Below are positions 1-64,000 of a DNA stretch of 64,000 nt, piece after piece. This DNA is from Salegentibacter echinorum (lineage in GTDB: Bacteria > Bacteroidota > Bacteroidia > Flavobacteriales > Flavobacteriaceae), in NCBI RefSeq assembly GCF_900129445.1, contig NZ_FQVT01000003.1:124001-188000 (forward strand), in the 5' to 3' direction. How positions within the stretch are numbered: the stretch's first letter is position 1; each line of letters begins with the position of its first letter. The position numbers and the translations under genes are program-made. The notes under the pieces were generated by a model that searched no databases, had not been told where the DNA came from, and worked only from the letters and a program-made list of their open reading frames with translations.

Positions 1-156
1 TTGATTAAAAAATTGGGCTTAAAAGATGACGAAAAACTGGACCAGGGATTAGACGCTGTACTGGAAAAGTACGGTAAATCTAACCGAAATAAATATCGTG
101 CGGTAGTTTATTATTTGCTCACCAAGCATTTTAAAAAGGAAAATGTTTATAGCTAG
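1..156 (+). CDS. DUF2853 family protein, C-terminal part
   Basis: The reading frame is open from the first base to a TAG at 154-156 and gives about 51 residues. It contains the stretch GLKDDEKLD and then SNRNKYRAVVYYLLTKHF, which I recognise as the C-terminal end of the small (about 110 residue) DUF2853 family common in Bacteroidota. The true start lies before the window, so the TTG at base 1 is only an internal leucine codon. Function of the family is unknown to me. A clear rho-independent terminator follows 25 bases downstream. Confidence 0.7.
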   Translation: MIKKLGLKDDEKLDQGLDAVLEKYGKSNRNKYRAVVYYLLTKHFKKENVYS

Positions 157-180
157 AAACTAGTTTAAACTTAATTTAAG

Positions 181-213
181 ATCCGTTTTTTCGTAAAAAG
201 AACGGATTTTTTT
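181..213 (+). terminator. Rho-independent terminator after DUF2853 gene
   Basis: ATCCGTT..., a short CGT loop, and ...AACGGAT pair in a strong stem that runs directly into a T tract. It ends the upstream transcript before the CvfB-like gene. Confidence 0.75.
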
Positions 214-432
214 ATGGTGGGATACATCAGGTACTTCTTACAGATTTTTAGGTATGTTTTACCTACCGGGTACTGTGACTGCCTATTGTTCTTTAAAGTT
301 TGTTTTTCTTAAACACTTAGGACGAGTCGAATCCCGAATCTCAATTCCCCATTTCTCATTCCCGGCTCCTAACTTTAAACTTTTTGCAGAAATCTTAAAT
401 TATAAAGTATCTTTGTTACCTAAATTTATTTT

Positions 433-1269
433 ATGCTGAATATTGGCGAAAATCATACGCTTAACATTGTAAGAGAAACTGAACCCGGGCTCTTTTTAAC
501 AGATACTGAAGGGAATGAGGTTTTATTACCTAATAAATATGTTCCCGAGGAATTTGAAATAGGGCAGGAGATAAACGTTTTTGTTTATCTGGATCACGAA
601 GAAAGGCTTATTGCCACTACTTTAGATCCATTGGTTAAACTCGACGAATTTGCTTTTTTAAAATGTGTAGAGGTCACCGAATTTGGTGCTTTTTTAGATT
701 GGGGCCTGGAGAAACATTTATTTGTACCGTTTAAAGAACAGGCTTATCCTATGAAAAAGGGTGGCTGGTATTTGATTTTCTGCAACCTCGATTTGGAAAC
801 AAACAGGTTGGTTGCTTCCAGTAAAGTACACGCTTTTTTAGATAATTCAGAGCTTACTGTAGAACCTTTTGAAGAGGTGGATTTAATTATTAGTAATAAA
901 AGTGATCTAGGGTATAACGTGATTATCAATCAGATTCATTTGGGTTTGATTTATCACGATGATATTTTTCAGGAAATCAACGTAGGTGATGAAATGCGTG
1001 GCTTTATAACTAAAACCCGACCAGATGGTAAAATAGACGTAAGCTTGCAGCGTCCCGGTTACAGGAGTATTGAGCCAAACGCCGATTTGATTCTGGAGCA
1101 TTTAAAAAAGAACGATGGTTACCTTCAATTAACCGATAAATCTTCTCCCGAAGCTATAAAAAGTCAGTTGGGTATTAGTAAAAAGAGCTTTAAACGCGCG
1201 GCAGGAAACCTCTATAAACAACGAAAAATAGACATTAAAAACGACGGACTCTATTTGAAAATTACGTAA
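433..1269 (+). CDS. CvfB/YitL-like S1 RNA-binding protein
   Basis: A 278-residue cytosolic protein resembling the CvfB (conserved virulence factor B) family: tandem S1-like OB folds followed by a winged-helix domain. The first barrel covers about residues 1-65, the second about 70-140 (with the S1-like GAFLDWGL), a third about 145-210 that ends with KIDVSLQRPG, and the last 65 residues contain the winged-helix segment SKKSFKRAAGNLYKQRKI. Family members bind RNA and affect expression after transcription in Firmicutes; the role here is inference. The ATG at 433 gives the family-typical N terminus. It appears to be a single-gene unit. Confidence 0.85.
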   Translation: MLNIGENHTLNIVRETEPGLFLTDTEGNEVLLPNKYVPEEFEIGQEINVFVYLDHEERLIATTLDPLVKLDEFAFLKCVEVTEFGAFLDWGLEKHLFVPFKEQAYPMKKGGWYLIFCNLDLETNRLVASSKVHAFLDNSELTVEPFEEVDLIISNKSDLGYNVIINQIHLGLIYHDDIFQEINVGDEMRGFITKTRPDGKIDVSLQRPGYRSIEPNADLILEHLKKNDGYLQLTDKSSPEAIKSQLGISKKSFKRAAGNLYKQRKIDIKNDGLYLKIT

Positions 1270-1587
1270 TCAAAACTGGAGATGATATTTATTATCTTGA
1301 GGTTGATTTACGCAAAGGTCGCAAAAATTAAGTTCAAGTTCCAAGGTCCAAGGCTGAAATCACCTCGATACCAAAACCCAAACGAGTTCACAGTCACAAT
1401 AATCAGTAGACAGAATTGCCAACCGATGTAAACTCACAATCGAATACCGACAACTGTTTTTTTACTTAAAGTTGGCAAAGAGAATCAATTCAAGGTCTTA
1501 ATGACAACCCACAACCGATAACTGACTTTTCCGTGCAAAGTTCATAAAAAATGGAGCCTGGAAATATCTCCAACTTTCTATTTAGTA
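1270..1587. other. Intergenic region with degenerate repeats
   Basis: About 320 bases between convergent genes with no convincing gene. Bases 1330-1355 hold a short direct repetition (TTCCAAGGTCCAAGG). Bases 1388-1530 are rich in units such as GCCAACCGAT, CCGACAACTG and ACAACCGATAACTGAC, which match the repeat type at 14.4-14.56 kb and 39.1-39.4 kb. No clear terminator hairpin was found. Confidence 0.5.
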
Positions 1588-2076
1588 TTAGTAATAACGC
1601 CTTCCGGGGACGTAATAAGAAGAACCGTAATACCTGTTTCTATAGCTTTGTCTATGTAATGCGTTCTGATAAGCACGTTGATTTTGGTAGTAAGGATTTG
1701 AATTTAGGGCGTCATTATAAGGTTTATCGGTGTCTCTAATTTCATAATTTCCGGAAACCTCAAAAGTTTTTTTCTCTCGTTCCACTTTAGGTAGGGGCGA
1801 GCCAATATCTACTGTGCGTTTTTTCATATTTCGCCGCTCTTCCAGGATAGCAATCATATCTACGCTAGCCGGTTTATCCCTATCTACATCAATAAATTTC
1901 CCACTGGGTAGATTAAAATCACCAGAAAAAAACTCCTGCCCAAAGCTAAGGTCGCTCCAGGAAGGTTCAACACTATAGTTGCTTATCTCAAAATCTTCCA
2001 TATCCCAAAATTCCTGCGCCTGTAGATTGGTTAGAAAGAAGCTGAATAATAGTAAACTAAGAAAGCGGAATTTCAT
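1588..2076 (-). CDS. Hypothetical secreted protein, tyrosine-rich tail
   Basis: A 162-residue protein starting MKFRFLSLLLFSFFLTNLQAQ, a clear signal peptide with a typical Bacteroidota AQ cleavage site. The mature part is acidic in the first half (DMEDFEISNY) and the last 40 residues are rich in Tyr, Asn and Arg, ending GSSYYVPGRRYY. There is no lipobox, no T9SS sorting domain and no family I recognise. It is transcribed away from menB. It could be periplasmic or an envelope-associated structural protein; no function is claimed. Confidence 0.65.
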   Translation of the reverse strand: MKFRFLSLLLFSFFLTNLQAQEFWDMEDFEISNYSVEPSWSDLSFGQEFFSGDFNLPSGKFIDVDRDKPASVDMIAILEERRNMKKRTVDIGSPLPKVEREKKTFEVSGNYEIRDTDKPYNDALNSNPYYQNQRAYQNALHRQSYRNRYYGSSYYVPGRRYY

Positions 2077-2182
2077 TTTAATGCTTTTTGCTTAGAGTAT
2101 ATCAAAAACAATGCAAATCTAATCTTATTTCTATTTTAATAAGATTAAACTAAAACCTTATTTTTACACTAAAATAAGAGTT

Positions 2183-3022
2183 ATGAGTAAAATAGACTGG
2201 AAAACAGCCAAGAAATACGAAGATATCACTTACAAAAAAGCAAATGGTGTGGCAAGGATCGCTTTTAACCGACCCGAAGTGCGTAATGCTTTTAGACCTA
2301 AAACCACCTCAGAATTGTTAGATGCCTTTAACGATGCGCACGAAGATATTTCCATAGGTTGTGTGTTGCTGTCTGCGGAAGGGCCTTCATCCAAAGATGG
2401 GAAATGGGCATTTTGTAGCGGAGGCGATCAGAAAGCACGTGGCCATCAAGGTTATGTGGGTGAAGATGGTTATCACCGTTTGAATATTCTGGAAGTACAA
2501 CGTTTAATTCGGTTTATGCCAAAGGCAGTAATTTGCGTAGTTCCCGGCTGGGCCGTGGGCGGGGGCCATAGCTTGCACGTGGTGTGCGACCTTACTTTGG
2601 CCAGTGAAGAACATGCAATATTTAAACAAACTGATGCCGATGTAACCAGTTTCGATGCCGGTTATGGCTCGGCATATTTAGCGAAAATGGTAGGTCAGAA
2701 AAAAGCACGGGAGATCTTTTTCCTCGGAAGAAATTATTCTGCACAGGAAGCTTACGAAATGGGCATGGTAAATGCTGTAATTCCGCACGCAGAATTGGAA
2801 GATACCGCTTACGATTGGGCAAAGGAAATTATGGCGAAATCCCCAACTTCTATAAAAATGCTTAAATATGCCATGAACCTTACCGATGACGGGATGGTTG
2901 GGCAACAGGTTTTTGCCGGGGAAGTTACCAGGCTGGCTTATATGACAGATGAAGCAAAAGAAGGAAGGGACGCCTTTTTAGAAAAAAGAAAACCAAATTT
3001 TGAGAAAAAATGGATCCCTTAG
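2183..3022 (+). CDS. menB: 1,4-dihydroxy-2-naphthoyl-CoA synthase
   Basis: A 279-residue crotonase-fold enzyme that closes the naphthoate ring in menaquinone synthesis (o-succinylbenzoyl-CoA to DHNA-CoA). Family signatures are visible: NRPEVRNAFRPKT near residue 30, the oxyanion-hole stretch FCSGGDQKARG near 80, the second oxyanion element GWAVGGGHSLHVVCDLTLAS near 125, and DVTSFDAGYGSAYLAK near 155. Length fits MenB. Other menaquinone genes are not in the window. Its last 13 bases overlap the start of the following PH-domain gene, so the two are probably translated together. Confidence 0.93.
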   Translation: MSKIDWKTAKKYEDITYKKANGVARIAFNRPEVRNAFRPKTTSELLDAFNDAHEDISIGCVLLSAEGPSSKDGKWAFCSGGDQKARGHQGYVGEDGYHRLNILEVQRLIRFMPKAVICVVPGWAVGGGHSLHVVCDLTLASEEHAIFKQTDADVTSFDAGYGSAYLAKMVGQKKAREIFFLGRNYSAQEAYEMGMVNAVIPHAELEDTAYDWAKEIMAKSPTSIKMLKYAMNLTDDGMVGQQVFAGEVTRLAYMTDEAKEGRDAFLEKRKPNFEKKWIP

Positions 3023-3537
3023 GCGACAGTTTTAGAAATAGACAAATAGATATTGCAAGTTTACCAGATTATGAAGCGGTAGATTTCACCATCGTTTCTG
3101 AAAATTATTTGCAAAAAATAAACATACAAACCGGCATTTTTATGCTTGTTTGTATGTTTATAACGGGAATATTATGGTTTTTCTTTTTAGATCCTACCCA
3201 ATCCATATTGCTTTTATGCGTAATTAGCCTGTATTTTATGTTTAGGTTTTGGAACAATTATAAGCTTTATAAAAGCCTTGGTTTTGCCATAAGGGAACGG
3301 GACGTTATTTATAAACGAGGTTATATCTTCAACAAAACTACCGTTATCCCTTTTAACCGTGTGCAGCATGCCTCTATTTCGAGGGATATATGGGATAAGC
3401 TTTTAGGCATTTCCAGTCTTAAAATTTTTACTGCGGGTGGCAGTGGAAGCGATATTGGTATTCCGGGCCTGCTACCAGAAACAGCTTTAAAGCTAAAAGA
3501 AGCACTCGCCCACAAGATCGTTCAGGATGACTTCTAA
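3010..3537 (+). CDS. YdbS-like bacterial PH domain membrane protein
   Basis: A 175-residue protein with two predicted membrane helices (about residues 43-80, in the stretch around FMLVCMFITGILWFFF) followed by a bPH2 (DUF304) domain. The domain has the typical RDVIYKRGYIF, TTVIPFNRVQHASI and DKLLGISSLKIFTAGG elements of YdbS. Its ATG lies inside menB (13-base overlap) and its end overlaps the next gene by 11 bases, so it forms a tight operon with the larger YdbT-like partner, the same pairing seen for ydbS-ydbT in Bacillus. In Bacillus this pair has been linked to resistance to bacteriocin-type stress; role here is unknown. Confidence 0.85.
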   Translation: MDPLGDSFRNRQIDIASLPDYEAVDFTIVSENYLQKINIQTGIFMLVCMFITGILWFFFLDPTQSILLLCVISLYFMFRFWNNYKLYKSLGFAIRERDVIYKRGYIFNKTTVIPFNRVQHASISRDIWDKLLGISSLKIFTAGGSGSDIGIPGLLPETALKLKEALAHKIVQDDF

Positions 3538-5038
3538 AGATAATTATCAGAATCCGCAACGGCAATCTATTTTAGGAGTTGTCCTCATTTTTCTCGCTAC
3601 ACTTTACAAATTGGTAAAGATGTTTTGGGCCATGGCTGCCTACCTGTTATTAAGCAATCCATCTGGTCTTATGTTGAGTTATATTGGATTGGGATCGGTC
3701 ATTGTTTTGTTGCTTATTTTGGGGTATAGTTATCTGTATTATCTCAAATTTACATTTTATATAGATTATGAGCGGGAAGAATTTATCCTGCAAAAAGGCG
3801 TATTTTCTACAGAAAACATTGCCATTCCTTTTGAAAAAATTCAGCAGGTAAATTTTAAAAGATCCATTCTACAGCGGTTTATAAATGTGTATAGTCTGGT
3901 AATCGATACCGCCGGAAGCAACCAAAAAGAAGTTGAAATAAATGCGATCTCTAAAACCAAAGCCAATGAACTTTCTGAAATTCTTTTACGGGTAAAAGCT
4001 GAAGCAAAGAAAAATTTTGATTCAGAAGAAATTATTGCTGAAGAAAAAGAAGAGAAAGCCTGGACCTTTCAGTTAAGCATTTCAGAATTATTGAAAATTG
4101 GGATTAGTACCAATTATTTACGCGGGTTTAGTTTGATTATAGCTTTTCTGGCGAGTATTTACAATCGCTTAAATTCCTATTTCAAAGAAGAAATACAGGA
4201 ATATGAAACTTATTTCAGTCAATTTTCTGATGTTTTACAGTCTATTGGATTCCTATTTGTGCTTTTTATCTTATTACTGTTCTTAAGTGTAAGTATTACC
4301 ATAATTGAAGTATTTATAAAGTATTATGGGCTAAAAATCGTACAAAGCAAGGAACGCCTGGAGTTGGAAATGGGCTTAAAGACAAATACAAAAGTAGCCA
4401 TACAACCAAGAAGAGTACAACGGTTTAAAGTTAAGACTAATCCCATACAAAAACGGATGAATTTGTTTGAAGCGCAAATTTCCTTATCGAGCAGCGAGGA
4501 CGAATTACAAAAAAATAAGATTAAAATTCCCGGGCTAAAATTAGAAGTCCTGGAAAAAATAAAGAGCTTTCTGTATAAAGATGAAGATATCGCCCTGGTA
4601 GATAGCTACAGGCCAGATAAATTGTTACTGTTGCGCAGAATATCTGTAATTGTGGTGCTGGGCTTTATTGCGTTGGGTGTTTGGTTTTATACGACTTTTG
4701 TGAGCTTTAACCTTTTTCTACCGCTTTGTATTAGCATATTGGTTCTTGCACTTATCTATCAATATTATGCTTTTAGAACTAAAAAATTAATTATTGGCCA
4801 GGATTTTCTTAAAAAACAATATGGGCTATGGACTAAAACCGAAGAAATCCTGGAGCTGTATAAAATTCAGGCGATTAGTGTACAGCAACCTTTGTGGTAT
4901 AAAAGAAAAAATTTGGTCAACTTGAGCTTTCATACGGCTGGGGGCGATATTAAGTTTTACGCAGTTTCCCGGGAGGTCCTACCGAAAATAAATTTTATTC
5001 TTTTCAAAGCCGAAGTTTCCAAAAGAAATTGGATGTAG
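3527..5038 (+). CDS. YdbT-like protein with several bPH2 domains
   Basis: A 503-residue membrane protein and the large partner of the preceding YdbS-like gene. Hydrophobic segments at about residues 20-75, 205-265 and 370-415 separate three PH-type modules. Each carries the same signature: FILQKGVFSTENIAIPFEKI (module 1), TKVAIQPRRVQRFKV (module 2), EILELYKIQAISVQQPLWYK followed by LVNLSFHTAGG (module 3). The ATG overlaps the upstream stop by 11 bases. The gene ends against the convergent E1 dehydrogenase gene. Confidence 0.85.
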   Translation: MTSKDNYQNPQRQSILGVVLIFLATLYKLVKMFWAMAAYLLLSNPSGLMLSYIGLGSVIVLLLILGYSYLYYLKFTFYIDYEREEFILQKGVFSTENIAIPFEKIQQVNFKRSILQRFINVYSLVIDTAGSNQKEVEINAISKTKANELSEILLRVKAEAKKNFDSEEIIAEEKEEKAWTFQLSISELLKIGISTNYLRGFSLIIAFLASIYNRLNSYFKEEIQEYETYFSQFSDVLQSIGFLFVLFILLLFLSVSITIIEVFIKYYGLKIVQSKERLELEMGLKTNTKVAIQPRRVQRFKVKTNPIQKRMNLFEAQISLSSSEDELQKNKIKIPGLKLEVLEKIKSFLYKDEDIALVDSYRPDKLLLLRRISVIVVLGFIALGVWFYTTFVSFNLFLPLCISILVLALIYQYYAFRTKKLIIGQDFLKKQYGLWTKTEEILELYKIQAISVQQPLWYKRKNLVNLSFHTAGGDIKFYAVSREVLPKINFILFKAEVSKRNWM

Positions 5039-5085
5039 TGTAGAAATCCTTTAATGATAAATTCCTGAGACTTCAAAACTATAAA

Positions 5086-5109
5086 CCCCAATCTAATTAA
5101 AGACCGGGG
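5086..5109. terminator. Weak hairpin between convergent genes
   Basis: CCCC-AA-TCT pairs with AGA-CC-GGGG across a short A/T loop, in the 98-base gap between two convergent genes. No long T tract follows on either strand, so this is a weak candidate terminator. Confidence 0.3.
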
Positions 5110-5136
5110 CTTACCTCTTAAATTATCTAACAAATA

Positions 5137-7545
5137 TTAACTAAGTGCAGGATATTCTTCCGGCTTTACTTCGTTAAAAATACTATATACTTTTTCAAAA
5201 ATATCCTCTATGGAAGGTTTGCTAAAGTAGTCGCCGTCGCTACCATAAGCAGGCCGGTGTTCTTTCGCAGTTAAGGTTTGTGGTTTACTATCTAGATAGC
5301 GCCAGGCGTTTTGTTTGTTTAGGATTTGGTCTAAGATAAAGGCAGATGCCCCACCAGGAACATCTTCATCTATAACCAGTAATCTATTGGTTTTCTCCAC
5401 ACTCTCCACGATCTCATGATCTAGATCGAATGGTAGCAAGGATTGAACATCTATTACTTCCGCATCAATATTAAGTTCTTTTAATTCTTCGGCGGCCTGT
5501 CTTACCAGACGCAGCGTAGAGCCATAAGAAACCAGGGTAATATCTTCGCCCTTCCTAACAGTTTCCACCTTTCCAATAGGAGTTCTAATTTCAGCTAAAT
5601 TGGACGGCATTTTCTCTTTTAAACGGTAGCCGTTAAGACATTCTACCAATATCGCGGGATTGTCCTGCTCCAGAAGTGTATTATAGAATCCTGCGGCTTT
5701 GGTCATATTTCTAGGCACCAGCACGTACATACCGCGAACTAGGTTTAAAATTCCGCCCATTAGTGAACCACTATGCCATATTCCCTCTAAGCGGTGACCG
5801 CGGGTCCTAACAATTAATGGCGCCTTCTGTTTTCCTTTGGTACGGTATTGTAAAGTAGCCAGATCATCACTCATTCCCTGTATTGCATACAACACATAAT
5901 CGAGATATTGAATTTCTGCTATGGGGCGTAAACCGCGCATCGCCATTCCTATTCCCTGGCCTAAAATAGTTGCTTCACGTATGCCTACATCGGCAACCCG
6001 AAGTTTGCCATATTTTTTCTGAAGTCCTTCCAATCCCTGGTTTACATCACCAATTTCGCCGGCATCTTCTCCAAAAATTAATGTTTCCGGATTATTGCTG
6101 AAAATTTGATCGAAGTTGTCCCTTAAAATAATTCTTGCATCTACTTCAGAAGAAGTTTCATCGTATTCTGGTAAAACTTCTTCCGGAAGGGTATTGTTTT
6201 CACTGTAAAGGTGACTGCTATAATCTTCTAAAGCAGCAGCATTAAAATCCTCTAACCACGAAAGTAACTCTGCTTTCTCTTCAGAAGTTTCTTTGCGGAT
6301 ATGTCGTAAGGTTATTCGTGCGATTTGAGCGAGATCCTTTTTTGAGGCTTCTTTTATACTCTTTAATTTTTTCGCCAGGGCAATGACTGCATCTTTTTCT
6401 TCAGTGTTTTTCGCTAACTTAGAAAGCGTAGCCAGCAATTCTTTTTGTTTTTCCCGGGTGGGTGCTAAAAAGTTATTCCAGGCAGTTTTCTTACCTTCTC
6501 TAACTCTTTTCTTTATTTCTTTTTCAATTTGCTGAAGCTCTTCATCATTGCTAATATTATTTTCAATGATCCAGTCCCGCAACTTTACATTGCAGTCATA
6601 TTCCCGTTCCCAGGTGAGTCGTTGTTTATCTTTATAACGTTCGTGAGAACCTGAAGTAGAGTGACCCTGCGGTTGGGTAAGTTCTACTACGTGAATTAGT
6701 ACCGGACAATGTTCTTTTCTGGCAATTTTTTCAGCCTTCTCATAAGCTTCTATAAGCGCTACATAATCCCAACCTTTAACAACAATAATTTCGAAACCTT
6801 TGTGCTCTTCATCGCGTTGAAAACCTTTAACGACTTCAGAAATACTCTCTTTAGTGGTTTGGTGCCTGGCGTGTACAGAGATACCATATTCGTCATCCCA
6901 AACGCTTAACACCATTGGCACTTGCATCACACCTGCGGCATTTAAGGTTTCCCAAAAATGTCCTTCGCTGGTACTGGCATTTCCAATGGTTCCCCAGGCA
7001 ATCTCATTCCCGTTATTAGAAAATTTATCGGCTTCAATTCCCTCTACCTTTCTATAGATTTTTGACGCTTGTGCCAGGCCTAGAAGACGTGGCATTTGGC
7101 CCGCGGTAGGCGAGATATCTGCACTGGAATTTTTTTGTTCCATAAGATTTTTCCAGCTGCCATCTTCGTTAAGATTATGCGTAGTAAAATGCCCCCCCAT
7201 TTGTCTTCCGCCAGACATGGGTTCGTTCTCTATATTAGTATCGGCATATAGGCCGGCAAAAAAGTTTTCTATAGTAAATTGATCAATAGCCATCATAAAG
7301 GTTTGATCCCTGTAATAGCCAGATCTAAAATCTCCGTTCTTAAATGCTTTTGCCATGGCAAGTTGAGGAACTTCCTTTCCATCTCCAAAAATTCCGAATT
7401 TAGCTTTTCCGGTTAAGACCTCGCGTCTTCCCAAAAGGCTACACTCCCTGCTAGTCACAGCTATCTTGTAATCTGCCAGGACTTCGGCTTTAAAATCTTC
7501 AAAAGAAATTGAATCTTTAGTTTTTGTTTCGCTTTGCATGAACAT
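5137..7545 (-). CDS. Fused E1 alpha/beta of 2-oxoacid dehydrogenase
   Basis: An 802-residue thiamine diphosphate enzyme with both E1 subunits on one chain. The alpha half (about 1-400) carries the cofactor region GNASTSEGHFWETLNAAG and the helper motif PQGHSTSGSHERYKDKQR. A charged linker (about 390-470) joins the beta half, with FGEDAGEIGDVNQGLEGL, VADVGIREATILGQGIGMA and IDEDVPGGASAFILDQ. Such fused proteins are annotated in Flavobacteria as the E1 of a branched-chain 2-oxoacid (isovalerate) or pyruvate dehydrogenase; no E2 or E3 gene is nearby to decide the substrate. I chose the ATG at 7545 because a good promoter -7 box covers the upstream TTG at 7563. Confidence 0.88.
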   Translation of the reverse strand: MFMQSETKTKDSISFEDFKAEVLADYKIAVTSRECSLLGRREVLTGKAKFGIFGDGKEVPQLAMAKAFKNGDFRSGYYRDQTFMMAIDQFTIENFFAGLYADTNIENEPMSGGRQMGGHFTTHNLNEDGSWKNLMEQKNSSADISPTAGQMPRLLGLAQASKIYRKVEGIEADKFSNNGNEIAWGTIGNASTSEGHFWETLNAAGVMQVPMVLSVWDDEYGISVHARHQTTKESISEVVKGFQRDEEHKGFEIIVVKGWDYVALIEAYEKAEKIARKEHCPVLIHVVELTQPQGHSTSGSHERYKDKQRLTWEREYDCNVKLRDWIIENNISNDEELQQIEKEIKKRVREGKKTAWNNFLAPTREKQKELLATLSKLAKNTEEKDAVIALAKKLKSIKEASKKDLAQIARITLRHIRKETSEEKAELLSWLEDFNAAALEDYSSHLYSENNTLPEEVLPEYDETSSEVDARIILRDNFDQIFSNNPETLIFGEDAGEIGDVNQGLEGLQKKYGKLRVADVGIREATILGQGIGMAMRGLRPIAEIQYLDYVLYAIQGMSDDLATLQYRTKGKQKAPLIVRTRGHRLEGIWHSGSLMGGILNLVRGMYVLVPRNMTKAAGFYNTLLEQDNPAILVECLNGYRLKEKMPSNLAEIRTPIGKVETVRKGEDITLVSYGSTLRLVRQAAEELKELNIDAEVIDVQSLLPFDLDHEIVESVEKTNRLLVIDEDVPGGASAFILDQILNKQNAWRYLDSKPQTLTAKEHRPAYGSDGDYFSKPSIEDIFEKVYSIFNEVKPEEYPALS

Positions 7546-7560
7546 TGTTTTGAATAGTAA

Positions 7561-7591
7561 CAAATGTAACGAAAACTTAGATTATATACAA
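7561..7591 (-). promoter_or_regulatory. Promoter of the E1 dehydrogenase gene
   Basis: On the minus strand TTG (7589-7591), 20 bases, then TACATTTG (7568-7561), matching the Bacteroidota TTG/TAnnTTTG consensus. The expected start site lies about 10 bases before the ATG at 7545. It rules out the TTG at 7563 as the start codon. Confidence 0.6.
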
Positions 7592-7742
7592 TTCATTAAA
7601 AACTGCATTTTTTAAGAATTAAATAACAAAACGCATTTTAATAATTGTTTTAATAATAAATCTATAAAAAAATTAGATTAAAATAAGTCTTAGATAATTC
7701 AGTTGAAGAAAGCTAAGAATTAATTATCTCTATAAATATTCG

Positions 7743-10556
7743 TTAATACCATCTTCGGGTAAAGAGTCTAATTAAAGTATTTAGGTCTAAGGATACAATA
7801 AACCTAATTTTTTGATCGTAATTATCTTGAGCAACTTCCCAACCTAGATTAGAATACACGGGAAAGAACACTTCAAAATAATCATCTACCAAACTAACCC
7901 TTAAGCCTGCATCATATAAAAATTTAGCCTCTCTGTGTTCGTTTTTTACCAAACCCGCATCGCCATAAACAAAGAATAATTTCCAAATATTTGTGCTGGC
8001 GTTAATTGTGGTGAGCCATTGGTTGGCATACTCGGGCTCTAACTGAGATTTAAAGCCGCCTTCGGCTACAATAATCTGCTGACTAAAAAGTCCGCTGCCC
8101 TGGCTTCTTCCGTAGTAATTATAATCAAAAAGGTAATCTGTAGGCCGGTCTAAAGCAAAGCTAAAGTAATTGGAGTCCATTTTATCGCTGTACAGAAAGG
8201 TACCAGCGAACAATCTAAGATTAAGTTGACGGTTATTCTTAAATAATTTACGGTACTCTAAACTTACTGCAAGTTTGCTGAATTTTTCTGCCAGTTGAAA
8301 GTCTAAAGAAGCGGCATAATAATCTACTAAATGTGGTTTACTGTACCGGTAATTGATATTAAAGACATTGTAGTTTGGCTGATCTAACGGCTTCATAGGA
8401 TCTTTATCCCTTCTCACATTCACGTTTCTAATAAGCAGACTTTGTCGCTCATTATTTCTAAGATTTTTATCCCGAAATGAAAAACTTAAAAATGGAGTGT
8501 ATTTTGTATAAAACAGATCATAACCGTAAGAATAGCGAGTTCCTCCAATTCCATATCTTATAGAATAAAGTTCTTTGTTTTCAAATTGATGCTTGTTGTA
8601 CACTGAAGCAGAACCAACCAGGGTTTTACTCGTAAAACCATATTTTGGCGCAATATTAAAGTTAAAAGTCTTAGATAATACGGTTTTATTGTAAATTTTT
8701 GGACCCATAGAAAAACCATCATAAAGGTTATAGCTAAATTCTGGCATAAAAAATAACTGGGAATACCGCGGGTCTTCAATATCCTGTAACAACCTAAATT
8801 GAATGGGCTTATTTAGCAAGGTTGTTACCGCTTTATAATTGTCTCGCTGGTTGAATTCCGGTATTTTTTTCTCATAATTTAAAGCGAGCCTGTCCACATC
8901 CTGCCGGGGGATAGTAAGCGTTTTGGTGTCGTGAACATTGTCTATCCATTGCTTAAAAACCACTTCGCCATCCTTTAGACCATAAAGGGAAACAGGGAAG
9001 TTATTTTTTCTTTTATTTTTTATGGTCACACGAAGAGTCTTTTCGCGTTTTTCTAATCTTTTAATCGTAAAATCTATCTTTTGGTTGGTATCGAGGTAAT
9101 CTTTAAAGAACCAGGAAATATCTTTGCCGGCATTTTGTTTCAGAATTTTTTCAAATGTTTCAGCCGAGGTCGGTTTTAAGCTGTTTGCCAAATAAAAGTC
9201 ACTTATGGATTTATCTACGCTTTTATTTCCCAGGTAATCTTGCAAATATTTAAGTCCTATCCCGGCTTTGTAGGAACTTGCGATATTTTTATTGAATTTT
9301 ACCAGGGAATCTTGCGGGATGGTAAGCGGTTGGTCCAGGTTAAGCCGCGCCATATTCATATATAAAAATTGATATTGGTCGTTAAATTCCAAATCGGCAG
9401 CGTGGAACCAGCGAATACCAATAATATCGCTTAGACTTCCCAATAGCTTCATTTTTGGGTAATATTCATCTACATAATCTATCATAAGAGAAACGAGAAT
9501 AGCGTTATGTACCCACTTTTCTTTCCGCGGATTTATATGAATGGAATTTTTTAATAAATTATTAGTAATGGTTTTAAACTGCTTGATGTCATATTGAAAT
9601 CCATCTGGAAATGGTCTTATAAATCCCGGTAATTGGTTCAATCCATAAATGGGACTATTTAAATAATCATCACGCGTTACAAAAATGCTCTCTTGCGGAA
9701 ATGGCCCCAGGCGATCCTGAAAAAAATTTACAATCCTATCTAAAATTAGTCGTTTAACTTCCGGTTGCAGCTCATCATCGGCCACATTGGTGAGCACTTC
9801 GTGATTTGCAGTCCTTAAAGATTCAAATAGAAAAGAGCTGGTGAGGTAAAGTTTGGAATGTAATTGATTATTACCTGCTAATTTTACTGTTTTATTATCT
9901 TTTGATGTGGAAACTCCTTCAAAATTTAAGGCTGAAGTTGCATAATATTTTGGTGGCGTGGTAAGATTAATTTCAATATCATACATCGCGTTATATTGAT
10001 CATCCAGATTTTTATGGCTGTAAACCTGCCACCTGCCATCGTCGTAAACAGCCGGGGTAATGTACCAATAGCGAAGTTTATAATTGTTTTCTGAATCTAC
10101 ACCATACCGCGTAAAATCATCTAAAGGAATCCTCACTTTATACTGAAGATCAATACTAGTTTTTGCACCGGGAAGCAATGGTTTTACGAGTTGAATCTTA
10201 ATAAGATCCTGAGCATTTTCTGGTCTTCGCCATTGCAGGTTTTCCTTTTTATTATTGGCGATATTTATAATATGGGTGCCGCCACGATCTGATTCTTTTG
10301 AAAATTGGAACCGTCGGGAAAATTCTTCGGCAAAACGTTTAGCAAGTGGAGTAGAGGTGCTTCTAAAAGCATTAGCCCAGTCATTTAGGTATATGTGGTT
10401 TAAAGTATCTTTACTGGTATTGGCATACACCAGGTTTTGGGTAATGGAAAAAGTGCGCGTGCTATCGTTTAAACTAGCATCTAATCGGATGGAATTTTGG
10501 GCAAAACCCGATCCCGGTAATGCTAATAGCAATAAAAAGAAAAAAAAACACCTCAA
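7743..10556 (-). CDS. M1-peptidase-like protein lacking zinc site, with barrel-like C half
   Basis: A 937-residue secreted protein: signal peptide FFFFLLLLALPGSGFAQ, then an M1 aminopeptidase-like N half (about 20-560; typical pieces are YWYITPAVYDDGRWQVYSHK near 170 and NAGKDISWFFKDYLDTNQKI near 490), then about 370 residues of alternating beta strands ending in RLFTRRWY, as in outer membrane barrels. The HEXXH zinc motif and the downstream NEG glutamate are not present; the matching region reads WVHNAILVSLMIDYVDEYYP. It is probably non-catalytic. The only start before the signal peptide is TTG at 10556, since an in-frame stop lies seven codons upstream with no ATG or GTG between. A nine-T run (sense strand) sits in codons 3-6. 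Confidence 0.75.
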   Translation of the reverse strand: MRCFFFFLLLLALPGSGFAQNSIRLDASLNDSTRTFSITQNLVYANTSKDTLNHIYLNDWANAFRSTSTPLAKRFAEEFSRRFQFSKESDRGGTHIINIANNKKENLQWRRPENAQDLIKIQLVKPLLPGAKTSIDLQYKVRIPLDDFTRYGVDSENNYKLRYWYITPAVYDDGRWQVYSHKNLDDQYNAMYDIEINLTTPPKYYATSALNFEGVSTSKDNKTVKLAGNNQLHSKLYLTSSFLFESLRTANHEVLTNVADDELQPEVKRLILDRIVNFFQDRLGPFPQESIFVTRDDYLNSPIYGLNQLPGFIRPFPDGFQYDIKQFKTITNNLLKNSIHINPRKEKWVHNAILVSLMIDYVDEYYPKMKLLGSLSDIIGIRWFHAADLEFNDQYQFLYMNMARLNLDQPLTIPQDSLVKFNKNIASSYKAGIGLKYLQDYLGNKSVDKSISDFYLANSLKPTSAETFEKILKQNAGKDISWFFKDYLDTNQKIDFTIKRLEKREKTLRVTIKNKRKNNFPVSLYGLKDGEVVFKQWIDNVHDTKTLTIPRQDVDRLALNYEKKIPEFNQRDNYKAVTTLLNKPIQFRLLQDIEDPRYSQLFFMPEFSYNLYDGFSMGPKIYNKTVLSKTFNFNIAPKYGFTSKTLVGSASVYNKHQFENKELYSIRYGIGGTRYSYGYDLFYTKYTPFLSFSFRDKNLRNNERQSLLIRNVNVRRDKDPMKPLDQPNYNVFNINYRYSKPHLVDYYAASLDFQLAEKFSKLAVSLEYRKLFKNNRQLNLRLFAGTFLYSDKMDSNYFSFALDRPTDYLFDYNYYGRSQGSGLFSQQIIVAEGGFKSQLEPEYANQWLTTINASTNIWKLFFVYGDAGLVKNEHREAKFLYDAGLRVSLVDDYFEVFFPVYSNLGWEVAQDNYDQKIRFIVSLDLNTLIRLFTRRWY

Positions 10557-10631
10557 GTGGGAATATCGTTTAGCTTATATTAAAAATTCAGCTAAATATA
10601 AACAAACTTTTCATCCCAACTTAACTATTCA

Positions 10632-11321
10632 TTAAAAGTTAGGACTAAGATTGTATTCTCCATAAAATTTATTGAGTATTTCAATCACTTCATCTTCAGT
10701 ATCTACTACCTGCACCAAATCCATGTCGGGGCCGCTTATATTCTGAAAAGTGTCTAAAAGTGTCTTTTGAATCCAATCTACCAAACCGCTCCAAAAATCA
10801 CTTCCTACCAGAATTATTGGGAATTTATCTATTTTGTGTGTTTGGATAAGGGTTATGGCTTCAAAAAGTTCATCTAAAGTGCCAAAACCTCCTGGCATAA
10901 CCACAAAACCCTGGGAATATTTTACGAACATTACCTTTCTCACAAAAAAATAGTCAAAATCCAGGCTTTTATCGTTATCAATATATGGATTGTCATGTTG
11001 CTCAAATGGCAGGTCTATGTTCAATCCTACCGAAGTACCACCGCCAAGATGTGCTCCTTTATTTCCCGCTTCCATAATCCCGGGTCCACCGCCGGTAATC
11101 ACACCATAGCCGTTTTCAACAATTCTTTTTGAAATTTTTTCAGCCAGTTTATAATATTTTTGATCTGGTTTGGTACGTGCCGATCCAAATACTGATACAC
11201 AGGGACCTATTTGGCTAAGTTTTTCATAGCCATTTACAAATTCGCCCATAATTTTAAAGATCGCCCAGGAGTCGTTGCTTTTTATTTCATTCCAGGTTTT
11301 ATTCTTAAGATTGTTCGTCAT
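10632..11321 (-). CDS. LOG family protein (TIGR00730 Rossmann fold)
   Basis: A 229-residue Rossmann-fold protein of the LOG family, whose characterised members release the base from nucleoside 5'-monophosphates, for example cytokinin ribotides. The nucleotide-binding elements are visible: GVITGGGPGIMEAGNKGAH near residue 75 and the hallmark VVMPGGFGTLDELFEA near 140, whose Glu is catalytic in the family. The ATG at 11321 is the only sensible start. It lies 75 bases upstream of the M1-like gene on the same strand and may be co-transcribed with it. The physiological substrate cannot be read from sequence. Confidence 0.85.
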   Translation of the reverse strand: MTNNLKNKTWNEIKSNDSWAIFKIMGEFVNGYEKLSQIGPCVSVFGSARTKPDQKYYKLAEKISKRIVENGYGVITGGGPGIMEAGNKGAHLGGGTSVGLNIDLPFEQHDNPYIDNDKSLDFDYFFVRKVMFVKYSQGFVVMPGGFGTLDELFEAITLIQTHKIDKFPIILVGSDFWSGLVDWIQKTLLDTFQNISGPDMDLVQVVDTEDEVIEILNKFYGEYNLSPNF

Positions 11322-11366
11322 ATTGTTTTTGTCTTATTACTTGTTAACCGAGATTCGTCCTATTGA

Positions 11367-11385
11367 TTCCGATAGCCACCGGGAA
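11367..11385. repeat. Degenerate palindrome (CCGATAGC type), copy 1
   Basis: TTCCGATAGCCACCGGGAA lies between the LOG gene and uvrA. Its core differs at two positions from the perfect palindrome CCGATAGCTATCGG. A second similar copy lies at 34341-34356. Confidence 0.4.
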
Positions 11386-11451
11386 TTGGATTTTCACGAT
11401 CAACACAATTTTATTATTAAATGCCTCGTGGGGTTGTCTCGAGATCCTTTA

Positions 11452-14283
11452 TTATTTTAATTCTTTTTTTAAGAAGCCGGCAGTATATCCTTTTTTAGAT
11501 TTAGCCACTTCTTCAGGGGTTCCTTTGGCGATAACCTTACCGCCATTTTTACCACCTTCAGGGCCAATATCTATAATATAATCGGCCATTTTTATTACAT
11601 CCATATTATGTTCTATAATAAGGACGGTATTTCCTTTATTGGTTAATTTATTGAGTACTTCCATTAACACGCGAATATCTTCAAAATGCAGGCCGGTGGT
11701 TGGCTCGTCTAATATATAGAAAGTGTTCCCGGTATCTCTTTTAGAAAGCTCGGTAGCTAATTTAATGCGCTGGGCTTCCCCACCAGAAAGCGTGGTACTC
11801 TGTTGTCCCAGCGTGATATAACCCAAACCAACATCTTTTATGGTTTTTAATTTTCGGTATATCTTAGGAATAGGTTCAAAGAAGTTAGTCGCTTCATTTA
11901 TAGTCATTTCCAAAACATCTGCGATAGATTTCCCTTTGTAACGAATTTCTAAAGTTTCTCTGTTAAAACGCTTCCCGTGGCAGGTTTCACATTCAACGTG
12001 CACATCTGGGAGAAAGTTCATTTCTATTACACGTAATCCGCCGCCCCTGCATGTTTCACATCTTCCTCCTTTTACATTAAAACTGAATCTTCCGGGTTTA
12101 TAACCCCTAATTAATGACTCGGGCGTTTTGGCAAAAAGACTCCTTATTTCAGAAAAAACTCCCGTGTAAGTTGCAGGGTTGGAACGCGGAGTCCTTCCAA
12201 TAGGAGATTGGTTAATATCAATAACCTTATCTAAATGCTCTAAACCTTTAATTTTAGTGTAAGGCTTTGGTTCTTTTACGCCATTAAAATAATGAGCATT
12301 CATTATAGGGTAAAGCGTTTCATTGATAAGGGTAGATTTTCCACTTCCAGAAACCCCGGTCACCGCAATCATTTTTCCCAAAGGAATCTTCACTGAAACA
12401 TTTTTTAAGTTATTTCCGGTGGCTCCTTTTAGTTCTATACTTTTCCCGTTTCCTTTTCTTCTCTCCTCCGGAATAGCAATTTCTTTATTTCCGTTAAGAT
12501 ATGAAGCGGTAAGGGTGTTTTGTTTTTTTAATGCTGAAGGTGGTCCCTCGCTAATAATTTCACCGCCATGGTTTCCGGCTCTTGGTCCTATGTCTATAAC
12601 ATAATCGGCACGTTCTATCATGTCCTTATCGTGTTCTACTACAATAACAGAGTTGCCAATATCCCTTAAAGAAGTAAGGGAATTAATGAGTTTTTCGTTG
12701 TCTCGCTGATGCAAACCAATACTTGGCTCATCTAAAATATAAAGCACCCCAACCAGCTGTGAACCAATTTGAGTTGCTAGTCTAATTCTTTGAGCTTCCC
12801 CGCCAGATAAGGATTTAGACCCGCGATTTAGTGATAAATAAGTAAGTCCCACATCTACTAAAAACCCAATCCTGGTCCTAATCTCTTTTATAACTTCAGA
12901 AGCAATTTTATTCTGCTTCTCACTTAGTTTTTTCTCAAGACCGTCAAACCAAAGTGCCAGGTCTTCAATATCCATTAAAGCCAGTTCGGCTATATTTTTA
13001 TCGTGAATTCTAAAATATAGCGACTCCTTTCGCAACCTGGTGCCTTCACATTTAGCACAGCTTACATTGTCCATATATTCTTTGGCCCAACGTCTAAGTG
13101 AAGTGGAATCGTTATTTTTAAAGGTAGTTTCAATAAAATTAGCTACTCCTTCAAAATTTATTTTATAATCCCGGGTAACGCCAATTTCTTTAGATTCCTT
13201 GCTAAAAGTTTCTTTCCCGCCATAGAGGATAAACTTCATAGCTTCCTCTGGGATTTTAGAAACGGGATCTGTCAATTTAAAATCCCACCTTTGGGCAATT
13301 AATTCTAACTGTGAGAAAACCCAGTTCTTTTTTTGTGGACCGTGTGGTGCTAGAGCTCCATTTTTTATGGATTTAGAAGAATCTGGAATAATTTTATCGA
13401 GGTTCACCTGGTATAAAGTGCCAATTCCATTACATTTTGGGCAAGCTCCTTTGGGTGAATTAAAAGAAAATGTATTCGGCTCTGGGTTAGGGTAGGAGAT
13501 GCCCGTGGTAGGGCACATAAGGTTTCTGCTGAAGTAGCGGGTTTTTCCACTGTCCTTATCTAAAATCATAAGCGAATCCCCGCCGTGGTACATGGCCGTG
13601 GTAATACTTTCGTCGAGACGTTTTTGCGCATCTGTTTTATCGTCTATTTTTAAACGGTCAATTACAATTTCAATATCGTGGGTTTTATACCTGTCTATTT
13701 TCATGCCTTTTACCAGGTCACGAACTTCCCCATCTACCCGCGCTTTTAAAAACCCCTGTTTGGCGATTTGTTCAAATAATTCACGGTAGTGTCCTTTTCT
13801 GGACTTAATTACCGGAGCTAAAACAGATACTTTTTGACCTTTAAACTCTTTTAAAATGAGCTCTTTAATCTGGCTATCGGTATAACTCACCATTTTCTCC
13901 CCGGTTTTATAGCTGTAAGCTTCTCCAGCCCGGGCATAAAGCAAACGCAAAAAATCGTAGATTTCGGTGATCGTTCCTACGGTACTTCGCGGATTCTTAC
14001 TGGTGGTTTTTTGTTCTATGGAAATTACCGGCGAAAGGCCTTCAATTTTATCAACATCGGGACGTTCCAGGCCGCCTAAAAATTGACGGGCATAAGCAGA
14101 AAAAGTTTCGATATAACGGCGTTGGCCTTCCGCATAAATAGTATCGAAAGCCAGTGAAGATTTTCCCGAGCCCGAAAGTCCTGTAATTACTACTAACTTT
14201 TCTCTAGGAATGCGAACATCTATATTCTTGAGGTTGTGTACACGTGCACCCAATACCTCTATATATTCTTCGGTTTTAGCCAT
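11452..14283 (-). CDS. uvrA: Excinuclease ABC subunit A
   Basis: A 943-residue ABC-type ATPase that finds bulky DNA lesions in nucleotide excision repair. It has two nucleotide-binding halves: Walker A sites [14 protein letters not shown] near residue 35 and [15 protein letters not shown] near 640, signatures with [14 protein letters not shown] and [14 protein letters not shown], and matching Walker B regions with LDEPS and LDEPTTGLH. Zinc-binding cysteines are seen as CPKCNGIG and as CETC near 740 with CETCHGKRF. Length is normal. I placed the start at the ATG at 14283 (protein begins [19 protein letters not shown]); the TTG at 14304 overlaps the -7 box. Confidence 0.97.
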
Positions 14284-14301
14284 ATTTTTTGTCAAAGGTG
14301 G

Positions 14302-14309
14302 CAAAGATA
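14302..14309 (-). promoter_or_regulatory. -7 box of uvrA
   Basis: TATCTTTG on the minus strand matches TAnnTTTG exactly and would start transcription about 14 bases before the uvrA ATG. No good -33 TTG is seen at the usual spacing. Confidence 0.45.
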
Positions 14310-14634
14310 CTTAAAGTGTTGCTAACTAAAAAGAAAGCTAGTTTTAACCAATGTTAATAATGGTTTAAAGTTTTACCGGTTTTCGGTTTTCGGTTGTCGG
14401 TTGTGAAGTTGTCTGTTCTCAGTTGTCAGCCGTAGTCAAATTGCTTTATCGCGAGGACGGAGGACGTGGTCATCTTTTGTTGTTTGTGGTTTTTACTGAA
14501 TACTTTCAACTGAATATTGCTACTGCTCACTGAAACTGCTCACTGAACACTGCCAACTACTTTCCGCAACCTTGTTCACAAAGTTTTTTTTATATTGGAG
14601 AAAAATGTACTTTTGCCAGATGTTTTTACAAAAA
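14305..14634. repeat. Intergenic region with inverted-type degenerate repeats
   Basis: Between divergent uvrA and bamD. Bases 14375-14430 are built of GGTTTTCGGTTGTCGG and CTCAGTTGTCAG units; bases 14495-14560 hold the opposite-strand style ACTGCTCACTGAACACTGCC. Between them 14450-14475 reads CGCGAGGACGGAGGACGTGG. No ORF here looks real. The same two-block arrangement recurs at 39.1-39.4 kb. Confidence 0.5.
14608..14615 (+). promoter_or_regulatory. -7 box of bamD operon
   Basis: TACTTTTG matches TAnnTTTG and places the transcript start about 15 bases before the ATG at 14635. The -33 element is not obvious. Confidence 0.4.
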
Positions 14635-15459
14635 ATGAAGAAAGCACTTTTAATCGTAGGAGTTTTACTGTTAACCGTTTCTTGCGGGGAGTACCAGAAG
14701 TTACTAAAAAGTGACGAAACCGGTAAGAAATATACCGCTGCAGAGCAGCTTTATGATGAAGGTAAAGCTGAAGATAGTAATAAGAAATTTAGAAAAGCCC
14801 TTAGGTTATTTGAACAAATAGTGCCAAAATATCGAGGCAAGCCACAAGGTGAGAAATTAAGTTTTTTATTCGCAGATACTTATTTTGAATTGGGAGACTA
14901 TTACAATGCTTCATATCAATTTGAGCGTTTTTCGCAGTCTTATCCTAAAAGTCAGAAGTTAGAAGAGGCGGCCTATAAAAAAGCAAAAAGTTTTTACGAG
15001 CTTTCTCCGCGCTATGATATAGATCAAACCGACACGCGAAAGGCAATAACAGAATTACAAAGTTATTTAAATGCTTTTCCGCAGGGAGATCATGTTGAGC
15101 AGGCTAACGAGATGGCCACAGAGTTGCGGGTTAAACTGGAAAAGAAAGAGTTTGAAATTGCCAAACAATATCATTTAACCGGTGAAGCAAGATCTGGTAA
15201 CTACCGGGCGGCAATTACCTCTTTCAATAACTTTTTGTCAGAGAATCCCGGGTCACCTTTTAGAGAAGGAGCTTATTATTACCGGTTCGACTCGGCTTAC
15301 AGATTAGCCATAAATAGTTTTAGGGATTTAATGGAAGAACGCCTTAAAACGGCAATGGAATATTATAAAGATTACAAGAAGTATTATCCGGAAGGAGAAT
15401 ATACGGAGCCAATTGAGGCTTCGGTAGAAGAAATACAATCACGCTTACAAAATTTTTAA
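14635..15459 (+). CDS. bamD: Outer membrane assembly lipoprotein BamD
   Basis: A 274-residue lipoprotein of the BAM complex, which inserts beta barrels into the outer membrane. The signal peptide MKKALLIVGVLLLTVSC ends in a lipobox Cys at residue 17. The rest is helical with TPR-like repeats: RLFEQIVPKYRGKPQGEKL, FERFSQSYPKSQKLEEAAYK, LQSYLNAFPQGDHVEQANE, SFNNFLSENPGSPFREGAYY, as in YfiO/BamD. An upstream in-frame extension to 14572 exists but lies before the predicted transcript start and the signal peptide, so I start at 14635. It heads a run bamD-rpoZ-coaBC-DUF4835-recN on one strand. Confidence 0.92.
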   Translation: MKKALLIVGVLLLTVSCGEYQKLLKSDETGKKYTAAEQLYDEGKAEDSNKKFRKALRLFEQIVPKYRGKPQGEKLSFLFADTYFELGDYYNASYQFERFSQSYPKSQKLEEAAYKKAKSFYELSPRYDIDQTDTRKAITELQSYLNAFPQGDHVEQANEMATELRVKLEKKEFEIAKQYHLTGEARSGNYRAAITSFNNFLSENPGSPFREGAYYYRFDSAYRLAINSFRDLMEERLKTAMEYYKDYKKYYPEGEYTEPIEASVEEIQSRLQNF

Positions 15460-15469
15460 TAGTAAAAAG

Positions 15470-15802
15470 ATGGATATTAAAAACTCAGACGCACCAATAA
15501 ACACTATTACCATAGATAAAAATAAGGTAGATGCCCCAACAGATAATATCTATGAGGCAATCTCGGTAGTAGCAAAAAGAGCAACGCAAATCAATACCGA
15601 AATCAAAAAGGAATTGCTGGAAAAGCTCGATGAATTTGCGACTTATAACGATAGTCTGGACGAGATTTTTGAAAATAAAGAACAAATAGAGGTATCTAAG
15701 TTTTACGAAAGACTACCAAAACCACATTCTTTGGCAATTCAGGAGTGGTTAGATGGTAAGATCTACTATCGTAATACTAAAGACGTAGAATCTGAAGCTT
15801 AA
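15470..15802 (+). CDS. rpoZ: RNA polymerase omega subunit (RpoZ-like)
   Basis: A 110-residue protein whose central part, NIYEAISVVAKRATQINTEI (residues 26-45), is the omega/Rpb6 signature: an initial helix and the conserved ARRARQI-like motif, here AKRATQI. Omega helps fold and assemble the beta-prime subunit. It is longer than the Proteobacterial protein at the C terminus, as usual for Flavobacteria. It starts 10 bases after bamD and ends 3 bases before coaBC, so it belongs to the same operon. Confidence 0.85.
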   Translation: MDIKNSDAPINTITIDKNKVDAPTDNIYEAISVVAKRATQINTEIKKELLEKLDEFATYNDSLDEIFENKEQIEVSKFYERLPKPHSLAIQEWLDGKIYYRNTKDVESEA

Positions 15803-15805
15803 AAA

Positions 15806-17011
15806 ATGTCTGTACTAAAAGACAAAAATGTCCTGCTGGGAATAAGCGCTGGTATCGCTGCTTATAAATCGGCATTTTTAGTACGATTGCTAATTAAAGC
15901 CGGGGCGAATGTTAAAGTCGTGATGACCCCGGCGGCTAAAGAGTTTGTGACTCCGCTTACGCTTTCCACTTTATCTAAAAACGAAGTTTTTTCTGGCTTT
16001 ACCCAGGAGGAAGAAAATGAGGTGTGGAATAATCACGTAGAACTCGGTCTTTGGACCGATTTTTTTATTTTGGCCCCGGCCACGGCTAACACTTTGTCGA
16101 AAATGGCAAGCGGCAACAGCGATAATTTTTTACTCGCTACTTATCTTTCAGCTAAATGCCCCGTGTTCTTTGCGCCGGCTATGGATTTGGATATGTACAA
16201 GCATCCTTCTACCAAAAAAAGCTTTGAAACATTAAAATCCTTCGGAAATATAATGATTCCCGCAGGAACAGGCGAACTGGCTAGTGGTTTAAAAGGAGAA
16301 GGTAGAATGGCAGAACCTGAAGAAATAGTTGAATTTTTGGAGGATCATTTTACAAAAAACCTACCTTTAAAAAACAAAAAAATCCTTATAACTGCCGGGC
16401 CTACTTATGAAGCTATAGACCCCGTGAGGTTTATAGGGAATCACTCCAGTGGAAAAATGGGCTTCGAGCTGGCTAAAAAAGCAGCGGCACTGGGGGCAGA
16501 TGTTATTTTAATTTCAGGCCCTACCAATCTCGAACTGGAAGATAAACAGGTAAAACTTGTTCCTGTAGTAAGCACACAAGATATGTTTGAAGCTGTGCAC
16601 AAACATTTTGAAACGGTAGATGTAGCTATTGCAGCAGCAGCGGTTTCAGATTATACCCCAAAAACTACAGCGACAGAAAAAATAAAGAAGGCAGAAGAAC
16701 ATTTAAGCTTGGAACTTACCAAAACCAAAGATATTTTACTTTCCATGGGAGAAAAAAAATCCCATCAAAAATTAATTGGTTTTGCTTTAGAAACCAATAA
16801 TGAAATGGAAAACGCCCGGGGTAAATTAGAGCAAAAAAATCTCGATTTTATTGTTTTAAACTCCTTGCAGGACAAAGGAGCCGGTTTTAAGGGTGATACT
16901 AATAAGGTTACATTGGTATTTAAAGATTCTGAAAAGCAGTTTGAGTTAAAAAGCAAAACAGAAGTAGCTGCCGATATACTTCATGAAATTATACATTTAT
17001 TAGATGCGTAA
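15806..17011 (+). CDS. coaBC: CoaBC phosphopantothenoylcysteine decarboxylase/synthetase
   Basis: A 401-residue bifunctional coenzyme A enzyme. The CoaC flavoprotein half (about 1-185) has GISAGIAAYKSAFLVRLLI, the catalytic His in NNHVELG and the FMN region APATANTLSKMASGNSDN. The CoaB half (about 190-401) shows ILITAGPTYEAIDPVRFIGN, HSSGKMGFELAKKAAALGAD and AAAVSDYTP. The clamp and substrate motifs are variants: PAMD in place of the usual PAMN, and GELASGLKGEGRM where other bacteria have an ACGE-type cysteine. I remember similar variants in Bacteroides, so this is probably lineage-wide rather than damage. Its end overlaps the next gene by 8 bases. Confidence 0.93.
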   Translation: MSVLKDKNVLLGISAGIAAYKSAFLVRLLIKAGANVKVVMTPAAKEFVTPLTLSTLSKNEVFSGFTQEEENEVWNNHVELGLWTDFFILAPATANTLSKMASGNSDNFLLATYLSAKCPVFFAPAMDLDMYKHPSTKKSFETLKSFGNIMIPAGTGELASGLKGEGRMAEPEEIVEFLEDHFTKNLPLKNKKILITAGPTYEAIDPVRFIGNHSSGKMGFELAKKAAALGADVILISGPTNLELEDKQVKLVPVVSTQDMFEAVHKHFETVDVAIAAAAVSDYTPKTTATEKIKKAEEHLSLELTKTKDILLSMGEKKSHQKLIGFALETNNEMENARGKLEQKNLDFIVLNSLQDKGAGFKGDTNKVTLVFKDSEKQFELKSKTEVAADILHEIIHLLDA

Positions 17012-17891
17012 ACTGCTGATATTTATTTTTTTGCTAAGTAGCTTCTTGAGTGTAAACGCCCAGGAGCTTAATTGCGAGGTTGTGATAAATACCGAGCAAA
17101 CGGGGCAAAGTAACCTCTCGGTTTTTAGAACGCTGGAAAATTCCCTAAGAGAATTTGTAAACCAAACCACCTGGACAAGTAAAGAATTTGAGCCCGGGGA
17201 GCGCATTAATTGCAGTATGTTTATTACCATAAAGGAATTTGAAGGTGAATCCTTTAGCGGCACTATCCAGGTGCAGTCTTCACGACCTGTTTATGGCTCT
17301 GGGATGATCACCCCGGTTTTTAATTTTAACGATGAGCAATTTACCTTTAATTATAGAGAGTACGAACCTTTAAATTACAGTCAGAATTCATTTTCCAATA
17401 ATCTGGTGTCTGTTGTTTCATTTTATGTTTACACCATTCTAGGCCTCGATGCCGATACTTTTGAATTAGAAGGGGGCACCGATTATTTTGAGGAGGCTAG
17501 TAAAATTGTAAATACCGCGCAACAAAGTGGAAGGGCCGGCTGGAGCGGATCTGATGGGCAGGCCTCCCGCTACCGCCTAAATACCGATTTACTTTCTAAT
17601 ATGTTTACGGAATATCGCAACACGCTGTATAATTATCATCGTTTGGGATTAGACGTGATGCACAAGGAACCGAAAGCCGGAAAAGAAACTATAGCTAATG
17701 CCCTGGAAGGTTTAAAGTCTATGAATTCACGAAGAAACAATTCTTTGCTATTGCGTACTTTTTTTGACGCAAAAGCAGAAGAAATTTCTCAAATTTTTAG
17801 TGACGGGCCGCAAATTGAGAGTCCGCGTTTAGAGCAAACCCTAAACGGACTGGCACCACGTTATTCCAGGAATTGGAAAAACCTGCAATAA
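17004..17891 (+). CDS. DUF4835 family (PorD-like) T9SS-associated protein
   Basis: A 295-residue secreted protein with signal peptide LIFIFLLSSFLSVNAQ. The mature part matches the DUF4835 family of Bacteroidota, which recent annotations call PorD, a type IX secretion system component: ELNCEVVINTEQTGQSN at the start, VYGSGMITPVFNFNDEQFTF near 95, and LNGLAPRYSRNWKNLQ at the end. The PorD naming is from memory of family annotation, not shown here. It overlaps coaBC by 8 bases, the normal flavobacterial position before recN. A T9SS cargo protein is encoded at 25952. Confidence 0.8.
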   Translation: MRKLLIFIFLLSSFLSVNAQELNCEVVINTEQTGQSNLSVFRTLENSLREFVNQTTWTSKEFEPGERINCSMFITIKEFEGESFSGTIQVQSSRPVYGSGMITPVFNFNDEQFTFNYREYEPLNYSQNSFSNNLVSVVSFYVYTILGLDADTFELEGGTDYFEEASKIVNTAQQSGRAGWSGSDGQASRYRLNTDLLSNMFTEYRNTLYNYHRLGLDVMHKEPKAGKETIANALEGLKSMNSRRNNSLLLRTFFDAKAEEISQIFSDGPQIESPRLEQTLNGLAPRYSRNWKNLQ

Positions 17892-17954
17892 AGGAACTTT
17901 TCCTGTTGATTGAGAATTATTTCTCCCTTATATTTATCGCAAATTAAGTACACA

Positions 17955-19607
17955 TTGCTCACAGCTTTATCCATAAAAAACTACGCCTTAATTGAAGATA
18001 TTAATATTAAACTTCAAGAGGGTTTTACTATTATTACCGGGGAAACCGGTGCCGGAAAATCAATTATGCTGGGCGCCCTGGGGTTGCTTTTGGGAAATCG
18101 TGCCGATTATGGAAGTATTCGCGACACTGCTAGAAAGTGTGTGATAGAAGGTAATTTTAATATTAGTAATTATCATTTAAAAGATTTTTTTGCTGCGGAA
18201 GATCTGGATTATGAGGAAACCACGATTATTCGTCGGGAGATCTTAGCTTCCGGGAAATCACGGGCATTTGTGAATGATACTCCGGTGAAACTAGGATCGC
18301 TCAATAGATTAGGGCAATACCTTATCGATATTCACAGCCAGCACGAAACACTTTCCCTGGGGAATAACGACTATCAATTTCAGGTGATAGATACCATTGC
18401 CAAGAGTGATAGTTTGCTTCTGGAATATAAAACAGAATTAAAAGCTTATAAAGATTTAAAAAAGCGCCTGTCTAACCTTAAAGAAGAACAGGCCCAGGCG
18501 ACCAAAGAATACGATTACAACCTTTTTTTGCTTAACGAACTGGAAGAAGCAAAACTCAAAGAAGGCATGCAGGAAGACCTGGAAACGCGCTATGAAGAGT
18601 TGAGCAATGTAGAAGAGCTCACCGAAAACCTAAGTGCAACTTTAAATGCTTTAGAACAGGAAGAGATAGGAAGCTTAGAGAGCTTAAAGCAGGCGCGAAC
18701 CTCGCTGGCTAAAATTTCGCAATTGGCTTCAAATTACGAGAATTTTCACGAGCGTATTGAAAGCGTGATTATAGAATTGGACGATCTTTCTGCTGAAGTT
18801 GCCAATGCCTTAGAAAAAGTAGAAGCCAATCCCGAAGAGTTAGAAGCTATCAACGAAAAGCTTCAGCTAATTTACAATTTGCAGAAAAAACATTCCGCAG
18901 AAAATATTTCAGCATTGCTAAGGATTCAGGAAGAACTTCAAGAGAAAGTTTCTGTGAGTGAAAATGCCGAAAATGCCCTGGCAGAGCTGGAAGCCGGTAT
19001 TGTAAAACAGGAAACAAAATTGAATACGGTTGCTAAGAAATTACATAGCAGTCGAAAATCAATTATTCCGGCTTTTATCAAAGAAGCAGAAAATTTGCTA
19101 TCTGATTTGGGAATGCCCAATGCTAAATTAAAAATAGAACTTAAGGAAGCTCCTAACTTCCTGGCCAATGGACGGGATGAATTATTCTGGTATTTGGCAG
19201 CGAATAAGGGTGGCGATTTTAAAGAGATTAAAAAAGCGGCTTCCGGGGGAGAACTTTCCAGGATTATGCTAGCGGTAAAAAGTATTTTGGCAGCCCAAAG
19301 TAAATTACCTACCATTATTTTTGATGAAATTGACACCGGGGTATCGGGGGATATTGCACAAAAAATGGCGGGAATTTTACAGCGCATGGGGAATGCCATG
19401 CAGGTAATTGCCATTACCCATTTACCGCAAATTGCCGGAAAAGGTAACAGTCATTTTAAAATTTTTAAAGAGGACTCGGCAAGTCATACTACCACAAAAA
19501 TTATAGAATTAGCGGAAAATGAACGAGTAGAAGAACTCGCGATGATGCTAGGCGGAAAGAACATAGGAGATTCGGCTTTGGCACACGCCCGGGCCTTGCT
19601 CGAATAA
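17955..19607 (+). CDS. recN: DNA repair protein RecN
   Basis: A 550-residue SMC-like ATPase acting in double-strand break repair. Walker A is in TIITGETGAGKSIMLGALG (about residue 30); a long coiled-coil region runs from about 150 to 370; the ABC signature is ASGGELSRIMLAVKSIL and Walker B is TIIFDEIDTGVSGDIAQKM (about 445-475). The conserved N terminus LTALSIKNYALIEDI begins at a TTG codon at 17955 with no ATG nearby, so TTG is taken as start. A second TTG at 17910 would add 15 residues not found in the family. The gene closes the bamD operon. Confidence 0.95.
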   Translation: MLTALSIKNYALIEDINIKLQEGFTIITGETGAGKSIMLGALGLLLGNRADYGSIRDTARKCVIEGNFNISNYHLKDFFAAEDLDYEETTIIRREILASGKSRAFVNDTPVKLGSLNRLGQYLIDIHSQHETLSLGNNDYQFQVIDTIAKSDSLLLEYKTELKAYKDLKKRLSNLKEEQAQATKEYDYNLFLLNELEEAKLKEGMQEDLETRYEELSNVEELTENLSATLNALEQEEIGSLESLKQARTSLAKISQLASNYENFHERIESVIIELDDLSAEVANALEKVEANPEELEAINEKLQLIYNLQKKHSAENISALLRIQEELQEKVSVSENAENALAELEAGIVKQETKLNTVAKKLHSSRKSIIPAFIKEAENLLSDLGMPNAKLKIELKEAPNFLANGRDELFWYLAANKGGDFKEIKKAASGGELSRIMLAVKSILAAQSKLPTIIFDEIDTGVSGDIAQKMAGILQRMGNAMQVIAITHLPQIAGKGNSHFKIFKEDSASHTTTKIIELAENERVEELAMMLGGKNIGDSALAHARALLE

Positions 19608-19765
19608 TACTATGGCCTGAAGGTATTTTTGCTATCTTTACGGCCTTAACAATTAATCAAAAACCTTGGAGAGAGGCTACAAGCTTAGAGTAAGACAGAA
19701 ATTTTATAGTTTCCAAACATGCTTTGAGTGCGCTAATCTTTGATGAGGAATAAAAATTAGAGACC

Positions 19766-20593
19766 ATGTCATATAACCTGTTAAAAGGAAAAAAAGGAAT
19801 TATTTTTGGCGCATTAGATGAGAATTCTATCGCCTGGAAAACTGCCGAACGTGTAAAAGAAGAGGGCGGGGAGTTTGTACTCACCAACGCGCCAATTGCC
19901 ATGCGAATGGGAAGCATTCAGGAGTTGGCCAAAAAAACCAATTCTGAAATCATTCCTGCCGATGCTACAAAAATAGATGACCTGGAAAATTTGGTAGAGA
20001 AATCTATGGAGATTTTAGGTGGCAAAATCGATTTTGTGCTCCACGCTATCGGGATGTCTGTAAATGTGCGAAAAGGAAAACACTACACCGAGCAGAATTA
20101 TGACTTTACCCAAAAAGGTTGGGATATTTCTGCCGTTTCTTTTCACAAAACCATGCAGGTATTGTACAAAAAAGAGGCGATGAACGAATGGGGCAGCATC
20201 GTAGCCCTTAGTTATATGGCAGCACAGCGCGTGTTTCCAGATTATAATGATATGGCCGATAATAAGGCATTTTTGGAATCTATAGCGCGTAGCTTTGGTT
20301 ATTTCTTCGGAAAAGATCATAAGGTAAGGGTGAATACTATTTCTCAATCGCCAACGCCAACTACCGCGGGACAGGGAGTAAAAGGCTTTGATGGGTTTAT
20401 CGCTTATGCCGATAAAATGTCGCCGCTGGGTAATGCAAGTGCTTTAGAATGTGCTGATTACACAGTGAGTTTATTTTCAGACTTAACTAAAAAAGTTACT
20501 TTACAAAACCTTTTTCACGATGGTGGATTCTCCAACATGGGGGTTAGCCTGGAAGTAATGAATTCTTTTATAAAAGGACAGGAAGAACAATAA
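19766..20593 (+). CDS. fabI: Enoyl-ACP reductase (NADH)
   Basis: A 275-residue short-chain dehydrogenase-fold enzyme that performs the last reduction in fatty acid elongation. FabI features are visible: KGIIFGALDENSIAWKTAE at the N-terminal cofactor site, HAIGMSVNVRKGKHY near 93, and the catalytic Tyr/Lys in YNDMADNK near 160, followed by VNTISQSPTPTTAGQG. Slightly longer than E. coli FabI, as usual for Bacteroidota. It stands alone, with its own 158-base leader region and a strong terminator. FabI is the target of triclosan; nothing here predicts resistance. Confidence 0.94.
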   Translation: MSYNLLKGKKGIIFGALDENSIAWKTAERVKEEGGEFVLTNAPIAMRMGSIQELAKKTNSEIIPADATKIDDLENLVEKSMEILGGKIDFVLHAIGMSVNVRKGKHYTEQNYDFTQKGWDISAVSFHKTMQVLYKKEAMNEWGSIVALSYMAAQRVFPDYNDMADNKAFLESIARSFGYFFGKDHKVRVNTISQSPTPTTAGQGVKGFDGFIAYADKMSPLGNASALECADYTVSLFSDLTKKVTLQNLFHDGGFSNMGVSLEVMNSFIKGQEEQ

Positions 20594-20608
20594 ATAAGCA
20601 TTTATTTG

Positions 20609-20637
20609 CCCGTCTGTTTAAGCAGACGGGTTTTTTT
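20609..20637 (+). terminator. Rho-independent terminator after fabI
   Basis: CCCGTCTG, loop TTTAAG, CAGACGGG, then seven T. A textbook terminator. Confidence 0.9.
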
Positions 20638-20728
20638 AGCTCTATAAATTCGACGCTTATGTTTTATTGAAATAAACGAGCGTTAAACCTTCAATGTAAA
20701 CAATAGAAATTCAAACTTTAGCGATGCC

Positions 20729-21730
20729 ATGGATTTGGAATATTCTTTTGTAATTCCGGTTTTTAACCGGCCCGGGGAAGTTAGAGAGTTATTGCAAAGT
20801 ATGTCGCGTTTGCAATTCTCAAAGCCATTTGAAGTTGTAATTGTAGAAGACGGTTCCAGTATTCGGGCTAAAGAAGTGATTTCTGCATTTGAGGATAAGC
20901 TTCAGATTAGTTATTATTTTAAGGAAAATTCAGGGCCTGGAAATTCCCGAAATTTCGGAATGCAAAAAGCAAAAGGAAACTACTTTCTTATCCTGGATTC
21001 AGATGTTTTGTTGCCCGAAGATTATTTACAGCAGGTAGATGATTACTTGCAACATAATTACCTGGATTGTTTTGGTGGCCCAGATGCGTCTCATCCATCT
21101 TTTAGTAAGACGCAAAAAGCCATAGACTATACCATGACTTCTTTTTTAACCACGGGAGGAATAAGAGGTAAAAAAGCTTCGGTGGGGGATTTTCAACCAA
21201 GAAGTTTCAATATGGGGATTTCTAAAGAAGCTTTTGAAGCTTCCGGCGGATTTGGAAAAATTCATCCCGGGGAAGACCCCGATCTTTCACTGCGTTTAAA
21301 GGCACAGGGGTTTAAATTAGGACTTATTTCAGAAGCAGTCGTCTTTCATAAACGTCGCATAGATTGGGGTAAGTTTTATACCCAGGTTAGAAAATTTGGT
21401 TTGGTAAGGCCTATTTTAAATAGCTGGCATCCCGGCTCTGCAAAAATCACCTATTGGTTTCCTTCGGTCTTCTCGCTGGGATTTCTTTTAGCCATCCTGT
21501 TATTAAGGTTTGGTTTTTGGGGTTTATTTGATTTATATATCTTATATTTTGTGATTATTGGAATAGATGCGGGTATTAAAAATAAAAGCCTGAAAATTGG
21601 GTTCCTGGCGATTTATGCTACCCTGGTGCAATTTTTTGGTTATGGTTATGGTTTTTTAGTAAGTGTATGGGAAATACAAATTTTAAAGAAAGATCCCGAG
21701 CAGGAGTTTCCAAAATTATTCTTTAAATAA
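20729..21730 (+). CDS. Family 2 glycosyltransferase
   Basis: A 333-residue inverting glycosyltransferase. The GT-A fold is clear: YSFVIPVFNRPGEVRELLQS at the N terminus, ENSGPGNSRNFGMQKAKG near 70, the metal-binding DSD in LILDSDVLLPEDY near 93, and PGEDPDLSLRLKAQGF near 180. Two or three membrane helices follow residue 245 (FSLGFLLAILLLRFGFWG and after). The C-terminal helices suggest membrane attachment. Sugar donor and acceptor cannot be read. The stop codon overlaps the start of the next gene by one base, so translation is probably coupled. Confidence 0.85.
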   Translation: MDLEYSFVIPVFNRPGEVRELLQSMSRLQFSKPFEVVIVEDGSSIRAKEVISAFEDKLQISYYFKENSGPGNSRNFGMQKAKGNYFLILDSDVLLPEDYLQQVDDYLQHNYLDCFGGPDASHPSFSKTQKAIDYTMTSFLTTGGIRGKKASVGDFQPRSFNMGISKEAFEASGGFGKIHPGEDPDLSLRLKAQGFKLGLISEAVVFHKRRIDWGKFYTQVRKFGLVRPILNSWHPGSAKITYWFPSVFSLGFLLAILLLRFGFWGLFDLYILYFVIIGIDAGIKNKSLKIGFLAIYATLVQFFGYGYGFLVSVWEIQILKKDPEQEFPKLFFK

Positions 21731-22686
21731 TGTTTAGTAATATTAGGTTTAAACGTCCCAAAATTAAAAGATCCAGCTTAAAAACATTTAGTTTTTTTCT
21801 GCTGTTTTCTTCCATTATATGGTTTTTAGTACAAATCTCTAAAGAATACACCCAGGTAATCCAGATACCTATTAAGTATGAAAATAAACCATTAGATAAA
21901 AGCCTTAGTGAAGAAAAACCAAAGCATTTGGCATTGCGAATCGCCGATAAAGGTTTTACAATATGGTATTATAAAATTATACGTCCCCAGGTAATTATAG
22001 ATCTTGGTAAAGCCAAAGAAAAAGACGGTACCCTGGTTTATAATTTTGAAATTAACAGGGAGCTTTTAGAGGAACAGGTAGATATAGACCTGGAGAATGC
22101 TACCTTTCTGGAAGAAGAAGTGGTTGTAAAATTTCAGCCTAAGGCAAAGACATATGTAAAATTACAGCCGCAGTTCTCGCTAAACTATGCTATTGGTTAT
22201 TCTGCAACCGAGCCTGTAACGCTTAAGCCAGATTCTGTGATGGTGAGCGGTCCCCAGGATATCATAGATACCTTAAAATCTATAAATACCGTAAAAAAGA
22301 AGATTAACAATATAAACAGCAATATCAACGGGAAGATTAAAATTGATACTACCGGCCTGGGAATGCTCGGTTTTTATCAAAATGAGGTTTTCTATTCGCA
22401 AAAAGTAGAAAAATTTACCGAAGGAAAAGTAGAGGTGCCGGTGGAGATTCTTAATTTACCTGACGGGGTGGATATGACGATTTTTCCTAAAGAAGTACTA
22501 ATTTACTTTCAAGTGAATTTAGAACAGTATGAGATGGTAAAAGCTTCAGATTTTAGGGTTGTTGTAGATTATAATGTAGTGGACTCGGGTGAGGATTATA
22601 TGATTGCTAATATTTCAAAGAAACCAAAATTTGTAAATAATTTGCGCATTAATGAGCGTAAAATTCAATTTGTGATAAAGAAATGA
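21730..22686 (+). CDS. YbbR-like (CdaR-like) protein
   Basis: A 318-residue protein with one N-terminal membrane helix (FSFFLLFSSIIWFLVQIS, about 20-37) and then YbbR-type beta modules facing the periplasm; the repeated pattern SVMVSGPQDIIDTLKSINT near 173 and EVPVEILNLPDGVDMTIFPK near 240 is typical. In Firmicutes YbbR/CdaR regulates the c-di-AMP cyclase CdaA; no cyclase gene is next to it here, so that role is only a possibility. It overlaps the glycosyltransferase gene by one base and coaE by four (ATGA), a tight operon. Confidence 0.82.
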   Translation: MFSNIRFKRPKIKRSSLKTFSFFLLFSSIIWFLVQISKEYTQVIQIPIKYENKPLDKSLSEEKPKHLALRIADKGFTIWYYKIIRPQVIIDLGKAKEKDGTLVYNFEINRELLEEQVDIDLENATFLEEEVVVKFQPKAKTYVKLQPQFSLNYAIGYSATEPVTLKPDSVMVSGPQDIIDTLKSINTVKKKINNINSNINGKIKIDTTGLGMLGFYQNEVFYSQKVEKFTEGKVEVPVEILNLPDGVDMTIFPKEVLIYFQVNLEQYEMVKASDFRVVVDYNVVDSGEDYMIANISKKPKFVNNLRINERKIQFVIKK

Positions 22687-23273
22687 TGGTAGTAGGACTT
22701 ACCGGTGGTATTGGAAGTGGGAAAACCAGCATTTCTAAATTTTTTAAGGAGCTGGGGATTCCGGTTTATATTGCCGATGATGCCGGGAAACGACTTATGG
22801 AAACTTCAGTAGAAATTAAAGCTGAAATAATTAAGCTCCTGGGCGATAAAGCTTATCAAAATAACCGGCCTAACAGGAAATATATAGCGGGCCTTGTTTT
22901 TAAGGATGCTGAAAAACTGAATGCTCTTAACGAGATAATCCATCCTGCAGTAGCTACTGATTTCGATTCCTGGAAAGTAAAACAAACAGCGGCTTATGTA
23001 ATTTATGAAGCGGCTATTTTATTTGAAACCAAAGGTGCTAAAAATTGTGACTTTACAATTTTGGTTACTGCCAATAAAGAAGAGCGTATTACTCGTTTGC
23101 AAAAACGAGATAAAAGTACCAGGGAGGAAATTGAAGCCCGAATGGCCAAACAATGGCCCGATGAAAAAAAACGAAAACTGGCCGATTTTGAAATAGAAAA
23201 TCACGATTTGCGTCTTGCCAAAGTACAGGTTATCGAATTACATGAGAATCTCTTAAAACAAGTTGAAAATTAG
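22683..23273 (+). CDS. coaE: Dephospho-CoA kinase
   Basis: A 196-residue P-loop kinase for the last step of coenzyme A synthesis. The N terminus VVGLTGGIGSGKTSISKFF holds the P-loop; IPVYIADDAGKRLM follows near 30, and the ADP-binding LQKRDKSTREEIEARMAKQWP near 140 is typical. Length matches the family. It overlaps the YbbR-like gene by four bases and is the last gene of the three-gene run. Confidence 0.93.
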   Translation: MMVVGLTGGIGSGKTSISKFFKELGIPVYIADDAGKRLMETSVEIKAEIIKLLGDKAYQNNRPNRKYIAGLVFKDAEKLNALNEIIHPAVATDFDSWKVKQTAAYVIYEAAILFETKGAKNCDFTILVTANKEERITRLQKRDKSTREEIEARMAKQWPDEKKRKLADFEIENHDLRLAKVQVIELHENLLKQVEN

Positions 23274-23303
23274 CAGAAGTTTTGTTAACATTTGGTTAAA
23301 CGC

Positions 23304-23335
23304 TTGAAGCCCTAAATGTTAAAATCTTACTTTTG
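23304..23335 (+). promoter_or_regulatory. Promoter of the two-component system
   Basis: TTG (23304-23306), 21 bases, TACTTTTG (23328-23335), an exact TAnnTTTG match. The ATG of the kinase is only five bases past the box, so the transcript would have almost no leader. Confidence 0.6.
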
Positions 23336-23340
23336 GTGAC

Positions 23341-24912
23341 ATGAAAAAGAAGCTTTTTTTACTTCTCGTAATTCTGATGAGTCTTTCCCTTATCGGTATT
23401 ATTTTCGTACAGGGATACTGGATTAAAAGTACTGTAGATGATAAAGAGGCTCAATTTACCTACGATGTAAAACAGGTATTGTTAAAGGTAGCCGACAGGA
23501 TACAAAACCAGGAGATTGAAAACTATTGGATTAAATTTAAAGATGCCGATAGTACCAATAGCCGGCTGAAATCTGCTACGCTTACCGAATATTCTTATAT
23601 CAATGAGAATAAATTACGCAATCAAACCCTTTTTCACTCCGACGCTATTTTAGAAGAAGATTATAAAATCTCTTCCGGTTTTATCGAGTCTGCCCGGGAT
23701 AGTATTCCTTTTACCAAGCTCATTAACAAAAAGGTCACCAATATAATTACCAATAGAAAGGATATTGACGGTGTTAATCGTAGCTCCGAGCAGCAAATTC
23801 AACGAATCATTAGAATGGATGAGTATGAAAAAAATCTGCTTCGGGAATCTATTGCCGGTCATACCAGTAAGTTGCCATTACATCAAAGGGTAAGCGGGAA
23901 GGAAATAAAAAGACTACTGGAGCGGGAGATGGAAAAGCGCGATATAAAATCGGAATTTGAATTTGGTGTTTACAGCAACGGTATTTCTACCAATTTGCAC
24001 AGTGATAATTTTTCGATAAGTCAATCGGCCACTTATAGCGTGCCTTTGTTTGCAGACGGGATGGGCAACAGTAACTACCAACTGCTGGTTAATTTTACTG
24101 AAAAAAAGAAAGTTGTTTTATCTTCTATAGTGCTTATGGCCGCATTATCTATAATATTCACATTAATTATAGTGATCGCCTATTCCAGCGCACTTTCACA
24201 GTTGATAAAACAGCGGCAAATCTCCCAAATAAAGACCGATTTTATCAATAATATGACGCACGAGTTTAAGACTCCCATAGCAACGATAAACCTGGCTTTA
24301 GATGCGATTAAAAATCCGAAGATATCGCAGGATGAAGAAAAAAAGAAGCGGTATCTTAAAATGATAAGAGACGAGAATAAGCGTATGCACGCCCAGGTGG
24401 AAAACGTTTTGAGAATTTCAAAATTAGAAAAGAACGAATTAGATCTTAGAAAAGAGCGGTTACAGCTGCACGAACTGGTAGAAGATGCCATTACACACAT
24501 AGAGCTTATTGTAGAGGATCGTGGCGGTTATGTACAAACCCATTTTGGGGCCTTAAGATCTTCGGTATTGGCCAATGAAGACCACTTTACCAATGTAGTG
24601 GTGAACATGCTGGATAACGCGGTTAAATATTCAGAAGAAGCACCAAAAATTGATATTTATACCGAAAACGTAAAGAATTATATCATTTTAAAAATACGCG
24701 ACCAGGGCTCTGGAATGACCAAGCTGGCGCAAAAGAAAATATTTGATAAATTTTATCGCGAACATACCGGTGATATCCATAACGTAAAGGGTCATGGCTT
24801 AGGTTTGGCCTATGCGAAACGGATTATAGACGACCATCACGGGCAGGTATCGGTAGAAAGCGAAAAAGGAAAAGGAAGCACATTTATAATTAAATTACCA
24901 CTAATATCTTAA
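23341..24912 (+). CDS. Sensor histidine kinase (RprX-like)
   Basis: A 523-residue inner-membrane kinase. Helix one covers about residues 4-27; a large periplasmic sensor region (30-258) has no recognised fold; helix two is about 260-285 (VLMAALSIIFTLIIVIAY). The dimerisation box is NNMTHEFKTPIATINLALD with the phospho-acceptor His at 307. ATPase motifs follow: VVNMLDNAVKYSEE (N box), IRDQGSGMT (G1), KGHGLGLAYAKRII (G2). The partner regulator follows three bases after the stop. The pair resembles RprX/RprY of Bacteroides; the signal sensed is unknown. Confidence 0.85.
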   Translation: MKKKLFLLLVILMSLSLIGIIFVQGYWIKSTVDDKEAQFTYDVKQVLLKVADRIQNQEIENYWIKFKDADSTNSRLKSATLTEYSYINENKLRNQTLFHSDAILEEDYKISSGFIESARDSIPFTKLINKKVTNIITNRKDIDGVNRSSEQQIQRIIRMDEYEKNLLRESIAGHTSKLPLHQRVSGKEIKRLLEREMEKRDIKSEFEFGVYSNGISTNLHSDNFSISQSATYSVPLFADGMGNSNYQLLVNFTEKKKVVLSSIVLMAALSIIFTLIIVIAYSSALSQLIKQRQISQIKTDFINNMTHEFKTPIATINLALDAIKNPKISQDEEKKKRYLKMIRDENKRMHAQVENVLRISKLEKNELDLRKERLQLHELVEDAITHIELIVEDRGGYVQTHFGALRSSVLANEDHFTNVVVNMLDNAVKYSEEAPKIDIYTENVKNYIILKIRDQGSGMTKLAQKKIFDKFYREHTGDIHNVKGHGLGLAYAKRIIDDHHGQVSVESEKGKGSTFIIKLPLIS

Positions 24913-24915
24913 TAT

Positions 24916-25638
24916 ATGGAAACTGAAGACAAGAAAATTTTGTTAGTAGAAGACGATCCAAATTTTGGAACGGTCTTAAAAGATTATTTGGCGATGAACG
25001 ACTATGAAGTAACCCACGCCAAAAATGGAATGGAAGGTTTTGAAAAGTTTAAAAAAGACGATTTCGACCTTTGTATCCTGGATGTAATGATGCCGTACAA
25101 AGACGGTTTTACCCTTGCGAAAGAGATAAGGGAGAAAAATGAAGAAATTCCTATCATCTTTTTAACCGCGAAGGCGATGAAAGAAGATGTATTAAAAGGT
25201 TATAAAGTAGGAGCAGACGATTACTTAAACAAGCCTTTTGACAGTGAAGTATTGCTTATGAAGATCAAGGCCATTATGCAGCGTAAAGCGACAGACAGCG
25301 TGGCAGATTCTAAGCAATTTGAATTTATAATTGGAGATTTCCACCTAAACTCTAAATTAAGGTTTTTAACCTTTAGGGAAGAAGAGCCACAAAAGCTGTC
25401 TCCAAAAGAGAATGAATTACTGCGTTTATTGGCTTTACATGAAAATGATCTAATGCCAAGGGAACTGGCGTTAACCAAGATTTGGAGGGACGATAACTAT
25501 TTCACTTCCAGAAGTATGGATGTTTATATCGCCAAATTGCGTAAATACCTTAAGAAAGACGAGAATGTTGAAATCCTTAACATTCACGGCGAAGGCTTTA
25601 GGCTAGTGATTAAAAACAAAGAAAATGCCGATGCTTAG
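24916..25638 (+). CDS. OmpR-family response regulator (RprY-like)
   Basis: A 240-residue regulator. The receiver domain (about 7-120) has the acidic pair in LLVEDDPNF, the phospho-acceptor Asp56 in CILDVMMPYKDGF, Thr in FLTAKAMKED, and Lys in YLNKPFD. The winged-helix DNA-binding domain (about 135-235) includes LSPKENELLRLLALHEND and the recognition-helix region SRSMDVYIAKLRKYLKKD. It is co-transcribed with the histidine kinase upstream. Resemblance to RprY is from general recognition. Confidence 0.88.
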   Translation: METEDKKILLVEDDPNFGTVLKDYLAMNDYEVTHAKNGMEGFEKFKKDDFDLCILDVMMPYKDGFTLAKEIREKNEEIPIIFLTAKAMKEDVLKGYKVGADDYLNKPFDSEVLLMKIKAIMQRKATDSVADSKQFEFIIGDFHLNSKLRFLTFREEEPQKLSPKENELLRLLALHENDLMPRELALTKIWRDDNYFTSRSMDVYIAKLRKYLKKDENVEILNIHGEGFRLVIKNKENADA

Positions 25639-25656
25639 CATAAGGTGATTTTCAGT

Positions 25657-25825
25657 TTCCGGGAATAATGAGAATGTCCCAAATAAGTTTGCTGAACAGG
25701 TAAGTTTTAAGCTGCCAATATTTTAGGCTGAAAGAAAACCTACTGGAAGGCAAGGTATGTATTGCGCTGTAAGAAAAGCAGGACATTCTCATTAATTTCT
25801 CCCCGGAATTTTCACAAAACTTACC
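25657..25825. repeat. Interleaved long-range inverted repeats
   Basis: Arm pair one: AATGAGAATGTCC within 25657-25679 against its exact complement at 25781-25793, flanked by TTCCGGG and CCCCGGAA. Arm pair two: GGTAAGTTTT (25699-25708) against AAAACTTACC (25816-25825). The pairs cross rather than nest, so an RNA could only form both as a pseudoknot. Confidence 0.55.
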
Positions 25826-25918
25826 CTGGCGCAACCTGAAGTGCTGTGATTCTGCGTTTTAAAATTACGGAAAACCGTATAATTAACGTTAATTTTAAAA
25901 CTTTCTCACTACAAGTTT

Positions 25919-25950
25919 TATCTTTGCCGTTGGATACCCCAAAATCCAAC
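25919..25950 (+). promoter_or_regulatory. -7 box and dyad before the giant adhesin gene
   Basis: TATCTTTG (25919-25926) fits the TAnnTTTG box. Right after it, GTTGGAT (25929-25935) and ATCCAAC (25944-25950) form an exact 7-base dyad with an 8-base centre, ending one base before the ATG. It could be an operator at the transcript start or a hairpin over the ribosome site. Confidence 0.5.
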
Positions 25951-25951
25951 G

Positions 25952-28900
25952 ATGAATAAGTATCATTCTTTACCTACAGGACCTAACTTTCGGTACCTTC
26001 CGAAGGGCTTATATCCCCTGCTTTTTATTTTCTTTTTTTTGTTGAAAAGTGGAGTGGGGTTTGGGCAAGAAAACTGTATAATTACCAGCACAGCAACTGA
26101 CCCTACGGAAACGAGCCCTATCCCTCTTAACATGAAGTTTGAAGGCTCAATAAATCGTCAGTTGGATGAAGATGATTTTATAGTATCTAATGGAAATATT
26201 GGAAATTTTGAAAGGGGAGTTCCTGAGTTTACGAAAAGTAGAGAAGATATTGAAATTGAAAATTTTCAAGTGGAAGGGAGTGCTTTTGAAATTTTCATAA
26301 AGGGGATTTCTGAATTTTTAGCGGAGGAATTTGGTGATGCAGTAATTTCTATAGCACATTACACAAAGGATAATCTTTTTTATTTATCATATAGCAATGG
26401 AGTGAAATCTCTAAACTTAGTTACGGAAAATAAACAATCTACTTCTATAACTGGTGATGATTTGAACTCACCCTTAGATATAGAAGCAAGCCTTTCTGGA
26501 GTTGATCAACGTTTATACTTGGCAGACAAGAATAAACAACAGGTTAATGTTTATAACAATGCTACTGTGAAATTGGATGATTTCAAGGTTCCTAATTATG
26601 ATTCAAGTAATGATGTTGGGCCAACTGGTATAGTGACGGATGATGATGGAAACATTTATGTTACTGTAGCATTTACTCCTGACGGTACTTATGATGTGGA
26701 ATATGATAAAGTCGCCGTATATAAACCGGGTAATTATAACAACCCTACAGTTATCCCAGCTGATAATTCCGGACTTCAATTAGATAGACCATATCGAATT
26801 GCCGTAGATAAAAATGGAAGGATTTACATAGCAGATGGTGGAGGTTCAACTCCTAATGGAAGAGTTTTGGTTTTTGATGAAAACTATAATCACATTCATA
26901 CTATAGAGGGGACTCAAGATAAGATAGGAGCACCTGGTAGTATTATAGTAGATGATTTTGGGTACATCTATATAATTGATTATCAAAACGACATCACTTT
27001 TAATGGAATTTTTCAAAACCCCGAGGATTTATTAGGGGAGTACGATAAGATAATCTCTACAAGTTATTCTGTAAATGTTTATGACTCCAATGCTAATTTC
27101 GAATATGTAACCGAATTTAATCAGGGATTAAATTTACCTATCGATTTGGAAATTGATTACTGCGGTAACATTCTTGTCAATAATCTGAAGTTATCTGGTC
27201 CAGCTCCAGAAGTGCTTACAGGGATTGATATAAACTTTGATTTCCAACTTAAAACGTTTACTCGTCACGATAATTTTACCGCAGAAGTTACTCCCAATGG
27301 AGAAGGATTAGTGGAAGTATCTTTAAATCCTGAAAATGAGTTTTTTCCTTGTGATCCACAGCCGGAATGTAGTTTTTCTATTGAGTATAAAACTGAAGCT
27401 GCACCAGATCCAACTTTCGATTGTCCGATAGAAAGTGAGATAGATCCCTTGTTTTATGGAAATAATTGTTCAGTTTCTGTTCCAGACTATGAAATCTCAA
27501 ATCCTCAACATTTTGAATCTGATCCATTTTTAGTCCAAACCTATACTGAAAATGAGAATTCAGTAAGCGTGCTTCTGAAAGTTTACGATGGCGAAAATGG
27601 AGATTTGGTAGATGAATGTAATTTTGAGGTTGATTTGATAGATAATAAAGCTCCGGTTATTTCAGATTGTCCGCCAGAAAACATTCAATACACAATTCAA
27701 GAAGGGGAAACTCATATTTTAGACGATTACACCGATCAGATTTCAGTAAATGACAATTGTGATAGCAATCCCACAATTGTTCAGGACCCTCCGGCCGGCA
27801 CAGAAATTACCGCAGATCAGTCGGTAACGCTAATCGTAACCGATGAAGCCGATAATGAAACTGAATGTAATTTTAAGGTTGAGATTACTGAGGTAGCTGT
27901 ACCAGATCCAACTTTCGATTGTCCGGTAGAAAACAATTTGGATACTATTTACTATGATGATAACTGTTCGTATAATGTCCCTAAATATAAAATTTCCAAT
28001 CCACAGCATTTCGATCCAGAGCCATATTTAATCCAGTCCCATACCGAAAATGGAGATTCTGTAAGCGTGACCATAAAAGTTTATAATGGCGAAGGTGGGG
28101 AATTGGTGGATATATGTGATTTTGAGGTTGCTTTGGAAGATAACCAAGCTCCTGTAATTTCAGGCTGCCCGCCTGAAAACATTCAATTTACGATCCAGGA
28201 AGGGGAAACTCATATTTTAGACGATTACACCGGTCAAATTTCAGTAAATGACAATTGTGATAGCAATCCTTCAATTGTTCAGGATCCTCCTGCCGGCACA
28301 GAAATTACTGCAGATCGATTGGTAACGTTTACTGTAACCGATAAAGCTGGTAATGAAACTGAATGTAATTTTATGGTTGAGATTACTGAAGAAGAACCCA
28401 ATACCGCACCGGTAGCCGCGGATAATACTTATAGTATAGATCAGAATGAGGTTTTGACAATTCCCGCACCTGGAATTTTACAAAACGATACCGATTCGGA
28501 AGACGATAATTTAACTGCGAGCCTCGTTACCAATGTTTCCAACGGAACCTTAACTTTCAATGCAGACGGTTCTTTTACCTACACTCCAAATACCGGTTTT
28601 ATCGGCTCTGATTCGTTCACTTACAAAGCCAATGATGGAGAACTCGATTCAAATATAGCCACGGTTACCATCAATGTAAACAGTATTACTGCGCCTAATA
28701 CCGCACCGGTAGCCGCGGATAATACTTACAGTATAGATCAGAATGAGGTTTTGACAATTCCCGCACCTGGAATTTTACAAAACGATACCGATTCCGAGGA
28801 GGATAATTTAACAGCTAGTCTGGATTCTGATGTTTCCAATGGAACCTTAACTTTCAATGCAGACGGTTCTTTTACCTACATTCCAAATTCCGACTTTAAG

Positions 28901-31090
28901 GGTCAGGATTCGTTCACTTATAGAGCAAACGATGGAAAACTCTATTCAAACATAGCCACGGTTACCATCACGGTAAACAGTACTACTGCACCCAATACCG
29001 CTCCGGTAGCCGTGGATAATACTTACAGTATAGATCAGAATGAGGTTTTGACAATTCCCGCACCTGGAATTTTACAAAACGATACCGATTCCGAGGAGGA
29101 TAATTTAACAGCTAGTCTGGATTCTGATGTTTCCAATGGAACCTTAACTTTAAATGCTGATGGTTCTTTTACTTACGAGCCAGATTTGGGTTATACCGGT
29201 CAGGATTCATTCACTTATACCGCGAACGATGGTACCGACGATTCTAATGTGGCTACGGTTACCATCACGGTAAACAGTACTACTGCACCCAATACCGCTC
29301 CGGTCGCTGAAAATGACACTTATGCGGTAGATCAGGATGAGGTTCTGCCCATTTCATCACCGGGAATATTACAAAACGATACCGATGCCGATGGCGATAA
29401 TTTAACGGCCAGCCTGGTTTCCGACGTTTCCAACGGAACGCTAATTTTAAATGCAGACGGTTCTTTTACTTACACTCCAAATTCTGGTTATGTCGGTCAG
29501 GATTCATTCACTTATACCGCGAACGATGGTACCGACGATTCTAATGTGGCTACGGTTACCATCACGGTAAACAGTACTACTGCACCCAATACCGCTCCGG
29601 TCGCTGAAAATGACACTTATGCGGTAGATCAGGATGAGGTTCTGCCCATTTCATCACCGGGAATATTACAAAATGATACCGATTCCGAGGGGGATAATTT
29701 AACGGCCAGCCTGGTTTCTGACGTTTTCAACGGAACGCTAACTTTCAATGCTGACGGTTCTTTTATCTATGAGCCATCTTCCGGCTTTACGGGTCAGGAT
29801 TCGTTCACTTATAGAGCAAACGATGGAAAACTCGATTCAAACATAGCTACGGTTACAATTACTGTAACTAAAAACGACCCAGCCGCGCCAGAAATAAATT
29901 GTCTAAACCACGTAATATTCCTCGATAAAAACGGAAAAGCCAGTTTGGAACCAAAAACTATCTATAATGGAGATAGGGCTGATTTAGAGTTAAAATTGAG
30001 TCAAACAAATTTTGATTGCTCTAATTTAGGGTCAAATACAGTTACACTAATAGCTACAGACCCGGAAACCGGTTTGAGCAGTTTGTGTACAGCACATATT
30101 GAAGTTCTTGATGTCATTTCGCCCGAGGCCAGTTGCATTTCCGGTTATGTTTTAGAGCTTGGTGAAGACGGTACCGCAAGTTTAGCTGCGGCTGCAATAG
30201 ACAATAATTCCACAGATAATTGTAGCATTGTTTCCCGATCTGTAAGTCGGCAGAATTTTACCAGGGATGATATTGGAGATGTTTCGGTTAGACTCACCGT
30301 GCGCGATGCAGCCGGGAATGAGGGGTCGTGTGAAAGTGTAATAAAAGTGATTGATAAACAAACTTCAGATTTTCAATGCAAAGAGAAAGTCAGCGTTTCC
30401 TTAAATGAGAATGGAAATGCCACACTTGCTGTAGAAGAGCTATATACCGGGGATGCAAGCGGAATTAATTTTGATAAAAATAATTATCAATTTAGCTGTG
30501 CAGATTTAGGTACGAAGACAATTCAGTTTAATTATTCAGGGAGAATTGAAGGAAGTTGTTCCATTAAAGTGGAAGTAAAAGATGAATTGGCGCCGACTAT
30601 AAATACAAATTTGATTAACGCAAGCCTGGATGAGGACGGATTTTTCTATTTAGATGAAAACAGGGTTGAGGCGGAAGATAATTGTAATACACCACTTCAA
30701 ATTACTTTGGAGAAAACGGTTTTCACCTGTGAAGATGTGGGGCAAAACTCAATTTTGGTAGAAGCTGAAGATGCTTCCGGCATCAAAACTTCAAAAGAAA
30801 TTACGGTAATTGTAAGTGGCGCCCCCTGTGAGCCATCAATTGAATTCAACGATATTAGGATATCTCCAAACCCCTCTGCTGGAATTTTTAAGATTGGTAC
30901 ACCCACAGATATAAAGATAAACGAAGTTAAGGTTTTCGATTCCCGTGGTAGGTTTATAACGCAAAAGGATTACAACATGAATTTCCGTTTTTATAAATTA
31001 AACCTGGAAAGCCTTCAGGAGTCGGTTTATACACTACAAATTTTTACCAATAATGGAGAATTTGTAAAACGAATAATTATAAAACGCTAG
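25952..31090 (+). CDS. Giant T9SS-exported adhesin-like protein
   Basis: A 1712-residue secreted protein. Order: signal peptide (hydrophobic core about 20-38, ending GFGQ); NHL-type beta-propeller repeats (about 210-390, e.g. RPYRIAVDKNGRIYIADGGG); two HYR-like modules of 166 residues starting at 486 and 652; five cadherin-like modules of exactly 99 residues from 817 to about 1311 (each beginning NTAPVA and containing GILQNDTD and DSFTY); four more HYR-like modules; and a C-terminal T9SS type A sorting domain from about 1632, starting with RISPNPSAG and ending with VKRIIIKR. Such proteins are exported by type IX secretion and attached or released at the surface. A role in adhesion or polymer binding is inference. 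It follows the two-component operon, which might regulate it. Confidence 0.85.
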   Translation: MNKYHSLPTGPNFRYLPKGLYPLLFIFFFLLKSGVGFGQENCIITSTATDPTETSPIPLNMKFEGSINRQLDEDDFIVSNGNIGNFERGVPEFTKSREDIEIENFQVEGSAFEIFIKGISEFLAEEFGDAVISIAHYTKDNLFYLSYSNGVKSLNLVTENKQSTSITGDDLNSPLDIEASLSGVDQRLYLADKNKQQVNVYNNATVKLDDFKVPNYDSSNDVGPTGIVTDDDGNIYVTVAFTPDGTYDVEYDKVAVYKPGNYNNPTVIPADNSGLQLDRPYRIAVDKNGRIYIADGGGSTPNGRVLVFDENYNHIHTIEGTQDKIGAPGSIIVDDFGYIYIIDYQNDITFNGIFQNPEDLLGEYDKIISTSYSVNVYDSNANFEYVTEFNQGLNLPIDLEIDYCGNILVNNLKLSGPAPEVLTGIDINFDFQLKTFTRHDNFTAEVTPNGEGLVEVSLNPENEFFPCDPQPECSFSIEYKTEAAPDPTFDCPIESEIDPLFYGNNCSVSVPDYEISNPQHFESDPFLVQTYTENENSVSVLLKVYDGENGDLVDECNFEVDLIDNKAPVISDCPPENIQYTIQEGETHILDDYTDQISVNDNCDSNPTIVQDPPAGTEITADQSVTLIVTDEADNETECNFKVEITEVAVPDPTFDCPVENNLDTIYYDDNCSYNVPKYKISNPQHFDPEPYLIQSHTENGDSVSVTIKVYNGEGGELVDICDFEVALEDNQAPVISGCPPENIQFTIQEGETHILDDYTGQISVNDNCDSNPSIVQDPPAGTEITADRLVTFTVTDKAGNETECNFMVEITEEEPNTAPVAADNTYSIDQNEVLTIPAPGILQNDTDSEDDNLTASLVTNVSNGTLTFNADGSFTYTPNTGFIGSDSFTYKANDGELDSNIATVTINVNSITAPNTAPVAADNTYSIDQNEVLTIPAPGILQNDTDSEEDNLTASLDSDVSNGTLTFNADGSFTYIPNSDFKGQDSFTYRANDGKLYSNIATVTITVNSTTAPNTAPVAVDNTYSIDQNEVLTIPAPGILQNDTDSEEDNLTASLDSDVSNGTLTLNADGSFTYEPDLGYTGQDSFTYTANDGTDDSNVATVTITVNSTTAPNTAPVAENDTYAVDQDEVLPISSPGILQNDTDADGDNLTASLVSDVSNGTLILNADGSFTYTPNSGYVGQDSFTYTANDGTDDSNVATVTITVNSTTAPNTAPVAENDTYAVDQDEVLPISSPGILQNDTDSEGDNLTASLVSDVFNGTLTFNADGSFIYEPSSGFTGQDSFTYRANDGKLDSNIATVTITVTKNDPAAPEINCLNHVIFLDKNGKASLEPKTIYNGDRADLELKLSQTNFDCSNLGSNTVTLIATDPETGLSSLCTAHIEVLDVISPEASCISGYVLELGEDGTASLAAAAIDNNSTDNCSIVSRSVSRQNFTRDDIGDVSVRLTVRDAAGNEGSCESVIKVIDKQTSDFQCKEKVSVSLNENGNATLAVEELYTGDASGINFDKNNYQFSCADLGTKTIQFNYSGRIEGSCSIKVEVKDELAPTINTNLINASLDEDGFFYLDENRVEAEDNCNTPLQITLEKTVFTCEDVGQNSILVEAEDASGIKTSKEITVIVSGAPCEPSIEFNDIRISPNPSAGIFKIGTPTDIKINEVKVFDSRGRFITQKDYNMNFRFYKLNLESLQESVYTLQIFTNNGEFVKRIIIKR
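28400..29884 (+). repeat. Five tandem 297-base coding repeats
   Basis: Units start at 28400, 28697, 28994, 29291 and 29588, each at AATACCGC[A/T]CCGGT, a spacing of exactly 297 bases. Long blocks are identical between neighbours: the middle of units 2 and 3, the first third of units 4 and 5, and the ends of units 3 and 4. That mosaic suggests recent duplication or gene conversion. Confidence 0.9.
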
Positions 31091-31150
31091 TACATTTTCA
31101 AATTACCATATCTTCAAATTTTCAAATTAACACATCATCACATCACCTCA
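31091..31150. repeat. Low-complexity intergenic stretch
   Basis: Short units TTTTCAAATTA, TCTTCAAATTTTCAAATTAAC and CACATCATCACATCACC fill the gap between the convergent giant gene and miaA and run into the 3' end of miaA. No terminator hairpin is visible. Confidence 0.4.
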
Positions 31151-32034
31151 TCAACAATCTCTTCAACCTGCGTTTTATAATCAAACCAATGGATGTTGGG
31201 GTCTTTTCTAAACCAGGTGAGTTGTCTTTTGGCAAATCTACGGGTGTTTTTCTTAATTTCAGCTACTGCGGTTTCCAGACTACAGTTGCCTTTTAGAAAC
31301 TCAAAAAGCTCTTTATAGCCCACGGTATTTAAAGCATTTAAATGGCGCTTTGGAAACAAGGCTTTTGCTTCCTCCAGCAAACCCGCCTGCATCATAAGAT
31401 CTACCCGATAGTTGATCCTGCTGTAAATCACTTCCCTTTCAGCGGTAAGTCCTATGCTAATAGCCTTGAATTTTCTTTCTTCTTTTGGCTGATCTAAATA
31501 GGAAGAATAAGGGTGACCCGCACTCATGGAAACGGCCAAAGCGCGAATAACGCGTTGCGGATTTTGAATATCGGCGTCCTTAAAATAACTGGGATCTAAA
31601 GTTCTTAATTGCTCTTGCAATGGTTTTAAGCCTTCTTCTTCAAATTGTTTATTGAGTTGCGATTTAATTTCTGGGGGAACCTGCGGAAAATGATCTAAGC
31701 CCTGCAGCACAGATTTTGTGTAGAGTCCGCTGCCCCCCACCATAACGGCAACATCATTTTTCGTAAAAATCTCATTTAATTTTGCAAGGGCTTCAGTTTC
31801 AAAATCGCCTACGGTATATGGGTCTTCTATAGAACGTTGCTGAATAAAATGATGTGTGGCTGCAGCTAATTCTTTTTTAGAAGGAACTGCGGTACCCAGG
31901 TTCATTTCTTTAAAAAACTGCCGGGAGTCTGCCGAAATTATTTCAGTTTTAAAATGCTGGGCAAGGGCAATGGCAAGCGAGGTTTTTCCTATTGCGGTAG
32001 GTCCCACTACATTAAGTAGATGTTTATTTTTCAT
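31138..32034 (-). CDS. miaA: tRNA dimethylallyltransferase
   Basis: A 298-residue enzyme that adds a dimethylallyl group to A37 of tRNAs reading UNN codons. Motifs: P-loop in LLNVVGPTAIGKTSLAIALA, SADSRQFFKEMNLGTAVPS near 38, MVGGSGLYTKSVLQGLD near 95, and the KNTRRFAKRQLTWFRKD block near the end. I start at the ATG at 32034 (MKNKHLL); the longer frame to 32073 adds 13 residues lying inside the upstream channel gene. The chosen start still overlaps that gene by 11 bases, so translation is probably coupled. Confidence 0.93.
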   Translation of the reverse strand: MKNKHLLNVVGPTAIGKTSLAIALAQHFKTEIISADSRQFFKEMNLGTAVPSKKELAAATHHFIQQRSIEDPYTVGDFETEALAKLNEIFTKNDVAVMVGGSGLYTKSVLQGLDHFPQVPPEIKSQLNKQFEEEGLKPLQEQLRTLDPSYFKDADIQNPQRVIRALAVSMSAGHPYSSYLDQPKEERKFKAISIGLTAEREVIYSRINYRVDLMMQAGLLEEAKALFPKRHLNALNTVGYKELFEFLKGNCSLETAVAEIKKNTRRFAKRQLTWFRKDPNIHWFDYKTQVEEIVDEVM

Positions 32035-32857
32035 CGAGTCTTCTTCCGCAGTTATGACAAAATTCGGCATCATCTAAATGTTCTGTTTCATTGCAAAATC
32101 GACAGGCCTGGGTATTTTTTGGAATACTATCTTTTTCAGATTTAGTGAATTCTGAAGAGACAATCCCGGTAGGCACCGCAATAATTCCATAACCTACTAT
32201 CATAATAAATGAGGCAATAAACTGGCCTAGCGGGGTAATGGGGTGAATATCTCCAAATCCTACGGTAGTGAGCGTTACAATACTCCAGTAAATGCTTACG
32301 GGAATATTATCGAAACCGCCGGCTTCGCCTTCAATAAGATGCATTAAAGTTCCTGCGATGATGCAAATAATTATAACGGCAAATAAAAAAACGGTAATTT
32401 TTGGTCCGCTGCTTTTTAAGGCATTCTTTAACCGATTGGATTCTCCAATATAGCGGGTAACCTTTAAGATCCTAAAAATTCTTAATAAACGTAGCGCCCG
32501 CACGGCAAATAACAAGTTGTGGCCACCAAAAATAAAGACTATATAGGTGGGCAGGGTAGAGAGTAAATCTACAATTCCGTAAAAACTAAAAATATAATGT
32601 TTGGGTTTTTTTATCGAAATAATGCGTAAAATATACTCTATGGTAAAAATAATGGTGATTACCCATTCTGCGATATAGAATTCCCAATAATATTTAAGGT
32701 TGAGATGACCAACACTCTCCAGCATCACTAGCGCAATACTAATCACAATAACAATTAGGATGCCGACATCAAAAACTTTCCCCGATGGGGTATCTGCCTC
32801 ATAAATAATCTCATGCAGCTTATGTCTCCAGGCAGATTTTGGTTTAGTTTTACTCAA
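32024..32857 (-). CDS. Voltage-gated K+ channel with C-terminal zinc ribbon
   Basis: A 277-residue six-helix channel. The voltage-sensor helix is RALRLLRIFRILKVTRYIG with regularly spaced Arg near residue 115; the pore helix and filter read SIYWSIVTLTTVGFGDIHP near 185, a potassium-type TVGFGD filter. After the last helix a short tail carries CRFCNETEHLDDAEFCHNCG, a four-cysteine zinc-ribbon pattern. The start is TTG at 32857; no ATG or GTG lies before the upstream in-frame stop. The 3' end overlaps miaA. What the ribbon binds is unknown. Confidence 0.85.
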   Translation of the reverse strand: MSKTKPKSAWRHKLHEIIYEADTPSGKVFDVGILIVIVISIALVMLESVGHLNLKYYWEFYIAEWVITIIFTIEYILRIISIKKPKHYIFSFYGIVDLLSTLPTYIVFIFGGHNLLFAVRALRLLRIFRILKVTRYIGESNRLKNALKSSGPKITVFLFAVIIICIIAGTLMHLIEGEAGGFDNIPVSIYWSIVTLTTVGFGDIHPITPLGQFIASFIMIVGYGIIAVPTGIVSSEFTKSEKDSIPKNTQACRFCNETEHLDDAEFCHNCGRRLDEK

Positions 32858-32922
32858 GGTAAAGGCGTTTAAGTACTATTCAAATTTAAGTAATTTCGTG
32901 ATGATTTATAGTTTTATGACCC

Positions 32923-34296
32923 TTATTTGGTTTGCGGGTCTAACTGCAGGATCTTAATTCTCCTGTTTCTTCTCAAATAACTCTGGATGATATGCTGTGC
33001 ATCGCGATCATTTTTCATGGGAGTAATTATAGATTTTATAATCTCCATATTCTTGATTTGATGATTTAAATTATAATACCCAATTCCTTTAAATTCCCCG
33101 TCTTCAATGAAAAGGGCACACTTTTCATCGATCTCCCGGCCGGGTGCTATTAACAGCATATTTTGGTTTTTGTAAGAGTGGCTGTCAATTAACTCCCTAA
33201 CATGTTCGTTATAGGTAGAGGCCGGTTCTTTTTCTATACAGGCACCGTGACAATTTTCTATGGTGTATTGAAAACAAGGACCCTCCGTCTTCTCTAAGTG
33301 ACATAGCTTTTTGCACAATTTATATTCTTCTACCCATTTTTCCAGGACATTTTTCCCTCTTTTAGCTGAAGAAAAAGTGGTAACACTACCTTTTCGTCCG
33401 GCTTTACCTATTTTTAGATGAATATATCCATTATCATCGGTTGTATGATACAAAGCATGGCTAAAGATATTTCCTTTTAGCGCTTTGTTGTATTTGGGTT
33501 TATTCTGTTTTATCTCCTGGTTTTCCTTTAATAATGCAGCAAGCTCATTACCCGTGGCTTCATAGCTCACCGAAGTAACTTCCTTCTGCATTTGCCGGGC
33601 TTTATGTTGCTCACTGGTAAAATGTTGCGTTACGCGTTTTTTAATATTCTTACTTTTACCTATGTAAATAATTTCCCCGTCTTTATCGTGAAAATAATAA
33701 ACCCCGGTAGTACCCGGTAGATCTTCTAAAATATAAATAAGTTTAGTGTCTAATCTACGTTTTGGTTCCAGTCTTACCGCATCTTTAAGAATGTTTTTTT
33801 CTACATCTTTAGCCATTAACATTTTAAAGAGCTTAACGGTCGCCTGGGCATCACCACTGGCTCGATGCCTGTCGCTTAATGGAATTCCCAACGCTCTTAC
33901 CAGTTTCCCCAAGCTGTAGGATTTCTGTCCCGGCATAAGCTTTTGGGAAAGTTCTACCGTACAAAGCGATTTCTTTTCAAAATTAAAGCCCAAACGTCTA
34001 AACTCGGTGCGTAAAATTCGGTAATCGAATTTAGCATTATGGGCTACCAGGATACAATCTGAAGTAATCTCTACGATACGCCTGGCAACCTCATAAAACT
34101 TAGGTGCATTGCGAAGCATATCATTACTTATCCCTGTGAGTTTAACTACAAACGGCTGAATTGGTCTTTCGGGATTAACGAGACTTATAAATTGATCTAT
34201 TACTTTATGCCCATCGAATTTATAAATGGCAATTTCAGTAATTCCTTCTTCATTAAATTTACCACCCGTGGTTTCTATGTCTAATACTGCGTACAA
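32923..34296 (-). CDS. DEDDh exonuclease fused to GIY-YIG nuclease
   Basis: A 457-residue fusion. Residues 1-165 are a DnaQ/PolC-type 3'-5' exonuclease: AVLDIETTGG, VAHNAKFDYRILRTEFRRLG and the final HRASGDAQATVKL with the catalytic His and Asp. Residues about 190-280 are a UvrC/Cho-type GIY-YIG domain: GTTGVYYFHDKDGEIIYIGK, ending with the glutamate in ATGNELAALLKENQEIK. The remaining 170 residues contain several Cys (LCKKLCHLEKTEGPC) of unknown fold. Such fusions are annotated as epsilon-like exonucleases in several phyla and probably act in DNA repair. Start is TTG at 34296; no ATG precedes the fold. Confidence 0.85.
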   Translation of the reverse strand: MYAVLDIETTGGKFNEEGITEIAIYKFDGHKVIDQFISLVNPERPIQPFVVKLTGISNDMLRNAPKFYEVARRIVEITSDCILVAHNAKFDYRILRTEFRRLGFNFEKKSLCTVELSQKLMPGQKSYSLGKLVRALGIPLSDRHRASGDAQATVKLFKMLMAKDVEKNILKDAVRLEPKRRLDTKLIYILEDLPGTTGVYYFHDKDGEIIYIGKSKNIKKRVTQHFTSEQHKARQMQKEVTSVSYEATGNELAALLKENQEIKQNKPKYNKALKGNIFSHALYHTTDDNGYIHLKIGKAGRKGSVTTFSSAKRGKNVLEKWVEEYKLCKKLCHLEKTEGPCFQYTIENCHGACIEKEPASTYNEHVRELIDSHSYKNQNMLLIAPGREIDEKCALFIEDGEFKGIGYYNLNHQIKNMEIIKSIITPMKNDRDAQHIIQSYLRRNRRIKILQLDPQTK

Positions 34297-34340
34297 AAAT
34301 TTCCTGCTTCTGTTGTTTCTACTCGATGATGGGGATCAGT

Positions 34341-34356
34341 CCCGGTAACTATCGGG
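34341..34356. repeat. Degenerate palindrome (CCGATAGC type), copy 2
   Basis: CCCGGTAACTATCGGG differs at two positions from the perfect palindrome CCCGATAGCTATCGGG. The rest of the 197-base gap holds TTGCTTCCTGACCCGCAGTGACG (34424-34446 region) and no gene. Confidence 0.4.
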
Positions 34357-34493
34357 ATTTCTGAGGTTTATCTCAAGATAAATATTCCTTTTGTATAGTG
34401 AGATTGTTTAAAAAGTTAGAGATTGCTTCCTGACCCGCAGTGACGAATCACAATACTTTTAGCCTCAGTTTATTTCCAAATAATTGGGGGGAA

Positions 34494-35147
34494 TTAATCC
34501 CTGGCGCCAAAAAGACTACTGCCTATGCGTAGCATATTGCTACCACATTCCAGGGCAATTTTATAATCCCCACTCATTCCCATGGAAAGGATGCTCATTT
34601 CTGAATATTTCTCTTTAAAATCATCAAAAACCGATTTTAAATGTTGAAATTCCTTTTTCACCTGTTCTTTATCGTCTGTAAAGGTAGCCATGCCCATAAG
34701 GCCTTTTACCTTAACGTTCTCAAATTCTTTAAATTTATCTGAATTTAATATCTCTTCGGCTTCTTCAGCAGAAATCCCGTATTTACTGTCTTCTTCAGCA
34801 ATTTTTATTTGTAAAAGGCAGTCTATGCTGCGGGAACATTTTTTGGCTTGCTTATTTATTTCTTTAAGTAACTTAAGACTATCTACCGCGTGCACTAAGT
34901 GAACAAAAGGCGCCATGTATTTTACCTTATTACGCTGTACATGTCCCACCATATGCCATTTTATGTCATTGGGTAACTGTTTGTATTTTTCGGTCATTTC
35001 CTGTATCTTATTTTCACCAAAATGCCTAATTGGGGTATCGTAAGCTTCCAGTAGATCTTCTACCGGTTTGGTTTTTGAAATAGCTACAAGGGTGACATCC
35101 TCTGGGATTTCATTTTTAAATTGCCTTACATTCTCTTTAATATCCAT
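34494..35147 (-). CDS. YggS-like PLP-binding protein
   Basis: A 217-residue member of the YggS/PLPBP family that binds pyridoxal phosphate and keeps vitamin B6 balance without known catalysis. The PLP lysine is expected at Lys25 in VAISKTKPVEDL; RHFGENKIQEM near 42, WHMVGHVQRNKVKY near 64, GLMGMATF near 147 and LSMGMSGDYKIALECGSNML near 185 are family blocks. Length is typical. It is 14 bases from the DUF1015 gene upstream on the same strand. Confidence 0.92.
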   Translation of the reverse strand: MDIKENVRQFKNEIPEDVTLVAISKTKPVEDLLEAYDTPIRHFGENKIQEMTEKYKQLPNDIKWHMVGHVQRNKVKYMAPFVHLVHAVDSLKLLKEINKQAKKCSRSIDCLLQIKIAEEDSKYGISAEEAEEILNSDKFKEFENVKVKGLMGMATFTDDKEQVKKEFQHLKSVFDDFKEKYSEMSILSMGMSGDYKIALECGSNMLRIGSSLFGARD

Positions 35148-35161
35148 ATAAAACCTGTTCT

Positions 35162-36397
35162 TTAAAATTCGTAAATCGTTAATCCGCTTCTCAATTTAGG
35201 CTCAATATAAGTGCTTTTTGGGGGCATTGTTAAACCTTCATCTGCAGTCTCCTTAATCTCTTCTATACTTAAGGGAAGCATTCCAAAACCTACTGCAAAC
35301 TCGCCACTATCAATGCGGGATTTAATTTCAATAAGATCATACTTGCCGTGAATATAAGAAATACGCCTGTCATTTCTAAGATCTTCAATTCCTAAAATGG
35401 GTTGCAGTACTTTTTTATATAAAATATAAGGGTCTAATTTACTTAGCGAATCGCTAAATTTATAATTGGTTTTTCTTAAATACAACGAGTAAAATTCCCC
35501 GTCTAAATACATATTGAAGTGATGTTTCTCTAGCGGAGCCAAAAATTTATTGCCGTGATTTTCTATTCTAAAGTGTTCATCTAATTTTATAAGAAACTCT
35601 TCTTTGCTGTAATTATTAAGGTCTCTAATGAGCCTACTATATTCGTGGATTTTAAGATTACTTTCTGAAATAAGGTAACTCATAAAGTAGTTGTATGACT
35701 CGCGGCCATTGTGTCCCGGGTTTCCATTTTCAGTTTCTTTAGAAAGCATATAAGAAGAAGCACTGCGATGGTGCCCATCTGCAATATACAAATGTGACAT
35801 TTTCTCAAATTCCTCTTTTATGGTTTCCACTAAAGGTGTTTTGTCTATCTTCCACAAATAATGTACCTCTTTGTCTGTTGTGGCAAATTCATACTCAGCA
35901 CGGGTTTGCATAACCTGCTTCAACAACTCATTAAGCCTGGGACTATCGGGATAAGTGAGCAGTACCGGCTCTGTATTAAAACCAACCGTTTTTAAATAAT
36001 CTTTAAAAAGTATTTCCCTGTTGGCAATGGTATCCTCGTGTTTTTTAATGAGGTTGTTCTCGTAATCTTTTACACTGGCTGCCGCGATAATGCCAAAACA
36101 GCTAGTCTCCCTGCTTACTATTTTATAGAGGTAATAAGCCGGTTTTTTGTCTTTTATAAACGAGTTTTCTTCTTTAAACTCCAGGTACCGGTTTCTAACC
36201 ATTTCAAATTTATGGCTCCCGGTAATTTGATGCTGAAATTTAAACCCCGGGTTTAAAATATGTAGAAAAGAATACGGGTTATACTGGAGTATCGCCTTAA
36301 TCTCTGCTTCACTATAATCATCGTAAGAGCGGGTGGCCACCAGGCCAGCTTTAGCCCGCAAAGGCCTAACCGCTTTAAAAGGAAGTATTTGTGTCAA
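35162..36397 (-). CDS. DUF1015 family protein
   Basis: A 411-residue protein of the DUF1015 family. It begins TQILPFKAVRPLRAKAGLVA, the usual N terminus, and contains LYIADGHHRSASSYML near residue 210, a conserved histidine-rich block, and FGMLPLSIEEIKETAD near 380. The catalytic function of the family is not known to me. The start is TTG at 36397; between it and the upstream stop there is no ATG or GTG. It sits between the 3-hydroxybutyryl-CoA dehydrogenase and YggS genes on one strand, with gaps of 27 and 14 bases, so likely one transcript. Confidence 0.87.
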   Translation of the reverse strand: MTQILPFKAVRPLRAKAGLVATRSYDDYSEAEIKAILQYNPYSFLHILNPGFKFQHQITGSHKFEMVRNRYLEFKEENSFIKDKKPAYYLYKIVSRETSCFGIIAAASVKDYENNLIKKHEDTIANREILFKDYLKTVGFNTEPVLLTYPDSPRLNELLKQVMQTRAEYEFATTDKEVHYLWKIDKTPLVETIKEEFEKMSHLYIADGHHRSASSYMLSKETENGNPGHNGRESYNYFMSYLISESNLKIHEYSRLIRDLNNYSKEEFLIKLDEHFRIENHGNKFLAPLEKHHFNMYLDGEFYSLYLRKTNYKFSDSLSKLDPYILYKKVLQPILGIEDLRNDRRISYIHGKYDLIEIKSRIDSGEFAVGFGMLPLSIEEIKETADEGLTMPPKSTYIEPKLRSGLTIYEF

Positions 36398-36424
36398 AAA
36401 ACTGTAATTAAGTTTTAATGAGGA

Positions 36425-37312
36425 TTAACTAAATTGTTCAGAAACTTTTTCAGCTTTCTTACTTTCAGAATAATCATAGAAACCTTCACCAGATTTTACG
36501 CCTAGTTTTCCTGCTGTTACCATATTAGTGAGTAGGGGACAGGGTGCGTATTTAGGATTCTTAAAGCCGTTGTACATAACTTCCAGAATAGAATGACAAA
36601 CATCTAAACCAATAAAATCGGCTAATTGAAGTGGTCCCATGGGATGGGCCATTCCCAATTTCATTACCGTATCTATTTCTTTAACTCCGGCCACGCCGTT
36701 GTAAAAACTTTCAATAGCTTCATTAATCATAGGCATTAAAATCCTGTTGGCAACAAAACCGGGATAGTCATTTGCCTCCACCGGAACTTTTTTTAAACTT
36801 TCTGAAAGTTCCATGGTCTTATTAGTGATCTCATCACTGGTATTGTAACCTCGAATAATTTCTACCAATTTCATTATAGGCACGGGATTCATAAAGTGCA
36901 TGCCAATTACACGTTCGGGATTTGAAACAACCGAAGCAATTTTAGTGATAGAAATAGAAGAAGTATTACTGGCCAACACCGTTTCTTTAGAGCAGGTCTC
37001 GTCTAATTGTTTAAAGATCTTTAATTTTAGTTCTTCATTTTCGGTGGCAGCTTCAACCACAACCTCTGCATTTTTAACTCCTTCAGGAATATCGGTGAAC
37101 GTGGTGATATTGTTTAAGGTGGCTTCCTTATCGGCCTCGCTTATTTTTTCTTTGGAAACCATTCTATCCAGGTTTCCCGAGATGGTTTTCATGCCATTAT
37201 TCAGGCTTTCTTCAGAAATATCAATGAGGTTTACCTGGTATCCAAACTGGGCAAAAGTATGGGCAATTCCGTTTCCCATAGTTCCTGCTCCTATAACTGC
37301 TATATTTTTCAT
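36425..37312 (-). CDS. 3-hydroxybutyryl-CoA dehydrogenase
   Basis: A 295-residue NAD-dependent enzyme oxidising 3-hydroxyacyl-CoA to the 3-oxo form. The Rossmann motif is IAVIGAGTMGNGIAHTFAQ; NTSSISITKIA is near 117; the catalytic His lies in VIGMHFMNPVPIMKLVEII near 138; the C-terminal domain has YPGFVANRILMPMINEAI near 183 and MAHPMGPLQLADFIGLD near 222. Stand-alone forms like this serve butanoate or fatty acid metabolism. No other beta-oxidation gene is nearby. Confidence 0.9.
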   Translation of the reverse strand: MKNIAVIGAGTMGNGIAHTFAQFGYQVNLIDISEESLNNGMKTISGNLDRMVSKEKISEADKEATLNNITTFTDIPEGVKNAEVVVEAATENEELKLKIFKQLDETCSKETVLASNTSSISITKIASVVSNPERVIGMHFMNPVPIMKLVEIIRGYNTSDEITNKTMELSESLKKVPVEANDYPGFVANRILMPMINEAIESFYNGVAGVKEIDTVMKLGMAHPMGPLQLADFIGLDVCHSILEVMYNGFKNPKYAPCPLLTNMVTAGKLGVKSGEGFYDYSESKKAEKVSEQFS

Positions 37313-37367
37313 TTTGTGTGGTTTTAATTTCTTCGGAAGGTTTACTTCCTGTGATTTTATTGATTAA

Positions 37368-38333
37368 TTAATCGCTAAAACTTGCTATTACCGCGTTGGC
37401 TACACGCAAGGCTTCGGCGCCCTGCTCTAAACTCACAATAGGTGTGGTATCGTTGTTTATGGCATCTGCAAAAGTTTCCAGTTCATCTAAAATAGCGTTG
37501 TTTGGGGAAACTTCAGGATTATCAAAATAAATTTGTTTTTTAACCCCTTCAGCATTTTGCAGGATCATGGCATAATCATCAGGATTTTCTGGGACATCTT
37601 TCATTTTTACCACCTCACATTTTTTCTCCAGAAAATCTACCGAAATATAAGCATCCCGCTGAAAAAACCTCGATTTACGCATATTTTTCATGGAAATTCG
37701 GCTGGCGGTAAGATTTGCAACACAGCCATTTTCAAACTTGATCCTGGCATTCGCAATATCGGGAGTGTCACTTATTACAGCTACTCCGCTGGCACTAATA
37801 TCTTTTACTTTAGAATCTACCACGCTAAGCACGGCATCAATATCGTGTATCATTAGGTCTAAAACCACCGGCACATCGGTACCCCGCGGATTAAACTCTG
37901 CAAGCCGGTGCGCCTCAATAAACATGGGGTTTTCTATGCGAGAAGCAACTGCCCTAAAAGCGGGATTAAAACGTTCTACATGCCCAACCTGGCCTTTTAC
38001 TTTATGTTTCTCGGTTAGGGCAATAAGTTCTTCTGCCTCGGCAAAAGTATTGGTAATTGGTTTTTCAATAAAAAGATGCTTTCCTTTTTTTATGGCAATT
38101 TTGGCAACTTCGAAGTGGGAAAGGGTAGGGGTAACTACATCTATTACATCTACAGCATCTAAAAGTTCATCTATAGATTTAAAAGAAGTATAACCAAATT
38201 CTTCCTGCACCTGTTCTGAATTCTCTAAACTAGCATCATAAAAGCCTACCAGTTCATATTTTGAAGATTGATTAAGTAATTTTAGGTGAATCTTCCCCAG
38301 GTGCCCGGCACCCAATACGCCAACTTTCAACAT
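37368..38333 (-). CDS. Gfo/Idh/MocA family oxidoreductase
   Basis: A 321-residue NAD(P)-dependent oxidoreductase. The Rossmann part has LKVGVLGAGHLGKIHLKLL at the start and the family signature GKHLFIEKPITNTFAEAEEL near residue 88; VGHVERFNPAFRA near 117 and DLMIHDIDAVLSV near 158 belong to the substrate domain, with the catalytic His in the latter. The HVERFNPA block resembles UDP-sugar 3-dehydrogenase-type members, but the substrate cannot be assigned. It is 55 bases from the next gene on the same strand and divergent from pcm. Confidence 0.88.
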   Translation of the reverse strand: MLKVGVLGAGHLGKIHLKLLNQSSKYELVGFYDASLENSEQVQEEFGYTSFKSIDELLDAVDVIDVVTPTLSHFEVAKIAIKKGKHLFIEKPITNTFAEAEELIALTEKHKVKGQVGHVERFNPAFRAVASRIENPMFIEAHRLAEFNPRGTDVPVVLDLMIHDIDAVLSVVDSKVKDISASGVAVISDTPDIANARIKFENGCVANLTASRISMKNMRKSRFFQRDAYISVDFLEKKCEVVKMKDVPENPDDYAMILQNAEGVKKQIYFDNPEVSPNNAILDELETFADAINNDTTPIVSLEQGAEALRVANAVIASFSD

Positions 38334-38413
38334 ATTTTAGCATTTTCCACAAAAATAGCATTTTGATTGTAAATAGTTTAGAAATTAGTACAGGAATCTC
38401 CCCGGTTTTCACT

Positions 38414-38444
38414 TTGAAACTTTGCAAACGAATGAGTACTTTTA
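38414..38444 (+). promoter_or_regulatory. Promoter of pcm
   Basis: TTG (38414-38416), 20 bases, TACTTTTA (38437-38444), one base off TAnnTTTG. It places the transcript start after 38446, supporting the GTG start at 38464 over the TTG at 38422. Confidence 0.5.
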
Positions 38445-38463
38445 CAGTTTAAATGGTGTAAAA

Positions 38464-39108
38464 GTGATTAAGGACAACTATAGACATAAAGGCAAGAGGC
38501 AGCAATTGGTAAATATTGTAAAAAAGAAAGGAATTACCAGCCAATCGGTAATTGAGGCTATTGGTAAAATTCCCAGGCACCTTTTTATGGATAGCAGTTT
38601 TGAAGATCACGCTTACCAGGATAAGGCTTTCCCCATTGCGGCAGATCAAACTATTTCCCAACCTTATACTGTAGCTTTCCAAACAGAAAAATTGGAAGTA
38701 GAAAAAGGAGACAAGGTGCTGGAGATTGGAACCGGGAGTGGTTATCAAACTGCGGTTCTATGTGAGTTGGGCGCAAAAGTATATAGTATAGAGAGACAGC
38801 GGGAACTATATAAAAAAACTAAATCTTTCTTGAATAAAATAGGCTACCGTCCCAAGCACCTTAGTTTTGGAGATGGTTATAAAGGTATGCCAAATTATGC
38901 ACCTTTTGATAAAATTGTAGTTACTGCGGGAGCGCCTTATGTTCCTAAAGCTTTGTTGGGCCAATTGGCTGTTGGCGGAAGAATGGTTATTCCCGTTGGC
39001 GACGAATCTCAAACCATGACGTTGTTTATTAGAAAATCCCTTCACGAATTTGATAAAACCGAGTTTGGAGAATTTCGGTTTGTTCCTTTATTGGAGGATA
39101 AGAATTAG
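38464..39108 (+). CDS. pcm: Protein-L-isoaspartate O-methyltransferase
   Basis: A 214-residue SAM-dependent methyltransferase that repairs isoaspartyl residues in damaged proteins. Motifs: IPRHLFMDSSFEDHAYQDKA, ADQTISQPYTVAF (the isoaspartate-binding stretch), SAM motif VLEIGTGSGYQTAVL, and PYVPKALLGQLAVGGRMVIP. I start at GTG 38464 (second residue Ile, then KDNYRHKGKRQQL), which matches the usual family start, because the upstream TTG at 38422 lies inside the predicted promoter. Length then fits the family. Confidence 0.9.
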   Translation: MIKDNYRHKGKRQQLVNIVKKKGITSQSVIEAIGKIPRHLFMDSSFEDHAYQDKAFPIAADQTISQPYTVAFQTEKLEVEKGDKVLEIGTGSGYQTAVLCELGAKVYSIERQRELYKKTKSFLNKIGYRPKHLSFGDGYKGMPNYAPFDKIVVTAGAPYVPKALLGQLAVGGRMVIPVGDESQTMTLFIRKSLHEFDKTEFGEFRFVPLLEDKN

Positions 39109-39646
39109 GTTCTCGGTTCTCGGTTTTCAGTTATGGGGTCTGAGTTTTAATTAATGTCATTTCTAAACCTGCTGGTTTCTGGCTTTTTTTTGGTTTGTTT
39201 TTTGACATTAGTTGCGGGGTGCAAGTTGCGAGTTGCATGTTGGCCCACTGCCTACTGGTACTGCCTACTGAACACCGCTGCCTAATTTTTTCTCTTATCG
39301 ATCTTTCTTGGGCTACACTATACAATCTACATTCTACATCCCCCATATTTCCTACTCACTACGACTGCCAACTGGATATTGCAACTGCCAATTGATTTTC
39401 CTTTATCGAATAAATAATGCATTTTATCTATTTCTTATTTCACTGATTGTCAGTATAATATTACGAAATTTTTTTGTCAAAGTTAAGTGGATTCCCCTAT
39501 ATTTGATTATCCCAAATTACTTACGCTACTGGTTTTTCCATTCCCCCCGGAAAAAAGATTATTGATTGTTTTTAAGTTTATTTCCCTACATCATTGCCCC
39601 AAGCAATTTTTATTAATTGGCTTTTACAGCTATAAACTAATTTATT
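39109..39646. repeat. Intergenic region with degenerate repeats
   Basis: 538 bases. 39109-39131 reads GGTTCTCGGTTCTCGG followed by TTTTCAG; 39240-39285 holds CCCACTGCCTACTGGTACTG and ACTGAACACCGCTGCC; 39362-39392 holds ACTGCCAACTGG and AACTGCCAATTG. These match 14.38-14.56 kb in content and order. Short ORFs across 39195-39687 lack coding character. The last 100 bases are AT-rich leader of the regulator gene. Confidence 0.5.
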
Positions 39647-40663
39647 ATGATTTCAGAAAAGAAACATTTATTGGTGGTTACCAATAAGCAGAGTATGCTG
39701 GACTGCATTGAGGAGGGAACAAGTATGCAATTTGAAATAGCTCACGCTAGTTCATTGCACGTAGGATTTAATATGGCACTTAATCTCCTTCCCGATATTA
39801 TTCTTTTGGACTATTCCTCGTTTAGATCTGGAAGAAATTTTAAAAACATTGCCAACTTCAAATCTAACCATTTTTTAACCAAAGCCTGGTTAGTAGTTTA
39901 TGTCGATGAGTGTTATCGTGCTGAGGCTGAAAGTAGGTTTAGAAAAGTTGTAGATGAATTTGTTTATTCCTCAAGCGTGGAAGCATTATGTGGAAAAATC
40001 ATAAAGATGGTTTATTCTAACCCCTCTCTTTCAAATTTTTGGAAAGACTCTTTTATGGGAATGTTTCACCTTCTCTCCAAACCTGTATTGCTATTGGATC
40101 AAAACGAAATCATTGAGATGAACGATGCTTTTAAACAGAATTTTAGGATAACTAAAAAAGAGGGGCTGCAGCTTACAGATTTTGTAAGATGTGAGAATGT
40201 ACAAAAAGTAAAGGAAAGCTTAAGGAATTTTGCCCGTGGTAAACATATAAAAGCAGTCACTAAAGCTCCTTTATTACTTAGAAATGATAAAATAAGAAAC
40301 GCGCGCATTAACTTTTCCAAACTAAACAGGAATTGCAATCATTATTTTATTATGATAATTGATTTTATGGAGGGTGAGGAGATGATTAATTCTAATATTG
40401 GCACCACCTCGAATGCTGTAGAAGAATGTTTTAATGAGAATAAACAAATAGCCGACTTTAAATTCACTAAAAGAGAAAAGGAAATTATAGAGCTGTTAAT
40501 TAAAGGTTATCGCACTAAAGATATCTCTAAGACGCTCTTTATTTCTGCTAAGACCATAGAAAAACATAGATCCAACATCATTAAAAGAACTAATTCTGAT
40601 ACGATTTTAGAGAGTATTATTTACGCTATAAATCATAAATTACTCGACCTTCAAAAAGTATAA
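39647..40663 (+). CDS. LuxR-type regulator with degenerate receiver domain
   Basis: A 338-residue regulator. Residues 5-125 look like a receiver fold: hydrophobic strand KHLLVVTNK, then PDIILLDYSSF with Asp55 at the phosphorylation position. However the acidic pair expected after strand one is replaced by Thr-Asn, so normal phosphorylation is doubtful. Residues 140-245 look PAS-like (LLDQNEIIEMNDAFKQNF). Residues 272-335 are a LuxR/GerE helix-turn-helix: KFTKREKEIIELLIKGYRTK and ISAKTIEKHRSNIIKRTN. It lies 218 bases upstream of the lipoprotein array in the same direction and is the obvious candidate to control it (inference). Confidence 0.8.
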   Translation: MISEKKHLLVVTNKQSMLDCIEEGTSMQFEIAHASSLHVGFNMALNLLPDIILLDYSSFRSGRNFKNIANFKSNHFLTKAWLVVYVDECYRAEAESRFRKVVDEFVYSSSVEALCGKIIKMVYSNPSLSNFWKDSFMGMFHLLSKPVLLLDQNEIIEMNDAFKQNFRITKKEGLQLTDFVRCENVQKVKESLRNFARGKHIKAVTKAPLLLRNDKIRNARINFSKLNRNCNHYFIMIIDFMEGEEMINSNIGTTSNAVEECFNENKQIADFKFTKREKEIIELLIKGYRTKDISKTLFISAKTIEKHRSNIIKRTNSDTILESIIYAINHKLLDLQKV

Positions 40664-40699
40664 CCAACCTGAAAATCAAAATACGCGGGAATTCCCCCA

Positions 40700-40731
40700 T
40701 TGATTTAAAGAAGGTTTTGCTACTATATTTA
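40700..40731 (+). promoter_or_regulatory. Promoter of the lipoprotein array
   Basis: TTG (40700-40702), 21 bases, TATATTTA (40724-40731), one base off TAnnTTTG. The transcript would begin near 40737 and carry a leader of about 145 bases. Confidence 0.45.
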
Positions 40732-40736
40732 CATCA

Positions 40737-40881
40737 ACAAAAGTAGTCACCCCAATTCCACTACTTTAAAGTAAATTGATCAATTACACTTCCCCGAGGT
40801 AATTGTTGTGTGTAGCCAGAAATACCTACAAATAAGGCTACAAGTATTAAAAACTAAGTATTAACCAAACGCTTTAAAGAT
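40737..40881 (+). promoter_or_regulatory. Structured leader with competing hairpins
   Basis: Stem 1: AAAGTAGT (40740-40747) with ACTACTTT (40760-40767). Stem 2: the palindrome AATTGATCAATT (40774-40785). Stem 3: CAATTAC (40781-40787) with GTAATTG (40799-40805). Stem 4: TGTAGCC (40811-40817) with GGCTACA (40836-40842). Stems 2 and 3 share bases and exclude each other. No known riboswitch class was recognised. Confidence 0.45.
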
Positions 40882-41871
40882 ATGAAAAGCTTTAAACTCC
40901 ATTCAATAGGTATTGCAATCTGTGCGTTGTTTTGTTTATCCTGCAGTAAGGAACAAGCGAATTATATAGATACTGAAGAAATGAAAATGGGATTTATAGC
41001 GATGGAAACGGTATTTGGGGGATCTAATAAGGCTGGAGATTTTAGGCAAGCTATCCCGCAGTGCTCTGAAGAGACCCCGACTTTTGCCAGGGTAGTTTTA
41101 ACCCACGATCTTGGAGAAGTGGATGCGATAGTTCCAATACTTTCAGATGATAATGATTTTTTTACAGATTATGATGATGAGTTGGCTATTCCAATTCCTT
41201 CCGGTCAAAATAGTACCAATGTTAGTCTCACAGATTTTATGGTTTATGCAGGTAATCCTGAAAATAACAGTCAGTTACCCCCTATTTGGGTGGCACCGAA
41301 AGAAGGTAGTGAGTATGCTGTTTTTGTAAATAACCCCCTGGCAATAAATTTTAAACTAGGCGCCGGTACGAAGAAATATGTACCTATAGAAGTTTTGTGC
41401 TTCGACGATAGGGAAGTAAATCAATATGGATATCAATTTTTTGATGTAAAACCTTTATCGCTAATTAAATTCTGCCTGTTTGGGAATTACTGTGCCCCAG
41501 ATACTGGAAAACACTATGTAGCTGGTTATCAGGTAAACGTTTGGCAGGGTACAGATGCCAGCGGCGATTTACTCTATGATGAGTTAACAAGTGAGGTACA
41601 TTTCAAGGAAAATGGTGAGATATATTATGCAAAACCTTTATGTCTATGGCTGCCAGACAGATCGGGAGTGGATAATTACTATTTTGAAATTAGTATAAAC
41701 AATACAGCAGAGTATAATACTGTTGATGCTGGTAAAGTTGTGCTCTCGGGTGCGATTACCGATGCAGGAATTAAGATGTATTACAACGAAGATAATACTA
41801 TGGATTATTACCATTTTAGGTATGGATGTGAATCTGAGAATGCGCCGCCATTTGTGGTGCCAAATCAATAA
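40882..41871 (+). CDS. Array lipoprotein A: core module only
   Basis: A 329-residue lipoprotein, first of five paralogs. The signal peptide ends ALFCLSC with lipid Cys21, followed by SKEQ, a lipoprotein export signal-like stretch. The family core is complete: PQCSEETP near 58, IWVAP near 130, KKYVPIEVLCFDDREVNQYG near 165, FGNYCAP near 200, PLCLWLPD near 255 and the closing YYHFRYGC. The conserved cysteines could form disulfides. No extra C-terminal module follows. I know no named family for this core. It is preceded by the structured leader. Confidence 0.75.
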   Translation: MKSFKLHSIGIAICALFCLSCSKEQANYIDTEEMKMGFIAMETVFGGSNKAGDFRQAIPQCSEETPTFARVVLTHDLGEVDAIVPILSDDNDFFTDYDDELAIPIPSGQNSTNVSLTDFMVYAGNPENNSQLPPIWVAPKEGSEYAVFVNNPLAINFKLGAGTKKYVPIEVLCFDDREVNQYGYQFFDVKPLSLIKFCLFGNYCAPDTGKHYVAGYQVNVWQGTDASGDLLYDELTSEVHFKENGEIYYAKPLCLWLPDRSGVDNYYFEISINNTAEYNTVDAGKVVLSGAITDAGIKMYYNEDNTMDYYHFRYGCESENAPPFVVPNQ

Positions 41872-41973
41872 AAACAAAGAAAACCCCGGTTTAAAACTCA
41901 ATTGTTGACTTTAAATCCTGGAAATATTAACCATTCTAAATTTTTAATTATTAACCTTTAAATACTTTTAACT

Positions 41974-43434
41974 ATGAAAAATTTTAAAAATTACTTTATG
42001 TATTTCGCAGTATTAGCGTTATGCTTTACTTCCTGTAGTAAGGAGGAATCGGGCAGTTTGCCAGATGATGGTGAAAAAGCTCAATTGTCTTTTGGCACCA
42101 CTTTGAATGATTTGCTCAATAATGGAGCGAAGAATCAAACCAAAGCACATTTTTCTGACATTCCAGAATGTTCAGACGAAGCTCCTGCAACTGTGGATGT
42201 AGTAATATCCCAATCCAGCGGTGCTGATATAGAGTTAACATTAGATGTTTTGTCTGATGATCTTGACGGAGATGGGGATATGGATTATTACACAGATTAT
42301 TCCAGTGATCTTGAACTTTCTCCCGGTATTTATACTTTAGAGGAATTTATCGTGAGGGATTCTGATGGTGATATGATTTGGATTGCTCCTATCGATGATG
42401 GTTCTGGAGACTTTGACGGTTATGTTACCAATCCATTACCAATGGATATTGACCTTAAAGCAGGTGTTAAAAAGTATGTTGACGTAGAAGTATTGTGCTA
42501 CGATGATCGTATGGCCAATCTTTATGGATACCTTTTCTTTGATATTGAAGGAAAAGAACTTATTGAATATTGCATATTTGGTAACTACTGTACACCTAAT
42601 GGAAGACACTATACTGCATCTTACAGTGTAGATGTATGGAACTATGAAGACGGTGAAAAAACCGATCAACTTTATGATGACCTTACTGCTGGAGTAAGCC
42701 AGAACAATGATGGCGACTATGCTGCAGATCCATTATGTATTGTATTACCAGATGGTGAAGGTGATGATGAATACTGGATTGAAATCACTATTCTTAGTAC
42801 AGATGAATACAATGTAACCGAAGAAATTATTCGTGCCGGTGCAATTACCGATACAGAAGTTAGAACTTTATTCGATGGAGATGACAACTTAGAATATTAC
42901 CATTTCTTTGAAGGAGATTGTGGTGAAGACGATATGATGATTCCAGATCCTCGCGAAGACAAAGAGTACTATAAAGCTTGTTTGAAATCTTTAAACGGTT
43001 CAGAAGTGGTAGCTTTTTCATATTTAGCTTTAACAGAGAATTCTTCTGGAACAACTTTATATACTCAGGTAGTTGCTAATAACACAGAAGCTAATCAACC
43101 GCACCCACAACATATACATGGGTTTACCGATGGTACTATTTCTACCTGCCCAGATATGTCTCAGGATAGTAATGGAGATGGTTTAATTCAACTTGGAGAA
43201 GGAGCGGCAACCTATGGTGGAGTTTTATTGGCCTTAGAGAATGCAGATTCAAGCTTCCCTACAGCTGACGGTACTGGAATGTACTTCTACCAGAGAACAT
43301 TTAATCTTTCTGGAAGTCTTTCTGGTGATCTAGATCCATTAGATGAGAAAACAGCGGTACTACACGGTATGACAGTAGGCGGATCTTATGAAGCCACATT
43401 GCCAATCGCTTGTGGACCTTATGTTCAGCAATAA
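41974..43434 (+). CDS. Array lipoprotein B: core plus CHRD-like module
   Basis: A 486-residue lipoprotein (lipobox CFTSC, then SKEES). Core to about residue 315: LSFGTTLNDLLN, IPECSDEAP, DLELSPGIYTLEEFIV, WIAPIDDG, GVKKYVDVEVLCYDD, FGNYCTP, YYHFFEGDC. From about 330 a second module resembles CHRD-type domains: KACLKSLNGSEVVAF, PHPQHIHGFTDGTISTCPD, DGTGMYFYQRTFNLSG and AVLHGM. CHRD domains occur in secreted proteins and their HxHG motif is typical; ligand unknown. About 100 bases from gene A and closed by a strong terminator. Confidence 0.75.
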   Translation: MKNFKNYFMYFAVLALCFTSCSKEESGSLPDDGEKAQLSFGTTLNDLLNNGAKNQTKAHFSDIPECSDEAPATVDVVISQSSGADIELTLDVLSDDLDGDGDMDYYTDYSSDLELSPGIYTLEEFIVRDSDGDMIWIAPIDDGSGDFDGYVTNPLPMDIDLKAGVKKYVDVEVLCYDDRMANLYGYLFFDIEGKELIEYCIFGNYCTPNGRHYTASYSVDVWNYEDGEKTDQLYDDLTAGVSQNNDGDYAADPLCIVLPDGEGDDEYWIEITILSTDEYNVTEEIIRAGAITDTEVRTLFDGDDNLEYYHFFEGDCGEDDMMIPDPREDKEYYKACLKSLNGSEVVAFSYLALTENSSGTTLYTQVVANNTEANQPHPQHIHGFTDGTISTCPDMSQDSNGDGLIQLGEGAATYGGVLLALENADSSFPTADGTGMYFYQRTFNLSGSLSGDLDPLDEKTAVLHGMTVGGSYEATLPIACGPYVQQ

Positions 43435-43471
43435 GCATGTGTGTGAGTGATTCTTAATAAAGAATAGAAAC

Positions 43472-43510
43472 AAAGACACCTCTTGTTTCTCAGGAGGTGT
43501 CTTTATTTTA
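43472..43510 (+). terminator. Terminator after lipoprotein B
   Basis: AAAGACACCTC (43472-43482) pairs with GAGGTGTCTTT (43494-43504) followed by ATTTT. Only 40 bases remain before gene C, so C needs its own promoter or read-through. Confidence 0.75.
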
Positions 43511-43550
43511 AAATCAGATTTTTAGTAAGGCTAAAATCTTAAATTTTTAA

Positions 43551-45179
43551 ATGATGAAAAAATATAAAATACTAATGGCTTGCATTGCTATTTTTGCATT
43601 GCTATTTTCTTCCTGTAGTAAGGAAGAAGATCCCATGCAAAATACGAGTGCAGATAAAGCTACATTGTCATTTGGGGTAAGCCTAAATGATCTCTTAAAC
43701 AAACAACCGACAACCAAATCCCATTTTTCCGATGTTCCAGAATGTTCAGATGCTGAACCGGCAACTGTAACCATATCTGGTAGACGAGCGGGTTCAAGTG
43801 GATCATCCACTTTTACTTTAGATGTACTATCAGATGATCTTGATGGAGATGGGAATATGGATTATTATACAGATTATTCCGAAGATCTGGAATTAGAACC
43901 AGGTCAATATATACTTGAAGAATTCATTGTTTATGATGATGATGGAAATGTTATTTGGGTGGCTCCTATAGATGATGATGATAGTGGAGAATATGATGGT
44001 TATGTTGATAATGCATTACCAATGGAAATAGACCTTAAGGCTGGAGTGAAGAAATATGTGGATGTAGAAGTGCTTTGCTTCGATGATAGGGAAGTAAATC
44101 AATATGGCTACCTTTTCTTCGATTTAATTCCGAAGAAACTTCACGAGCTTTGTTTCTTCGTTAACTATTGTGCAGATAATGGCCGTCACTACACCGCAAA
44201 CTATAGCTTAGATCTATGGTACGTTAATGACGACGACGATGATAATAATATGCAAATAATTGATGGGGATATGCCGAATACCGGTATGAACAATGACGGA
44301 GATTATTTTGCAAACCCTTTATGTGTTGCGGTTCCAGAACCAATTTATGGTGAGGCTGCAGAGGATGATTACCTGTATTACGAACTTACCTTAGAAGATT
44401 GGGACGGTAATTATGGCGATGTTGACAATAGTGCCACGATCTCTGGTTATTTAAGCTGGGCTGATGTTCAGGAAATGCTAGATAGAGATGGAGATGATAC
44501 CACTGTAGATTACCTGCATTTATCTTTTAATTGTGGTGACGATGATGGTAATGGAAATGGAAATGGTGGAGAATGTGATCTTGAAGATCCTAACGCCGAT
44601 TGTGATAATGACAATGTGCCAAATGGCCAGGACCAATGTGAAGGTTTTGATGATAATATGGATTATGACGGTGATGGAGTACCAGACGGTTGTGATGATG
44701 ATATAGATGGTGACGGTGTACCAAACGATGTAGATGAATGTCCTGAAACTCCACTTGGAGTAGAAGTTGACGAATTTGGATGTGAGGTAGATGATTCTAC
44801 GGAATGTGAATTCACAATAACTGTAGATTGTACAAATTACTATCTCAATGGAAATGTTTCAGAACCCACTGTTATTGATGATCCTGCCTTCTTTTTAGGA
44901 GATAATTTTAATGAAAGAGTTGCTACGATAACTATAGATTGGTCCATAGGAGGAGATATTTTTTATGTGATAAATATGATAGATGGTTATACACTGCAGG
45001 ACTATCAAATTAAAATTTATTCAGACGCGGCACTATCAAATGAAATTTGTCGTACCGAATCTGGACTTGATGCTGAGGGAGAAGGAGCTGCAGAGGGAAC
45101 ATTTAATGTTTCAGGCGCTTTTTCTGATGTCTTCTATGCAAGCATTGTAGCTAATGTTTGTGGTGATGAAGTAGAATAG
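43551..45179 (+). CDS. Array lipoprotein C: core plus thrombospondin type 3 repeats
   Basis: A 542-residue lipoprotein; start ATGATG at 43551 (either ATG possible). Lipobox LLFSSC then SKEED. The core is closest to B: LSFGVSLNDLLN, VPECSDAEP, DLELEPGQYILEEFIV, WVAPIDD, LKAGVKKYVDVEVLCFDDRE, CFFVNYC. Residues about 340-420 are acidic calcium-binding thrombospondin type 3 repeats (NDNVPNGQDQCEGFDDN, DGDGVPDGCDDDIDGDGVPN). The final 120 residues (from ECEFTITVDCTNYYLNG) form an unassigned domain with three Cys. The protein is strongly acidic. Confidence 0.75.
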   Translation: MMKKYKILMACIAIFALLFSSCSKEEDPMQNTSADKATLSFGVSLNDLLNKQPTTKSHFSDVPECSDAEPATVTISGRRAGSSGSSTFTLDVLSDDLDGDGNMDYYTDYSEDLELEPGQYILEEFIVYDDDGNVIWVAPIDDDDSGEYDGYVDNALPMEIDLKAGVKKYVDVEVLCFDDREVNQYGYLFFDLIPKKLHELCFFVNYCADNGRHYTANYSLDLWYVNDDDDDNNMQIIDGDMPNTGMNNDGDYFANPLCVAVPEPIYGEAAEDDYLYYELTLEDWDGNYGDVDNSATISGYLSWADVQEMLDRDGDDTTVDYLHLSFNCGDDDGNGNGNGGECDLEDPNADCDNDNVPNGQDQCEGFDDNMDYDGDGVPDGCDDDIDGDGVPNDVDECPETPLGVEVDEFGCEVDDSTECEFTITVDCTNYYLNGNVSEPTVIDDPAFFLGDNFNERVATITIDWSIGGDIFYVINMIDGYTLQDYQIKIYSDAALSNEICRTESGLDAEGEGAAEGTFNVSGAFSDVFYASIVANVCGDEVE

Positions 45180-45555
45180 ATAATGAAATATCCAGTGAAC
45201 TTATATTACCGGGGGGTGACTAATTCACTGGATTGGTTTTTGTATCTCGATTTCTATTGACAGATATAGAGACAGGGCTGTGCGATTTTATCGCACAGCT
45301 TTTTTGTTTTATTAAAGCGGCAATATGGAAAAATCCTAATTACGGGTTTTCTCTTAGATCTTACTTTCATGAAAATAAATTTTCTTTTTTTTCGTTATTG
45401 TGAAATTATCGACAACAAAATTAGTCCGCGATAGATTCTTGTAGGAATCTGACTATTAAAATGTTATAATTGGTTTTTTGTTTTTTTTGGAACGAAGCTT
45501 GCCATTTCAGCGGAAACTATATTTAATTAAATTTTAAAAAAGTAATACCCTACTT
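45180..45555. other. Intergenic region: two hairpins and leader
   Basis: 376 bases. A hairpin TCCAGTGAA (45191-45199) / TTCACTGGA (45224-45232) with a 24-base loop lies right after gene C, then the strong terminator at 45277. Beyond 45310 the sequence is A/T-rich with no ORF; it must hold the astacin gene's promoter, which I could not place. Confidence 0.5.
45277..45306 (+). terminator. Terminator after lipoprotein C
   Basis: GCTGTGCGAT, loop TTT, ATCGCACAGC, then TTTTTT. Strong rho-independent terminator. Confidence 0.85.
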
Positions 45556-46587
45556 ATGAAAAAAAGTAAATTTTTATTATTACCTGTTTTAGCGATTTTA
45601 GCTTGTAGTAAAGACGAAATTTCAGAAAATGTTGAAACAGAAGCTCAAATTAAACCCGAAGAAATTGCTAACCAGGGCTCTGAAGTAGCCTACCCCGAAA
45701 ACACCGGATCTATCTCTAATATTTATTATGCTGGTCAAAAAATGCCGGTAGAACAACATAACGAAGATTATGTTTACCAGGGAGACATCCTTATTCCGGC
45801 CAATAAATCCAGCAAATCACCCCAAACCATTATCTATAAGAATAAGGAAGCGATCCCGCAAACAAAGAGTACCGGTAAAACATCTGGAAGATGGCCTAAT
45901 AATACCGTATATTATTCAATTAGTTCTAATTTGCCTGAAAAAAGTCGTGTTTATGATGCCATAAAACATTGGGAGAGTAAAACCTCTTTAAAATTCAAAA
46001 AGCGTTCAGGTCAATCTAATTATATCTATTTTACTCCCGGTTCCGGCTGTGCTTCCTATGTTGGGATGATAGGAGGTAAACAGAAGATTACCCTGGCCTC
46101 CAATTGTAGTACGGGTAATACTATTCACGAAATAGGTCACGCCGTAGGATTATGGCACGAACAAAGCAGGGTAGATAGGAATGATGTAATTAGCGTACAT
46201 TTAGAAAATGTAAGAAAAGGTACCGAGCATAACTTTCATACCTACGAGACCAATGGTTTTGATGGGGACGAATATACCAGTAACTTAGATTTAGGCTCTA
46301 TAATGATGTATGGTCCATATTCTTTCTCAACTAATCGTAAACCCACTATTACTAAAAAAGACGGTAGTCTTTATAAGATTCAGCGTAACGCTCTTTCTAC
46401 CGGTGATATAGCAGGTATCAACAAGATGTATCCTAAAAATGATAAAGAAAAACCTACCTACGAAAATGGGGAGTATTATACGATAAATGGAATTACAGCT
46501 TTAAGAATGTATGATGCCTGGCTACATTATTCGAAATATGGATGGTTGGAAATAAAATTCTACAAGAATTACTGGTATTACGTTTAA
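45556..46587 (+). CDS. Astacin-type (M12A) metalloprotease lipoprotein
   Basis: A 343-residue zinc protease anchored as a lipoprotein: signal LLPVLAILAC with Cys17, then SKDE, the same export-type stretch as the paralogs around it. The astacin zinc site HEIGHAVGLWHEQSRVDR begins at His191 (ligands 191, 195, 201, catalytic Glu192), and the Met-turn SIMMYGPYSFS is at about 248. The catalytic unit starts near 105 (GRWPNNTVYYSISSNLP); residues 20-100 are a possible propeptide. A 45-residue tail rich in Tyr, Trp and Lys follows the catalytic domain. It sits between array genes C and D with its own terminator. Confidence 0.88.
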   Translation: MKKSKFLLLPVLAILACSKDEISENVETEAQIKPEEIANQGSEVAYPENTGSISNIYYAGQKMPVEQHNEDYVYQGDILIPANKSSKSPQTIIYKNKEAIPQTKSTGKTSGRWPNNTVYYSISSNLPEKSRVYDAIKHWESKTSLKFKKRSGQSNYIYFTPGSGCASYVGMIGGKQKITLASNCSTGNTIHEIGHAVGLWHEQSRVDRNDVISVHLENVRKGTEHNFHTYETNGFDGDEYTSNLDLGSIMMYGPYSFSTNRKPTITKKDGSLYKIQRNALSTGDIAGINKMYPKNDKEKPTYENGEYYTINGITALRMYDAWLHYSKYGWLEIKFYKNYWYYV

Positions 46588-47146
46588 CCTAATTCAGTAA
46601 TTACCAGGAATTTTAAATTTATATTTTAACAAAACCCGAATTTTTATTCGGGTTTTTACATTTGTTTAAATTAGAAATTTCCAGCACTTAAAGGTCATAT
46701 TCCATTCTCAATTAAGATTGAAATAGATATAATATATTAATGTTAAATTAAAGAGAAATGTTCTTTAGACAGGAATAGCAATTTATGCTCAATTACCCCT
46801 CAGTTTAACTTTTTCCTAACTTTGCGTGATCGGTTTTTCTACAAAGATGTGGAATAAATACACAGTTTCCTGGTGTTATATATCAATCGAATTACCACGC
46901 TGAAATTTTAACAAATTTATTTTCAATCGATGATTTAATATGCTTCCCAATTAATTTTTGATTTAGAACATTTTTTAAGGGTTTTCCCTTATAATAAAAT
47001 GTGAAAGTATCTCATATCTTAGTTTTATTAAACGAGCTGTTTCCTACCTACTAAAGCTCAATACTAAACTCCCCATTTCGTTTACCTACAATTGAAATTA
47101 TTAAGAATTGACTCCTTTTAGAGACATTAATTTAATGAGTTTTAAA
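46588..47146. other. Long intergenic region before lipoprotein D
   Basis: About 560 bases with the astacin terminator at 46632 and then A/T-rich sequence. TAACTTTG at 46817-46824 fits the -7 box but has no -33 partner and would imply a leader of over 300 bases. No ORF with coding character and no tRNA were seen. A small RNA cannot be excluded. Confidence 0.4.
46632..46657 (+). terminator. Terminator after the astacin gene
   Basis: AAACCCGAAT, loop TTTT, ATTCGGGTTT followed by T. Good rho-independent terminator. Confidence 0.8.
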
Positions 47147-48643
47147 ATGAAAAAAATAATACGCCTAAGTTTATTCGTGTTCATCGTTTCTTTTGGTTTT
47201 TATTCCTGTACCAAAGAAGAAACAGGATTAGAAAATGAAGAATCCAGAAATGTGGGAAAATTATCCTTTGGAAGTGTTTTAAGTGATTTAGCGAATCGAA
47301 AATCGATCACTAAACAGGTGGAGGATGTATATGAAATTCCAGAATGTTCCAGCGACTCGCCTTTGTATGTTAGGGTTGCACTCAAAGTGAAAAATGAAAA
47401 CGATATTTGGGAGTGGTTTAAAAATTCCAATGAAAATAAAATTGAAATTGAAGTAAACCCCAACGGCTCAGATATGGATGAAGATGGCACTTTAGATGCC
47501 TGGTTTACTCAGGAATCTTCAGATTTAGAACTGGAGGAAGGCTTATACTCACTGGAATACTTTGCCGTGGCCAGTGCCCCGGGAAATGATCCTGCCGATA
47601 TTATTTATATGGCTCCCAGGCGACCACAAGGAGAGTTAGACTATACAGAAACTATCCAATACCATAATTTTGTTAAAAAGCCGCTACCCATAACTGTAAA
47701 AATTCGACCCGGGGTAAAATACTACCAACCGGTAGAAGTACTTTGCTATGAAGAGCATTATGCTTTTGCTTTTGGGTACCTTTTCTTTGACTTCAACAGT
47801 ACCGCTTTAGAATACTTATGCGTTTTTGGTAATGTGTGTGATGAGTCACAACAACATCTTCCGGCCTCATTTAAAATTAAAGTCTGGAAAGAATCTGAAG
47901 CCGGTGATCTACTGGTCGTAGCACAAAATTCCAGAAAGTCGTTTACCGATGATAACGGCACGCACTACTATGCCGATGCCTTATGTTTCCCACTTCCTAA
48001 ATTAAAACAAACTGAAAGCTTTTATGCCAAAATATGGCTAGTGGAAGATGATACCGAAACATTAATAAGAGAAGGAAATTTTGATAGTTATAATTTATCT
48101 CAAATATATAGGGCAGAACAGGAGCATTACTATTACCACTTTCGTGAAGGCTGTTGCGATACCGAAGATGAGGTTGCTTTGCTAAATGATCTTACCCAAA
48201 ACGAAGGGGAATGTGAGGAAGAACCTCAGGATCCGGAAGAACCAGAAGATTGTGGGGTATGTGATGATGAAGATGATGATGGGAAAGTAAACGAGCTTAA
48301 GCTTAAATATATAGGACAAAATTCGATCACTTTAACAGTAATGAATAAAATTACAGGTAATAATGAAGCCATTATTGAGAATATAACAGTAATTGATGGT
48401 GATATTATAGATATCCCGGCCGAATGGAATCACGATGGCCACGGTAATATTATTGGTAATAATTTGGAATTTTTAATTGACGGACAAACCAATGAATTTA
48501 TACACGTAAGTTGTTCTGAAGTGCTGTTTTTAGGAAAAAAGACTAGCCTGGAAGGGTCTGAAAAAAGTACGGAAAATGGAAATTTTGAAATTAACTATAT
48601 AAAAACAAGCAGAGGAGGGGAATGTCCACTCCCACCGGAATAA
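47147..48643 (+). CDS. Array lipoprotein D: core plus DUF7467-like module
   Basis: A 498-residue lipoprotein. I start at the ATG at 47147 (MKKIIRLSLFV) because the longer frame to 47108 would bury the signal peptide. Lipobox FGFYSC then TKEET. The core is a diverged version shared with E: LSFGSVLSDLA, IPECSSDSP, DLELEEGLYSLEYFAV, YQPVEVLCYEEHY, FGYLFFDF, CVFGNVCDES, ADALCFPLP and YYHFREGCC. After an acidic linker (EEEPQDPEEPEDCGVC) a final 110-residue module (KVNELKLKYIGQNSITLTVM to FIHVSCSEVLFLG) resembles DUF7467-type beta domains; that name is from memory. Confidence 0.72.
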   Translation: MKKIIRLSLFVFIVSFGFYSCTKEETGLENEESRNVGKLSFGSVLSDLANRKSITKQVEDVYEIPECSSDSPLYVRVALKVKNENDIWEWFKNSNENKIEIEVNPNGSDMDEDGTLDAWFTQESSDLELEEGLYSLEYFAVASAPGNDPADIIYMAPRRPQGELDYTETIQYHNFVKKPLPITVKIRPGVKYYQPVEVLCYEEHYAFAFGYLFFDFNSTALEYLCVFGNVCDESQQHLPASFKIKVWKESEAGDLLVVAQNSRKSFTDDNGTHYYADALCFPLPKLKQTESFYAKIWLVEDDTETLIREGNFDSYNLSQIYRAEQEHYYYHFREGCCDTEDEVALLNDLTQNEGECEEEPQDPEEPEDCGVCDDEDDDGKVNELKLKYIGQNSITLTVMNKITGNNEAIIENITVIDGDIIDIPAEWNHDGHGNIIGNNLEFLIDGQTNEFIHVSCSEVLFLGKKTSLEGSEKSTENGNFEINYIKTSRGGECPLPPE

Positions 48644-48657
48644 AAATATTAAACCCA

Positions 48658-48692
48658 TAAACCTGTCATTGGGTGGTTCTTTTACAGGTTTA
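48658..48692 (+). terminator. Hairpin between lipoprotein D and E
   Basis: TAAACCTGT (48658-48666) pairs exactly with ACAGGTTTA (48684-48692). The T tract after it is poor, so it may be a leaky terminator or an mRNA-end stabiliser rather than a full stop. Confidence 0.4.
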
Positions 48693-48730
48693 TATTCAAA
48701 CCAATTATTAATTAATCTAAATTTTTTATT

Positions 48731-50440
48731 ATGAAAAGAATTAAAATTTATTTAGCATTTGTAGCGATGGCGGCAATGCTGGTAACCTCTTGTAGCAAAG
48801 AGGACAATGGAGATGGTCCCGATGGGCCAAAAGGGGGCGATGAAATGGCTGCCCTTGGTTTTAACGCGCTTTTGCAAGGTTTCAATAAGTCAGTCTTAAC
48901 AAAACAACAAACACCGGGAACACAAAATAATGGCTTGCCGGAATGTCCAGAAGATAGTGAAGAGGATTTATTTGTAAGAGTCCAATTATTAACAGGTGCT
49001 ACTGGAGATAATGTTTACGAAAAAGACGGTGACTCTCATTTCGATGTGCCAATTATTCCTCAAAGCGATGGTACTTGGTTAACAGGAGAGGGCTCCAATG
49101 ATGAATTGGAACTGCCTGAAGGAGTTTATAGACTTAATTACTTTGGTGTTTATGCATCGGGGGGCGATGATAATGATGACAACGATGACACACTTCTTTA
49201 TCTTGCACCTCGTGATGATGATAATTATGGTCCTGCGCAATATCAAAATTTTGTTGACGACGCTTTGCCCAGTAATCCATTCTCTGTGAATAATGGACAA
49301 AAGAAATATGTTGATGTGCAAGTGCTTTGTTATGATGAACATTTTGTGAACAAGTATGGATATTTGTTCTTCGATTTTGAAGAAGTAGATATTCTTTACC
49401 TATGTCTTTTCGGCAACGTATGTGATGAAGAAACTGGAAGGCACACTCCCGCAGTATTTGAATTTGAAGTATGGAATTATAGTGGGGATAGTACAAACCC
49501 AAAAGGTTCTCCTTTATTCGTTGCCGGTAATGAATTGAAAGAAGGAACCGATGAATATGGAACCTATGAATATGCAGAACCCGTTTGTGTACAGTTACCA
49601 GATGCTCCAGGAGAAATTGACACCTATTATGGAGAAGTTTATTTGCTTAATAGTGATGGTACCCGTGGCGATCTCATTAGGTTTGGAATGTTTGATGAAA
49701 CTGGTGTAAGGGCTCAAGATTATAGTGTAGATGGCAATGGTGATTCCACCAGTAACTATTACCACTTTAGAGAAGGGAATTGCTCAAATCAAGATGATTC
49801 AGATCCATGTTTGTTCTCAGCTCCAGTTGAATACAGTAATGACTTTGATGGAGATGATGATAAAGCTTTCCTTCCTGGTATAACTGGTATTGCTGGTAAT
49901 TATGTGGATAAAACTACTGCTACACCTTCTAACACTGCAAATAGCGGTACAATGCAAGATGAAGGTACCTATGGTTTCTTTACCAGTCCAAGCCAGGTAC
50001 ATAGTAATTGGATTAACTTAACTGGTAGTGGTAATATGCTAATTATTAATGGAGAAGATGATGAGGCTAATACTTCTCCTTATTTTGTGATATCAGAAGA
50101 ACAAATATGTCCAGATTCCGAGTACTTTATAAGCTTTGACATTGTGAATGTTCTAAAAAATGACAATGGAGGAGGGAATAACAATGTTGACCTTGCAGTA
50201 AGGGTTAACGGTACTCTTATTCCAGGCGCAAATATAGTTGCGCCTTATTCTAGTGGCTCCCAATCATGGATGTCAGTTGGCTTAAAGCTTAGAGCCGATG
50301 GCAATGGCGATATCAACTGCGTTTTTGAAAATGCAGAAACAGCTGCCAACGGTAACGATTTTGCTATAGACAATATCGTAATATCCAATGATCAAAATAC
50401 ACTTGATGGTTCTGAAGATGTTACTATAATTCAACCTTAA
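48731..50440 (+). CDS. Array lipoprotein E: core plus carbohydrate-binding-like module
   Basis: A 569-residue lipoprotein (AAMLVTSC then SKEDN). The core pairs with D: LGFNALLQGFN, LPECPEDSE, LELPEGVYRLNYFGV, LYLAPRDDD, KKYVDVQVLCYDEHFVNKYG, CLFGNVCDEE, EPVCVQLPD, YYHFREGNC. From about residue 355 a jelly-roll-like module begins (ETPV-type start SAPVEYSNDFDG) with GSGNMLIINGEDDEANTSPY, SEYFISFDIVNVL and FAIDNIVIS, the layout of galactose-binding or CBM-type folds. Ligand is inference. It ends the array with a strong terminator. Confidence 0.75.
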   Translation: MKRIKIYLAFVAMAAMLVTSCSKEDNGDGPDGPKGGDEMAALGFNALLQGFNKSVLTKQQTPGTQNNGLPECPEDSEEDLFVRVQLLTGATGDNVYEKDGDSHFDVPIIPQSDGTWLTGEGSNDELELPEGVYRLNYFGVYASGGDDNDDNDDTLLYLAPRDDDNYGPAQYQNFVDDALPSNPFSVNNGQKKYVDVQVLCYDEHFVNKYGYLFFDFEEVDILYLCLFGNVCDEETGRHTPAVFEFEVWNYSGDSTNPKGSPLFVAGNELKEGTDEYGTYEYAEPVCVQLPDAPGEIDTYYGEVYLLNSDGTRGDLIRFGMFDETGVRAQDYSVDGNGDSTSNYYHFREGNCSNQDDSDPCLFSAPVEYSNDFDGDDDKAFLPGITGIAGNYVDKTTATPSNTANSGTMQDEGTYGFFTSPSQVHSNWINLTGSGNMLIINGEDDEANTSPYFVISEEQICPDSEYFISFDIVNVLKNDNGGGNNNVDLAVRVNGTLIPGANIVAPYSSGSQSWMSVGLKLRADGNGDINCVFENAETAANGNDFAIDNIVISNDQNTLDGSEDVTIIQP

Positions 50441-50469
50441 GCTGAATTAAATTTTTAGTTCAATTTTTA

Positions 50470-50497
50470 GAAGGGCCTATACGGGCCCTTCTTTTTT
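50470..50497 (+). terminator. Terminator closing the lipoprotein array
   Basis: GAAGGGCC, loop TATACG, GGCCCTTC, then six T. The stem could also work for the convergent gene at 50540. Confidence 0.88.
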
Positions 50498-50539
50498 GCT
50501 TTTATTCCTTTAAAACTTTCAGGAAAATGAGAGACGGAT

Positions 50540-51121
50540 TTACCTATTTATTTCTGCTTTCACAAAATTTATTAACTCTTCAAAAAAAGCGTTAAATTCT
50601 TCTTCGAATTCACTATAAAATTCGCGTAATTCATTTACCGCTAAGTTCATGGCTACCGGATGCGTAATCCTTCGGCCCATCTGACTTAGAATTTTTTCAA
50701 TTCCATCTATAGTACGATAGCTATATAACCAATTTTGAGAAACCATATAAGGCAGAAAATTCTGTACCTTTTTGGGTAAAACTTTATAATTATCCTGTAA
50801 GAGTTTATAAAAATCTTCGGTGTAGGTTTTTAACCAGATGTCACTGTAGTTTTTCCAGTTGGCTGCCAGGAAGTGATCGTAGAGCACATCCATAATCACC
50901 CGACTATAATGTCCGTATTTATCGAATAGTTTAGAAACACTTTGGCTAACTATAGGATGGGTATCTGTAAAACTATCTATAGCCCGGTGCAGAATAATAC
51001 CTTTCTGAATTCTTTCGGGATACTTTAAATACTGTTTTCCTTTTACAGAGTCTGCAATAAAATTTCCAATTTTTAATTCATCGTCGTCACCCGAAAGATA
51101 GATGTGTGCAAGAAAATTCAT
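50540..51121 (-). CDS. Acyl carrier protein phosphodiesterase
   Basis: A 193-residue protein of the AcpH (DUF479) family, which removes the phosphopantetheine arm from acyl carrier protein. N terminus MNFLAHIYLSGDD, then IGNFIADSVKGKQY, and the His/Asp-containing GIILHRAIDSFTDTHP near 42 and VIMDVLYDHFLAANW near 74, forming an HD-like metal site. Length and blocks fit E. coli AcpH. It is divergent from glmM and convergent with the lipoprotein array. Confidence 0.88.
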   Translation of the reverse strand: MNFLAHIYLSGDDDELKIGNFIADSVKGKQYLKYPERIQKGIILHRAIDSFTDTHPIVSQSVSKLFDKYGHYSRVIMDVLYDHFLAANWKNYSDIWLKTYTEDFYKLLQDNYKVLPKKVQNFLPYMVSQNWLYSYRTIDGIEKILSQMGRRITHPVAMNLAVNELREFYSEFEEEFNAFFEELINFVKAEINR

Positions 51122-51170
51122 TCCCGAAAGTTACATAATTTACAAGGTTTGTTGCTTAATTTTTGTTAAG

Positions 51171-51202
51171 TTTTGGTGCTACTGGTTTACAGCTTATATT
51201 TG
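51171..51202 (+). promoter_or_regulatory. Promoter of glmM
   Basis: TTTTG (51171-51175), 19 bases, TATATTTG (51195-51202): both elements fit the Bacteroidota consensus at the preferred spacing. The leader is about 32 bases. Confidence 0.7.
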
Positions 51203-51240
51203 TTAATGTTTGAAACTAACTAAATTGAAAATATATAATT

Positions 51241-52626
51241 ATGAGTTTAATAAAATCTATTTCGGGAATTCGGGGAACCATTGGAGGTAAACCCGGTGAT
51301 AACCTCACGCCTATAGACACTGTAAAATTTGCAGCTGCTTATGGCACCTGGCTTAAAAATACTTCCGAAGATAAAAAGCTAACGGTAGTGGTGGGGCGTG
51401 ATGCCAGGATTTCTGGAAAAATGGTTCAGGATCTAACTATGAATACCCTAACGGGACTGGGGATTAATGTAATAGATATTGATCTTTCTACTACGCCTAC
51501 TGTAGAAGTGGCTGTTCCTTTAGAAAAAGCCGATGGCGGGATTATTCTTACCGCCAGCCATAATCCCAAGCAATGGAATGCTTTAAAATTATTAAATAAC
51601 AAAGGGGAATTCCTCAACGGTGCCGATGGAGCAAAAATCCTGGAACTGGTTGAAGCCGATAATTTCAATTTTGCTGATGTTGATAGTTTAGGCGCAATTA
51701 CCCGCAAAGAAGGTTATATCGATAAGCATATTGAAGAAGTGCTTAAGCTAAAACTAGTCGATGCTGAAAAGATAAAAAAAGCTAATTTTAAGGTCGTCGT
51801 AGATGCAGTAAATTCTACCGGGGGAATTGCAATTCCTGCGCTTTTAAAGAAATTTGGGGTAGAAGTTATAGAGCTCTATTGCGAACCAAATGGTCATTTC
51901 CCGCATAACCCGGAGCCTTTAAAAGAGCACCTTACCGATATTTCCAATTTAGTGAAAAAAGAAAAAGCCGATTTAGGAATTGTTGTGGATCCAGATGTAG
52001 ATAGGCTTGCCATTGTTGATGAAAACGGAGAGATGTTTGGCGAAGAATATACCCTGGTAGCATGTGCCGACTATGTATTATCTAAAACTCCCGGTAACAC
52101 GGTTAGTAATTTATCTTCTTCTCGAGCGCTTAGCGACGTGACTAAGAAGCATGGTGGTAGTTATAAAGCCAGTGCGGTTGGCGAAGTAAATGTGGTGCAA
52201 CTTATGAAAAAAGAAAATGCAGTAATAGGTGGGGAAGGAAATGGTGGAATTATATATCCCGATGCCCATTATGGTCGTGATAGCCTGGTAGGGGTAGGGC
52301 TGTTTTTAACCCATCTTGCCGAGAAAAATATTAGCGTTTCAGCCTTAAGAAAGGAATATCCTGCTTATTTTATGAGTAAAAATAAAATTCAATTAACTCC
52401 GGAAATTGATGTAGATAATATTTTGAAAAAGATGGAAGAAAAATATAGTAAAGAGCAAATCTCTACTGTAGATGGCGTAAAGATTGATTTTCCTGAAAAT
52501 TGGGTACACCTAAGAAAATCTAACACCGAACCAATTATTAGAATTTACACCGAAGCAAAAAGCCAAGAAAAAGCAGATCAATTAGCTGAAAATATGATCA
52601 AAGAAATTAAAGCGGTAATAGCTTAG
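51241..52626 (+). CDS. glmM: Phosphoglucosamine mutase
   Basis: A 461-residue alpha-phosphohexomutase that makes glucosamine 1-phosphate for peptidoglycan and LPS precursors. Four domain hallmarks are present: active Ser in GIILTASHNPKQWNALKLL near 97, metal loop VVDPDVDRLAIVDENGE near 243, sugar loop GGEGNGGIIYPDAHYGRDS near 326, and phosphate loop LRKSNTEPIIRIYTEA near 426. GlmM rather than phosphomannomutase is the usual assignment for this form in Flavobacteria but cannot be proved by motif alone. Confidence 0.88.
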   Translation: MSLIKSISGIRGTIGGKPGDNLTPIDTVKFAAAYGTWLKNTSEDKKLTVVVGRDARISGKMVQDLTMNTLTGLGINVIDIDLSTTPTVEVAVPLEKADGGIILTASHNPKQWNALKLLNNKGEFLNGADGAKILELVEADNFNFADVDSLGAITRKEGYIDKHIEEVLKLKLVDAEKIKKANFKVVVDAVNSTGGIAIPALLKKFGVEVIELYCEPNGHFPHNPEPLKEHLTDISNLVKKEKADLGIVVDPDVDRLAIVDENGEMFGEEYTLVACADYVLSKTPGNTVSNLSSSRALSDVTKKHGGSYKASAVGEVNVVQLMKKENAVIGGEGNGGIIYPDAHYGRDSLVGVGLFLTHLAEKNISVSALRKEYPAYFMSKNKIQLTPEIDVDNILKKMEEKYSKEQISTVDGVKIDFPENWVHLRKSNTEPIIRIYTEAKSQEKADQLAENMIKEIKAVIA

Positions 52627-52682
52627 GAATAGTTGAGTAGCACGTAGATGGAAGCGAAATCTCAATTATCATGAAAAATGCT

Positions 52683-53564
52683 TCAAATTTTATTTTTGCG
52701 ATGTTTCCAGCGTTTATGTGTCCAAAGATAAAATTGAGGATCGTTTTTTATTTGCGTTTCTAATTCGGTAATATAATTTTGAGTTATCTCACCCGGTTCT
52801 TTTTGTTGCGGGTGATCTGCAAGATTAATAAAAGAGGCTTCATAATAGCCTCTTTTTGTTTTCTCTACTTTTAAATAAAGTACAGCCATATCAAATTGCC
52901 TTGCCATTTTTTCTGTACCAATAAAAAAAGGAACATCAATCCCCATAAAATTCATCCAGTTTTTATACCTGGGGGTTTTTGGTGACTGGTCTGCGATCAT
53001 GGCATAAATACCCAGAAGGTTTTGTTGTTCGTTTCTTGTAATGGTTCGGGTGGCTTTGGCATTTCGAATAAGGATAGTTCCAAACCTACCGCGAATATCA
53101 TTAACCAATTTATCAAAATTCCTATTTCTAATTTTTTTATAAATCCCAAAAGCTTTATGCTTTAAGTTGTGATTCTGCAAGGCAATTAGCCATTCATAAC
53201 TGGCGTAATGCCCACACATAAGCATGATACTTTTATCGAGTTTCTCAATTCTTCTCAACTCATCTAAATTGGTAAAGGTGAAGCGTTTTTCTAATTCTTT
53301 TTCGCTTATGGAAATACTTTTAATCATCTCCAGAAACATATCTACCATGTGCGCATAAAAAGCTTTCCGAATTTTATTAATTTCCTCGGAAGATTTATTG
53401 GGGAAAACCAGACTTAGGTTTTCGGTGACTGTTTTTTTACGATAGCCTACCAAATAATAGACTATAAAATAGACCCCATCTGAAACACGGTAGAACAACC
53501 AAAATGGAAGTATTGAAATGAGCCAAAGCAGTGGGTAAACCAACCAGAAAACTACAGCTTGCAT
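52683..53564 (-). CDS. LpxL/HtrB-like lysophospholipid acyltransferase
   Basis: A 293-residue membrane acyltransferase. The N-terminal hydrophobic segment (VVFWLVYPLLWLISILPFWL) anchors it; RKKTVTENLSLVFPNKSSEE near 42 is the typical start of the LpxL/LpxM family; the catalytic HX4E motif is in LMCGHYASYEWLIAL near 115; GIYAMIADQSPKTPRY near 185 and FYLWTHKRWKHRK at the end are family blocks. It probably adds a secondary acyl chain to lipid A. Confidence 0.87.
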   Translation of the reverse strand: MQAVVFWLVYPLLWLISILPFWLFYRVSDGVYFIVYYLVGYRKKTVTENLSLVFPNKSSEEINKIRKAFYAHMVDMFLEMIKSISISEKELEKRFTFTNLDELRRIEKLDKSIMLMCGHYASYEWLIALQNHNLKHKAFGIYKKIRNRNFDKLVNDIRGRFGTILIRNAKATRTITRNEQQNLLGIYAMIADQSPKTPRYKNWMNFMGIDVPFFIGTEKMARQFDMAVLYLKVEKTKRGYYEASFINLADHPQQKEPGEITQNYITELETQIKNDPQFYLWTHKRWKHRKNKI

Positions 53565-53589
53565 AAAATTAATTTCCGCAAATATATGG

Positions 53590-53597
53590 TATATTTG
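53590..53597 (+). promoter_or_regulatory. -7 box of the rhomboid gene
   Basis: TATATTTG matches the consensus and lies 20 bases before the ATG at 53617. No TTG at the usual distance. Confidence 0.4.
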
Positions 53598-53616
53598 GCA
53601 CTAAATTAAAGCAGCT

Positions 53617-54264
53617 ATGGGAGATTTAAATCTGGTAACCCTTATAATTATTGGTATTAACGTCTTGGTTTCCTTTAAGGGATTTAATGATCAATCTTTT
53701 TTTCAGAAATATAAATTTAATATTGCAGCTATAAATAACGGGGCGCAGTATCAAATTTTCACTTCGGGGTTTTTACACGTTAATACCACGCATCTCTTTG
53801 TAAACATGCTTACGCTTTATTTTTTTGCAAATTCAGTCATTTATTTCTTAGGTAACACAGGGTTTGTATTAGTCTATTTGGCAAGTCTTGTTTTGGGGAA
53901 TTTACTATCTTATTTTTTTCATAAAAAAGATAATCATTATACGGCTGTCGGAGCCAGCGGCGCGGTAATGGGGGTTTTGTATTCTGCAATCTTGTTAAGG
54001 CCAGATATGATGTTAGGCTTATTTTTCATCATTCCTATCCCGGCTTATCTTTTTGGAATCGGGTACTTGTTTTATACTATCTACGGTATGAAACGCCAGG
54101 TAGGAAATATAGGGCACGATGCGCACTTTGGTGGTGCCGTGGGGGGTTATTTGCTTACTCTTGTTTTAGCTTCCTGGGTTTTCGAACAACATTTATTAAT
54201 GGTTATTCTGCTGGCGCTGCCCATTATATTCCTTTTCGTGCTTCAAAAGATGGGCAAAATTTAG
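53617..54264 (+). CDS. Rhomboid intramembrane serine protease
   Basis: A 215-residue six-helix membrane protease. The catalytic Ser is in AVGASGAVMGVLYSAIL near residue 112 and the catalytic His in IGHDAHFGGAVGGYLL near 167; HVNTTHLFVNMLTLYFFA near 52 holds the conserved His-x-x-x-Asn block. Rhomboids cut membrane proteins within their helices; substrates are unknown. Hydrophobic profile and length are normal for a minimal bacterial rhomboid. It is 55 bases from the SIMPL gene. Confidence 0.9.
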   Translation: MGDLNLVTLIIIGINVLVSFKGFNDQSFFQKYKFNIAAINNGAQYQIFTSGFLHVNTTHLFVNMLTLYFFANSVIYFLGNTGFVLVYLASLVLGNLLSYFFHKKDNHYTAVGASGAVMGVLYSAILLRPDMMLGLFFIIPIPAYLFGIGYLFYTIYGMKRQVGNIGHDAHFGGAVGGYLLTLVLASWVFEQHLLMVILLALPIIFLFVLQKMGKI

Positions 54265-54319
54265 TTTGGTATCTTTCTTGTTTAAATTGAATGAACTATT
54301 ACTAATTAAATCTAAATTT

Positions 54320-55015
54320 ATGAAGAAAATAATTCTTTTAATGGCTGTAATTACTGGCTTGGGAATGCAGGCGCAATCTGAAAACTCCAAGCCGGGGATT
54401 CACGTAACTGGTGAGGGTAAAGTAAATGTAACCCCAGATAAGGTAACCATAAAATCTCAAATTGAGCACGAAGGAAATAGTGCTACTTCGGTAAAGCAAC
54501 AAAATGATGAGGTGGTTAATAAAGTGATAAAGTTTTTAAAGGCAGAAGGACTCGCTGAAAAAAATATAAATACAGATTATATCAACTTGAATAAACGATA
54601 TAATTATAAGGATAAAACTTATACTTATGTGGCGAGCCAGGCAATTTCAATTACTTTAGAAGATATTGCCAAATATGAAATGATTATGAAAGGCCTCCTT
54701 GAAAACGGTCTAAATGGAATAAATGGGGTGACTTTTGAATCTTCAGAAATAGAAAAACATAAAGCTGAAGCCAGAAGAAAAGCAGTTTTAAATGCTAAAT
54801 CACGCGCTGAAACCCTAGCGGCTCCTTTAAATCAAAAGGTAGGTAAAGCTTATATAATAAGTGAAGTAGGAAATAACTACCACCAACCGGTTTATAGAAT
54901 GATGGAAATGAAAGCCAGTAGCGATAGCTCTGGGCAGCAACAGCAAACCATTGCCCCCGGGGAAATGGAAATAAGTGTAAAGGTTAATATTACTTTTCAA
55001 TTATTGATGGAATAG
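54320..55015 (+). CDS. SIMPL domain (DUF541) periplasmic protein
   Basis: A 231-residue exported protein with signal peptide MKKIILLMAVITGLGMQAQ, then a SIMPL domain: IHVTGEGKVNVTPDKVTI near 28, INLNKRYNYKDKTYTYVASQ near 95, and KAEARRKAVLNAKSRAETLA near 155, as in YggE/BP26-like proteins that form ring oligomers and are linked to oxidative stress. I start at the ATG at 54320; the longer frame to 54266 would put 18 extra residues before the signal peptide. Probably co-transcribed with the rhomboid gene. Confidence 0.87.
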   Translation: MKKIILLMAVITGLGMQAQSENSKPGIHVTGEGKVNVTPDKVTIKSQIEHEGNSATSVKQQNDEVVNKVIKFLKAEGLAEKNINTDYINLNKRYNYKDKTYTYVASQAISITLEDIAKYEMIMKGLLENGLNGINGVTFESSEIEKHKAEARRKAVLNAKSRAETLAAPLNQKVGKAYIISEVGNNYHQPVYRMMEMKASSDSSGQQQQTIAPGEMEISVKVNITFQLLME

Positions 55016-55071
55016 GAGGGATGTTACTTAAGGTTTTAAGATTTGGTACCGCAATCGTTAAATATTAGATT

Positions 55072-55099
55072 AAGAGACAAGAGACAAGAGACAAGAGAC
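55072..55099 (+). repeat. Four tandem AAGAGAC heptamers
   Basis: Four exact copies of AAGAGAC, followed by AAGG. A simple repeat that may vary in copy number; it lies past both gene ends. Confidence 0.85.
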
Positions 55100-55181
55100 A
55101 AGGTCTCGACTGCGCTTGACCTGATCTATAATTATTTGGACGTTATGGTTTTCTTAGATAACCAATTGGAAAAATGTTAAT

Positions 55182-55209
55182 AAAAAAAGCGCCAATGGGC
55201 GCTTTTTTT
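55182..55209. terminator. Bidirectional terminator
   Basis: Seven A, GCGCC, loop AATG, GGCGC, seven T. It can stop transcripts from the SIMPL side and from the TlpA-like side. Confidence 0.8.
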
Positions 55210-55445
55210 GATTTAAGGATTTCATTTAGGTCTGATTCAAGATAGCCCAATTAGCAAGCATTCTTTTATCGAAAGTCTTAGAACCGATTTTATTTATCCT
55301 GTTTGCAATTTAAGATCTTCATCAAAAAATAGTTATTTGAGAATTATTACTTCTAAAAAGCAAGATTCTCAGTTAGAACTTAGTCTTTTCTCTTTTTTCT
55401 TGCAACATAGCGATCTTGTCTCTATAAATCCAGATAGGAATACGA

Positions 55446-56567
55446 TTACTTATTATTCAGCAATTCTCCAATTTTATTGTCTAAGGCATCTCCTCTAAGA
55501 TCACGAGCCACAATAGTACCCTCTTCATTTAAAATAAACGCGGCGGGAATTGCTTTAATACCATATAATTGGGCAACCGGGTCCTGCCAGAATTCCAGGT
55601 TAGAAACCTGGTGCCATGGTAACCCGTCATCTTCAATAGCTTGCAGCCATTTGTCTTTTTGCCCGGGACGATCTAAAGAAACACCAATAATACTTAATCC
55701 GTCATCCTTATATTTATTATATGTTTTAACCAAGTTTGGGTTTTCTACACGACAGGGTTTACACCAGGCAGCCCAAAAATCTATGACAGTAACTTTCCCC
55801 ATAACATCTTTTAAGGCAAGTTCTTCTCCTTCAGGAGTAGGAGCGGTAAATTCTGGAGCTTTACTGCCCACGGCTACTTTTCCTCTTTCTTCCAATGCCT
55901 GACCTATTTGTTGCCCAAGACCGGTGTTTCTAATATCTTTAGACAAGTTATCAAACATTTCTTTAATATCTTTAATAGGATAAGATTTCATTCTAAGCAT
56001 ATCGCTTATAATCATCACAGAAACAAAAGAACCGGGATTTTCTTCAACAATTTTCTTTTTAAAGACTTTATCGTTATCCAGAATTTCTTTCTCTGTCTCT
56101 TTTAAAGTGGTAAATTTAGCACTGTCTTTAGATTGCTGGGCAGCGCGCATTTCGCCACGACCTTTCATCACTTTGGTGTTGATACCTTCAAGATGATCTA
56201 AATATTTAGCAAGCAATCGGTTTTCTTTTCCGCCGGTAACTTTAGAAGATCTAAGGCTGTCTTTGTGGATTTTGAATTTAATATTTTCATTTTCAGAAAT
56301 AAAAATAACATTCCCCTGCGCACCTTCAAATTCTAAGAAACTTAGATTAGGATCTTCTACATTCTTTAAATCCAATTCAAAACTCTCGTCTTTAATTGTT
56401 GTAGAGTCTATGATCACCGGTCGGTTACTGGAATCATCAATTTCAGAAACATAAACTTTTTTCCCATTATCTAAACCGGGGGCATTACCAGAAATAAAAT
56501 AACCTTTATCCTCCTGGCAGGACATAAATGCTGTAACTACAGCTAACATCACAACTATTTTACGCAT
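55446..56567 (-). CDS. TlpA-like thioredoxin lipoprotein with DUF4369
   Basis: A 373-residue lipoprotein: signal VVMLAVVTAFMSC with lipid Cys at 17, followed by QEDKG. Residues about 25-125 match DUF4369 (YFISGNAPGLDNGKKVYVSE), and residues 235-373 are a thioredoxin/TlpA domain with VIDFWAAWCKPCRVENPNL (CxxC active site) and the cis-Pro region IKAIPAAFILNEEG. It likely acts in thiol-disulfide exchange in the cell envelope. I start at the ATG at 56567; the longer frame adds 11 residues before the signal peptide. Confidence 0.9.
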   Translation of the reverse strand: MRKIVVMLAVVTAFMSCQEDKGYFISGNAPGLDNGKKVYVSEIDDSSNRPVIIDSTTIKDESFELDLKNVEDPNLSFLEFEGAQGNVIFISENENIKFKIHKDSLRSSKVTGGKENRLLAKYLDHLEGINTKVMKGRGEMRAAQQSKDSAKFTTLKETEKEILDNDKVFKKKIVEENPGSFVSVMIISDMLRMKSYPIKDIKEMFDNLSKDIRNTGLGQQIGQALEERGKVAVGSKAPEFTAPTPEGEELALKDVMGKVTVIDFWAAWCKPCRVENPNLVKTYNKYKDDGLSIIGVSLDRPGQKDKWLQAIEDDGLPWHQVSNLEFWQDPVAQLYGIKAIPAAFILNEEGTIVARDLRGDALDNKIGELLNNK

Positions 56568-56703
56568 AATATTTTTATATTTAATCGCAAAAATAAGCAT
56601 CTATAACGGCTTTTCATTTCTTATTTTATAAAAAATTGTTAATTTAAACTAGCTGTATTTTTAAGCTGTGTGGAATATGTATTTTAGCGCACATTGATTT
56701 TTT

Positions 56704-59079
56704 ATGAAAAAACAAATTGAAGATTTCCCATTTAATATAAAAATCAGCTTCCATAAGGTTGTAGAGCAATATAAACAGCAATTGGAAGAAGAGGATAATA
56801 AGGTTGCGCGCGAATATATACAAAGCATTCTTAAGCACATAAAGGCTTATCCCGCTATTACCAATGGAATAGAAGATTTTGAGAAGCTAAAAGAATATAA
56901 AGAACCTATTAGGATATTACTGGATGATCTTTTTCCCAGTGTTTTATCCAACAATGAGATAAAAGCAGCCTCTATCCCATTCCATAATTTCCTTTTTAAC
57001 AGATCTTCCCGCTTAAAAAAAATAATGGAGGTTACTCCAAATAATTTTGAGTTAAAAATGCGAAACCTGAGTACAGATATGCACTATATTCAGGCTTGTA
57101 TTAATATCTTGAATGATTATTATGGCTACGAAATTGATTTTTCCAGGCCGTTATTTTATGATATCCCAAATGAACAGGGAATCAATAGACATTATCGCGT
57201 TGCTATAAACGGTAATTTTGTGGAAATTTATCCAACAGATAAGGCTATAGAAATTACAGATGAAGATGTAGATGAATTGCTTCAGAACGTGGAGAATATC
57301 GATCTCTGGAAAAAGAAATTTCCCCCAAAGAGCTGGGTATTTAAGGGCTTTACCATTATAAACCTTACAGATGTAACCATAGACGATGCGATTTCTGAAT
57401 TAAAGACTGCACTACTTTTTAAACAAAGTTCAGAAAACGAAGAATTGCAGAAGCTGGAAGAAATTTTCCGTTCTATTTATAGGATACCAGATCTAAGAGT
57501 TGGTTTCACCGTCTATAATTCACAAGATGGGGTATTTGAAAAAATGGAAAATGAAGATACTCATAGTTTTGTACTAAATGAAGATTTGGAGTGCAAATGT
57601 AGAAAAGCAATTTGTGAAGAAGGTTTTACCGCTCTTTTTGAAAATCATAGTTTTTTTAGTATTGCTAATGTAGATGAATATGCCAGGAAAACGCAAGATA
57701 ATTTGCTGTCAAAAAAACTTAAAGAGAATGGTATCAACAGTTGTATTCTTGCCCCGGTAGTTAAGAATAATAATATGCTGGGCGTGCTTGAGCTTGTTGC
57801 TAAAAACAAAAACGAGTTAAATAGCATTAATAGCACTAAGTTAGATGAGATATTACCATATATCGCTACTGCGGTGGGTAGAAATCGCACCGATTTTGAA
57901 AATAGGGTAAAAGCGGTTATACAGAGTGAATGTACCTCTATACATCCTAGCGTTTTATGGGTTTTTGAAAAAGAAGCTAAAAAGTTTATTAAAGATTATG
58001 ATCACGATGGCCTGGCTTCTTTTAAAGATATCGTTTTTAAAGATATTTACCCGCTTTATGGCCAAATTGATGTGGTGGCATCTTCAGATTCGAGAAATGA
58101 GGCTATAAAAAAAGATCTTTTAAATCAATTAAAAGATATTCAATCCATAATAGACAAAGCTTACGAAACAGAAGAGATTCCTATTTATGAACAGGTGAAA
58201 TTTAGGATCATGGATTTCATGGACGACCTAAAGAACAGCTTGAATGCTTCTAGTGAACAAAAAGTTTTTAATTTGCTTCAGAAGGAAGTGAACCCCATTA
58301 TGAACCACCTAAAAAAGCAGTCGTCAGAACTTAAAAAATTAGTAGAGGAATATCAGCATAAATTAAATCCTGAAACCGGCATTATTTATAATCATCGTAA
58401 AGATTATGATGAAACTGTGCAGCAAATAAATAGAACGATGTCCCGCTTCCTGGATCGTAGACAGGTGGAAGCACAAAAGATTTATCCACATTATTTTGAG
58501 CGGTATAAAACCGATGGGGTGGATCATAATATATATATTGGTGCAGAAATGGTGAAAGACAAGCCTTTTAACAAGGTGTACCTATATAATTTAAGGTTAT
58601 GGCAATTAAGGACCATGTGCGAAATGGAAAATAGGTTTTATCAATTGCAACAAACCACACCTATGCAACTGGATGCTGCTTCCTTAATCCTGGTGTACAA
58701 TTCTACGATGTCGATTCGGTACCGTATGGATGAGAAAAAATTTGATGTAGATGGGACATACAATGCTCGTTATGAAATCATTAAAAAGAGAATAGATAAG
58801 TCCTTTATAAAAGATACAGAAGAGCGCATTACCAAAAAAGGTACCATCGCGATAGTTTACAGTCAGCGGTCAGATGAGCGGGAGTATTTAAGATATATAA
58901 ATTACCTGCAAACCAAGGACTATCTTGGTGAAGACATAGAGCTTTTAGAATTAGAGGACGTGCAGGGTGTAGTAGGCCTTAAAGCAATAAGGGTAAATGT
59001 ACTTTACACGCCAGATAGCAACGAACCAGACCGAACCATTACTTATGAAAACCTTATGGATGAATTAGAATTACATTAG
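56704..59079 (+). CDS. Large GAF-domain protein
   Basis: A 791-residue soluble protein. A GAF-like domain covers about residues 255-400 (RVGFTVYNSQDGVFEKMENE to CILAPVVKNNNMLGVLELVA). The rest is helical; about 480-580 is coiled-coil-like. No kinase, cyclase, HTH or effector domain is visible, so it is not a classical sensor kinase. I have seen similar proteins annotated only as GAF domain proteins in Flavobacteria. The last nine bases overlap the convergent HD/Pycsar-type gene. Confidence 0.75.
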   Translation: MKKQIEDFPFNIKISFHKVVEQYKQQLEEEDNKVAREYIQSILKHIKAYPAITNGIEDFEKLKEYKEPIRILLDDLFPSVLSNNEIKAASIPFHNFLFNRSSRLKKIMEVTPNNFELKMRNLSTDMHYIQACINILNDYYGYEIDFSRPLFYDIPNEQGINRHYRVAINGNFVEIYPTDKAIEITDEDVDELLQNVENIDLWKKKFPPKSWVFKGFTIINLTDVTIDDAISELKTALLFKQSSENEELQKLEEIFRSIYRIPDLRVGFTVYNSQDGVFEKMENEDTHSFVLNEDLECKCRKAICEEGFTALFENHSFFSIANVDEYARKTQDNLLSKKLKENGINSCILAPVVKNNNMLGVLELVAKNKNELNSINSTKLDEILPYIATAVGRNRTDFENRVKAVIQSECTSIHPSVLWVFEKEAKKFIKDYDHDGLASFKDIVFKDIYPLYGQIDVVASSDSRNEAIKKDLLNQLKDIQSIIDKAYETEEIPIYEQVKFRIMDFMDDLKNSLNASSEQKVFNLLQKEVNPIMNHLKKQSSELKKLVEEYQHKLNPETGIIYNHRKDYDETVQQINRTMSRFLDRRQVEAQKIYPHYFERYKTDGVDHNIYIGAEMVKDKPFNKVYLYNLRLWQLRTMCEMENRFYQLQQTTPMQLDAASLILVYNSTMSIRYRMDEKKFDVDGTYNARYEIIKKRIDKSFIKDTEERITKKGTIAIVYSQRSDEREYLRYINYLQTKDYLGEDIELLELEDVQGVVGLKAIRVNVLYTPDSNEPDRTITYENLMDELELH

Positions 59080-60255
59080 GTAAAAAGCCACTACAAAAGC
59101 AATAACCGAAATAATAATCCCTATCATAAAAACGGTATAGGTAACTCTTAGAATTTTATATTTCCTGTGTAAGACTTTCCCCAGTAGGTGTAAATCCAGC
59201 ATTAAAGATTCATAAACATAATCTTTATCTTTAATAATTTCTTTCATTCCCCATTTAAAATCTTCGAAAGACATTTTATGGCTGTTCCCAAAAAATAAGA
59301 GGTTTACCTCCCTGTTTTTAATCTGCTCTTTGGTAAACTCACCACCGGTAACCTGGGGTCTTGTAGAAAGTATAGAGAGAATAATTGAAGCCACACTAAA
59401 AAGTACAAGGATTAAAGTAGGTATCAATAAATGTTTGTTGCTGGCGGCATCTAATTTTGGAATGATATTAGCCAGGGCCAGGGAGATGATTATCGCATTT
59501 ACCGAAAGTAGTATATTGGCCTTAGTATCGGCAATATCACTTAGTTTAATGTGATTTCTTAGGGTAATTCTAAAGAGAGTTTGAATACTACGCTCTGGAT
59601 TGTCATTTTTATATTGCGCTTTCATTCGCGCTTTAGCCTCCTCTTTTTTTAATTTTTTCTGCTGTTTATTTTGATCTTCAATTAATCCCAGCAGGTTCTG
59701 CTCTTTTACAGGTGCCCACTCAGCAATGGCCGGCTCGGTATAAAATTGATGTTTTTGAGTAATTACTCTTATATTCTCCTGGATCCACTCTGAAGAAGTG
59801 AAATTCTTAATATTATGCAGCTCTAATTCCTGTCGTAATAATTCACTGGTTTCTCTAAAATACTCTTTTCCAAAATGAGAACAATCGGCATCTTTTATTA
59901 TTTCTTCGGAAAGATCCTGGGGTTTTCTATCAAATTTTGTAGCTTTTATATTCTTAGATACCTCTTCAATAAGCTCTGGAGTCGCATTGTTTTCTTCTAG
60001 AAATTCTGAAGCAATTTTTATGCTTTCTTCTTCGTGTCCTTTATATACTCTGGTGTACCCGGTATCGTGAAACCAGGCGGCAAGTATTAATGCCTCTTCT
60101 TGTTTAACATTAATTTGAGATTTGTCAATTAATTCTTTAGTACTTTTAACAACGCGTTGCGTATGCTTAAGATTATGGTATATATAGGTGTTAGGAAGTT
60201 TTTCTTTAAAAAGCTTTAATACAAATTCATCTGCTTTCTCAATGAGATTGTTCAT
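59071..60255 (-). CDS. HD phosphohydrolase fused to Pycsar-type membrane effector domain
   Basis: A 394-residue fusion. Residues 1-190 are an HD domain: His27 and His31 in YHNLKHTQRV, His63-Asp64 in AAWFHDTGYTRVYKGHEEES, and Asp124 in KDADCSHFG. After a charged linker (190-225) residues 230-394 match the Pycsar effector (DUF5706/PycTM-like) membrane domain: LSDIADTKANILLSVNAIII with the conserved D-x-K-A pattern, a second helix 275-297 and a third at 370-393. In Pycsar defence a PycTM effector disturbs the membrane after binding cCMP or cUMP. No cyclase gene is present nearby, so an antiphage role is open; housekeeping nucleotide turnover is an alternative. Confidence 0.82.
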   Translation of the reverse strand: MNNLIEKADEFVLKLFKEKLPNTYIYHNLKHTQRVVKSTKELIDKSQINVKQEEALILAAWFHDTGYTRVYKGHEEESIKIASEFLEENNATPELIEEVSKNIKATKFDRKPQDLSEEIIKDADCSHFGKEYFRETSELLRQELELHNIKNFTSSEWIQENIRVITQKHQFYTEPAIAEWAPVKEQNLLGLIEDQNKQQKKLKKEEAKARMKAQYKNDNPERSIQTLFRITLRNHIKLSDIADTKANILLSVNAIIISLALANIIPKLDAASNKHLLIPTLILVLFSVASIILSILSTRPQVTGGEFTKEQIKNREVNLLFFGNSHKMSFEDFKWGMKEIIKDKDYVYESLMLDLHLLGKVLHRKYKILRVTYTVFMIGIIISVIAFVVAFYLM

Positions 60256-60309
60256 ATATATAATGGTTAATTTGTTGCGCCAAAGTACAAAAAATGTCCA
60301 ATAACTTTT

Positions 60310-63300
60310 ATGAAAAAAACTAACTTCTTTATATCACTAATAACCATCTTAGTGATTTCTGCCTGTGCTTCTACAGATCCAAAATATCGTGACGGGGAAC
60401 CTACTTCAAACTTTAATTACCCGAAAAATAAAGAGATCGAGAAGACTTTTTATTTACTTGGTGATGGCGGATTCTCGCCTGTTGGTGGAAGTTCAAAAGG
60501 CTTAACCGCTTTTAAGGATTATTTGAAAACAGTAGAAGAAAGTGACAATTATACCATTTTTCTTGGCGACAATATTTATCCTGTGGGAATGCCAAAAAAG
60601 GAAGACCCAGATAGGAAAGCCGCTGAATATCGTTTAGATGCCCAATTGGACGCGCTGGATGGTCACGGTGGAAAGGTGATATTTATTCCCGGCAATCACG
60701 ATTGGTATAGTAATAAGCTTGAGGGTTTAGAGCGGGAAGAAAAGTATTTAAAAGAACAGTATGGTGATAAACTTATTTGGAGTCCAAAGACCGGGTGCGG
60801 ATTGGAAATTAAAGACATAGGCGATGAGATTACCTTAATTATGGTAGATTCTCAATGGTACCTGGAAGATTGGGATAAAAGCCCGACCATTAATGATAAT
60901 TGTGCCGAGATTAAAACCCGGGAAGCTTTACTCCTGGAAATAGAGACCGAATTAAAGAAAAGTCAGAATAAAACCATCATTTTTGCATTGCACCATCCCC
61001 TTTTTACCAACGGTGTACATGGTGGGCAGTATAATTTAGATAAACATGTTTTCCCTTCACAAAGTGAAATCCCCATTCCAATCTTAGGTTCCCTGGCAAC
61101 CTTAATTAGAACCACCGGTGGAGTTTCCATTCAGGATAAGCAAAATTTACGTTACAAATCTTTTGTAACTCGTCTGGAAACACTTGCCCAAAAATCGGAG
61201 CGCTTAATTTTTGTAAGTGGGCACGAACATAGCCTACAATTTATAGAAAACGGAAATATTAAACAGATAGTCTCAGGCTCAAGTTCAAAGGCGAGCTACG
61301 CAACCTTAAGTCATGATGGTCTTTTTGCCTATCCCGAGCAGGGTTTTGCGGTTTATGATGTTTTTAAAGACGGTTCTTCCTGGGTGAGTTTCTACGGAAA
61401 TGAAGATGGAAAATCAAAACTATTATACCAAAAAGAAGTTTTTCCTGCGCCAAAGGAATATGACACCTCTCAACTTCCCAGGCAATTTAACGAGACTGTT
61501 ACAACTTCAGTTTATCCCAAAGACGAGACCGAGAAAGGAGCTGTACATAGAACTGTATGGGGTGAGCGTTACCGGGAATTATACGGTACCAATATTCAAT
61601 TAAAGGTGGCAGATTTAGATACACTTTATGGTGGATTGGAACCTATGCGGGCCGGGGGAGGACACCAAACCATATCTATACGTGTGCAGGATTCTATGGG
61701 CAGACAATATAATTTTAGACGTATAAAGAAGAAAGCAGTTCAGTTTTTACAAACTGTAGCTTTTAAAAATACACCTATAGAACAACAATTAGAAAATACT
61801 GTAGCCGAAGATGTGATTACCGATTTTTATACCGCGGCACATCCTTATGCTTTCCTAACTATTCCTACTTTAGCAGATGCTATAGGAGTGTATCATACAA
61901 ATCCCGAGCTCTATTATTTACCCAAACAACCCAGGTTGGGAAAATATAATGAAGAGCACGGCGATGCCATCTATATGATAGAAGAGCGGCCCGAGGAGCA
62001 TTGGCTTGGCGCAGAGTTTTTTGGGGCACCAAATCACGATATACAAAGTACAGCGGGTATGTTCGATAGGTTAAGAAGAGACGAAAAATACAACCTGGAT
62101 GAGCCGGCTTATGTAAAAGCCAGGATTTTTGATATGTTAATAGGAGACTGGGACCGTCACCAGGATCAATGGCGTTGGGCAGAGATTGAGGATGAAGAAG
62201 GTAATCGTAGGTTTGAGCAGATTCCGCGCGATAGGGACCAGGTGTTTTCTAATTTTGACGGAGCTTTCTTTGGAACCTTAAGGGCGCTAACGGGATTTGC
62301 TTCTCAATTTGCCGTGTATGGGGAAGATATTAATGATATTGAATGGTTTAATATTTCGGCTACCGGTTTAGACCGTTCCTTATTGCAAAATGTAGGAAAA
62401 GAAACCTGGAAGGAACAAGCAGAATACGTTCAGGAAAACATTACCGATGAGATTATTGAAAAAGCTTTTGCAAAACTTCCGCAGGAAACTCAGGATGAAA
62501 CGACAGAAGCTTTAATTGAGAACGTAAAAGCCAGGCGGGATAATATTGTGAAAATTGCCATGCGCTATTATGATTATATGGCCGATTTGGCGATTGTCAC
62601 AGGTACCGATAAAGATGATTTTGTAGATGTTACCCGAATGAAAGACGGACAGACCCGGGTAAAAATTTCCAGGAATAAAAAGGGGAAACGAGCCGAGGTA
62701 GTAAGTGATAAGATTTATAAGAAAGACGAAACCAAAGAGATTTGGATCTATGCTTTAGACGATGATGATGAAATCACGGTAGAAGGAGAAGGCGACACCT
62801 ATATTTTTACAAGGATTATTGGTGGCCAGAACAATGACATTTATAAAATAAGAAATGGAAAACGTTTAAAAATTTACGATCACAAGTCTAAACCAAATAC
62901 GGTAAAAGAAGCCAAAAATGCAAAATTGAGGTTTACTGATGATTATGAGATCAATACTTATGATAAGGACAAGAAAAACTTTAGGACCGGGGCTATAATT
63001 CCGGCATTTGGCTATAACCCAGATGATGGTTTTAAAATTGGGCTGGAAACAGTAGCAACAATCAATTTCTTTAAGCGAAATCCATTTTCTGCGCAGCACA
63101 CTTTTGGTGGCGGGTATTATTTTGCAACCCAGGGTTTCGATCTATATTATAAAGGAGAGTTTGCGCATATTCTTGGCGAATACAATCTTAAGGTAGGAGC
63201 TAATTATACCAGCCCAAATTTTGCAAGAAACTTTTTTGGCTTCGGAAATGAAACCCCAAACCTTGATGACGATCGCACTTTCGATTATAACAGGGTGAAA

Positions 63301-64000
63301 ATAAGTCGGTTTGGTGTAACAGCAGGTTTTGAAAATAAAACTCCCTTCGGAAGTCTGTTTAGATATATGGCAAGTTTTGAAGGTTATGAGGTAGAGGCTA
63401 CCGAAAATAGGTTTATTACGGAAGATTTTGAAACTGGAGATCCAGATTTCTTCGATAGAAAATATTTTGCAGGTCTTGATGCGCTTTATCGTTATGAAAG
63501 TTATGATGATGTGCTTAATCCAAGCAGGGGGATGAAGTTTGAACTAAACCTTGGTGGCCAGATGAATACTGCAGAAACCAGCCAAACTTACGCCTATTTT
63601 AAACCTTATCTCGGGTTTTACAATGCACTCACTACCAATAGAAAACTGGTATTAAAAACTAAAGTGGAGGCACATTTAAATATGGGAGACGACTATGAGT
63701 TTTATCAGGCAGCACAACTTGGCGGAAACACGGGCTTAAGAGGTTATCGTTTACAGCGGTTTACTGGAAAATCGGCTTTTGCCACCGGCGCCGACCTTAG
63801 ATATGGCTTCGATCAATTTACTACTCGTTTTTTACCACTTCAAATTGGGGTCTTCGCCGGTTACGATTTAGGTAGGGTTTGGAATGATTTTGAAGACAGC
63901 AATAAGTGGCACGATAGCTACGGAATTGGTTTTTGGATAAATAGTGCCCAGGCAGTTAATGGAACTTTTAATTTGTTTAAAGGCAGCGAAGGTTATAGGT
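60310..64000 (+). CDS. Metallophosphoesterase lipoprotein with barrel domain (3' end cut)
   Basis: The frame is open from the ATG at 60310 to the window end, at least 1230 residues. A lipobox ends at Cys19 (LVISAC). Residues 45-340 are a calcineurin-like phosphoesterase: FYLLGDGGFS, FLGDNIYP (Asp87, Asn88), IPGNHDW (His130), FALHHPLF (His228, His229) and FVSGHEHS (His305, His307). Residues about 400-680 form a second domain with MLIGDWDRHQDQWRW (613-617 DWDRH) and PRDRDQVF (641-643), which looks like the catalytic loop and metal Asp of atypical kinases. From about 895 on, beta-rich sequence (GGNTGLRGYRLQRF near 1140) fits a BamA/surface-antigen barrel. The stop lies beyond the window. Confidence 0.82.
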   Translation, partial: MKKTNFFISLITILVISACASTDPKYRDGEPTSNFNYPKNKEIEKTFYLLGDGGFSPVGGSSKGLTAFKDYLKTVEESDNYTIFLGDNIYPVGMPKKEDPDRKAAEYRLDAQLDALDGHGGKVIFIPGNHDWYSNKLEGLEREEKYLKEQYGDKLIWSPKTGCGLEIKDIGDEITLIMVDSQWYLEDWDKSPTINDNCAEIKTREALLLEIETELKKSQNKTIIFALHHPLFTNGVHGGQYNLDKHVFPSQSEIPIPILGSLATLIRTTGGVSIQDKQNLRYKSFVTRLETLAQKSERLIFVSGHEHSLQFIENGNIKQIVSGSSSKASYATLSHDGLFAYPEQGFAVYDVFKDGSSWVSFYGNEDGKSKLLYQKEVFPAPKEYDTSQLPRQFNETVTTSVYPKDETEKGAVHRTVWGERYRELYGTNIQLKVADLDTLYGGLEPMRAGGGHQTISIRVQDSMGRQYNFRRIKKKAVQFLQTVAFKNTPIEQQLENTVAEDVITDFYTAAHPYAFLTIPTLADAIGVYHTNPELYYLPKQPRLGKYNEEHGDAIYMIEERPEEHWLGAEFFGAPNHDIQSTAGMFDRLRRDEKYNLDEPAYVKARIFDMLIGDWDRHQDQWRWAEIEDEEGNRRFEQIPRDRDQVFSNFDGAFFGTLRALTGFASQFAVYGEDINDIEWFNISATGLDRSLLQNVGKETWKEQAEYVQENITDEIIEKAFAKLPQETQDETTEALIENVKARRDNIVKIAMRYYDYMADLAIVTGTDKDDFVDVTRMKDGQTRVKISRNKKGKRAEVVSDKIYKKDETKEIWIYALDDDDEITVEGEGDTYIFTRIIGGQNNDIYKIRNGKRLKIYDHKSKPNTVKEAKNAKLRFTDDYEINTYDKDKKNFRTGAIIPAFGYNPDDGFKIGLETVATINFFKRNPFSAQHTFGGGYYFATQGFDLYYKGEFAHILGEYNLKVGANYTSPNFARNFFGFGNETPNLDDDRTFDYNRVKISRFGVTAGFENKTPFGSLFRYMASFEGYEVEATENRFITEDFETGDPDFFDRKYFAGLDALYRYESYDDVLNPSRGMKFELNLGGQMNTAETSQTYAYFKPYLGFYNALTTNRKLVLKTKVEAHLNMGDDYEFYQAAQLGGNTGLRGYRLQRFTGKSAFATGADLRYGFDQFTTRFLPLQIGVFAGYDLGRVWNDFEDSNKWHDSYGIGFWINSAQAVNGTFNLFKGSEGYR

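What the first reader, a model, noticed from the sequence alone, without database searches (positions are those of the whole stretch)
40882..50440. Array of five paralogous surface lipoproteins with one shared core and different C-terminal modules
Seen: five lipoproteins share a core with the order PECS-type motif, DLEL..G.Y.L..F.V, [WY].AP, VEVLC or VQVLC, FGN.C, LC..LP and YYHF..GC, so about six cysteines are kept. Their tails differ completely: none (A), CHRD-like with HIHG (B), thrombospondin type 3 plus an unassigned domain (C), DUF7467-like (D), jelly-roll-like (E). B and C are close to each other, as are D and E, which suggests repeated duplication with swapping of tails. I know no name for the core. 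Inference: a constant surface platform presenting variable binding modules.
Basis: partly seen in the sequence, partly recalled or inferred. Interest (0 to 1): 0.78.

Follow-up and report, generated by a model that had tools for sequence, protein, structure and literature searches.

The report
Exchangeable-tail surface lipoprotein array with protease
A marine bacterium and its relatives keep a row of probable outer-surface proteins that share one constant body but carry different end pieces, set between a gene regulator and a protease, and one of the end pieces appears to be swapped between species like a cassette.

Summary
Confirmed and extended. Five paralogous lipoproteins share a ~300-residue core with six invariant cysteines and carry unlike C-terminal tails; three more copies lie elsewhere in the genome. 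No curated Pfam or NCBIfam model is passed over the core of the window proteins. The published surface-export signal C-x-K-(D/E)2 occurs in 98 of 118 members, against 2 of 63 other predicted lipoproteins nearby. Tails exchange: at the last array position, in 34 within-genus species pairs, tails fall to 32% identity or less in 27 while cores hold 57-91%; DNA identity returns behind the stop; shared tails are under purifying selection, so replacement rather than fast drift. The CHRD-like tail is predicted to have the Cu/Zn-SOD fold. Best reading: a regulated surface-display locus, constant platform plus exchangeable modules, with a protease that may trim or shed them. Binding, regulation and cleavage are inferred. 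Three distant core-bearing genomes show no regulator or astacin nearby.

The parts
39647..40663 (+). LuxR-type regulator: receiver-like N-terminus (by eye), weak PAS, GerE helix-turn-helix
   Evidence: GerE E 6.1e-13; PAS_9 E 0.0034, below cut-off; directly upstream of 22 of 22 complete main arrays and of 3 more
40882..41871 (+). A: core lipoprotein without tail
   Evidence: core residues 21-318 of 329; sits with six CHRD-tailed genes in one clade (100/100), so it probably lost its tail
42034..42924 (+). B: core platform (gene 41974-43434)
   Evidence: two predicted beta domains, pLDDT mostly above 90
42925..43431 (+). B tail: CHRD-like, predicted Cu/Zn-SOD fold, QH[IL]H motif and a later His
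   Evidence: Foldseek of full-length B to SODs, prob 1.0, E 6.6e-4 to 8.5e-4 for the best three, absent from the listed hits of core-only A; His positions kept in 24 of 24 CHRD-type tails, by eye
43614..44537 (+). C: core platform (gene 43551-45179)
44538..45176 (+). C tail: thrombospondin type 3 stretch, then a beta-type module; last position before the astacin
   Evidence: TSP_3 29 bits; tail cluster T0.1; exchange at this position in relatives (the window's own C was not among the pairs)
45274..45302 (+). terminator-like hairpin after C
   Evidence: 13-pair stem and T run (the total of 8 such sites is no higher than the 7.1 of shuffles)
45556..46587 (+). astacin (M12A) lipoprotein, CSKDE at the lipobox
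   Evidence: Astacin E 6.9e-48; HExxHxxGxxHE and Met-turn in 28 of 28 array astacins; directly downstream of 22 of 22 complete arrays
46631..46656 (+). terminator-like hairpin after the astacin
   Evidence: same caveat
47207..48157 (+). D: core platform (gene 47108-48643)
48158..48640 (+). D tail: DUF7467-like
   Evidence: orthologue L055 matches PF24269 at E 1.5e-5, 26.2 bits against 27; D itself none at E 1
48791..49789 (+). E: core platform (gene 48731-50440)
49790..50437 (+).
   Evidence: no Pfam match over cut-off; five-row profile finds nothing convincing in the PDB (best E 0.63)
50469..50492 (+). terminator-like hairpin after E
   Evidence: same caveat

Best explanation
The locus is a regulated surface-display system. 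A LuxR-type regulator controls an array of lipoproteins. Each has a lipid anchor with an export signal, then a constant two-domain beta platform stapled by probable disulfides (six conserved Cys), then in most members a C-terminal module held out from the cell, sometimes on a thrombospondin type 3 stalk. Shared core sequence lets homologous recombination put different modules on the same platform; the last position before the protease is replaced most often. The astacin lipoprotein of the same locus most likely works in the same place, trimming or shedding modules or digesting what they hold. Shown here: homology, export signal of the core proteins, synteny, tail exchange. Inferred: disulfides, binding by the tails, control by the regulator, location and substrate of the protease.
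For: Eight paralogues with six invariant Cys; in 110 aligned cores one row lacks one of the six, and three more are gapped at the last Cys, where the row was cut at the profile end. Export signal C-x-K-(D/E)2 in 98 of 118 members against 2 of 63 other predicted lipoproteins of the same loci, both of these array astacins (signal as defined in PMC5080379, passages seen). Regulator and astacin flank 22 of 22 complete arrays and L117-L119; the other 27 loci with cores (L057, cut by its contig end, apart) show neither. In a family sample of 299 genomes the six with a full-length core are the six with an astacin of 56% identity or more. Exchange: at the last position 27 of 34 species pairs have tail identity of 32% or less (18 of 34 within the range of shuffled tails, maximum 26) with cores at 57-91%, while 34 of 34 CHRD-tail pairs stay at 47% or more. 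DNA identity drops in the tail and returns past the stop in L065/L073 and L034/L035. Shared last tails have dN/dS 0.07-0.19 in 4 of 4 pairs tested. L051 and L053 share a tail (82%) on cores of 69%, while L053 and L069 share a core (80%) with unlike tails (20%).
Against: No ligand, cleavage, location or expression data. The distant core-bearing genomes G367, G422 and G013 show neither regulator nor astacin in the stretches fetched (L113-L116), so the link is not as old as the core. Only 2 of the 22 array astacins caught by the lipobox rule have the full export signal; most have CSKDP, CSKDN or CSED forms. Astacins of 43-53% identity stand without cores or regulator in the one stretch fetched from each of five other genomes. 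Tail classes T0.1-T0.4, and T0.0 with some of them, are distant kin by profile comparison, so much of the exchange is between far-apart forms of one module superfamily. Sixteen of 118 members have a tail under 60 residues. In L034/L035 the second half of the core also falls to 54-66% DNA identity, so the border is not always at the core end. L063 against L042 is only an early stop. Terminator-like sites suggest A-B-C, astacin and D-E may be separate transcripts.
Confidence: 0.55

Rival explanations
1. The core is a distant fimbrillin (type V pilus, Mfa2/FimB-like) subunit: the lipoproteins assemble or cap fibres after proteolytic removal of the N-terminal strand, here by the astacin, and the tails are tip modules.
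For: The core model's Foldseek list holds Bacteroidota fimbrial or putative adhesion proteins 4h40 (E 6.3e-4), 4k4k, 5nfi (Mfa2), 3r4r and 3liu; two beta domains after a separate N-terminal strand near 36-45 and a lower-confidence loop; weak Mfa1-family matches at the N-terminus of B, C and E (E 0.001-0.003).
Against: TM-scores are near 0.2 and rmsd 15.5-18, so no whole-chain match; the Mfa1 matches begin at residue 3-4 in the signal peptide and are gone when 109 of 110 cores are scanned without it; no Pfam fimbrillin match at E 1 in the window proteins or at 0.1 in 110 cores; no conserved Lys/Arg seen in the N-terminal loop of the consensus (by eye); PF08842 matches 0 of 99 phylum genomes, the own one included, and 1 of 14 controls.
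Confidence: 0.12
2. Ordinary paralogous lipoproteins whose tails differ because duplicated copies drifted; no exchange and no functional locus.
For: Paralogy is plain; some tail classes are distant homologues; distant relatives lack the flanking genes.
Against: Flank-core-tail-flank DNA profiles show replacement between conserved borders; shared tails are under purifying selection; tail labels need 28 changes on the core tree with merged classes, the least possible for 14 states being 13; fixed regulator and astacin in 22 of 22 arrays.
Confidence: 0.13
3. The tails are enzymes or metal-handling modules rather than binding modules: a surface set for redox or metal defence.
For: B tail is predicted to have the SOD fold with a conserved QH[IL]H and a later His; L038 tail matches DUF7133 (E 5.1e-10) and, below cut-off, GSDH; L043 tail matches TTHB210-like.
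Against: The SOD zinc ligands were not seen in the T1 alignment by eye; for the commonest tails (50 of 118) the representatives scanned gave no enzyme match; TSP_3 and PPC are usually structural modules (recalled).
Confidence: 0.1

Closest known systems
Surface-exposed lipoproteins with an export signal (Capnocytophaga canimorsus; PMC5080379, passages seen)
   Same: C-x-K-(D/E)2 at the lipidated Cys
   Different: here one core family with exchangeable tails in a fixed locus
Adhesins made by shuffling a mutable ligand-binding fold (CshA-type; PMC10952558, title and start of abstract in the listing only)
   Same: domain shuffling generates new surface proteins
   Different: there, as I read the listing, the ligand-binding fold is what moves; here the anchor platform is constant and the tip changes
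Polymorphic toxins (recalled): constant N-terminal part, swapped C-terminal tip
   Same: swap of a C-terminal cassette on a conserved carrier, flanks kept
   Different: no ORF of 100 residues or more lies between C and the astacin that could serve as immunity gene; no toxin family match in the tails scanned
DUF4458 (PF14660)
   Same: a distant relative of the core passes its cut-off (L114, 22.7 against 22.4 bits)
   Different: window proteins do not (C, 12.6 bits; the others none at E 1)
Fimbrillin / Mfa2-type pilus lipoproteins
   Same: two beta domains, lipoprotein, weak fold hits
   Different: no sequence family match and no whole-chain superposition

Membership tests
Surface lipoproteins with the export signal of PMC5080379 | optimal signal C-x-K-(D/E)2 at the lipidated Cys | tested here: met
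   4 of 5 window members (A is CSKEQ) and the window astacin; 98 of 118 family-wide
Surface lipoproteins with the export signal of PMC5080379 | demonstrated surface exposure | not testable with these tools
   needs labelling or shaving
DUF4458 (PF14660) | score at or above 22.4 bits | tested here: not met
   C scores 12.6; 7 of 110 cores at E up to 0.1, best 0.018; only distant L114 passes
Fimbrillin (Mfa2 PF08842, Mfa1 NF038041) | family model match over cut-off | tested here: not met
   no Pfam fimbrillin match at E 1; Mfa1 16.7-18.1 bits against 130
Fimbrillin (Mfa2 PF08842, Mfa1 NF038041) | fold | tested here: inconclusive
   E 6.3e-4 to 1.7e-2 but TM near 0.2
Astacin M12A (gene at 45556) | family match, HExxHxxGxxHE and Met-turn | tested here: met
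CHRD (PF07452), B tail | score over 24.1 bits | tested here: not met
   B none at E 1; orthologues L066 18.2 and L041 15.1, five other orthologues scanned none
Cu/Zn superoxide dismutase, B tail | fold | tested here: met
   on a predicted model: Foldseek prob 1.0, TM by target 0.44-0.54 for the three SODs with E below 0.001; the aligned range is not printed, so its place in the tail is inferred
Cu/Zn superoxide dismutase, B tail | copper and zinc ligands and activity | tested here: inconclusive
   HxH and a later His kept in 24 of 24; zinc ligands not seen by eye; activity untested
Thrombospondin type 3, C tail | TSP_3 over 25 bits | tested here: met
   29 bits
DUF7467 (PF24269), D tail | score over 27 bits | tested here: inconclusive
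   D itself none at E 1; orthologues 26.2 and 20.8
Polymorphic toxin system | cognate immunity gene behind each variable tip | tested here: not met
   no ORF of 100 residues or more between C and the astacin; shorter ones not examined
Anti-phage defence (PADLOC) | match to a defence protein model | tested here: not met
   six proteins sent (regulator, A, C, astacin, D, E; not B): no match except the regulator's helix-turn-helix to two CARF models

The most novel reading that the evidence does not exclude
A dedicated recognition locus of marine Flavobacteriaceae: a signal-responsive regulator, a constant disulfide-stapled surface platform, cassette-exchangeable recognition tips, and a co-displayed astacin that cleaves the tips off on contact or on cue, so that identity tags at the cell surface can be both swapped in evolution and shed in real time.
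Probability: 0.2. Interest if true: 0.8.

Novelty: new variant of a known kind. Interest (0 to 1): 0.5.

Why it matters
It describes a surface-protein family that the curated models searched do not name, ties it to a fixed regulator and protease, and offers a clear natural case of tip exchange on a constant anchor in environmental Bacteroidota. If the tips are what phages, rivals or algal hosts recognise, comparing closely related non-pathogenic marine strains that differ only in a tip is a direct test.

Tried and rejected
Polymorphic-toxin reading: disfavoured, no toxin family match in the tails scanned and no immunity-sized ORF of 100 residues or more behind C. Anti-phage defence: no match beyond a helix-turn-helix in six proteins. 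Phase variation by inversion: no inverted repeats of 24 nt or more in 39200-50600. Plasmid spread: no match in the plasmid collection with paralogue F's core. Positive selection on the last tail: not supported, dN/dS 0.07-0.19 in 4 pairs. The first tail count of 44 changes was judged too high because some classes are distant kin; the merged count is 28. L042/L063, first taken for a swap, is an early stop. The genome search for DUF4458 rang in no genome and in no control, so it says nothing. A profile search of PDB sequences with the core found nothing convincing (best E 0.21); the F-type tail profile gave E 0.022 at best. Paper searches listed no paper that I recognised as describing this locus; only listings and passages of one paper were seen and one search was swamped by mammalian papers, so this is weak evidence of absence.

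Full report
Observation. The five genes, their lipoboxes, motifs and unlike tails are as described. In the own genome the E query finds all five plus three more members: F on contig 39 (tail with a DSSGSM stretch), G on contig 19 about 6 kb before the window, and H on contig 28 with no tail. Eight cores share six invariant Cys beyond the lipidated one. None of the five passes a curated Pfam or NCBIfam model over the core; of 110 rows scanned one by one (109 cores and full-length A), the best core matches are E 0.0078 in Pfam and 0.017 in NCBIfam, both scattered over few rows.

Distribution. 12 of 13 genomes of the genus, own included, match the E core; G010 does not. In family samples 9 of 299 (eight-row profile) and 14 of 397 (110-row profile; overlapping samples) match, several over part of the core only. 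In the order sample 6 of 296 match: own, G367, two genomes of a second family with three core genes in a row, and two partial matches. The named scan returned 46 loci from Salegentibacter, Salinimicrobium, Gillisia and Christiangramia; it needs short conserved peptides, so it misses remote kin, and records of the window's own genome may be left out. A plasmid search with paralogue F's core found nothing.

Mining. From these loci, the window and some unnamed-genome loci, 118 non-identical complete members were kept after dropping frames cut by a locus end, two partial cores and six duplicates. Tails of 60 residues or more occur in 102 of 118. Clustering gives a large TSP3-plus-module class (54 before splitting), CHRD-like tails (24), the E type (8), the D type (5), the F type (5) and rarer ones: PPC (L044), DUF7133 and weakly GSDH (L038), TTHB210-like (L043). 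Profile comparison links T0.1-T0.2 and T0.2-T0.3 at 98%, T0.1-T0.3 at 86%, T0.0 to T0.1 and T0.2 at 89-93% but not to T0.3 (4%), and T0.4 to T0.1 only (87%); the CHRD, D, E and F types match none of the others (5% or less).

Export signal. The best C. canimorsus signal is C-x-K-(D/E)2 (PMC5080379, passages seen). 98 of 118 members have it. Of 63 other predicted lipoproteins in the same loci, picked by a home-made lipobox rule, 2 have it, both array astacins, one of them the window's; but 20 of the 22 array astacins in that set do not have the full signal. In the window B, C, D, E and the astacin have it; A has CSKEQ.

Locus. In one search, 22 of 22 complete main arrays have the LuxR-type regulator directly upstream and the astacin directly downstream of the first three or four core genes, 'directly' meaning no other ORF of 90 residues or more in the layout. 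L057 shows regulator and core before its contig ends. The other 27 loci of that call with cores show neither gene, though some are short. L117, L118 and L119 add three more arrays, L119 with a 121-residue ORF on the other strand before the astacin; L123 there is the same contig, by length, as L065. L113-L116, the distant cores, show neither regulator nor astacin. All 28 array astacins keep HExxHxxGxxHE and the Met-turn. In one search, 19 of 299 family genomes have an astacin at E 1e-20 or better; those of 56% identity or more are in the six genomes with full-length cores, and five genomes at 43-53% have no core or regulator in the one stretch fetched from each.

Exchange. The tree of 118 cores has 84 of 115 inner branches well supported; tail labels need 44 changes, or 28 with the TSP3-type classes merged. 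Cores of one array are more alike (median 52%, 131 pairs, D and E types included) than CHRD-tailed cores of different genera (median 44%, 161 pairs), which fits local duplication or gene conversion. For the pair test I used 18 of the 22 arrays in four within-genus groups; the window, L032, L048 and L054 were not in it. At the last position before the astacin, tails fall to 32% identity or less in 27 of 34 pairs while cores hold 57-91%; 7 of 34 pairs share the tail (51-86%). CHRD tails never fall below 47% in 34 pairs. T0.0 tails keep up with their cores in Salegentibacter (medians 81 and 74%) but drop in Salinimicrobium and Christiangramia (35 and 42%). DNA windows show the drop inside the gene and the return behind it for L065/L073 and L034/L035, in the latter after a weaker stretch (54-66%) already in the core. 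Shared last tails are under purifying selection (dN/dS 0.07, 0.19, 0.19, 0.19). L051 and L053 share a tail better than a core, L053 and L069 the reverse. One seeming case, L042/L063, is a premature stop and was removed from the argument.

Structure. Full-length B (110 rows) was predicted at mean pLDDT 86.9, pTM 0.56: an N-terminal strand, two beta domains, then a beta tail. Its Foldseek list is led by a weak multi-domain pilin match (SpaE, E 5.6e-4, TM about 0.2) and then filled by Cu/Zn superoxide dismutases (prob 1.0). No SOD is among the 50 listed hits of A, which lacks the tail, so I place the SOD match in the tail. A gave 82.8 and 0.55; its hits are the TIE protein (E 2.2e-5), then fimbrial or putative adhesion proteins of Bacteroidota, all with TM near 0.2. 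I read this as two generic beta sandwiches with uncertain relative placement, and keep fimbrillin kinship as a rival. Only two of the five window proteins were modelled; alignment over the whole core makes unrelated folds very unlikely.

Conclusion. What the tips recognise, what the astacin cuts and whether the regulator controls the array are open.

Noticed in passing
window 38422-39108 and L042, L049, L063: In the window the array lies beside the gene of cluster c19 (read by me as a pcm-type methyltransferase), while in the other main arrays it lies beside cluster c1 (read as uvrA); in L042, L049 and L063 (Salinimicrobium, Gillisia) c19 adjoins a solitary core gene. A rearrangement between two core-bearing loci may have happened here.
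   Followed up: no
L010:10740-11372: A stand-alone lipoprotein about 0.8 kb downstream of paralogue G resembles G's tail, so a tail module also exists without the core (by eye).
   Followed up: no
L048:16374-17021 and L117:8279-8932: Core genes with little more than the first domain lie behind the astacin; possibly remnants.
   Followed up: no
L063:9941-10963: An early stop cuts the tail although the following DNA stays 86-98% identical to the L042 gene.
   Followed up: partly
L120, L121, L122, L124: Relatives that match mainly the first core domain, without most of the conserved Cys by eye, carry LRR (L124), receptor-L (L120) or other tails: the platform idea may be wider than the six-Cys family.
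   Followed up: partly
L114:6638-9959: Two distant members with tails that look like LruC/DUF4842-type domains (recalled label; one of the two was scanned and Pfam gave only DUF4458).
   Followed up: no
   Followed up: no
window 25952-31090: A single 1712-residue open reading frame, not examined.
   Followed up: no
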